Of a stretch of DNA of 64,000 bases, positions 1 through 64,000 are shown piece by piece. The notes beneath the pieces were generated by a model. It was not told the origin of the DNA. It saw only the letters and a list, made by a program, of their open reading frames with translations, and made no database searches. This stretch comes from Nymphaea colorata. Lineage: Eukaryota > Streptophyta > Magnoliopsida > Nymphaeales > Nymphaeaceae. Position 1 is the first letter of the stretch. Each line of letters opens with the position of its first letter. Location of the stretch: positions 2,303,503 through 2,367,502 of the forward strand of contig NC_045143.1 of NCBI RefSeq assembly GCF_008831285.2, read 5' to 3'. Made by a program: the position numbers and the translations under genes.

Positions 1-2809
1 CTTTCATCTTACTGCTATGAAAAGATTATGGTTTTGTTGTTTTGGCTTTGGGTTACCAATTTCAACTGAAACGTCATTTCCATATATACGTAGTGTTAAT
101 CTACCCGATATACATCATCGCATTACAGCTAAAATTTAAGGGAAATGATCAAATAGACTAAGAACTGGTAAAGAAGGACTTAGATCACTAAACTTCCATC
201 AAAAGCAAAGACGTTTGATCAAACGCATCTTTGATTTTGGAACACGTCGTTTTCAGAAAATCAAATCAACGTTGGTCTTCATTGACAAAGCTTAATGCTA
301 AGAATATTTTCATCGTTCGGACTTGTCAATGTGGCTGTTGTTCAAACTAATTGGTCAACAAGAGATCGTCATACACACGCATTTACGTGAACGTTTGGAT
401 TATTAAATCCCACCTACATGATCAACTTCATTTTCCACACACGCAAAAGGAAATTTCACCCACATTACATTTACAATGTGAATCTCTTGTTTTCCTATCT
501 TTCTTTGTCATATTGTAAAACCTCTTGATTAATACTTTGTTTTTTTCACTAGGAAGTCTCCTGATCAACATCATTTTTTTTTACTTCGTTCTAGAGATTA
601 TGGCAGGGTCTGCTTCAGTCCAGATTGAATGAGAATTAGAGTTCCTTTGCCCATTCATTTTTTTTTTCATTATTCCTTTTTTCCTAGATAATCTTAGTTT
701 ATAGCACCTGCTTTGTGCATCGCTAGCAAAGCTCTCATAAAACAAAGAGTGCCTTGTGAAATCATGAGTAAAGGGCTTCGCGCATTCAAAGGAGGTGCGC
801 TTTAACGCTGACACGTTGTTTTATGAGTAAACCCGATTGTGGACTTGCATCGAAATGGAACCAGAGCAAAAGCCCGGCCTTAAATTGTTTCCAGACAATT
901 CAAGGTACTCATGATCTTACAAAATTAAGTAAGGGAGCCTTGCCTAATTCAATCTACCAACAATTAGGGGATTGATCTAACCGAATTTCATTTTCATGAA
1001 TAATTGCTTTAACTCCAACACCAAGGAGGAAGAATCCTGGCAACTGCAAATGACAAACAAGCTTTGGTAGATAGTGATACATGCATCTTAATTAAGTCCA
1101 TATGGCAGAGAATTGATGGCAACGAGGAAAAGGAATCCTGTAAATCGCCAAGACTTAGAAGATTGAGGCAGGACTCAGCCTAGACAGCATGACGTTGGTA
1201 GCCGTTATTTGAATAGCATCTATAGATGGTTTTACAACCATAACTACGGAAAAGTGGCGGCAGATTGTGAACCTGTCCCAACATTTGGGATATTGTGATT
1301 TTGTCAGACTCGGTTCTTATCCATCGAAGGACGATCAAGTGTATGATATCCAAATTCAGGCAATAGAATTTGTGGAACAAAACAGATCTCGTCAATCTCA
1401 AATTTGTATGTATTAAACTGCATACCAATTAAACCCTGTTTGATGTCCTCGAGGTTGTGTTCAATTCACTGTAGATCTGAGCCCCACAGTCCGATCTTAT
1501 GTTACTGCCAAAACACATCTTTTAATGCATCCTTGAATCTATTAAACGCAATCGGAGAGACAACACACCGAACAGGGGTTCGGTAGGTAGCCAGTTTAAT
1601 TTAGAATCCTTGGGTCATCAACTACATGTGTTGTAAAATCAAGTCACCAACATGCAAATTGAAACACGATAATGGGGCACTCCAAAACACCAAAAGGAAC
1701 CGTATACATTAAGGAGACAAAGGGATTGAATGAGGGCTTTGGTCTTCAGTACAGTGGTGGGCTTCCCAGCTTACCCAAAATTAACCCATCTTTGATTATT
1801 ACTGGGACCTATTCATATTTCCAAACTCTTCCTGTTAAGATCCAATTTTAAAGTACAGTAATTTGTTAAACCAACTTATTGACATCCCTAATAATACAAA
1901 AATAAAATCTGAGTTGCTCAATCTAATTTCGATGGAACAACTGATTGCAGCGCTTCGTGGGTAGGTTTTCTACCGTCTAGTTCTCATATTTTACTGATGG
2001 AAATAAAGAGACGACATGCTGACACATGAACGCCCATGCGCACATAGAAAGGGAATGAGAAAAAGGGTGAGTGCTTGTGTTCTAAGCCAAACAGTAGGAT
2101 GAAATACTGTCCTGCTCACACAAACAAAAAATCAGTTCTTCTCTACAATTCAAACAACTATGGCCTGAACGTAGGGCATGCCTAAAATTTTTTCACTCGG
2201 GATCCAAGCAACAAGAATATCAAAATCCAACTGAGATTTGTAATCTCCTCCTTGGACAATTGAAATCAGAAACAGGAAAGCTAGTCTGGTAGGTAACGGA
2301 ACTTGGGCTGAAAATGAAAATGTTGTTACACGAACTTTATCGATTTAACCTTGTGTTTAATGATTGGATCTAGGTGAACTTATGTTCCAATTAAAAATTT
2401 GTTACCTATACATTTGGTGTTTCATTTACTCTGCCCATGCAGCAACCCCAAGATGGAAGCACGTTCGTCACTTCGATATATGACATAAGGTCACACAGAA
2501 TTCATAAAAAACACAGATGATGTAAGTTCTGCGCGTTCTCCGTCGGACGTTCGCATCCATTTTGATGGAACGAAGATGCAGCGTTTCATGGGCAAAGGAA
2601 TGACACACACAACTTCTGTAGTGGTTTACCTATCCACCATATCGTGAGATCGTCTTGCAGCAACCCCAAGTAGATTTTGCATTCATAATATCTATATATC
2701 ACACAAGAAGATGAGATGGCCGGCGTCAATTCACATTGATATTGGGAATCAACAACGGACCGATTATTCTATTATGAAAGAGTTGTGATTGGCGATGCGT
2801 TGCTCTGTT
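1..2809. other. Gene-free spacer downstream of the WRKY gene
   Basis: No convincing gene is seen; the open frames here are short and show no recognisable domain. About 160-545 resembles 8173-8780 and about 555-1010 resembles 5195-5660, so the left part of this stretch belongs to a local, diverged, direct repeat family. The rest shows no structure that I can name. Confidence 0.6.
555..1010. repeat. Diverged direct repeat copy, left of the WRKY gene
   Basis: This is the partner of the block at about 5195-5660, in the same orientation, with many small substitutions and indels. It shares GTTCCTTT, GCTTTGTGCATC, CCAGAGCAAAAGCC and CAACACCAAGGAGG in order. The divergence indicates an old duplication. 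Confidence 0.65.
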
Positions 2810-5800
2810 CTAGCTCTCTATATAGTTCGACAGGTAGAATCCCCCACGGCCGGCATATGGTGCACCGTGAGAGAGGAAAGGAATCTGAGCTGCATCGTTG
2901 ACGCCTACATCACAAACATGTTGTGGTGTGATGTAGTAAATGACGTAGGGGCACTCGTGGTTGTGCGTACCCTCATAAGTGGTGACCACGAATCTTGGGT
3001 CGTCTCTGTCTCTTTCAACCCTTTTCTTCACGCTGCAGCCTCCTCCATGGGAGCACCGATAGTAGTTCCTGCAGAGTTAGCTAGGTTTGATTAGATGTGT
3101 GTGGTCGGCAAACTTCTGTTAACTATTTTCATATGATCAAACTGCCAAAGTATTTCAAACAATATTTTCATAGAGGTAGTAATTTGATGTATGAATGCAT
3201 GCATTTTCTCGTTGCTCAATTAGAAATATAAATATTTTTCTGTAACGAGATCTTCTTTTCTTATGCCAAATCGTAACCTTGGTATATATATTTGAGGGCC
3301 AATGATTCCTTGAAGTTTACTATATATGTCAGCCCTACTCATCTCATCTAGGTGTGTGGAGCCCCTTGTGGGCTTAGTGCAATAGACTTGAATATTATGG
3401 AAGAAAGAAAGCAGTGGAGCTCAACTTGGTTGTCGTTTCAATTTATTTGCCAAATATTGATTATGAAAACGTTAAAAAGTCTAAAATGTTGTTATCTTTG
3501 TAAACGATTTCTAGAATATCCCAACCCCACTTTTTTTTATTTAGTATATATTTGTTGCATGCACATACCTGTGCACACAACTCAATATAGGTGAGAAAAT
3601 GTTTACTGTGCAAGAATTTTCAATTGTTTTAGCAATATCTATCACATCACATGTACTTCGCTTAAGGATAAAGCGCTAGAAAAGCTTGGTTTGGTTTATG
3701 TCACGTATCTTTTACATAAACTTCAGTCTTTAGCAATTTAATGCTGATCATGGTAAATGAACTTTTGACATTTTCGACAATGGTAAATGCCAGTTGCATC
3801 TTTGTTCATGACTTACCACAGGGACCCCCCACCCCAATTCAAAAGTAGAGAGGATAATGAATTCAATTATTTTTCTCAAATCATTTAGCTTCAAGGTTTG
3901 TAGAATAATTCGCCCATCACAACTAAAAGAACCAGTTTTGTTAAGTCGTATGAAGCATATCGTGTCGACAGCACTATATGATATTTTTGCTTTCTGGAAT
4001 GAAACAAGAGAATGGTCGATTGTTACCAACATCCTAGGTGGTCCTTTTATGTTTTTATTAATTTTTTATGATCACTGTCATGATATAGATCACACCTTTT
4101 GGCCTTTATCCTGTCAGTCAGAGAAACCCGTGGTCAGGTTAGCCTAGTGTTGTAGAACATTTTGTCCTTAACCCAAACGATGTCTGGTAGTCTAGTTCAT
4201 GGTTAACCTAGTGTGAACATCTTGTCCTTAACCCAAACGATGTCTGGTAGTCTAGTTCATGGTTAACCTAGTGTTCACCAAGAGAGAGAGAGAGAGAGAG
4301 AGAACAAGATAGTATACAAAGACCAAGCTCGTGAACCGCAATGAGGAATCATTTTGAAACTGAAATATAATTTATGACAAGCTAAATAGGTTCCAAAGTC
4401 TGCCTTGTAGGTAGGTTTCTCCATTTCTTTTAGTTACATACTTTTCCCTCTCCATTGCTGATTTTAAGCGCTTTATGGCTGTATACCTAAATCATATATA
4501 GTTTTGGCAAACAAAAAAAAGGGAAAAACCATTTAGATAGCATCCATATGTTGTGACAAACCTAGATATATATGATTTCCATATCCAATATTAATTCCTT
4601 TCACAAACTAATACCCTTTAGTATATATGTGCCAAAGGAAGAGAACTGATCATCGTGATAATGATGAAGATGAAGAGATAGTGCAAACTTATTACCTAGG
4701 GTTTTGGTTGTCCTTAACCATCTTCTTCCCGTACTTCCTCCATCTGTAGCCGTCGTCCAAGACTTCAACATCCGACATTGTCTTAAAAGCGACCTTAAGG
4801 CCAAGTCCATCTGATTTTCTTTTCCTGGAGCCACGCCCACCCGTCTGTTTACTGAAAAACAAACACCCCACCTCGTCATTATCTGAAGTAATTGGTCATT
4901 AGCTATTACACGAAGGTCTCTTCTACTGAACAAGCCCGGTGGATGACTTGAAGTTTAATTTTTTACATTATTGCCTAGTACTTTTTTTCAGTTCTTTGTT
5001 TTGCAGGCAATTCTATCAGATTTAGAGTTGGAACTGACGCAATTAAGTTTTTGTTCCCAAAAATATTTAAGCCAAAGAAGATCATTTAAACCTTTTTACT
5101 TATTCAAACGCATATATAGTTGTCTGTATCATTTCTATTATATATAACAGCATGCCATCTTTGGGCAATGTCATCAATATTAGTTACAATTTTTTTTTTT
5201 TACTTCATTCTAGGCAATATTGCAGGGTTTACCTCAGTCCAGACTGAACGAGACTTAGAGTTCCTTTTCCCGTTCATTTTTATTATTATTATTGCTTGTT
5301 TTCCAATATAATCTTAGTTTCTAGCACATGCTTTGTGCATCAGGAGCAAATCTCTCATCAAAGCAAAATGAATAATTTGTAGTATAATCATGAGCAAAGC
5401 CCTTGCATATATATCAGAAAAAATTGCGGTTTGACACGGACACATTACTTTATGAGTGAACCCAACTGTGGAGTTGCATCAAAATGGTACCAGAGCAAAA
5501 GCCTAGCTTGCCTTGACTTGTTTCTGGACAATTTCAAGGGCCTCGTGATCTCATAAAATTGAGCAAGGACCCTTTCTGAATTTGATCTACCAACAATTAG
5601 AGGGTTGTTGATCTAATCGAATTTCACTTCATGAATAACATTAACTCCAACACCAAGGAGGGAGAATCCATAGAAATACCACTTATATGACTTCTCAGGA
5701 AACACGTCAAATTGAAAGCTAAAGTTGTTGCCTAGCAGTAAACCGGCATTGGGACAACATACTATATATCGGCCTGACCCATATACTAGGCCACATAGGT

Positions 5801-6715
5801 GCAGGTACCCGTAAAAATTTAAGTGCAGCGGTGCGCCAAGAATATTTATTTGTTATTATTAATTTATTATAATATATATGTATATAAGAATTAAGAAATT
5901 TAGATCATGCACTATAGTCTATACACTCTACACTAGATAAATTATATGTTAATATTATATATTACATAATTATAAGTTATAATATATTGTGTATATGAAT
6001 GTAACATATTAAACGTTAACATGCTTATTAAACAAGTAGACAAAAAACAACAAAACCAGGAGAGAACACAAAAATGGAAGAAAAATGCTAAACAAGAAAT
6101 AGCAGTCTTTGCACCAAAACAGAAAACTGAGAAAGTGAAAAAACTAACAGTCAAATATGGACATTTACAAATAGAAGCATCAGTGCTATGAGTCGTTAGT
6201 TGAATCGCTTGCACAATAAAATGAATACTAACTCAAGAGTGCAATGAGGAACCGTGAATGGCTGAATCAAGCCAAAAATAGATAGAAAAAAAGTAGTTTT
6301 GTCAGAAATAGGGTTGAAAAAGATGCAAACGATAAGTCAGGTGCAGCAGTCACTTTGAAGCATCCATGTGACTTAGCCCATATATTGAAGGATCTCTATC
6401 AGGCATGTCTTGGATGAGGTGATCAGTTGGCGTTCCACTACCAGAGCCACCACTGGCACCATGTGAGGTGTTTAACAATGTTAAATCCGTCCTACTCACT
6501 TACTTTGCTTGAGAATCGCCGATCTTGTTTGGCTGGCTTGAATCCAAGGCCGGAAACTGTAGGTTCCCGTCAATTTCCCTGCCTTCAAACAACTCACCGT
6601 CGATTAGTGGGTCGCTGAAGTCGAGGATGTCAGGCAGCTGGAAGGAGGAGCCATTGTCTGCAGCCGGAAAATTTTCCGGTAGGTACGCCGGCAATTCTGT
6701 GCAGAACTTCATCAT
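2810..6715 (-). CDS. WRKY transcription factor, group IIc, WRKY50/51-like
   Basis: Three exons: 6715-6504, 4851-4696, 3068-2810 (627 nt with stop, 208 aa). The ATG is the first of two adjacent ATGs. Donors read GTAAGT and GTAAT; acceptors are TTTTTCAG and TCTGCAG. The second intron splits the Arg codon after NP, the conserved R-type intron position of WRKY domains. Exon 2 encodes a basic RKRK stretch (residues 80-83, likely nuclear signal) and the heptapeptide WRKYGKK (108-114) instead of WRKYGQK. Exon 3 encodes the zinc finger C128, C134, H158, H160 followed by about 48 variable residues. In the family, WRKYGKK marks the WRKY50/51/59 clade, linked to salicylate/jasmonate defence crosstalk and to altered DNA preference (WK box rather than W box in tobacco NtWRKY12). 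The first Cys pair is spaced X5, one residue longer than I expect for group IIc. The acidic N-terminal region (1-70) looks like an activation domain, which is an inference. The family call is firm; orthology is less so. Confidence 0.93.
4137..4275. repeat. Two-copy tandem repeat of about 60 bp
   Basis: Copy 1 (4137-4200) and copy 2 (4201-4260) share a perfectly conserved 3' part starting at TTGTCCTTAACCC. A partial third start lies at 4261-4275. Copy 1 has 4 extra bases near its start. The repeat lies in WRKY intron 2, immediately before a GA microsatellite (4281-4303). Confidence 0.85.
5060..5660. repeat. Diverged direct repeat copy inside WRKY intron 1
   Basis: Sequence at about 5195-5660 parallels about 555-1010: TTTTACTTC, TGCAGGGT-like and GAGTTCCTTT-type blocks, then CACATGCTTTGTGCATC, GAACC-AACTGTGGA and CTACCAACAATTAG in the same order. 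Its left part (5063-5170) also parallels 9206-9298. It therefore looks like one member of a small local repeat family now lying inside the first WRKY intron. No coding capacity is evident. Confidence 0.65.
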
Positions 6716-6842
6716 CGGGGATGCTTAACGGTGATCCCGATCGAAAAAACAGCAAGGGGTGCCGGATTGGCGGGTTCCTCTGGGGCTTTGCTCTGCCTTG
6801 TACACCACGGAAGGAGCGCTCGGTTTGTGTTTATATGTATTG

Positions 6843-6850
6843 TATATATA
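6843..6850 (-). promoter_or_regulatory. Candidate TATA box of the WRKY gene
   Basis: TATATATA lies on the minus strand about 130 nt upstream of the WRKY start codon. The spacing is plausible for a plant promoter with a short 5' UTR. AT-rich surroundings make chance matches common. Confidence 0.3.
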
Positions 6851-7104
6851 AGAAGAAAGCGCTTTGTGTTTATATACATGTAAAAGTAAAATTACTGTGC
6901 ATCAAACCGTCAAGAGTTGAACCGCGCCAACTCCAAGGAGAAAAAAACAGATGACCAAAAAAAAATAACGACAGGGTCTCGTCAGCCCGCTACCTAAGCA
7001 AGAATCAGGCGATTGGATGCTAGCATGAAGTTGGGAGTGAAATTTCCGCTTACACGTCTCAAAGAATGACTGATTGTAGTGTGGCCGTAGAGGTGGGACC
7101 TGAT

Positions 7105-7225
7105 AATTAATGGAAGAATTCCACCGCGTGGTTGTCGTCGGCCGGGCTCACAGAATTCGGCGCTCCAACTCACCTGGAATGGGATCAGAAGGCTCCATGA
7201 ACTCACCTGGAATGGGATCAGAAGT
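7105..7225. repeat. Short local repeats upstream of the WRKY gene
   Basis: A 25-bp unit (ACTCACCTGGAATGGGATC...) occurs at about 7168-7192 and again at 7200-7224, period 32. The preceding block (7105-7165, around CCACCGCGTGGTTGTCG) resembles 8440-8490 (around CCGCCACGTGATTGTCGC), so this too belongs to the duplicated material flanking the WRKY gene. Confidence 0.6.
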
Positions 7226-7572
7226 CCAAAGTATTCACTCAGGCAAACCAAGTTTTGTGAAAATTGAGTTTCGAGCCAAGCTTAGTTTTCACATCATCCA
7301 AACCCAAAATCATGTTTTGGACTGTCATCTAAGCCTCCCCCTTTAAAGTTTTAGAATACAAACAACATTCATATATAATTAAACGATCGGAAACTGAGGA
7401 AATGGTAAAAATAGCTACGCCAGACTGTTAGGCACATTAAATTAATAATGGAGTTGTATTAGGTACGGCGTACATCGTTAGCACTTCCACTAATAATTTG
7501 GATCGGCATGCATTCCCCATCCATTATCATCCTGCAGATCCGCCGCCACAACCAACAAATTTTGAGATCAAT

Positions 7573-7575
<3 letters not shown>

Positions 7576-7651
<76 letters not shown>
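7576..7651. repeat. (TA)n microsatellite
   Basis: About 76 bp of uninterrupted TA dinucleotides. Open frames of alternating Tyr and Ile on both strands here are artefacts of the repeat. Confidence 0.97.
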
Positions 7652-7656
<5 letters not shown>

Positions 7657-7838
7657 AAGCTTAATACATATGCAATTTAATAATTTTTAAAAGCAAGTTG
7701 GACGCTAAAGTTCCCAATATTCCCTCATACGTGGTGAATATCCCATCATCAGTTGACGTTAGCCGCCATGATGCAAGATGTTGGCCTGCATTTTGCTCGT
7801 TTTCAAATCCACAGGATTTTCCTCGTCTTCAGTATATG

Positions 7839-7957
<119 letters not shown>

Positions 7958-8149
7958 CTTCTTTATTTACATTTTTTTTTTTGCTTTTTTGTTGACTCTT
8001 GGTTTTCTTAATTGATCACTCCTCACTCAATTTTGTTAGTGTGTTCTCATTTTGTTGGCTCTCTCTCTCTCATGCCGTTTTAAGTCGAGCTTAGGATTAT
8101 TAATTCCAGGAACTATGAATTTCAGTCAGAATTTTTAACCTTATTAATG

Positions 8150-9300
8150 AAGCAAGTAACATCAGATAGGCCAAGAAACTGGCAAAGAAAGACTTAGATC
8201 ACTAAACTTCCATCAAAAGGAAAGATCACATCTCATCTTTTAGGATTCGTTACTGAACTGTTCTCATGGAAAATGCTATGCCATTACTTCTCTACCGAGC
8301 TGTTCAGCATAATGGTTAAAGATGATGCAAGTATAAGTCGACGTGAATGTTGTTTGTCTTCTTTTATTCCAGGAGAAATTCAAACCTAAACCTGTTTTGG
8401 TTGTGGTATGGACGCAGGTGTGCGGCCATGTAAAATCATGGAGGAATTTTCCGCCACGTGATTGTCGCCGGGTCCCACAAAATGGAACGGGAACAGAACG
8501 TTTCCGGCCGGCGGCAAGGTTCTTCAGCACCTTCCTGGAAGTTTGCTTTTCGAACGTGACATTCTCAGAAAATCAGATCAACTTCGATCGTGATGATAAA
8601 GCTTCTAAGAATGTTTTCGCCGTTTGGATTGGTTGCACATTGTGGCTAATATTGTTCAATATATCCATCTAAATAACAGATACAATTTCAAGGAAATCTC
8701 AACCTCTAATAAACAAATAGTGTGAATTTGTTTTTCTTTCTTTTCTTTTATAATTGCAAAACATCTTGATTCAAAGAAATTTGATCATCACTTCAGCCTT
8801 GTGACAAAATATGTAGATAAGTATCAGACTCATTTTAACCTTTAGCTTGAAAGACTCAAGTCAATCCGCCAATCCGGATGCACAAAGTAATGCGGCCCCA
8901 TTGGATTTGTACTTATCTAGGTCGTAGTTACAAACCATTTGGAATGTGAAAGCACTAAAATTGTCGATCTACTTAGCAATTCGCCGCCTGACCAGAGTCT
9001 TTTGTTAGTATTCTAGTCGAATTTCTGAAAACCAGATCACATCTTATCTTTTAGGAATCTTTCTCACTGTTCTTATTGAAAATAGTAGTGTCCGGTCAGT
9101 TCCCTTCCTGTGCTTGATCTTAACCAAAAGGCCGAGAAAGGTACAGCTGTGCCCAGTCCGCATTACAAGCTATTAGCTTTATGCATTTTCTAAAATGTTA
9201 ATTTCCTTAAATATTTAAGCAAATATGATCATTTAAATTATATAGTTGTCTCATTCTTTTTTATTGTATGTAGCAGCAAGCCATCTCTAGTCTTGCTATG
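8150..9300. repeat. Diverged repeat block upstream of the WRKY gene
   Basis: About 8173-8225 matches 160-212 nearly base for base (GACTTAGATCACTAAACTTC). About 8552-8660 parallels 245-345, and 8683-8780 parallels 455-545. An internal repeat is also visible: 8224-8280 resembles 9030-9085 (ATCACATCT-ATCTTTTAGG). The right end (9206-9298) parallels 5063-5170. This is an old direct duplication bracketing the WRKY gene. No gene is seen inside. Confidence 0.6.
9113..9142 (-). pseudogene. U2 snRNA 5'-end remnant
   Basis: On the minus strand the 30 nt begin ACCTTTCTCGGCCTTTTGG and end AAGATCAAG, matching the 5' end of U2 snRNA as I remember it, with one substitution (GGTTAAG for GGCTAAG). Similarity stops after the GATCAAG block: no branch-recognition region, Sm site or later stem-loops follow. 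I see no upstream snRNA promoter element. It is most likely a truncated pseudogene or transposon-captured piece, not a working snRNA. Confidence 0.6.
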
Positions 9301-9530
9301 CAATGTTAAGAACAACACGAAACTCTTTTCTCGCACTCTCAAGAGAGGGTTAGAAACAACAATTAAGAAGACAAATATTTACGTGGTTCGGAGCAAAAAT
9401 CTCCTACGTCCACGGTCACACAGATTTTTTACTATTCACTCACAGATAAAAACAGACACTCTCAGAGAAGACTGAACAAAACTACGGCTCTCCTCTCAAC
9501 ATAAGGATTAGGGCGAAACTCGCATTTGTA
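9300..9530. repeat. Dispersed repeat with TTTACGTGGTTCGG core
   Basis: The segment contains TTACGTGGTTCGG (about 9379-9391) followed by CTCCTACGTCCACGG (about 9402-9416), then an AGA-rich tail. A second diverged copy with the same two-part motif lies at about 62735-62780. This pair of motifs is familiar from dispersed repeats in many plant genomes, but I cannot assign the element class with confidence. Confidence 0.5.
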
Positions 9531-10788
9531 CAAAATGACATAAATGTCTGCATTTTGATCTGCGGTATTGTATATGAGTGTCCATTATAAATCAAGTTCC
9601 ATACACCAACATGCAATGCATTCAATATTAGTTGTAAAATGTTTATCTTGTTCTATATTTTCTAAGATCCAGAAAATGTGTGTATATATGAAGACCCACA
9701 AGAACTACAATCAGTTTTTCCATTGGATTCGATTGAACAGCTCAGATTTTGTTGTCATGTTAATTAATTTTCACAGAGGGGCTTCAATGAGCTGGTCTAT
9801 CGAATTCTTGTTCCACAATCGAACATGTTCAGAGGAACTTGGTAATAAAAAATAGCTTCCAATAATAATCAATCATGGGTTCGTATGTAGTTTTAATGCA
9901 TAGAAGTTGGAGAGTATCGATCAGACCTTGTTCGGTTTCCAAAATTTCCATCCGCTTCTAAGCTTGAATTTGGATATGATATCTTTGATAATCCCTGGAT
10001 CAGATCCAAATTCACAACCCTGAAGTTGGGATAGGTTCATAATCCATCACCGACTTCCTGATTGATTATAGGTGTGAAACAAACCATGGATACTGTTCAA
10101 ATAGCTGCTATCTCATGGAGTCTAGTCATGCTCCTATGCCTCAGTCTTTCTAGGTCGGAAAAGACTCGCCTTCCTAAGTCTTGTTCTTTGACAGTTCTCA
10201 TCTTTTCAGACTCCGCTCAATTCTATATCTTAAGGACTTAAGTTGGATCGACCACTATCCACCAAAATGGACTCGACAGGATCCCAAATACTTTTCAATG
10301 ATACCGGGCTTTTCAGTCTTGTGGGGCATTCTATGATGTGAACTGCCAGGAAGCTTTCTTAATTTGATGTTAATTGGGATTTTGGTAATAGTAGGACAGG
10401 TATTGGGTTTGGACACAAATACTGAATTTTGTATCTCGAACTTGGTTTGGGTTTCAGGTCGGAAGTGGGATGGATATTGGATTTGGTATGGGTTTGGGTT
10501 AATGGTTCCTTCTCAAACAATGCCTTGAACTATTTTTCTCCCATCATTCCTGAATCACTAGTTCGATTCTCATGGGCGTCAAGGCAGTGTGTAGGCCTAA
10601 GCAAGCATGGGCTTTGGAAGCAGGCCTGGTTACTAGCTTTTCGGGTGTTTTATGATGCCGAGGGAGAAACAATGTGAGGGGTTAGTCCAGTATGGGATAT
10701 TGATAAGAAAGGTTTTTCGAGGGCAAAACAAGACCAGTTAAGAAATGGAATGCCCTAATTCCTAGTCCTTTTGGGGAAGGGACCGAAA
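9531..10788. other. Spacer with no recognised gene
   Basis: Several short open frames occur but none shows a recognisable domain or conserved splice structure. Confidence 0.5.
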
Positions 10789-10796
10789 CTGCTATG

Positions 10797-11198
10797 CTAA
10801 GTCACACGGGTGCGGGTGCGGATACGGGGATACGGGTACGGACACGGCAATTTTTACAATTCTCGGATACGCGGATATGGCAAATATAATATTATCAAAA
10901 ATTATAAATTGAAAAAAAAAAACATTAAATTAATAGTTCACTATTAAAGTCACAAACAAAACATTGTTTATCACAAAACATTGTTTATCAATATCATCAT
11001 TCTAGTCATTTATCAGAAAAACAGAAAAAAAAAAAACCCCCAAAGAGAAAGGGAGAATTAACTTAAAATCTGTTTTTTTTTTTGTTCGGATCGGGTCTAA
11101 TCCAGACCCAATTCAAAACATATCCGTGCCGTATCCGCACCCGTATCCCCGTATTGACATGGATACATGGGCCAAATAGGCGTATCCGTGTGACTTAG
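10797..11198. mobile_element. hAT-type MITE, 402 bp, with 8-bp target duplication
   Basis: The element begins CTAAGTCACACGG and ends with its perfect 13-bp inverted repeat CCGTGTGACTTAG. It is flanked on both sides by CTGCTATG (10789-10796 and 11199-11206), an 8-bp target site duplication, as is typical of hAT transposons. Subterminal arms carry GGATACGGGGATACGGG-like units, left in direct and right in inverted orientation. The interior is AT-rich and has no coding potential, so it would be a non-autonomous element. The perfect TIR and TSD imply a fairly recent insertion. Confidence 0.88.
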
Positions 11199-11206
11199 CT
11201 GCTATG

Positions 11207-13140
11207 GGATGGCTGGCTTGAGATCCACTAAACAGGAACCCAAGCCGAGTGTGGAAGTGGACCAGGTCATAACACTTTGGTATCAAAACCGGTTCAATAC
11301 TTGAACTTAAGGTCTCATACTTGCAAACACATACATCTAAAAAAGGGGGTGAAAATGTGATAGTTTAGTTTTATATCGAAGATTGAGAGTTTAGTCATTC
11401 TTGAATGACATATAAAGGGACTAATTAAGAGATATAATATCATGGTTCTTAGCATTTTTTGGAGAAGAACCTACGTTGTTAGGATCCGCCAAACCAGGAG
11501 CTCGAGCCTATGTTGGAGTTGACCCGATTCTTGACAAAGAAAGTCTGTCTGCAGAATGTTGTTTCCTCAGGAAAAAAAAAAAAAGTTGCAAAATTAAGCC
11601 ACTGGTCTGACTTGTTGCTTTTCTTAGTGTTCTAGAAGCAAAAAATAGTTGGATGTAGACTTCTTTTGTCGTGTGTCAAGTTTGGAGGTTCCTCTTACCA
11701 AGCCCATTACGACAGGTAACAAGAACTATCTTGTAGTCACATTGGGATAGTGCTATTTTAGCTTTCAATTTGCTCTGTGAGCCGAGTCGTATGAGTGATC
11801 CGTGGTTTTTTGCTCCTCCTTTTGGTGTTAAAGTTATAGAAGATCATAAAGACAATATTTGATGAGATCAACCATCTAATATTTGTTGGCAGACCAACTG
11901 AAAGTGATGATTCCTCGCTCAAGTTGATGAGGTTATGTCTCTTGAATTGTCTGGAAAAAAAAGGGAGTTGTGCTCTGCTCTGGTACCACTTTGATGCAAA
12001 TCTATGGTTGAGTTCACGGATAGGAAACTAAGGTTTCCGAAGAAAATGAGCAATGATAAAGCAATAAATGAGAAAAAAATAGATGAGAAAATTAAAGAGC
12101 AAGATAATCTCCTTAAGAATGATAATATTGGAAAGCAAAAATTATCCTGGTTAATGTAATTAACGAAATTAATAATTGCTTCTTAAGCTAAAATACAAGT
12201 CCATATAAACAACACAAGTATTAGATCTTAATGAGTGGAGTTCTACTTCAGTTTTTTCGGCACCAACTCAATAATTCTTTGTCCACATGACCATATGTTC
12301 CCTTATTTCCATTAAAATTTTCCAGCATCGCCAAGGATACGTCTGGTTAGATATGAAGATATCACGTTCAATGCACCTGCCAATATTTGTTCAAACGGTC
12401 TTTCCTACTTCTAAAACATGAAAGGAGAAGCAGGAAATTTCCCAAGTTAGGGCAGAACCAATATTTTTTTATTTTGAAATTTTAGTTAAGTTATTAATAG
12501 TGAAGGGTTTGGAATGAAAATCCAGAACTTTGCATTCTGGATTAACCCAGCAAAATCAATCACACATGCAGTCAATAAGAACTCTATCTATCTTCATTTA
12601 TGAACTATGTATCGTTTATGTTGGTTTTATTTTTTTAATTGAATTTAAACTATTAAACATATAATCGAATAACAGAAATAAAGTCATAAAAACATTACCC
12701 TAGCACAAATTTTGTCGTGATTATTCTAGACAAAGTTGGTATCATCTGTCTGAAAGATTGCAATTGATGAAACTTTTTGGAACAATATTCTCCTTTCCAC
12801 TTAATAATTTATGCTCCTGTTATGGATATGGGTGAAAAATCATTTCTTTTCACCTTGTCCGTTGAAACTAAGCGTGAAGAGACCGAGGTATGTCAAGAAT
12901 CAACCGAGTCTGTGCGTGACGACAAATGCAAGAAAAGAGACATTTGTTGTGGCCTGAATGGGTTAAGAACTCTATGTGGCCTCCAAGAATTGTCGATTAA
13001 GGGAGGAAATTTTTTTGTTTCTTTTAGTTGAATCAAGAGTCAACCCAGTAAACTTAGCCGACTTGTTGATTTAGAACCAACCAAGTGAGGCCAACTGCCG
13101 AACTTTGTTCATTGTGAATGTTATCATACTATTAATGAGT
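11207..13140. other. Spacer with no recognised gene
   Basis: The stretch is AT-rich with scattered stops in all frames. A phrase resembling a tRNA-iMet primer site (TTGGTATCAAAACC near 11277) is too degenerate to support a retroelement call. The open frame at 12777-13031 has no recognisable domain. Confidence 0.5.
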
Positions 13141-13493
13141 GGGGAGTTTGATGGCCTTGAATTTTGAATTAAGATTCTAAAAACAAAATTCCTCTTCAAA
13201 CTGGAATTGGAATGACAATTCCAGTTCTAGCTTTTTGTTCCATAGTCTGAAATTTTGATTCTAGAACTGAAAATGATGTGCTTGTTAAAACATGAATTAA
13301 AATTATAGAATTCCATGAAGAGAAATGAAAAAAATTTAAAATTCTGAGATCATAGTTTCATAATTCCAGAATTTTAAATGAGCCTATAGCTACTGAATCG
13401 AAATTCTTTGTTTGATAACGCAATTCTGATTTCTTCAAAAATGAGAATTTTGATTGTAGAATTCTACAACTCAGGCATCATCAAACACTCCCC
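13141..13493. mobile_element. MITE-like element with imperfect inverted ends
   Basis: The left end GGGGAGTTTGATGGCC and the reverse complement of the right end, GGGGAGTGTTTGATGATGCC, are imperfect inverted repeats. The interior is AT-rich and rich in self-complementary GAATTTT / AATTCTAGAA-type runs, as in hairpin-forming MITEs. No clear target site duplication was found, so class and exact ends are uncertain. Confidence 0.45.
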
Positions 13494-14800
13494 AGGAGTC
13501 GAAAGGATCTAGGGTTTTGGACCTATGAGTTTGGTTGCAAGCTAAGAATAGTTAAGATGGTTTTCGGCATTTGATCATGATCAAATACAGCTTTTGGGTT
13601 CACGTGTGTATGTCATATGAAAAAGATGAGTTTAGCCTTGAAAAAAGGTTAACAACTCATGGCCATGAAAAGAGGCCCAAAAGCTTCTTTATTCACCCGC
13701 TGGGTGCGTCTTGGGCTGTGCCGGGGCCTGAGTGAGGTATGATGCACCCATCAACTTAATGAAAGAAAATTATCACAAATGAAATGTGACAACTGGCCGC
13801 CTCTGAATGCAAGGCGACGTGATTGCGATCCAAACTTTCATTCCTATAGAAATCTGAATCCAGACTTCGCACTAGATATGCTAGTAAGATCGAGGCTGTG
13901 CAAAGGATGTATGTTCATGAATTCAACCAAGAGTTCAATTCGGTGATGGTATCTGGTTCTGAAGTTCTCTCTCTGAACCCACTGTCCTCATGCAATGCTT
14001 TTTCTGGAAGTCACAAATTCAATGCTGTGAGACATTATCATTTCCCATAAGATCAAAGCTGGGTATGCTCTCCATTGGGTGTCTGCCAATGTACACTCTT
14101 GATTGGCAACCTTTTTAAAGAAACTTTTTGTTGGGGAGACACCTTTTGGCCATAATCCCCAGAACAGATATGACTTTTTTAATTATTTTAGGTTGTCAGT
14201 CAGATAAAAGCCGACCTTTATTGTTGCCCCTAGCTCTAAAAGCTAAAATATCAGTTATCACAGTGCTTTCGTTTTGTGTCTGCAAAGTGGAGAACTTTTT
14301 CAAATTCAAAAGAAATTCTTAAAAGCATAAATTTTCAATGGTTCCAACAAGATCTGAGATTTAATTTGATGCCTCCCAAGTCGACAGCTTTTAGCAAAAG
14401 GGAGATGATATAGGGAAAATGAAACTTGTGAGCTTCACTCGCATTTTGGCTAAGGGTGGCCAAGACAGGAACGACTACTTGATACCTAAATGTCCTACTC
14501 GATAAGCAATTAAAGGAAAATAACGAACAGTTTAGCCAAATATCTCCCAAGAAAAGATACAAATGAATTAGGGGCACATCCAATTTTACATCAAAAGCAT
14601 CAAACAAAGAATTGTCGGCACTGGGATAAACATGTAGCTCCGCCTTTGGCTTCAACATGAAAGCTCAAAAGCTGCACTAGTTTGAGGCGTAGTGTAGATA
14701 ATGGAACAAAGAAAAATACAATAACACTAAATTCAAGACACTGATCGTTGTCAACTCAGATCAGAAACATGATGATACATGGAACCCAACCAGAGGCAAC
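13494..14800. other. Spacer and probable 3' UTR of the RABG2 gene
   Basis: No gene is recognised. The part closest to 14801 must contain the 3' UTR of the minus-strand RABG2 gene, whose end cannot be set from sequence. Confidence 0.4.
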
Positions 14801-16138
14801 TCAACATGCACAGCCTCCACTTTGCGGCTCTGCTTCAGAAACTGCCCTTGGCACACTCTGAAAGTAACTGCAGAAAAAAATAACCAAGGATCAGAACCAC
14901 AGCGACCGATATATAACATATAAAAAAAAATGATAAAAAACGGGAAGCTAATGCAGCAATGGAACAACAAAAGGCAGCAAGTTAGTACGAGCATTTCTTT
15001 ACCCAGCTCCATCAAAATGAAAATCTTCAATTAGGTCATGCCAGTCAGCCCAAAACAAGTTCTTGGTTAAATCATCCAAACATGAAAAGAAAAGAAAATT
15101 CACATACTTGTAATTTTATGATGATATATGACTCATAAAACAGAGTTTGAGGCAGCTCTTTAAGCCTCACAGATTATGAGATAGGAGACGAGTGTTTCCA
15201 TGTAGTATGTGACGTGAATTTTAATTTTTATGTCATATGATTAGATCTCAGCTATGCAAAATGATGTACAATATAGACAGAATTAGGAAGAGGCTTGTTT
15301 CAGTCATTCCGACAGAAACCAACAAGAGCTACCTGTAGGTTACACTAAACCAGTGATAATTCTCAGATTGCTATACAAAAATATTATAAAGCCGCACATA
15401 AGCAAACCTTCAAGATCAAGTAACAAAGTTTTACAATTCACAACGAAGTTGCAAACTTGACACATGAAAATATAAGCGTTACACATCATAAATGTGACAC
15501 ACCTCTTCATGCAGGGATGGATAAAGTTCAACTCATTTACAAACAGAAAAGCAAAAGTGTCCTGAATGAAGCTACAATTATAAAAGTACACTACTCTATA
15601 TTGAAAGGAGAGCAGTGAACACGAATTCAATACTGCATGACCTTACTGATGCTAAATGGGCTCAAAAAACCATAATAGTTTGTGATCATCCATGTTTGCA
15701 TTTAATTGTCAAAAACAAGACCTGGTAATTGAGTCGTAATTGCACAATGAAGCTTGAAACATAGTTCAAAATCTTCCAAGATAATGAATCTATCATTTTT
15801 AATGTTATTCTGAAAACAAAATTCCGAAGAAAACAAGGACATAAAATTGATTATACGCATTTGTAAGCTGACCAAAGAAAATGATAGGTTACATTTGAAA
15901 ATCACCCTATCAATATTTCAAATATCATTATTGCAGGTTGACCATGCTTCATTTGTTAACTAAAGTTAATTTTAGCATAAAAGGGCAAAGCCAAGTGAAA
16001 ATTTACCAAGTCCAAAATGGGGTCCAGAAAAAGAGGGATGTGCTTTACAGGGAACAGGATGGCACAGGGAGGAAAAGAAAAAGCAAACAAACTGCCAGAA
16101 CCAACGAAAAGGAAAAGCCATAGGTGCAAAACCAACAC

Positions 16139-16183
<45 letters not shown>

Positions 16184-18800
16184 GTTTGTGCCAAGAAACC
16201 GCATTTACCACCTCGTTTGTTTGACCTGCAGCAATTATCAAATTCAAAAACTTGAGCAAACAAAGGCTGCAGAGGAACATTAATCTCCACCTGAGAACAC
16301 CTAACCTAAGAAAGAAACAGAGATTTCAGGATTTCACTAGAAAAAGGATCACAAACAGTTCTATGTCATGCTCCAGTGCCATGATATTTCTTCAGATTTT
16401 GAAGAAAGATGAAAATCTGTGTGCCTTCTAATTGACAAGAAAAATGCATGGTCCAAGAAAGCTCCAACATGAAAATGAAAAAGCACGTGCAACGCCACAA
16501 TCAGAATCCATTAGTGTGGAAACAATCACTAACATGTCTTGCGCACGATCACTGGCAAGTGCATTTTTCGCTATGCAGAAGAATGCATCATCAATATTGA
16601 TGTCCTCTTTTGCAGATGTTTCAAAATAGGGTATATTCCCCTTTGCGGCACACCAGTCCTTGGCTTTTCTTTCAGATACCTAAAGATTTTCACATTTGAA
16701 TTAGACAAGTATATCAAATAGAAGGGCAATAAAGAATAATGTCCAAGTACTCACCACTCTGCTGTTCCCCCCATCTATGTCAACTTTATTCCCAAGTAGT
16801 ATAAATGGGAATGTCTGGGGATCCGTGGGGCTTGCCTGCAACATATTCAAATTCATCAACAACACAATCACCTGCCACTGCCAGGTCCAAACCTAATCCC
16901 ATGGAGATGATAAATCCTTCTAAGGGAACAAAACTGTTCTGCTAGGCATTAAAAAATCAGACAATTTCACCAATGAAGTACCCCAAGTTCTGCCGCTAAC
17001 GCACAAAGAAGCATTTTAGCTACTACATCAAAGGTCTATTGCTTGTTAAACAAAAAGATTATTCCCGTTTCATGTCCTCTTCTCTCTTGTCACTTCAAAC
17101 AAATAAGCTTAAATCTATTTTGATCATTCACCCAGTAATAAGATGAACTTCTCCTTTTTTAGCAGAAAATGAAATAAAAGCTACCTGATTAAGAAATTCT
17201 GTGTGCCAATTGTCAAGATTGTCAAATGACTTCAACACATTCACATCATAAACAAGAACGCAGCAATCTGCCCCTCTATAAAATGCAACTCCAAGACTTT
17301 GAAATCGCTCCTGCCCAGCTGTATCCCATATCTGCCACAAATGTAGAATATTTCAAGTCAAGAATCAAGAATAAAGGTTTTATAAGACTAGTTTTTGAAG
17401 TTCAAGCGAATCCAGATAAGTGGGACAACTTTGTACTTTAGAGTATACTGCCCCGACAGAGGAATATAATATGCCAGCTTACCTACTTTCTGGAAGAAAA
17501 AAAACCAATCACCTATTAATAAGCACCCGAGAAAGATACAAAATTCACTCACTTGAAGGGTTACAAGCCTATCCTCAACCTGAAGTTCCTTTGTGACAAA
17601 ATCTGCTCCGATGGTTGCTTTGTATTGGTTGCTGAATTTCTTGTGCACATATATGTTGATCAGTTAAGGAGTTACTACCATCTACCGTTCAGATAAATAA
17701 GACAATAGGCAGCTCAAGATGTGCATTGAGATTCAATGAGTAATAAATGAACAAGACAAAGCTGGATATCTAATCCCGTTAAAATAATAACCAATTTTGA
17801 GATCATAGAACCATTTGAACGTGATCAGTTACTTGTGTGCGCGACAGATCACAAGTTTGTCGACACAAAGAATTAGCATAGACAGTGGCCTAAAAGCGGT
17901 TCAAATCGAGCTCATGAAAGCAGTAGCCGACATAAATAAGTGAAGATGCAAATAAAAAATATAATCTCAAATCATATAATAACGATTAGTTGCGCAAACT
18001 TTTCAAACGCTTCAAGAAGGAGCTCCATTCACTAAGCTCGCTAATTATCTGAGACCAGAGAAATTAAATCTGAAACCAGCTTCGAATTATGCCACGACTA
18101 GTATGAGTACACCAAACTGAATATCTCGAGTGAACCAAAAATAAATTCGACTCAAGTTGGTCTAGTCGCTCTTTTATGCCGATCTACTCTGTAAATCACC
18201 ATTTCACTCACTACATATCGACACTAACAACCCATTTGTCTCACTAAAAGTTTGAACCTACAGTTTCCTTCATATTTTGACCGGGAGCACCAAAACTAAA
18301 CATAATATCGGGAAGAATGTTGATGTCAATCTGTATTTGGTTGTTTACTTCAATATTTCAATTAGAAAAACATGTAATAGCAACATCAAGAACCGAGTAG
18401 AGAAACATCGTCAGAGCAATCAAAACTCGCACTTGAGATCCCAACCGTCAAACAACGAAACAACAATTCACAAAAATAAGACGGAAGACCAATTCACTAT
18501 TGAATCTTCGACGAAAATAAAAGGCGACCCAGAAATTCATCTGTTCCCAAACCAGAGAACGAACAACAAGGGAGATCCAGAAGAACCAGCCACCAAAAGG
18601 ATACTGATTCATCAACGAAGTCTTTCCCACCCTGAAAACCAAAAACACAACGGAGGTCCATGAGTTGTATAGCCCGACATCAACAACCCCATAAAATAAC
18701 CAACACACACACACAGAGGGGGGGGAGAGAGAGAGAAAAAGATTTACCCGCTATCACCGAGGACGATGACCTTGAGGAGAGTTCTTCTGCGCATTGACAT
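14801..18800 (-). CDS. Rab7 small GTPase, RABG2-like
   Basis: Seven exons: 18800-18748, 18631-18605, 17652-17553, 17331-17185, 16835-16755, 16679-16534, 14867-14801 (621 nt, 206 aa, the usual Rab7 length). GTPase motifs are intact: P-loop GDSGVGKT (15-22), WDTAGQE with catalytic Q67, NKVD (125-128), ETSAK (156-160). The C-terminus ends Cys-Ala-Cys, a double geranylgeranylation signal. Rab7 proteins act on late endosomes and the vacuole in membrane fusion. The tail DIYFQSVP...GGCAC matches the Arabidopsis RABG2 tail as I remember it, rather than the longer RABG3 tail. All joins keep frame. Exon 2 to exon 3 does so only through a U12-type intron with GT-AT ends (see separate entry); the other introns are GT-AG. 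The last intron (14868-16533) is the longest and holds a CT microsatellite. Confidence 0.93.
16142..16181. repeat. (CT)n microsatellite in RABG2 intron 6
   Basis: Uninterrupted CT repeat of 40 bp inside the last RABG2 intron. Confidence 0.95.
17653..18604 (-). other. U12-type intron with GT-AT termini in the RABG2 gene
   Basis: The 5' splice site after ...ATGAATCA reads GTATCCTTT, an exact U12-type donor. Near the other end TCCTTAAC, a consensus U12 branch site, is followed 10-11 nt later by ...AACAT|ATATGTGCAC. Joining CA to ATATGTG gives Gln-Tyr-Val, restoring the conserved MNQYV-KKF Rab7 segment in frame. Neither a nearby AC (GT-AC) nor the next AG (GT-AG, at CACAAG) preserves the frame. 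Length is 952 nt. The exact boundary is inferred from frame and family alignment, not from transcripts. Confidence 0.8.
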
Positions 18801-21800
18801 CTTGGTGTCAATGCAGAAGAAGATGAAGAGGAGGAGGCAGAAGAAGGAACTCGAATCACGCTGGTGATGAGAGAAGACAACAATGAGGAGGTGTAAACGG
18901 GTTGGATTCGGGTCACCAATAATACATAGCAAATTCATTTTAGATCGGGTCTAGTACAACTCTAAATCCTCAAAACCATATCCGATCCATTTTTTGTTAA
19001 CGTAAACCCCTTCGAACGGTATACCATGACCGAACACGAGAGAGAGAGACCAAGCTTTTGGGCGAACATGAGAAACATTTCTTCTATTGGTTATATGTTG
19101 GTAGTAATTTGTTATAGCAACTAATATGCATCAATATTGATAACATTAGTATAAATAGATACAAAACTTCATAAAATGTAAAAACTAAGAAAGACATTAT
19201 TTTTCATGTCTGACTCTAAATCCAATTATATGAGTTGATAAAAATAAAATTAGACCTTTTAATCTTAAACTTTTATAGAATCTATTTTGTAACACAAGCA
19301 TTTGATTTTAATCTTAAACTCCTATAGAATCTATTTTGTATCTAAAAAAACAGCATTTGGCACTCGTCAGTGGTATATTTTAATGCAGGCCTTGTTAAAA
19401 AAGGATTTGGAGGGGGATGCATTGTAAGAATAATGACAAAAATACCGTTTATGTTATTTTTAGCACTAAATTTTAGAATTTTGGTCATTCAACAACTATT
19501 GGCACACGACAGCATATAAAAGGTTTTTCAGAGCTCGTTTAACCAAATCCTTTTATGTTCTCTTGGATTATAGCCGAATCTAAACATTTACCAAATTTGA
19601 AACATAATCAGATCCCTTCTAATTGGATTTCGATTTAGACATGGATTGAAATCCTAACTTTTTAACACCAAACTCAGTTCCAACTAACATAAGATCGGAC
19701 GTTTCTTTGCAATTGTGCTCAATGTTTGTCGGATCAAGGTTCAATATCAGATTCAACCGTAACAAATTATAATCCAATTATTGATAAATTTTTTGTAATA
19801 CAATATCTAAGTGGATTCAAAATCGGATCTTCATTTATGCATGGATCCCTGAATTCAACTGAAAGACCAAGTGGCTTGTTCACGTGGTACAGGTAAAAAA
19901 GGAAAAGATCGTGCAAATTCAGAAGCCGCTCATCTTCACATGCACCGAGAAAGCACTGTGCATTATCAACCCCACCAGTTCACGAGTTCCGGCGACCACG
20001 TGGAGAAAAAGGAAACACAGACAAAGGTGATTTATGGAAGAGATAAAAGGTCATGTGGTTGGAGCGATCATGAATTCAAGAAAAGAATGAAAACCAATCA
20101 TGCATCTTTCTATAATTGAAAAATATTGTCCCTCATCCAAGAAAAATTAGATCACACACTGTGCTGTAAATATAGTTGCCTGAACTTAAAGCTAAAATCA
20201 GGTTTTCACAAAGTGAATAAACCCCTCGCAACGGCTTAGGCGGCAAACCGCTTGTGCCAAACTTCTTCTGGTTTAAATTTTTTGAGATCATTAACATGCA
20301 AGTTGAAGCATGACGGAGGCACCTTGGCCTAACTTTTCGCTTTTGCCAACCAAACCTTACCTGCAAGTAGCATAGGGTACCGATCAGCAGCTCTTGAAAA
20401 TGATGTGTCCAACGTCCAGGCATTGAAAGCAAACCCTGTAAACTAGTCAGGCAAGCGTTTAGCAGGGGCTCGATTTTCATAAAACATAACTTTCCACTTT
20501 TGCCAACCAAACCTGACATGCAAGGAGCTTGAAGTCCAAGGTCTATTACATGTGATATGTGGACATCAATCAATTAGAATTGGTAGGTACCAAGAAACTG
20601 GCTTCTGGAAATCTTCTCACGAGCTTTCATGTTGTGCTTAGCTTAAGGTTGCTTCTTAGACGCCCAAGAGAGGGGTTGAGCATAATTTGTGGGACCAGAC
20701 TAAAAGGCCAACCTTTTGCTGTGGTTAAGGGTGGAGCCAGAAGTTTTGTGTTGCATGGGTCAAACTATAGTTTCAAAATTTTGACAGGGACAGAAATAAA
20801 TATTTTTAAAATTTTTTATATATATTAAATTAAAAAATTTTAGATTTACATATAAATTTTTAAAGTTTTTAAAATCTGAGGGCGGGCCAAAACCCCTGCC
20901 CGTGCCTCCTTCCCTCTGCCCCATCCTAATGGGGTCCAACTCTTGCCTCATAACCTTGGGAATAGGGAGAAGAAATTGGATCTTTGACTTTTGGTTTGCT
21001 TTTGAAGGGGTTAAGCCCCCAAACTAGGGTTACCAATTTTTTTTGTAGCATTTGGATGCCTCAAAACTAGATTCGAAGAAAACCTAATTTTGATGAAACT
21101 CGGTTTTGTAAAATAGAGTGAAAAACTTGGTTTGCTCATGTTATTAGAAAAACATGTTTTGGCCTTTGGGTGCATAAATTAGACAGACAAGGTTTAAAAG
21201 CCTTGGTTTTTATAGAACTATGTTTGGGTTGGATGAGGGTGTCCTCTCAACTTATTTGTGCAATGAATGGCATTATAACACATGCATATAATATACTATA
21301 GAGTTTATATGTGTGTGTATGTGTGCTTAGTATTTATGAGGATTCAAAAATGTCACATGCAAAAAGAGCTAAAAGTTGAAAATTCATTGTCGAAAGCACA
21401 ATATCGATTGCCTAAAGCACCATAACTAATTGTTGCATTATAAACTATTTGGTAACATTTTCTTAGCAATCGATTCTTAAATTTTAACTATCCAGCAACA
21501 TCAGTATGTTATATTTGATTATTCAAATTCAATGGAAACCAACACATCTAATGGCGTCATATAGGCAAAATGTGGACCCATTGATAATATATATATTTTT
21601 TTCTGAACAGTATCAGCCTATTGAAAACATGAGCGTAGATAAATGTATTTTTGAAAAGGAGATCAGTTTCGCAAAAAATATCGATGGTCGGTTGGGTTTA
21701 GTTGGCCGTTGCTTTCTGTGTGACCTGTTGATGGGCCCTCCTGTATTTATGTCGGTTAAGAAAGGGACTAGCCGTTGACGTAATTCAGTTTAAAAAGAGA

Positions 21801-22114
21801 ACAACACCGTTCTGGTTATTAATGTAAAAGAGGGTTCAAGTACGTAAAGCATCTCCACTTCCAAGAGAATGGGTTTTTAACGTGTAAAGATAAGACAATT
21901 TCCTAAATAATAGGAAGTCATTAATAATGAACATATTATATGTAGTAATGTAGTTCATTTTTTTAATTATGTGTAAATACAGAAGTTTGTACACATTCAC
22001 ATGTGTGTGCACTTCTTTGATAGTGGTAGGGGTGGAGCAAAAATTTGTTGAGCGAATGGAATTAGTTAATCTTAATAAAAACCAAAATATATAAGACATG
22101 TAAAATTTTTTAAA
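18801..22114. other. Spacer between RABG2 and TH1, first part
   Basis: The first 200 bp must hold the RABG2 5' UTR and promoter. From about 19200 to 19860 the sequence is AT-rich with repeated ATCTAAACT / GGATTTCGATTTAG-type phrases resembling the remnant at about 61987-62342. At 20330-20520 a phrase around CTTTTGCCAACCAAACCT occurs twice. The 146-codon minus-strand frame at 20133-20573 only spans these repeats. No gene is recognised. Confidence 0.5.
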
Positions 22115-22645
22115 CAACGAGTCGAGTTCGACTCATGAACGAGTTCGAGCCGAGTCATTTGCTTAACAAGTCGAGCTCGAGTTCATGAGTCGACTCGTTC
22201 AAATAACCAAGTTGAGTTCAAGTTCAACACGTAACTACGGAGTCGAGCTTGAGCCTCAATCGAGTTTGTCGAGCATTAATCAATATATTCAAACGAGTTT
22301 ACGAGTTTGTCGAGCTCGAACTCAACAAGTCACGATGAATATCAATGATGAATATCAATTCCATTCAAACGAGTTTGTCGAGCTTTAATCGAGTCGAGCT
22401 CAAACTCAACTCGTAACGATGAATATCAATTCTATTTAAACTATTTTGTCGAACCTTAGTCGAGTCGAGCTTGAGCTCAACACGTAACTGTCAAGTCGAG
22501 CTTGAGCTCAACACGTAACTGTCAAGTCGAGCTTGAGCTGCTTCCATCGAGCTATTCTCGAACTTGAGCTGAGTCGAGCTCAAAGTTTCATTAGTCGAGT
22601 TCCAGCTGACTGAACTCTTGCTCATTTGGGCTCGTGGTTCACCCA
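22115..22645. repeat. Degenerate GAGTCGAGCTCGAG-type satellite
   Basis: The block is built of variants of GAGTCGAGCTTGAGCTCAA and ACGAGTTTGTCGAGC, many partly palindromic, with units such as AACACGTAACTGTCAAGTCG repeated in tandem (about 22470-22530) and CGATGAATATCAATT-type units (about 22330-22430). It has no coding potential. Similar low-complexity blocks are common in plant intergenic DNA and may be transposon-derived. Confidence 0.8.
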
Positions 22646-24304
22646 TAGTCTCATGTTAGGACCTAAAATAAGCCTTGATTCCAAACTCCCTAAGACTCAC
22701 AATTTCAAGTTTTCACTTCGGAGATCTACCCTTATAAGAGTAATCTTCACGTAAAATCTCTCTCTTTAATAACTTTTCAAATTTTCTTTTCCCTTTTGTT
22801 AAGTCTGAATTTATAAGTCATGTGGAGTTCATAAAAGTTTGATAGCTCATTTTTTGTGGCAAGACAAGCAACGGTGATCTCATAGTTTGCTTTTAACAAG
22901 ACAAACCGAGTCGAACAACGAGCAGCTTTGCTTGTTTGCCGCTAAAATCTTGGCCATAGTTTGCAAAAGTTAGTACTGTCTATTGCAACCAACAAAAAAA
23001 TTTGGGGTTTCCTTCGGAATGATAAGTACGGCTAAATGCGAGCACAGATTTTATCGGTGGAGTCCGCTGAATACGACCACCAAAATGCGATATCAGAATG
23101 TCTGCAACAGCTGAAATGTAAAATATCACAATCCCTTGGGAAACGGATTCACAGATTGGTTGTCAGAAGACTCGAAAAGAAGCTTTTGCAGGTTGGGGTC
23201 TTCAGTTCGAGGCAAACCACGACTCGCCAAGCTGGAGTTCAGGTGGTGAAAGGTTGAGGTACAGCTGGTCGGAAGCCGGCGGTCGATCGTTGGTCGGCGA
23301 AGAGCTTTTCGTATAGGGTAAGGAACTCCCTCTCTCTCTCTCGCAGACGAGCACACACACAAAAGTACTGAGCAATTGGATATGCAGAGGACCTGTTTGT
23401 TCAAAAAATCCTAACCAGATTATTTAGGTTTTTTTGTTAATCCAAGGCACAAGGAGTTTGGAGCAGAGTGTAGGGTGCCAGATTGTGTTATGTCAATAGT
23501 TGGCTCTTTAGTAGCAGTTTTTTGAATTGGTTGTAGCTGAAGAACTCCATAGTTTCTTCGTTCTTGACTGTGACTTGGTGACTTGAACTATATGTCTTGT
23601 ACCAGATTGAAGGAGTTACTGCCCATTGACCGATCATGCCATGAAGGATGCGAAGGGTTTATAGGTGGCAGTTTAAGACTTTAAGTTGTGAGGCGGGTGA
23701 ACAAAGATGAGTGATCGGATGGTGCTATTGGCCGTGGTATTTTTCTCAGATATGCACCATTCGTGTTCCTGCAGTTATTATGCAGCATTTCCTATTCTTC
23801 TGCAAGGATTAAACTTGCCTAATCTTCTTATCATTGAAAAACCACCCCGTACCAGGCCTTGATCTTTTGCTTTTTCTGTACATTTTTTAGCAGGATGTTG
23901 TTTAAATTTTCATTCTTGACAGAAATGTGCAGATAATATATTCTTCTGCCTCAATGATATAGCAATTTGTAGTTGCTGGGATAGGGCCAGTTTAAGTTCA
24001 TGGCCACCTTCTTATCTTGTGGCAGACAGTGTAGGTGCCATGCTTAGTTGCCACAAGAATCTCTGCCCTTTTCATTTTCGTGGCATCGGAGAGACTTGTT
24101 TGATAGTATATCAGGTTGTAAACTTGGTGTGAATCATGAGAAGCTTTTCTTAGGATATGTTTAAACCCTGAATCCTAGTTATTGATATGATGAACCAAAA
24201 AAATTGATTTTTTTTCCTCTTGGTCTTCTATGACAACGATTCAGAATATTTGTATACATTTTTTGTATACAAATCTAAACTAATTTTTAATTTCTTCTGG
24301 ACAG
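22646..24304. other. TH1: Region upstream of TH1, probable promoter and 5' UTR exon
   Basis: A donor-like AGG|GTAAGG at 23317/23318 and an acceptor TTCTTCTGGACAG ending at 24304 could bound a 5' UTR intron. An alternative first coding exon starts at ATG 23036 and ends at CAG|GTTGGG (23191), which joins in phase 0 to 24305. Its 52 residues do not resemble a known TH1 N-terminus, so this exon is doubtful. Confidence 0.35.
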
Positions 24305-24403
24305 AACTGCTCTTCAGGACACCATATCCAACCTCCTTCAGGCAGGCTGCAATTAGCTGAAAGTTTCACCAAACATTTGAGACCTCTACGAGCTAACATA
24401 AAG

Positions 24404-27400
24404 ATGACCTCCCGAAATTTAAGTGATGGAACTATCAAACATGCAGAAACCCTCAAAGAAATAAATGCAATATCTAAAGTTCCTCATGTAATGACTGTTG
24501 CGGGTTCTGATTCGGGGGCAGGAGCTGGCATACAAGCTGATTTAAAGGCTTGTGCTGCACTTGGTGTTTTCTGTTCTTCTGTCATTACAGCAGTGACTGC
24601 TCAAAACACTTGCGGAGTCCAGGTGAGTCCAGGTGGTGCAACTCTCTCAACATTGAATTTGTTAATTTTGTGCAAGAATGAGAAACTATTTTTGTGGTCA
24701 CAGGGAATTCATGAGGTGCCAGAAAATTTTATTTATGAACAACTGAAGTCAGTATTATCAGATATGCATGTCGATGTGGTAAATTGCTGATTCTTTGCCA
24801 TTTTAACCAATTAAGTTTTGCTTGCTTATTTATTAATTTGATGCGTGTTATCCAATGATATCTAAAAACTATTCTGATTAGTTAGTTTCACAAAACTATG
24901 CATTAGTAGGTCACTTTTGAGTTTTGACGCTGCTATCTTATTTCCCCAGGTGAAAACTGGGATGCTTCCTTCTGTTGGTGTGGTTAAGGTTCTCTGTGAC
25001 AGCTTGAAAGAGTTCCCTGTTAAAGGTAAGTTGCATTTCTTTAGGGTCAAAACATTGTGATTCTTGTTGCTGTGTAGCATGACTTTATTCTCGAGTGCAG
25101 CTCTAGTGGTAGATCCTGTCATGGTTTCTACAAGTGGAGATGCACTGTCAGGGCCATCTGTCCTAGATATACTTCGGTATGTAAAATTTATTGCACTAGA
25201 TGTATCAAATGTTAAGTAGATAGCACATGGGCTTCTCTCAAATACTATGGCTGATGTCCATGCTTTCTGGGTCTGCTGCCCCCTAGGCATATATGAACAT
25301 ACCAACTTCCATCTGCAAAATGTATTGGGATGTTAAGAGAACATTTTGAAACATCTCATGTTGTGTGCCTATTTTTTTGAAAAGGAAATAAATTTTCCTT
25401 TTTCTTTTCTTTGAAGTACTTGTTATTTGCCTGAGTGTCTCACAAAGTTGATTCTGCATTTGGGACACAGGAAGGACCTTCTTCCCATGGCGGACATTGT
25501 TACTCCAAATCTTAAAGAAGCGTCTACTTTATTGGGTGGAACTGAGGTCAAAACAGTTGCTGATATGCATTCTGCAGCAAAATCAATCTATTCTTTAGGC
25601 CCAAGGTTGAAATTTGGATTATAATTTAAACTCTAAGTGATATTGTTAATACGAGAAAGAAAGCTTTCTTATGCTCTTTAAATTTGACTACATATATTGG
25701 CTGAAACATTATTGTCTTTATTAGTTTTATTTCATAGTACTTATGTGCTGCAGCCCGCTTGGTTCAAATGTTTATGGCATGGGCTGGTGCAACTTTAGGT
25801 TGTAGATCAAGTGTGAAAGCTGGTTTGTTTCACACCAGCTTATTAGTGGATTTATATGTTATAATCCTATGTTTGTTTGGGAAAATGAAAAGATAACTGA
25901 TATTTGGCCACTCATTATTTGATTATCAGCAAACTGTGTGCTGCATAACATGTGTATGTTCCACATCTACCAGTGCCATGCAAATAAAGTTATGGTTCAT
26001 GTTAGACCTGACACATCTATCCTAGGAGTATGACTTAAAAGTCATCCTCTAGGGTAGCTTTTAACTTTAAGCATATCTACAGTCTTTTCTTTTATTTTTC
26101 TTGTTACTGCTTTCTGGGAATTAAGTATCTGCTATTTTTTTTTTCCAGAAATGTTCTGGTCAAAGGTGGGCACCTTCCAGACTCATCAGATGCTATTGAT
26201 GTATTTTTTGATGGTAGGGTGAGACTGTACTACAATGTCCTTATGGTCCTTTCAAATGTAAACATTTTTATTTCCTCTTAGCTGATGTCCTATGTGCTTT
26301 TATGTGTGTGTTGTTATATACCTACCAACAATATTGAATTGGAAAAAACTGTTGCTGGCATGCATAGGTGTGCATTCTGTTGAGCTCCAGGCACCACGTA
26401 TCAGGGCTTATAATACACATGGAACTGGTTGCACCCTGGCATCATGTATAGCTGCTGAGCTGGCAAAAGGTTCTCCTATGCTTCCAGCCGTCCAGGTAAG
26501 TTTATAACCATGGCCTAATGAGTTCCATTTAGAAAGCAATCTCTCCATTATTAGTTTCAGCAGGAAAGGTGTTTGTTTTTTTATTTTGGAGTTACAAACT
26601 TACAACTTTTGCTCCATGAATCTTGTCAACTGAAATTACCTCTTTTCTATAGAACCTCAAATGATGTTCTTAGTGGGCTTTATCTTTTTTCTTGATTCTT
26701 TTTACCTTGTGATGGTGGAAGAAGGGGAACCTTTTTAAACCTTTTACCTCATGTTCTTAGTAGAAGATAACACCAGGATCCATATATGTTGGAGACTTGC
26801 ACTTTGTGGAACAATTGAAGAGCCATATCGATGACGGCATTTCGTGACACATATGCTTCCTCTTCCCAAATTAAAGCAGGATATTAGCGGGACTTGAGTA
26901 ATGCAAAAGATAATCGGTTTCAGGCTCCAGTCCTGATGTGAGAAATTTTTCCAATCTAAGATACAATTGGGGCATATGTCCTGATCAGGAATTTGTTCAC
27001 ATGAAAACTGTTGATTTTTGTTAAAATTAGAGTCAGATGAGGTTCTGTATTTGGATCTGGATGTGAAGGTACTGAAATTCGTTATGAAGTCTGATTAGTA
27101 AATTAGTAATAAGAGTCTATTCTCTTGTCAATGCAGCAGCTGACTGGAATTCACTAGATATATCCCCTAAACCCTGACTATGTCCCTATTTGAGAAAGTC
27201 TTTGTGTGTCATGCAGGTGATTTAGCTAGAATTGTTTGGCTGGTACACATAAAAGCTATTATAGGTCAATCAGTTGTAAATGGACAATATATGGGTTCCT
27301 GAAACATGTTGCTTTTAGCAAAAGGGTAAAAGCTCAATTGATTCTGATACAAGTTCAATGTTGCTAACAATATAAGAAAGCCTTTTCACTTGAGTATAAA

Positions 27401-28157
27401 ACTTAACCAGAAAATTGTGGTATACCACAGATTCCTCAAATCAACATTTGTTTACCAAGGGGAAAAAAACTTATCAATTTTTCATGGCAGAAAATTTAGG
27501 GATCCTTCTTTTTTCGGTAGGACCCTGTGGTAATTGATTTGCCTTAAAATATATGTATAAAAGTTTTGAAGTTTTGGCAGGCAGCAAAACAGTTTGTTGA
27601 GCAGGCGCTTGAGCACAGCCAAGAGTTTCTCATAGGAAGTGGGCCTCAGCGGCCATTTAATCACTTATTCATGCTTCAAACTGGTGATGTGAAACAGCCA
27701 CAGAAACCATTTAAGCCAGCTGATTTGTTCTTATATGCAGTCACTGATTCTGGAATGAACAAAAAATGGGGCCGTTCCATTTCAGAAGCTGTGAAAGCTG
27801 CCATTGAAGGTGGGGCAACAATTGTCCAATTGAGGTTAGTTTTCTTTAAATTAAAAAAAGTCCCTCTGTAAAGTTTTCTAAATTTGTACTTTTCGGTGCT
27901 GACATAAACAATTCTTTAGATGCATTTTAAATATATGCTGAATGTTTACTCCTTTCTGCTTACTGAAATTTGTTATGACGTTGTATATGTGATTCTTATG
28001 TTCATGGTAGGTTTGCATCGAGAGATTTCTCTAATTTCATCTGGTTTCTAGTGATTAAGAATTCAAATGCCTGGTCATCTGGTCTTGAGACTTTTGGTGG
28101 TTCAGTTGAATGATTCAGTTCAGGATTTAGGTGTATCTGACTGAGCCAGCTTGTAGC

Positions 28158-28203
<46 letters not shown>

Positions 28204-28968
28204 AGTAAAATTGACATTTGTGACTGACAGTCGAACTTAACATATCTTATAATTTTTGGGTCTAAGCATTTTCTGGCCATTATTGTATCAAAAGCTGCAG
28301 GAAAGTCTATTATCGTCCTGCATAAACTGTAGTTACATCAAGAAGGTATCAATCACACAGTTTGATGAAAGAAAATCCAGATCATGAATGGATTTGTTGA
28401 AGATTAAAATGTAATCTGCTCATAAGTTTCTTTCTTTTGCAGAGAAAAGGAGGCTGAAACCAAGAAATTTGTAGAAGCAGCTGAGGAATGCATGGAGATT
28501 TGCAAGTCATTTGGTGTGCCTCTGTTAATTAATGACCGGATAGATGTAGCCCTTGCTTGTGATGCTGATGGAGTGCATGTTGGGCAGTCAGATATGAGTG
28601 TCCCCATGTCTCGCAAGCTACTTGGCCCTGGAAAGATCATTGGTGTCTCCTGCAAGACTCCTGAGCAAGCCCGAAAAGCTTGGTTGGATGGTGCTGACTA
28701 TATTGGCTGTGGTGGCATGTTCCCTACAAATACAAAGCAGAACAACCCTACGATTGGGTTGGCTGGATTGAAAGCAGTCTGTGAGAGCTCACCGTTACCT
28801 GTTGTGGCTATTGGTGGCATTGGCATCAAGAATGCCCATTTGGTCATGGAATCTGGCTTCCCAAATTTAAGCGGTGTAGCTGTTGTCTCAGCACTGTTTG
28901 ATCGAGAATCTATTTCTGAGGAGACTCGTAGGCTGAAGTCTGTGATCTCAAAAGTGGTATCAAACTGA
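24404..28968 (+). CDS. TH1: TH1: HMP-P kinase / thiamin-phosphate synthase
   Basis: Nine exons: 24404-24622, 24704-24778, 24950-25025, 25101-25176, 25471-25605, 26149-26213, 26368-26495, 27581-27834, 28443-28968 (1554 nt, 517 aa; Arabidopsis TH1 is about 520 aa). The N-terminal ThiD-like domain has [15 protein letters not shown] near residue 35, PVMVSTSG and the anion-hole motif [11 protein letters not shown]. It phosphorylates hydroxymethylpyrimidine phosphate. The C-terminal ThiE-like domain has [35 protein letters not shown] and VAIGGIG. It couples HMP-PP to HET-P to give thiamin phosphate, in plastids in plants. All exon joins keep frame; the exon 6 donor is GATG|GTAGGG, which restores DGVHSVEL in place of the Arabidopsis DGKEFHEL. 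Start at 24404 is the first in-frame ATG, but the frame stays open upstream to the acceptor at 24304 (33 codons rich in Ser, His, Arg), so a longer transit-peptide form is possible. Confidence 0.95.
28161..28202. repeat. (TA)n microsatellite in TH1 intron 8
   Basis: About 40 bp of TA repeats inside the last TH1 intron. Confidence 0.95.
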
Positions 28969-31835
28969 TATGAAATGGTCACAGAATCTGATAACTTATG
29001 CTCAGTTGGCTTGAGAAAATAAATGGATAATCTATTCTTCATTGTAGCCAATAAATTGGTTTGCATGGAAATAAATGGTTTTAGAAATCTCTGACTCAAT
29101 TTGTCACACTTGTTTTGCCGCTCATCATGGAAGCAATTTATAAGTTTTGTGTCACAAAATTATTGCACAGACAAAGGTAGGTCACACGTTTCAAGAAACA
29201 TATGCCGGTTTCTGTTAAACTGTTATAGGAGTTTCAAGATTTTGAAGATCACGGGATTGTTCGAAGTCTCTTCTTGTGATAGCCAAACAACTCAGATGAT
29301 CCTATCTGCATTTGTTTCCCCCCAATATTCTATATATGAGAGCCGGTATTATCCCAGGATGCCAAAGAGGTTGTTGAGATTCCAATTTCAAGCAGGGCGA
29401 CAAGTATCTGTCGGGTTTTACTATTGCTCCCATTAAGGTCTAGGTCTCAAACTACTCTTATTGGAAAAAAGGAAGTGATGCTGGAGAAATGGAGAATCCT
29501 GCATCCGGACATTTCCCTTTGTGCTTATATCTTGATTGAATTTGAAGGAGTCAGTACAACTGGGGAGGCCCATGGCCAGGCCAGTAGGCCTTACTGTGCA
29601 GCAAAGGCCCTTAACTCTCCAATTTTAAAATGTTGGGGAGGTGACAGTGCGGAAGACAAAAACCAGCACAACCAAATTTTCCACTAAAAAAAATGAGTTC
29701 TCTGCTCTAAGGAAAATTTCCAATGTCTTGCAAGATCCAGGTGCCTCAATAAACAATCACTGGCATTTCAGGTCACAACCTGCCCATGCAAATTTCTGCA
29801 GTTTCTGTCTAATGGTTTTGCCATAATTGGATGTAACAAGATCTCATGGAAATATGAGTTTACGTGCTTCAGCTTTCTATGATTCACCCTGTTCGCCGAA
29901 AAGGCCAGTACGAGCCGAAGTATATCCTATCGTTTTAAAAGGTTAATGATACAAAATAAAAACCAATATCAGGAAACCGATCACTCTTCGTTCTTGTGAA
30001 AAATGAGTTCCATATCGCCTGATAGGTTTTTACCTAAAACTACGTGACCACTAACAACGCTGGATAATAATTTGAATAAACTTGATTGTAGGAACTTAGT
30101 CTCAGCATCCACACAAGTAACAAGAAATTGTTCGAACGACATTAGATTGCATCCAAAACTTAGTTTTAGCATCATAGCCAGTGCAAAAAAACTTAATTCA
30201 GCGACAAAATCTAAGGTCTTGTTTGGGTTATACCTTTAAAAAATAATGTTTGTGATGACATTTGTACTAACTATTTTGTAAAACTTGTTTGTTTTAGTGA
30301 CGAAAGAAGAACAATATTTTCTGCTAATAACCTGAAGGGGGCTGAGCTCTTCACTCCCCCAATTTGTATATGATATTTTGTTAAAGTTGAGTTTTTCAAC
30401 AACCCAATTTCCACCATCACCCAAGCACACCTTAAACAAGTAAAATTAAATGAACATTTGAACTGTTACCCAAACAACTGATATGTATATAAATGGTGTG
30501 AACCAATACTAAACAACGAAAAATGCTTGTAATCTTTTTTTTTCTTTGTTTTTTTCTTAACTGTACATTATGATGTAGCGGACGACACACATATATATGA
30601 AAATCATATGGATATATAATAGATGAACTAATGTTGTTATTACATGTATATATATATAATATGACAAACATGTGTAGATTAGTTCTGTTCTGCCTGTGTT
30701 TGTGCCCACAGGAATTTTTGTTGATGATCGTCACTATGATTATGTTTGGTGGTGGTTAGACTATTAGTGTGTATTTGCAACCTACAATGATTTGTGCTAC
30801 TACATTTATGGTAGTAAGCTTAGCTTTAGCCAAACTTAAGATTTCAATTCATAAGTGGTAGCTTTGAGCTGCATACTGGTTTTTATTTGAGATAAATGTA
30901 TATCCATTTTTCCAAACCATACCCTACTTAAGGTTAGACATTTTCATACTCATATTGCAATCTAACTCAATTTCCATTTTATCTCTACAGGTAGTTTTTG
31001 ATTGACTATTGACTTTTGGATGAACTCCATAAGTTTTGGTACAAACTAGCATTGACAATCTATACATTGAATCGAGTTTGAGATTTTTTTTTTCATTGAG
31101 TCATTGTAATCTTTTTTCTTTGGGCTATACATTAATTCTTGTGACATCGTTATTCTCATTGGATCTGTTTTTGCTTTGGTTATTACTTAAATTTGATTTA
31201 ACGTTTAAAACTTGATGTTCATTCCTTAATATATCTATACTTTTTTCTTTTATATATATATATATATATATAATTTTGTGTCAAAACTTGAGTAGTGACC
31301 GAAGCGCCCTTTATATATATGTATATATGTCCTTAAATTTTTAGTATGATTTTGTTGTCATATAAGCAAATAGGACATTTTTTAATCCCTTGTGGCTTGC
31401 CAACTAATTGGCTTGTTTGACGCGGCTGGAGTAACCGGCTTTGAGTTGAATAAACGCTCGGTTCGCTAACGACGTTTTATTAGCCTTACCTGCTACCCTC
31501 CCTCCAACACACAGAGCACTGGCACTTGCCACGAGTAACTGAAGCGTGCGAACATGATGCACACGAGCGGTTAACGTTTGGAAATACATGGAGATCGTGG
31601 CAGCGCGCGGAGAGCAGTCCCGAGGAAGAGATGCAAGAAGCGAAGACGCAGCGGACAACGAGGAGGAAGAGAGGGAGAAGAAGAAGCAGCGGCAGCGGAA
31701 AGTCGGACTGCGCCTGATTATTCACGATCTTTGTCTTGTCAAGTTCCCGTACATTTCCCCTGTGCGCTCCACTTAAGAGGACTGAGATCGGGATCAACAT
31801 TAGATCTGGTTCTGCAAGATTCGGAATTAGGACCG
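28969..31835. other. Spacer between TH1 and SEC31
   Basis: The first part must contain the TH1 3' UTR. A TA tract lies at 31250-31272. Short open frames at 29101-29826 and 31486-31776 show no recognisable domain. The last few hundred bases are GC-richer, as expected for the SEC31 promoter and 5' UTR. Confidence 0.5.
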
Positions 31836-31843
31836 TATAAAAA
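31836..31843 (+). promoter_or_regulatory. Candidate TATA box of SEC31
   Basis: TATAAAAA lies 43 bases before the start codon. If it is used, the 5' UTR would be very short, so an upstream start is also possible. Confidence 0.35.
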
Positions 31844-31885
31844 CGAGAACGAAGGAGAGAGAGAGTTTGCGCGGAATTGGCATCC

Positions 31886-48305
<16,420 letters not shown>

Positions 48306-50629
48306 GATTGAGCAACCTCAGCACTGATTGGCTTTCCTTTCCTGATCGCAGTGCAAGAAGCAGCAGCGTTTCTACCAGTGATGGTCTCTGCGTCCTTCAG
48401 TCGATAACGTTTTGAAGTGCCAGTGCGGCCTCTTTGTATTCCTCAGGATTTCGTTTCATTTTTCTTGATCAAATGGGTTCTATGAGATGGCGCCGTTACT
48501 GCTTAGCTGGTGGCCGTGCAAGCTGGGGCTTGGTTTGTTAGTTTTTATACAAACGATTGTCTCATAAATTTTAGTCCTTTGTCTCTTTGCTAATTCAATT
48601 ATTCTACCAATTATTTTTCCATATCAAGATGTAAATTGCTGAACATCATGTCACAATTCTCAATGGTGGATCCTGGCAAACCGTCTTCTGAGTCGCCGTC
48701 TTGGAAAGTCGACACTCTCGGTGAATGATTTTGCAAACAGTTATTCACGGCATATCTGTTTAGGTACCAAGTTGAGATTAATCTCCGTTGGAATTTCTTT
48801 TGATGAAAAATTGAAATGAAAATCAGATCAAATAGAAAAAGATCAAGCAAAAATAAGTTCTTCATTTTTATGTGCATTTTTATAAGCCAATGCAGGTGAT
48901 ATCGATGAGACAGCATAAGATCCCCCAGCATTCCTTTCTCTTGAAAACCTTTGTACGGACAATATGGACGAGCTCATTGGGGTTTGATGTCTACAATGCA
49001 CCTAAGTGTCCTCGTAAGCAACTTGATTCAGATGAGCCAAGGCTGTCAATAGGCTAAGGCGGGACCAAGTCACATGCCTAATGAAAGATAATGTGAGATG
49101 TAAACAGATGTAGAAGGTGGTACTGGAGGTTTCTAATGAGTCATCAAACTTGTTCGGCAAGAAAATTCAGATCCACTTGTATGTTCCAAAAACTAGACAT
49201 AGGGAATGAACACCATTTATAAATGACTGAAAAAAAACGGGTTTGCCCTAAAATCCTACTATTTGGAGTTAGTTCATGTGAGACTGTATGACATATTTAG
49301 GAGTGACAATCACACACTTGGCAATGTTTACTTGTGGCAATTTTAAAAAAAATAAAAAGGCTCATGCCTACCAAGAAAGAAGGCATGTTTTTATCAGACA
49401 GCCATTTGAACCCCCTTTTTTGTTTCTTTGAATAGTTCCCAAATAAATTAATCACCTGTAAGCATCACCACTGAACACAGTGCTCCTTGAAACACAGTAT
49501 TCCGTGAATGTGTTTCAAAAAATGGACAAGTTCATGGACTCTGTGTGTCCCAGGGAACACAGCATTCCCGTTACCAAATGCCCTCTAATGTGTACGGGTT
49601 TTCCTTTCTACCAGAACATAAATCACTTCCATCAATTTACCATAGTGACCACTAATTCCAAATCACGAGTCAGAATGCCCAAAATTTCCTCAAAACAATT
49701 TTTCCTCCTAATATCTACGCCCATATTCCCCCTTAGCTTATGCTAATACTGTTAATGCATATTTAAAGCTTTTTCATTATCCTTTCATAAATTTATGTTG
49801 AAATTAGGTTCATCCTCAACAAAGCTAATTGCTAAACATTAGGCATTGTTTTCAGCTGTTCCTATTGTTAATGGAGACATTCGCCTTCCCTTGAGGGAAG
49901 TTCCAGAATGTCTGAATTATTTTCAGACATGGACTAAAATCAGACGAAAATTCAATTGCAGCGTCTCAATTAGTTACTTACTCAAAGTAGCTTGCAATTT
50001 CTACTAGCAGCAGGGGATCTCGAGTTTAATGTGATAGGAAGCCTCGTGAATCAAACCAGTTAAATGACCGACGACCTCCACCATGGACAGCACCATGAGA
50101 AAGCTTAATAGTTGCGAGAACAGAAGTATGATTTAGATTCAAGGTCTTCACCTTATGAGAATCTGCACTGGTAGTAGAAGTTAATGAGCTGAACACAAGT
50201 TGACTTGATAAGATTACAGCGACGAACCCAAACTGGTGATGATTCTAGCTGGGCTCCTATAAGCTTATTAACCAAGTGAGCTATTAACCAGCTGCCCGTC
50301 GAATGCATGCCTTTTCCAGACATTTTTTAATCTACTCTCTTTTAAATGTTATAGGGCTAATTGACCCTTGTAAAATCAACCATATAAATCATACTTTTAC
50401 AGTTAAAATTTGGTCCGTGTTGCCACTGCGTCATTTTGAGGAGCTTCGGCTTAGAAAAACATTTGGATATAGCGTGAACTGGGTCCGTGGTGAACCCGTT
50501 ACACGCTCTCCTTTGGAGCTCGCGAATTCCAGAATTGATTTTCTGTCCTCCGTCGCGCCATGAGTTTCTGCTGGTTAAACCCTTCTGCTACAATTGTCTC
50601 TTGGGTTTAAGAGCCTGGAAGTTCATGGT
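48306..50629. other. Spacer between SEC31 and SG1-like gene
   Basis: The first few hundred bases hold the SEC31 3' UTR (an AATTTTAG / CAATTATTC AT-rich area near 48565-48605). No gene is recognised beyond it; the promoter of the TPR gene must lie towards 50629. Confidence 0.5.
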
Positions 50630-53600
50630 ATGGCAGCCCACTCTCTCTGTGCAACTCAAATCCCTTCTTCCCAGCTGCTTTCTCCCCACAGAGTCTCTCT
50701 CCTTTCCCAAATCAGAATTTCCAAACCGAACTCCCTCAATATCCCTATTTTCATCTCCCGCTTTCCTCCTTGTCTTCTTCTCCGTAAGCCCATTTCCACC
50801 AATGTCAAAGCCTTCGCGTCAAATCCCAGAAACCCAAGTGGATCTTCCTTTCTGAAGGAATGTACGAGAAGTATTGGATTTTTTGCAGTGGGGTTGCTTA
50901 TTTCTATGGGCAGTTTCAATAATCCTGCACTGGCTGATGTGAAGGGCAGTGGTACTCCTCCATCGCTGGAGGAAAAGTTGGGTGCCCAAGGTGAAAAGGC
51001 TGTTGACGCTGATGCTTCTCCATCTTTGGAGGGAAAAGTGGAAACACAAGATGAAAAAGTTGATGAAGACTTGTATATGAGGTTGTTGGAGAGGAACCCA
51101 AGAGACGTGGAGGCACTTAAGGTGGTTTTGTATGGAAGGATGAGAGCTGGGAAGACGAAGGAGGCAATCAAGTATGTGGAGAGGCTGATAGAGGTCCAGC
51201 CCGATGAAGTCGAGTGGAAGCTGATACAGGCGCTATCTTACGAGTTGTTAGGTCAGCTGAGCAAGGCGAAGAGGTTATTTAAGAAGATATTGGAGGAAAG
51301 GCCTCTTAATCTCAGAGCATTACATGTATGACATCTCTCATCCCTCTTTTATTATTATAATTTCTTTTTTCCATACGTGAAGGCTGAAGCGCTTCATGGA
51401 TTGTTTAAGTATAGCAGTATTGGTTTATAGTTAAACACTTAAAAGTTATTCGTGAATCGCCCGAGGTTTCTTTGTTACATTTGGTATTTTTGTGTTTGAG
51501 TTATTGTGGTGATTGTTATCTTTATAGGGTGTTATGTTGATATTGTTGTTATGGCTGCTTTATTATTGTTCTTGCCTGATTTTTTGCTACTTCTTTGATT
51601 GGCAATCTGGGCTTCTTGTTTGTCGTTATTACTTTTGATATTTCATTGTTGTATTTTAGGACACGGCATTTATTCAATTAATTCGATCTGTTGGTAGAAA
51701 TGTTCCTTGAAGGCTTGGGAAATTACCAACTTTCAGAACATCGAGTTTTCATGTCCTTTGGTTCTTGTAAGCGAGAGCATTTTACTTAGCCCTGTCACTG
51801 TGACGGCAAACTCCTAAAGAATTCTAATGCGCAGGGACCAAAACTCTGACCGGTGAAAGAGTGCGTGTATACGCTAGAATTGGGTTGTTATTACCTCTGG
51901 CTGGCATATCTAGCGTGCTGCATGTTGGCTCAAGATTGACAGTTTGATGTTCGGCAAATACTGCTTTAATGTTTATCGGTATCTAAGGATTCCTATACAA
52001 TACCACGTGGAGCACTTGAGGTTAATTTGTAGGGTACAGTCAGCTACTCTAGGTGAAGTGGTCAAAATGCTCATTTGTCCAGCCAGAGAGACTTCCGTAT
52101 GCCGTTGTGGCCTGTTCTTTGTCTTTTCATGGTCAAAGCGGGTAATTTGAACCAGATTTTTCATGGTCAAGCTAGTACTTTAAATTTTTAACCAGGAAAG
52201 AACATTTGAGACTCTTTTGGAAGCATATTAACAAATCTTGTGCATCTAACAAGAGATGAGAAGGTGCACAAGTTCTTTACTGGTACTCAGTTCCTTCAGG
52301 TGGAGTAGTGAAAACATGGATATGTTAAAAAGAAATTCTGAGAGAAATGCCATTGGCAATTTATGTTGTGTTCCACAAGCCAATTTCCTGTTTGCATGTT
52401 ATCATTGCAGTTCTGACAGTAGTGCCAATTGAAGGAGAAGGACATGGTTCTAAGCTATTGATACCGATCCTTCTAGAGTTGGTACAGCAAGCAAGGAATC
52501 AATGGCCTCTACTAGTGAGATCAAGTAGTATCTTTTCCTATGAAACAGGTCTGGGATTATTCTGCTTTTGCCCACAACAATCAGCTGTCAATGGAGGCGT
52601 TTATGGCTGCAACATTCTGGTATTAGAGTTGAACAAGGAATTTTTAGAGTTGATGTGCTGATATTACCCCCTTATGCTATCTTTGGAATCCAGAGGTTAC
52701 GGATCTTTTACCCTTAAGATCAAGCATAATGTCTGTGATGCTACACAAAAAAAAAAAAAAAAATTGATTACTCTATAAGCATGCATGTTAGAAGTTCCTT
52801 TTGCTGGGATAGATAACCCAGACATGCAGATTGCAGGAAAATTGCAAATTTTTTGGATAAATATTCATCTATTATGGGGAAAAATAAATTCATTTGCATC
52901 ATTAACTAGAGAGTGGCCTATAAACAAACGGTGTCAAGTGTGGGTAGATAATTTGAGTCCTGCTCAGAGATCTTCTGACTTTGGAGATGATTTTCCTTTC
53001 ATCAGTATTTCATAAACTTAAGGTTGTTTTGACCTTCATCGACACAATATTTACAGAATTTAACATTATTGTTAGTGTGTTTGCCTCCATCTTAAATTCT
53101 GAAAAAGAGTTAACTTTATCCTTTTTAGGGGCTTGCACTGGTGATGCACAAGCGCAATGAAGGTCCAGCTGCTTTTGAAATGCTTAATGATGCCCTGGAT
53201 CTTGCTCAGCAAGAAGCCAGGGTAACTGAGGAGCGCAACATTAAAATATTGATTGCACAAATGCATGTGGTAAAGGTAATGTATCTAGCCTACCACGATG
53301 TAACTGATTTGGTTGAGTTAGCTTGGTTGTTGAACCTTGGCCGAGAGGGCCATAATCATTGTCTTGTTGCTGCATCATGTTTGTAGGGTGAACTTGAAGA
53401 AGGACTAAGAGAATTTGAAGATTTGGTTAAAGAGGATCCTCGAGATTTCCGGCCATATCTATGTCAGGTGCTCTTCACTTCAACTATTTCATAATTGCTG
53501 TGTAGGATTGTGGGTTTACTAAGCCACATTTTTTGCATGCTGGCTTGTATCTTGAGCTATTTGTTTCTTCTATTCTGTACAAATGGTGGTGAAGCAAACA

Positions 53601-53828
53601 GATCTTTATGCTTATCGCTGCTACATGCCTTTTCTGATACAGGGGATAATCTACAGCTTGTTAGATATGAAAGAGCAGGCAGAAGAACAATTCAACAATT
53701 ACCAAAGTCTTGTTCCTCATGAATTTCCTCAAAGAGGTTTCCTTGATGAAGTGATGGTATCAGCGAAAACGGAATCAAGAGAGCACCTTGAGAAGGAATT
53801 TGCTGCACAATACACATCAAAAAAGTAA
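50630..53828 (+). CDS. SG1: Chloroplast TPR protein, SLOW GREEN 1-like
   Basis: Four exons: 50630-51325, 53129-53275, 53387-53467, 53643-53828 (1110 nt, 369 aa). The start ATGGCAGCC is preferred over a nearby out-of-frame ATG at 50625. Residues 1 to about 66 are rich in Ser, Arg and Pro and lack acids, like a plastid transit peptide. A hydrophobic segment (about 82-96) ends at ALA (100-102), a possible membrane anchor or second targeting signal. Residues 108-147 are acidic and contain two related units starting PPSLEEKLG and SPSLEGKVE. TPR helices follow from about 148 (LYMRLLERNPRDVEALKVV, AIKYVERLIEVQPDEVEWK, AKRLFKKILEERPLNLRAL) and continue through exons 2-4. In Arabidopsis SG1 is a chloroplast TPR protein needed for early chloroplast development. 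The SG1 assignment is by remembered similarity. Intron 1 is long (1803 nt) and contains a poly-A tract near 52747. Confidence 0.88.
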
Positions 53829-54877
53829 AGCTGGAAGTTTGGAGGTTTATAATTTCATTCAAATGAGTGCGTTTTTAGCCCAGCTGCCCAGGTTTTTATA
53901 CAGTGTTACCCATTTATAAAAAATGCTGTTGTGTCCTCCTGTAATATCCTCTTCAGCTCGGTGTTTTGACAAGAAATAAGAACTTTCGGACGTGATGTGT
54001 ATGCTCGTCTGCTGATCTTGAGAATCTACTGTAACGTATGCAACATGCTGGGAATGTTATGCGGAAGCTCGTGCACTTGCTTGTGTGTGAATCAGAATGT
54101 ATTGCTTTTAGAATTTCTTCCCTGCTTAAAGAAGATTTGTCATGGATATTTACCAGCCCTGTGCATTTACGTCTAAATGGCGATTACCAATCTCTGTTTA
54201 GACCTCCTGATAAAATCCCGTTTTCAGGTGGCCAGTAGAGGGCAAGTCTGCTATCATTATTGTCTTCAGTTGCAGATTGTCCTGAAAAAAGGCCAGCAGT
54301 GCTAGAATTTCTTCCATCATGGAGCTAAATCGTAGCAACTAACGCCAAGCATCGAATTTTGTACTGGGTAAGTCTTGAAAATGGAGCACAAGAGCTTCTT
54401 TCCAGCTCGTTGTTCCTACAGACCCTTGAGGCGTGTTTGAGATCCAAGAATCTTAATCCATGGATGCTTGATGTGGTAAAGCTCCACTCTGGCAAGAAAT
54501 CCACGTCAAAATTCTCTGGCCTCTCAACCGATGGATCTCAGATCTGTTCAAAGGTTCCTACTTACTATCCGCATTTTGCAATTTTTCAGTTGTCAGAAGG
54601 GCTTATCTAAGATCAATGGGAAAAAAGAAAAAAAAAAAAAAAAAAAAACTTGATCCTAAATCTCCGGATTTGAAAATCTGAAGGAGCTCTATTGGACGCG
54701 ACATGTTCCGGGGCTGTCGGACGCCATACGTTCCAACAGTGAGTTTCTGACTTTCTGCTGATTTAGTAAGAGATTTAGTTGGCAGAATCTGAACTTCATT
54801 CTAATACAAAGGACAACATCACTAGTACATCATGAAATCTGAAGATTAACACTACACAAGCCGGTAAGCGTAACAGA
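53829..54877. other. 3' flank of SG1-like gene; spacer
   Basis: This stretch contains the SG1-like 3' UTR and a poly-A run at about 54631-54650. The plus-strand frame at 54359-54610 has no recognisable domain. Confidence 0.5.
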
Positions 54878-55282
54878 TCACCATGGAGGGTAAGTGATAC
54901 GTGGGACCGCCGGAGAGACGAGTTTGCCGGCCGAGTCATACATGATGACACCAGAGAACTCAGGTGGCTGACACTTTTCACCCATAAGTATGTTCTTCTT
55001 CCACAGACACAGCTCTTGGCTTACGAAAGATTCATCGATGCCATCTTCTCCCGGACGCGTGCACCGAATGGCCTTTGTGGTTAAGGGCTGCGGCTCGGCG
55101 TTCATGGGAGCGGTTGGGTTGGATATGAACATGTGGGAAATCAGGTGTCGTCTTCTCCGGCGCTTCAGGCGGAAAGCACACATTGTCAGCACAAAGGTGC
55201 TGAGAATGAGACCAGCTAAGCCCATGGCGCCGGCTTGAGCAGAACCGAGTCCATGCTCAGCTTTGAGTGACCACCGCGCCAT
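54878..55282 (-). CDS. Uncharacterised 134-aa single-pass membrane protein
   Basis: Single exon, ATG to TGA. One transmembrane segment is visible (about residues 17-37, GAMGLAGLILSTFVLTMCAF), followed at once by a strongly basic stretch RLKRRRRRH (38-46). That suggests a cytosolic C-terminal part by the positive-inside rule. The C-terminal third has ILMGEKCQPPEFSGVIMYD (98-116), a block I recognise loosely from uncharacterised plant membrane proteins, which supports a real gene. A TATA box lies 45 nt upstream. Function is unknown; the compact, intronless layout and distinct composition argue against a chance frame. Confidence 0.8.
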   Translation of the reverse strand: MARWSLKAEHGLGSAQAGAMGLAGLILSTFVLTMCAFRLKRRRRRHLISHMFISNPTAPMNAEPQPLTTKAIRCTRPGEDGIDESFVSQELCLWKKNILMGEKCQPPEFSGVIMYDSAGKLVSPAVPRITYPPW

Positions 55283-55326
55283 TTTTTCCGGTAAGTTGGT
55301 TACATCGCAGCGCCAACGGAGGAGGT

Positions 55327-55335
55327 CTATTTATA
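55327..55335 (-). promoter_or_regulatory. TATA box of the 134-aa membrane protein gene
   Basis: TATAAATAG on the minus strand lies about 45 nt upstream of the start codon, an ordinary plant core-promoter sequence. The spacing implies a short 5' UTR. Confidence 0.6.
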
Positions 55336-55806
55336 GCTTTCCACAACCCATCTGCTTCACTTTTCTCGTTTTTCTTCTCTCGATGACCTTAGGCATGTGG
55401 TGCTAGTAAAATGTTGTTTGATCAGAGGCACAGATCTGTTACTGTGATTTTCCCAACAAAGTGAAATTGCCCAACAAGCGAGAAACCTTTTTCGTTGAAA
55501 AAATGTGAGAAAATTATTTTTAGTTTTAAAGTTTAAGGATCTAAAATTTGAGGGAAAAAGTTTTCAGTAAAAACATCAAGCTTTTAAAACAAGTGTTTTT
55601 GTTGTCATCTCTGTGCCATAGAGCAAGTAGGATTGTTTGATCACCAGCTCCACTTTCAAGGTGTAGGGGTTCTGGTCGTCCCAACCCAATCCATTAGTTG
55701 ATAGCTCCACCATGGAGCAACGCCTTTTTGGTCTGGTTGGCTATAGACCCACTATTATCTGGAGGTTATGTGCAAAAACCTGAAAATAGAAGACTTGACC
55801 AGACCA

Positions 55807-55808
<2 letters not shown>

Positions 55809-55879
<71 letters not shown>
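55809..55879. repeat. Compound (TA)n(GA)n microsatellite
   Basis: TA repeats run into GA repeats, the reverse complement of the CT-then-TA loci elsewhere in the window. Confidence 0.97.
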
Positions 55880-55883
<4 letters not shown>

Positions 55884-56273
55884 GTTGGTAAAAACTAAAC
55901 CACTTGATAGTAACAAAAACAAGACCCATTAAAATTAATTATTAAATTATTTTTACTGCAATCTAACCTTGTACGTATAATCTTAAGAGTGTTTTGGTGA
56001 GAGACATATATTGAGTTAGTCATTTTTCTTACTTAAATAATGCTTTTTAAATAATAAAAAATGAACGGTGCTTATAATATCAAAACCTTGATGGTAGAAA
56101 GATTTTTTTTTGACAAAAATGACTTAAACTAAAACATAACTTACATTAAATTAGTGTTTATAAACACATTAGAAGGTTCATATTTAGTTTAAAACATATT
56201 TTAACAGAGATTTAAGAGGTTTGGTTTTATCCCTTACCCAAGTGGTCTGGTATCTATCAATCACTCATGTGTG

Positions 56274-56275
<2 letters not shown>

Positions 56276-56356
<81 letters not shown>
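56276..56356. repeat. Compound (CT)n(TA)n microsatellite
   Basis: CT repeats (to 56312) run into TA repeats. The locus lies about 400 bp from the oppositely oriented one at 55809-55879. Confidence 0.97.
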
Positions 56357-56358
<2 letters not shown>

Positions 56359-57661
56359 TTTTGACAATGTTGTCAATCTATAACAAGCACTTCAAGAAAG
56401 CAAAATTGTATCTGAAAATTAATATTCTTCTATTATTTGGCTAATATGGGTTTTCTATGATTGGTTGGACATTGTTCATTCACCGCTAGAGATGGCTTAG
56501 AACTAGTACTAATGGTTCGCTATCCAATGGATCTTTTTGTTGCAAGACTCTGTTCGAGAGTTATGATCATTTACCAAATCTGTTCCCATCTGATAAAGAA
56601 ATGATATTAAATGAAATGAGAAAGAGTTTGGCGCAGCTGGCCCATTCATCATATCTTGTCAACACGTTTTCATGAAAGTAGATTCAACAGAGTCAGCTTG
56701 AATTGTTTTCTATCGTTTGCCACCATGCTATTACAATCTCATATTCTACTTTTTCTTGTTTATGAGATGAAGGGAGAACAATGTCAAAATCGAGAACTGA
56801 ATTGAATTTGAACTGATGATGTATGAGCAAAAATGTTATTGCTTAAAACAAATTAAAAAATTAATATAAAAATAAAAATAAGAAACCTGTAAGCAGATTT
56901 AATTCGATTGAGATCGGTTGATTCAAACATATCTTTTCAACATTGTCATACGAAGCCTGTTCTAAGCAGACGTGCAGTCATGCCATGCACAATATTAGAC
57001 GTCACATGCATCTTCTTCTACCGCTGAGTTAGGTTGTCAAAGGGTTGAGTTTCAGTTGGAAAGGTGGCCCTGCCTGCGACCACTCACGTATAAATATAGA
57101 AAATTTCACCCAAAACCCTTTTCGGGTCCATCTGAATTCAACCTGTGATTTCAGATTTTTAGCGTAAATTTCTCTCGAAGTTATTATTATGAGTTTTTTA
57201 ATATGGTGTTAGGCAAATCTCTCTATCAGTTGATGCATAGAGATGCCCTAGGTATTGAACTAGAAACTTCTTCAATTTGAAAGTCTTAACCAAAATCCAA
57301 ATTGCATGAAAACCAGCTGGTTTTTTTTACTGAACTGAGAACCTCTTCGTCCTCAATTTTAAAAATATGTTCTCAAATCACCCACTCAAGTTATACTTAG
57401 AATGGTGATGGATGTAATGATGGATCTGCTAGATATAAAAAATTTAAATATTTGTTTCTAGGGAATTGGCGATATTGTGAAAGAAGATCGTCATGGACAA
57501 AGCGCATTTTATTTTCTTTGTTGAATTGACCAAAACCATATATTCCTTGGCCCGTCTGTGGTAGATCTGTGTTGGCATGAACATGCCCACTTGTCAGCCT
57601 TCTCATATCAATCAACGATGGGTGGAAGAATGTGAGAAGATCAGAGAAGCCCTTCTTCACC

Positions 57662-60577
57662 ATGATCACTAACGAGCAGTTTGAAGGGTTCCTGGAGGCC
57701 CTCCTCATGGCTAAGTGGGAGCTATTCAACTGGCTATTGGCGGCCTTCTTTCTGTTTTTCATGATCAGTTGGGAACAATTCAAAGGGCTTCTACTCTGCT
57801 TCTTTTTCATGCTAAACTGGGAGAAGATGAAGGGTTTCATGGAGGCTTCTGTCAGGTGGCATGGCCTTGTCGTACTCCATTTCTATTATCTCAAAGAGCA
57901 CAAGAAGATCTATGGAGCTCTCGTGGAGGAAATGAAGAGATTGAAGAACAACCAACACATCATTCACAGGCATGCAGATGATAGAAGCAGGGGAGAAGAG
58001 AAATGCCACATACAGGACTGGCTAGACAAGGCAGAGGGCATTGAGAGAGATATCGTTTCTATTAAGAAGGAAATTGAACAAAGGAAGATGAACATGAATC
58101 CGTGGCTTGCTAAGCACTACCTGAGCTACAAGCTTGGGAAGATGGCCCAAGATAAGCTCAATGAGATGATTGAGCACAATGCTAAAATCCCACTTGACCA
58201 AGAAGAGTTAAGCTCCTCTTGTAATGGCAATTTATTAATGGAGTTTCCTATCACAGCCTCGGAGAATGAAGTGTGTTCCCATGAGAGAATGCAAACAATT
58301 CTCAATTATGTAGAAGATGATCAGAATCCAAAAATTGGCATCTATGGTATGGGAGGAATCGGGAAGACGACGCTTGTGCGTCATGTTCACGAAAGAGTCC
58401 AGGGATTTGATCCCATCATCTTTGCTACGGTCTCCAAAGAACCCAATCTCCAAGTTCTCCAAAGGAACATTGCAACAGCGCTGGATATATCACTGCCTGC
58501 AGAATCAACATCTGAAGATATTGCACTGAGAATTTACATTCAGCTTAAGCACAGAAAGTACTTGCTGATCTTAGATGATGTGTGGGGAGAATTGGACCTT
58601 ACACAACTGGGAATTCCTGATCCAACGAACGGTAATGGCTGCAAGATCATCTTGACAACCCGATCTTTGCATGTCTGCAACTCGATGCAGACAGGTGTGC
58701 AGATCAAAATAGAGCCGATGACCAAATCTGAGGCATGGGATCTACTCCGGAAAAAGGCGGGAGATGTCATACTTAAGGACAGCATACAACCAATTGCTGA
58801 AGAAACCATGGAAGAGTGTGGTGGACTGCCTCTTGCCATCGTCACCCTTGGTGGAGCACTGAGAAACAAGAGCACTACAGGCCCTTGGAATGAAGCCTTA
58901 AGGGAGCTGAGACTGTCATCAGGAGAGACTGTAGGTATGGAGCTTGCTGTCTTTCAAAGTTTAAAATTTAGTTACGATTACTTGAAAGGCGTTGATCTGA
59001 AAAAGCTCTTCTTGTACTGTTGTTTGTTCCCCGAGGACTGCGACATAGATATAAGATCTCTTAAGGACATCTGCTACTTCGATAGAGTCCTCAATTATGT
59101 AAGCAGCCATTTCCAATCACACTCAAGGATCGATAAAATCATTGAGAAACTCAAAGAGTTAAGTTTGTTAGAGAGTGGATTTGTAGATAACTACTATGTT
59201 AAAATGCACGATTTGGTGCGCGACATGGCCTTATGGATCACATCTGAAGGAGAAGGGCCCAGGTTTTATGTGAAAGCAGGTGTTGGACTAACAGAGGTTC
59301 CAGAGGACGAAGTGGATTGGGAGGAAGTTGAGATCATATCACTGATGATGAATGATTTACAAACACTTCCAGACGAGCCAAAAGGCACAAAGGTTAGAAT
59401 GCTGTTGCTTGGCCAAAACAGTGGTTTAAGAAGCATCCCATTCAGCTTCTTTGTTCACATGGATGGAATGCAGGTCCTTGATCTTAGTGACACAGCAATT
59501 TCATCACTTCCTCCATCAATTTCCTTGCTGAAGAAACTGAAAGTCCTTCTGTTAACAAATTGTGAACATTTGGAGGATGTGCAACCCTTGGCAGCCCTCA
59601 CACAGCTTTTACATCTAAAGCTTGATGGAACAGCAATAAAGGAGTTACCAGCAGCAATGAAGGGGATGAGAAGCTTGAGGCTTCTGTCGCTGCATGGTAC
59701 ACGCCATCTTAGTAAAATTGCACATAATTTGTTGAGTGGAATGAACAATCTGCAGAAACTCGACATGGGGATGAGCTACAGGAGATGGGTAGCAGTAGGA
59801 AGATATGCAGTTAGTTCAGGCGTTCATTTGAGTGAGTTGCTATGCATGAAACATTTGAGATATCTGGAGATCACAATAGAAAGCAACATTGAGACTCTGG
59901 AATGGATGCTGAGAAGCAGATTAACAAGAGTATTAAAAGGACTGCACATCATCAGCTGTGAAGGCTTAGTTGAAATACAGTCATGCCACTTGAGCAGTTT
60001 GGCTTCCTTGAGCATTCTTGGCATTTCTTGTTGCTCCGATTTGGAAAGGATTGGAACAATAGGTGACAATGAGGAGCTACCATTCACCGATTTGGTGCAC
60101 TTGGGATTGATTGAACTGCCAAAGTTGGAAAGCATATGGGAAGGTTTAGAGTCACCCAGGAGCTTCCAAAACTTAGAGGTTGTTGTAATCGATCGCTGTC
60201 ATTCATTGAAGAGCTTCATTTCACTTAACAGCGTGCTGCAACTAAAAAAACTCTGCTTTCTTACAATCTCAAATTGCACAGAGATGGAGGAGATAATTGA
60301 TGCGGAAGTTGGTGAAGAGAACCCATTGCCGAACCTGAATGCATTGCGGATTCTGAAGCTTCCAAAGCTTACAAGAATTTGCACAGCTTTTCTGACATGG
60401 ACTTCATTGAAGCATGTAGACGTGGAAGAGTGCCCACAGTTGAAGGCAGTTCCATTTAACTCCCACAATGCAAGGAGTCTGAAGATTGCAGGAGAAAGAG
60501 GGTGGTGGGAAACGTTGCAATGGGAAGATGAGGAGACCAAGACCTCTGTGCAGAAGAATTTCATCCCCTCCGATTGA
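57662..60577 (+). CDS. CC-NBS-LRR immune receptor (CNL)
   Basis: Single exon, 971 aa, from the first in-frame ATG after an upstream stop at 57578. The frame between them has no ATG. An N-terminal hydrophobic region (1 to about 70) holds three related units (EQFEGFLEALL, WEQFKGLLLC, WEKMKGFMEA). A coiled-coil-like stretch follows to about 190. The NB-ARC domain has P-loop GMGGIGKTT (229-237), kinase 2 LLILDDVW (about 301-308), RNBS-B ILTTRS, CGGLPLA (about 388), LFLYCCLFPED and MHDLVRDMALW (515-525). LRRs run from about 545 to the end, finishing with the WWETLQWEDEETK tail typical of RPS5-like CNLs. Such receptors sense pathogen effectors and trigger cell death, often at membranes. The P-loop, kinase 2 and MHD residues are intact, so ATP binding and switching look possible. 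The winged-helix segment after LFPED lacks the usual YWIAEGF-like block. There is no frameshift. Confidence 0.95.
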   Translation: MITNEQFEGFLEALLMAKWELFNWLLAAFFLFFMISWEQFKGLLLCFFFMLNWEKMKGFMEASVRWHGLVVLHFYYLKEHKKIYGALVEEMKRLKNNQHIIHRHADDRSRGEEKCHIQDWLDKAEGIERDIVSIKKEIEQRKMNMNPWLAKHYLSYKLGKMAQDKLNEMIEHNAKIPLDQEELSSSCNGNLLMEFPITASENEVCSHERMQTILNYVEDDQNPKIGIYGMGGIGKTTLVRHVHERVQGFDPIIFATVSKEPNLQVLQRNIATALDISLPAESTSEDIALRIYIQLKHRKYLLILDDVWGELDLTQLGIPDPTNGNGCKIILTTRSLHVCNSMQTGVQIKIEPMTKSEAWDLLRKKAGDVILKDSIQPIAEETMEECGGLPLAIVTLGGALRNKSTTGPWNEALRELRLSSGETVGMELAVFQSLKFSYDYLKGVDLKKLFLYCCLFPEDCDIDIRSLKDICYFDRVLNYVSSHFQSHSRIDKIIEKLKELSLLESGFVDNYYVKMHDLVRDMALWITSEGEGPRFYVKAGVGLTEVPEDEVDWEEVEIISLMMNDLQTLPDEPKGTKVRMLLLGQNSGLRSIPFSFFVHMDGMQVLDLSDTAISSLPPSISLLKKLKVLLLTNCEHLEDVQPLAALTQLLHLKLDGTAIKELPAAMKGMRSLRLLSLHGTRHLSKIAHNLLSGMNNLQKLDMGMSYRRWVAVGRYAVSSGVHLSELLCMKHLRYLEITIESNIETLEWMLRSRLTRVLKGLHIISCEGLVEIQSCHLSSLASLSILGISCCSDLERIGTIGDNEELPFTDLVHLGLIELPKLESIWEGLESPRSFQNLEVVVIDRCHSLKSFISLNSVLQLKKLCFLTISNCTEMEEIIDAEVGEENPLPNLNALRILKLPKLTRICTAFLTWTSLKHVDVEECPQLKAVPFNSHNARSLKIAGERGWWETLQWEDEETKTSVQKNFIPSD

Positions 60578-61986
60578 TCAAATGCTAAAACAAATACGCA
60601 AAGTTAAACTGCAGTTCACATCAATGCAGAGTCGCAGACCTTTTTTCTTCTGTTTTCCTTTTTCTTGCAATGAGTTTCTTGATTTGCCATGCCTGGTTGA
60701 GGATGAATATCTTCTTCTCGTGTCCGTGTTATGCATTGTCTGTGTTTTTCCATTTAATGTTTCTTGTATATTTGGGCTTGATCTTGCTCACGGTGGACAC
60801 TTTGACACATTTTCTTTGTTGGGATTTTGTCTGTTGATCAATGAAGTTTCTCTTTTCAAGAAACTGTGAAGGTAATAAGTGGAAGGTTATTTTTTAATGA
60901 CAATGAAAAGCACAGGTGTTGCATGTTAACATTATCAAAGGTTGAGTATGCCTTTTTGTTCATCACCAAATGTTCACGTATGTTTCCTAAAAGTTTCAGT
61001 TTTTTGCAACTATAGTTTTGCTCATATATTCGTAGATGCAATTAAACTCTCGTAAAGGTAAGCAGAAGTTTAGCTTACGTGAAATTCTTATGATTTTTCT
61101 GGATGGCATGTTTCACATTTGGTTATTGTGATGATTTGGTGTATTTGGCACATCAAGTAACAATGTTCGTTTAATTATGCTTTAGAATGAATTCAAACAT
61201 TCGTAGTTGCCTTTAGCTTTGTTATACCAAATATTTATGTAATTTATTATCATCATTTAGATGCAGTGTTATGTTTCCTTAACATTATACCTTTTTACGC
61301 ATTTGTATAGAACTTAAAAAATTTAAAACTCATGCCGGCTTGTTGCAAGTTAGACATTCCATAAGAAAAAGTACTTATAAGGAGAATAAAGCAAAATGGA
61401 GGAACTAATTAAATGAAAATGTGTTAAACCAAAACTTCTATAAACTTAAAAAAAATCAGCTGCTGAAAAGAGTTCAAAGTGAAGAGCTAGAGAGAGAGAG
61501 CCGATAAAATGAGAATTCATTACAAAATTTGGAGACAAGAAGTCCCCTAACTACAATAACAAACCGCAAAAATAGAAATAAAAGAAGAGATATATAAGAC
61601 AACTGCACAATAAAACAAAATAAGAGAGGTGCGAAGAGAAAGGGAGGTGCTTGAATTCCTCTCGAGGTAGAAAGAGGGGCATACATGGTCTACCATAAAA
61701 TCTAATAATAGTAATATTTCTAATAATTCATATGCCTTCCTCACATATTGGGCCTTGTTGTGTCAAGCCAATTGGTTCAAAGAAACAGTATTAAAAATTC
61801 GTACTCCAAGAAAAAATCATTGATCTAATTCCTTTAGATGCTTAATGCAGTTCTTGGAACATGCTTTGAGATTAACCCAAAAGCTTATAATTGCACTTTT
61901 CGAATCTATTTGGCTTCACATGTAGAATAAAAAAATAAACCAATTCTTTTGACACATTTTTTTATTTTTTCAACTATGTTAGCACT

Positions 61987-62342
61987 AGGGATGCTAATAT
62001 ATTCCATTTATATCGGATGCTGAACCATTTAAAAAAAAATCTGATTAGAAACTAATCTAATATCTGATTAAGAAATTGGATCGAATTAAGATTTAAGGAA
62101 TAGCATCGGATCAGATTCAGATTAGAATATACATAAATATCCTATCAGATTTAGATTTGGATTCAAATTGGTTTTAGTTTTAAATAAATATCATACATCC
62201 TTAGATTCGGTTCAAAATTTGGATTCATATTTAGATATGAATTTAAAAATCAGATTTCGGTTTTGAGTGTGACTTTTCTTTGTTTGTATTTGAATCTAAA
62301 TTTGAATCCGAATAAGGTAGATCGGATCTGTTGACATCCTTA
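61987..62342. mobile_element. Degenerate MITE-like remnant
   Basis: The left end TAGGGATGCTAATA and the reverse complement of the right end, TAAGGATGTCAACA, form a weak inverted pair. The interior is made of GGATTAGATTCGG / TTTAGATTTGGATT-type repeats. No target duplication was found. Similar AT-rich phrases occur at about 19560-19860. Confidence 0.3.
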
Positions 62343-62734
62343 ATTAACACTTAGTTTAAATATGTCGACATCCTTGCATGCATTCTCCAAATTTAACGGT
62401 GTAACATTTTGAACATTTTACTCTACGTCCCTTAACTAAGCTTCAACGTGAGGCCAAACGTTTAAACGTACGCCGGAAGCAATGGGAACAAGGAAGAAGT
62501 AGTAGAAGAAGAAGCTCAGCAATAACAGCACATGGAGGAGGTTGTTTGGGTGTGAAGCAAAGCTTTTGAGCATTATTCCTGATCATGTGCACCAAAACGC
62601 ACGTTCGACAGGAAAATTTTGGAATCTAGACGTAGTTTGTGGCGCTGTCTCCATCTCTCGCGGCCATTGATTAGATGTTGGTGCTTGAGAATGGCGGTGC
62701 TTTATGGTGGGAAGAAGAAAGAAAAGCAAGAAAC

Positions 62735-62790
62735 AAGCAAGATTTAACGTGGTTTGGTCTGCTCAGACCTACATCCACGACAAAGGCTCC
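62735..62790. repeat. Second copy of the ACGTGGTT dispersed-repeat core
   Basis: AGATTTAACGTGGTTTGG followed by CCTACATCCACGA parallels the motif pair at about 9379-9416. The surrounding sequence has diverged, so boundaries cannot be set. Confidence 0.5.
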
Positions 62791-64000
62791 ATACCTCGCT
62801 TTGTATTTTTCATTGTTTTTTAGGCCAAAGGCAATACACGTGATATATGAGAGCTTCCACCAAAATGCCGAAGGAATGTGGAAGGCTCTATCACAAGACA
62901 ATACAATAAAAGAAATTATGATAGTTTCTAAAACATGCACAAGAAGAGAACGGCTATATGCCCAACAGGTAGGAACAAGAAAGGAAACTTGATTCTTCAA
63001 CAACAGATAGAGAAGAAATTGCTAAAAATAACTGAAGGACAAACACTTGGGCATCTTTTGTTATGAATTATGGAGACCATGCATGAAGCAGCTTGGTCAA
63101 AGCAAAATTGTTTGCTTCCTTCCTAGCCCTGTATGCATGTGCAGAGTTGGAGTAAAAGGTGAACAAAGCATGGCCTTCTTCCACCTTTGTTCTTCTGTCT
63201 CCTTGTGTCCTTTCTTTTTTAAACTTATACCTCTCTCTCTCTCTCATCTTTACTTCGTTTCTTTAGATCTCTCTCTCCCTTATTTTGCTTCTCTAGGTCT
63301 CACGCAAGATTTTTAGATAGTCGACGATTTTGAGCATATACAACTCGTCTGAACGGTTCTTCGTCGACTGCACAATAAATTACGTTCCATGTCATACTGG
63401 GCAACAGAACCCAATAAGCTCTCTATGTGAACTAATTAATGAACCTCAAGAACCTCGAGGGGCTTGGTGCATTGCGTGGATTACAAAACTCATAGTTACT
63501 GTCACGATCCAATGTGCTACTTTTCTAGACCATAAAATGCATGCGCTGGGCACAAGAAGGGGCTACAGCCTGTATTCTGAGCTGTTGCAGAAAAGAAAAT
63601 GAAAGTAACTGTTTAGTGAGGTTGAAAATATGTCTTAAATTGATGTTTAAATTCACAAAAATAAAAAACACGCTGATATGGGCCAACACATGAAACCGAC
63701 GCGCTGCTGATTCCGGTCAGTTACGTTACAGCAATGAATCATATTGCAAGCTGATTTCTTCTTATGACATTCTAGCTGATGGAAATTTATGAAGTAAACA
63801 TGGTATCAGCGGTTTAACCAAATCTTTGTTCACCTTCTTTAGTATGTGATCCATCACTAAGAAAAACATTGGATCTCCAACTTTGGACAAAGACGACGCA
63901 AAGACGACGGTTCTTGAGTTTTCCATTTAGAATTTGTCTTAACTTTGAAGCATACAAAAACTTGCATACAGGTTTGAAGAGATGCGATCAAAGAGCTATT

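Follow-up and report, generated by a model that had tools for sequence, protein, structure and literature searches.

The second intron of a Rab7 gene of Nymphaea colorata is very probably a U12-dependent intron that begins with GT, ends with AT and is used in this form in RNA. Its position, phase and donor are common to the second introns of two other Rab7 genes of the same genome, and its last base is T. On this reading, which draws on genomic sequence, the RNA would be spliced at base 17653. The gene lies in a 64,000-nt stretch of DNA (the window; G000:C6:2303503-2367502), for which a first-pass annotation had proposed a U12-type intron with GT-AT termini in a RABG2 gene. The intron coordinates given there proved exact, both splicing signals were recovered where that annotation had placed them, and the GT-AT termini hold on the sequence, with both paralogs placing the junction at the same nucleotide and having AG in place of AT.

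Results

An intact Rab7 gene hosts the intron

The minus strand of the window from 14801 to 18800 contains an intact seven-exon Rab7 GTPase gene of 206 aa, with an exon model built from protein homology (Table 1). The protein matches Pfam Ras (7.7e-55), and its best PDB match is a Rab7 (2.9e-86). The open reading frame is uninterrupted across all 206 residues and includes the P-loop, DTAGQ, NKVD and ETSAK motifs and a C-terminal CAC, within a GGCAC end. Thus the gene has the Rab7-like sequence, the GTPase motifs and the C-terminal cysteines of the RABG family. Assignment to RABG2 rather than RABG3 is plausible from its differences from two RABG3-like paralogs and from the GGCAC end, set against Arabidopsis sequences. 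Introns 1, 3, 4, 5 and 6 are GT-AG.

Table 1. Features of the window Rab7 gene, in window coordinates
Feature	Positions	Strand	Basis
Exon 1, start codon to GDSG, 53 nt	18748..18800	-	Gene model; equal length in both paralogs
Intron 1, GT-AG, 116 nt	18632..18747	-	Gene model
Exon 2, 27 nt, P-loop end to MNQ	18605..18631	-	Gene model; 27 nt in both paralogs
Intron 2, predicted U12-type, phase 2, 952 nt, GT-AT termini	17653..18604	-	Signals, gene model, paralogs
U12 5' splice site GTATCCTTT, 9/9	18596..18604	-	Pattern search, consensus score
U12 branch site TCCTTAAC; branch A 17664, 11 nt to intron end	17663..17670	-	Pattern search, score
3' terminal dinucleotide AT; homologous place is AG in both paralogs	17653..17654	-	Paralog comparison
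Exon 3, 100 nt, starts ATATGTG	17553..17652	-	Gene model, paralogs
Exon 4, 147 nt, WDTAGQ	17185..17331	-	Gene model, paralogs
Exon 5, 81 nt, NKVD	16755..16835	-	Gene model, paralogs
Exon 6, 146 nt, ETSAK	16534..16679	-	Gene model, paralogs
Exon 7, closing with GGCAC (two cysteines at the C terminus) and the stop codon	14801..14867	-	Gene model

Elsewhere the window has a plant NLR-type resistance gene, whose 981-aa open reading frame at 57632-60577 (+) carries leucine-rich repeats and NB-ARC (Pfam 2.2e-49); a frame of the thiamine monophosphate synthase family at 28492-28968 (+; Pfam TMP-TENI, 1.6e-49); and one with weak tetratricopeptide repeat matches at 50594-51331 (+). Outside the genome, relatives of the Rab7 protein were found at one locus in viral contigs (33% identity) and at 25 loci in archaeal and bacterial MAG contigs (up to 44% identity); neither set held a plant Rab7 or anything bearing on the intron. 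The sequence ATGAAYCARTATCCTTT was found in 52 stretches of viral contigs, none with 'GK' in the preceding six codons, and these were taken as chance.

Intron 2 carries the signals of a minor intron

Intron 2 is inserted after CDS base 80. It begins with GTATCCTTT, which agrees at all nine positions with the U12 5' splice site [AG]TATCCTT(T), and it ends with CAACAT. The branch site CTCCTTAAC agrees with TTCCTTRAY at 8 of 9 positions, and the distance from branch A to the intron end, put at 10-11 nt by the first-pass annotation, is 11 nt, the branch A being the second A in TTAAC. Judged by eye, the last 30 nt, GATGGTAGTAACTCCTTAACTGATCAACAT, are without a distinct polypyrimidine tract. The intron thus combines a U12-type donor, a branch site near the 3' end and the lack of such a tract.

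The weight of these signals comes from their placement at exon edges that are fixed by protein homology, not from their frequency. A single GTATCCTTT occurs in the window against 0.65 expected, and since 50 of 100 shuffles give at least one, the donor alone is not significant. The branch-site pattern TCCTTAAC occurs six times against 2.28 expected, a count reached by 4 of 100 shuffles. At the homology-fixed edges, a first-order Markov model of the window gives a chance of ~1.7e-8 for both signals together, with [AG]TATCCTTT as the donor and TCCTTRAY allowed in 13 places, 8-20 nt before the intron end.

A second perfect donor of the window, ATATCCTTT at 42227 (+), falls by eye within the apparent intron of a different gene and was regarded as a chance match. 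The exons of that gene, at ~41520-42480 (+), resemble by eye those of a SEC31-type COPII coat gene; the open reading frame at 41360-42082 has no Pfam match. An Rfam search of window 14500-19200 gave no match. In the whole genome, U6atac gave five matches over the cut-off; U4atac gave none, and its control also gave none, so that this search is uninformative.

The U12 donor points to the GT-AT register

The junction scan took donors between the interior of exon 2 and 120 nt past its end, and acceptors from 80 nt before exon 3 to 70 nt into it. Among the 3681 junctions in frame without a stop, five restore the conserved segment MNQYVHKKF exactly, in the registers GT-AT, TA-TA, AT-AT, TC-TA and CC-AT; neither GT-AG nor AT-AC is among them. 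GT-AT (18604/17653) is the sole restoring register that starts at the U12 donor. Use of one of the other four, which yield the same residues, is highly improbable: in all four the intron would start away from the U12 donor, and the paralogs put the junction before ATATGTG. As read from the sequence, codon 27 is CAA in the GT-AT register and CAG in the other four.

With the U12 donor in use, there is no AG within 23 nt of branch A. The nearest two are at 24 nt (17640), which shifts the frame, and at 32 nt (17632), which keeps it at the cost of seven residues. This opens the alternative that splicing runs from the U12 donor, or from a cryptic GT close to it, to an AG inside exon 3, giving a shortened or frameshifted product from a gene that is perhaps decaying. 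Junction 17632 would produce MN-H-NQYKAT in a protein of 199 aa, and the scanned range contains 25 in-frame, stop-free GT-AG pairs, although none of the 25 restores MNQYVHKKF. Both AGs are past the 11-13 nt optimum for the branch-to-end distance given in PMC3584512, which also describes GT-AC and AT-AG as disfavoured. In addition, the in-frame product would lose seven residues before switch I, and the reading frame and motifs of the gene are intact. We therefore regard splicing into exon 3 as improbable.

Returning to the GT-AT junction, five other ends located 5-20 nt past branch A are in frame with an altered protein (17659 AT, 17656 AA, 17650 TA, 17647 GT and 17644 CA). In a mutational study of terminal dinucleotides, a 5' G reportedly spliced to a 3' G or U, and to A or C barely if at all. 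On this account, 17653 (AT) would be favoured over 17655 (AC) and 17656 (AA).

Two paralogs place the same junction after AG

We searched the window's own assembly (407,766,735 bases, 783 contigs). The pattern ATGAAYCARTATCCTT had five matches in the genome against one for the reversed control. Three of the five are in Rab7 genes, namely the window gene and the genes at C6:5407078 (L087) and C1:30133994 (L088); the remaining two, L091 and L092, lie outside any Rab context. L087 carries its Rab7 gene at ~2280-6220 (+) and L088 on the reverse strand, and both genes are RABG3-like. Their exon models, built from protein homology and GT-AG edges, are each complete at 206 aa. The lengths of exons 1-6 (53/27/100/147/81/146) and the phases are identical in the three genes.

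Both paralogs have a U12 donor at the position of the window gene's. Their intron 2 borders read CA/GTATCCTTT...TTATTAG/ATATGTG and CA/GTATCCTTA...CTTCAG/ATACGTT, and that of the window gene reads CA/GTATCCTTT...CAACAT/ATATGTG. In the paralog introns the closing AG immediately precedes ATATGTG or ATACGTT, so the junction predicted in the window gene is the homologous one, and its last intron base alone separates intron 2 from GT-AG. Across the three models, 17 of 18 introns are GT-AG, the exception being the window's intron 2. The three second introns score 9, 9 and 8 of 9 for the U12 donor, compared with 2-7 of 9 for the 15 other introns.

Thus the paralog introns resemble the window's in position, phase 2, the donor GTATCCTT and the flanking 27-nt and 100-nt exons, but differ from it in their AG end, in their length (188 and 205 nt versus 952) and in a weaker branch site. 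Their branch-site matches, 7/9 and 6/9 and in each case 14 nt before the end, do not exceed the 6-7/9 that the 15 control introns reach at best, so that the U12 status of the paralogs rests on the donor and the common position; the 8/9 of the window intron is above all 15. The second introns of L087 and L088 may be drifting from U12 toward U2 splicing.

The main rival explanation is that intron 2 is an ordinary GT-AG intron and that its terminal T arose as an error of sequencing or assembly, or represents a rare allele. The AT differs by a single base from the AG found in both paralogs. Moreover, a DNA search of the assembly with window 17560-17900 returned only the window's own place, so the stretch is single-copy and the T at 17653 has no second copy as a check. 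On the other side, nothing in the gene's seven exons and its five remaining introns suggests an error, and substitution errors are uncommon after Pilon polishing. Such polishing was applied to the assembly of PMC7015852, which may be the one used here. We consider an error or rare allele unlikely and retain the GT-AT reading, under which an AG would have changed to AT in the lineage of the window gene; a change in the reverse direction is also possible.

A partial duplicate of the window gene is located in L089 (G000:C9:10266500-10276400) at ~3813-4869. It retains a piece of intron 2 at 84% identity and a piece of exon 4 and intron 4 at 86% over 214 nt, and is probably a pseudogene fragment. 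The region around exon 3 is not alignable, so this copy is silent on the 3' end of intron 2. Of the 82 places matched in the protein search of the genome, we chose by identity the C9 fragment and two Rab7 loci in addition to the window gene; a more divergent Rab7 copy that lacks the U12 donor could have escaped this choice.

Discussion

The minor spliceosome recognises its donor through U11 and then U6atac, recognises the branch site through U12, and sets the 3' end at a short distance. In intron 2 of the window gene, the donor would be bound by U11 and subsequently by U6atac, and the branch site by U12. The 3' end would then be set by its 11-nt distance from a near-perfect branch site, with the result that AT is used and codon 27 is built from CA and A.

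We also considered a stronger form of this reading, in which the RABG2 lineage has long kept a functional AT end, a near-perfect branch site compensates for it, and splicing is slow or conditional relative to the AG-ended paralogs. We think this doubtful. Were it so, the genes would form a natural paired test of how far the minor spliceosome tolerates a G as first base with a T as last.

The window intron is a clean and checkable candidate for a plant GT-AT minor intron, and its genome also has two paralogs with an AG end. It belongs to a Rab7 family that in N. colorata has a common U12-donor intron next to a 27-nt exon. A gene finder restricted to GT-AG could drop residues between the P-loop and switch I of this Rab7.

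The first-pass annotation called GT-AT U12 introns very rare, which fits the articles examined, where such introns are already on record. GU-AU is among the rare minor-intron termini (PMC8199999), and in four plants 'other' termini make up 0-3.8% of U12 introns (PMC7367187). Among orthologous plant minor introns, ~4% have non-canonical termini, almost 75% of them AT-AA, and 'GT-AT' is absent from the main text (PMC10639083). In our search of the literature on RABG2/RABG3 U12 introns and plant GT-AT splice sites, we found no description of the window's intron 2.

Three known systems bear comparison. A similar alternative splice accompanies every one of the 14 GT-AT introns annotated in Drosophila, and unstranded data usually miscall GT-AT junctions as AT-AC on the other strand (PMC4528330); the window intron, in contrast, has no such near AG. 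The GT-AT subtype counted among human G-type minor introns (PMC8280824) is like the window intron in its U12 type, its first base G and its last base T, and differs in that the latter is in a plant Rab7 with termini read from genomic DNA. In Arabidopsis, 30 of 165 U12-intron genes were followed by RT-PCR in a U11/U12-31K knock-down, and the RabG2 transcript, from the same gene family as the window Rab7, is named (PMC3422263); its U12 intron would be the counterpart of the window's intron 2. We conclude that the window's intron 2 is a further case of the known, rare GT-AT U12 subtype, in a family already known for a U12 intron.
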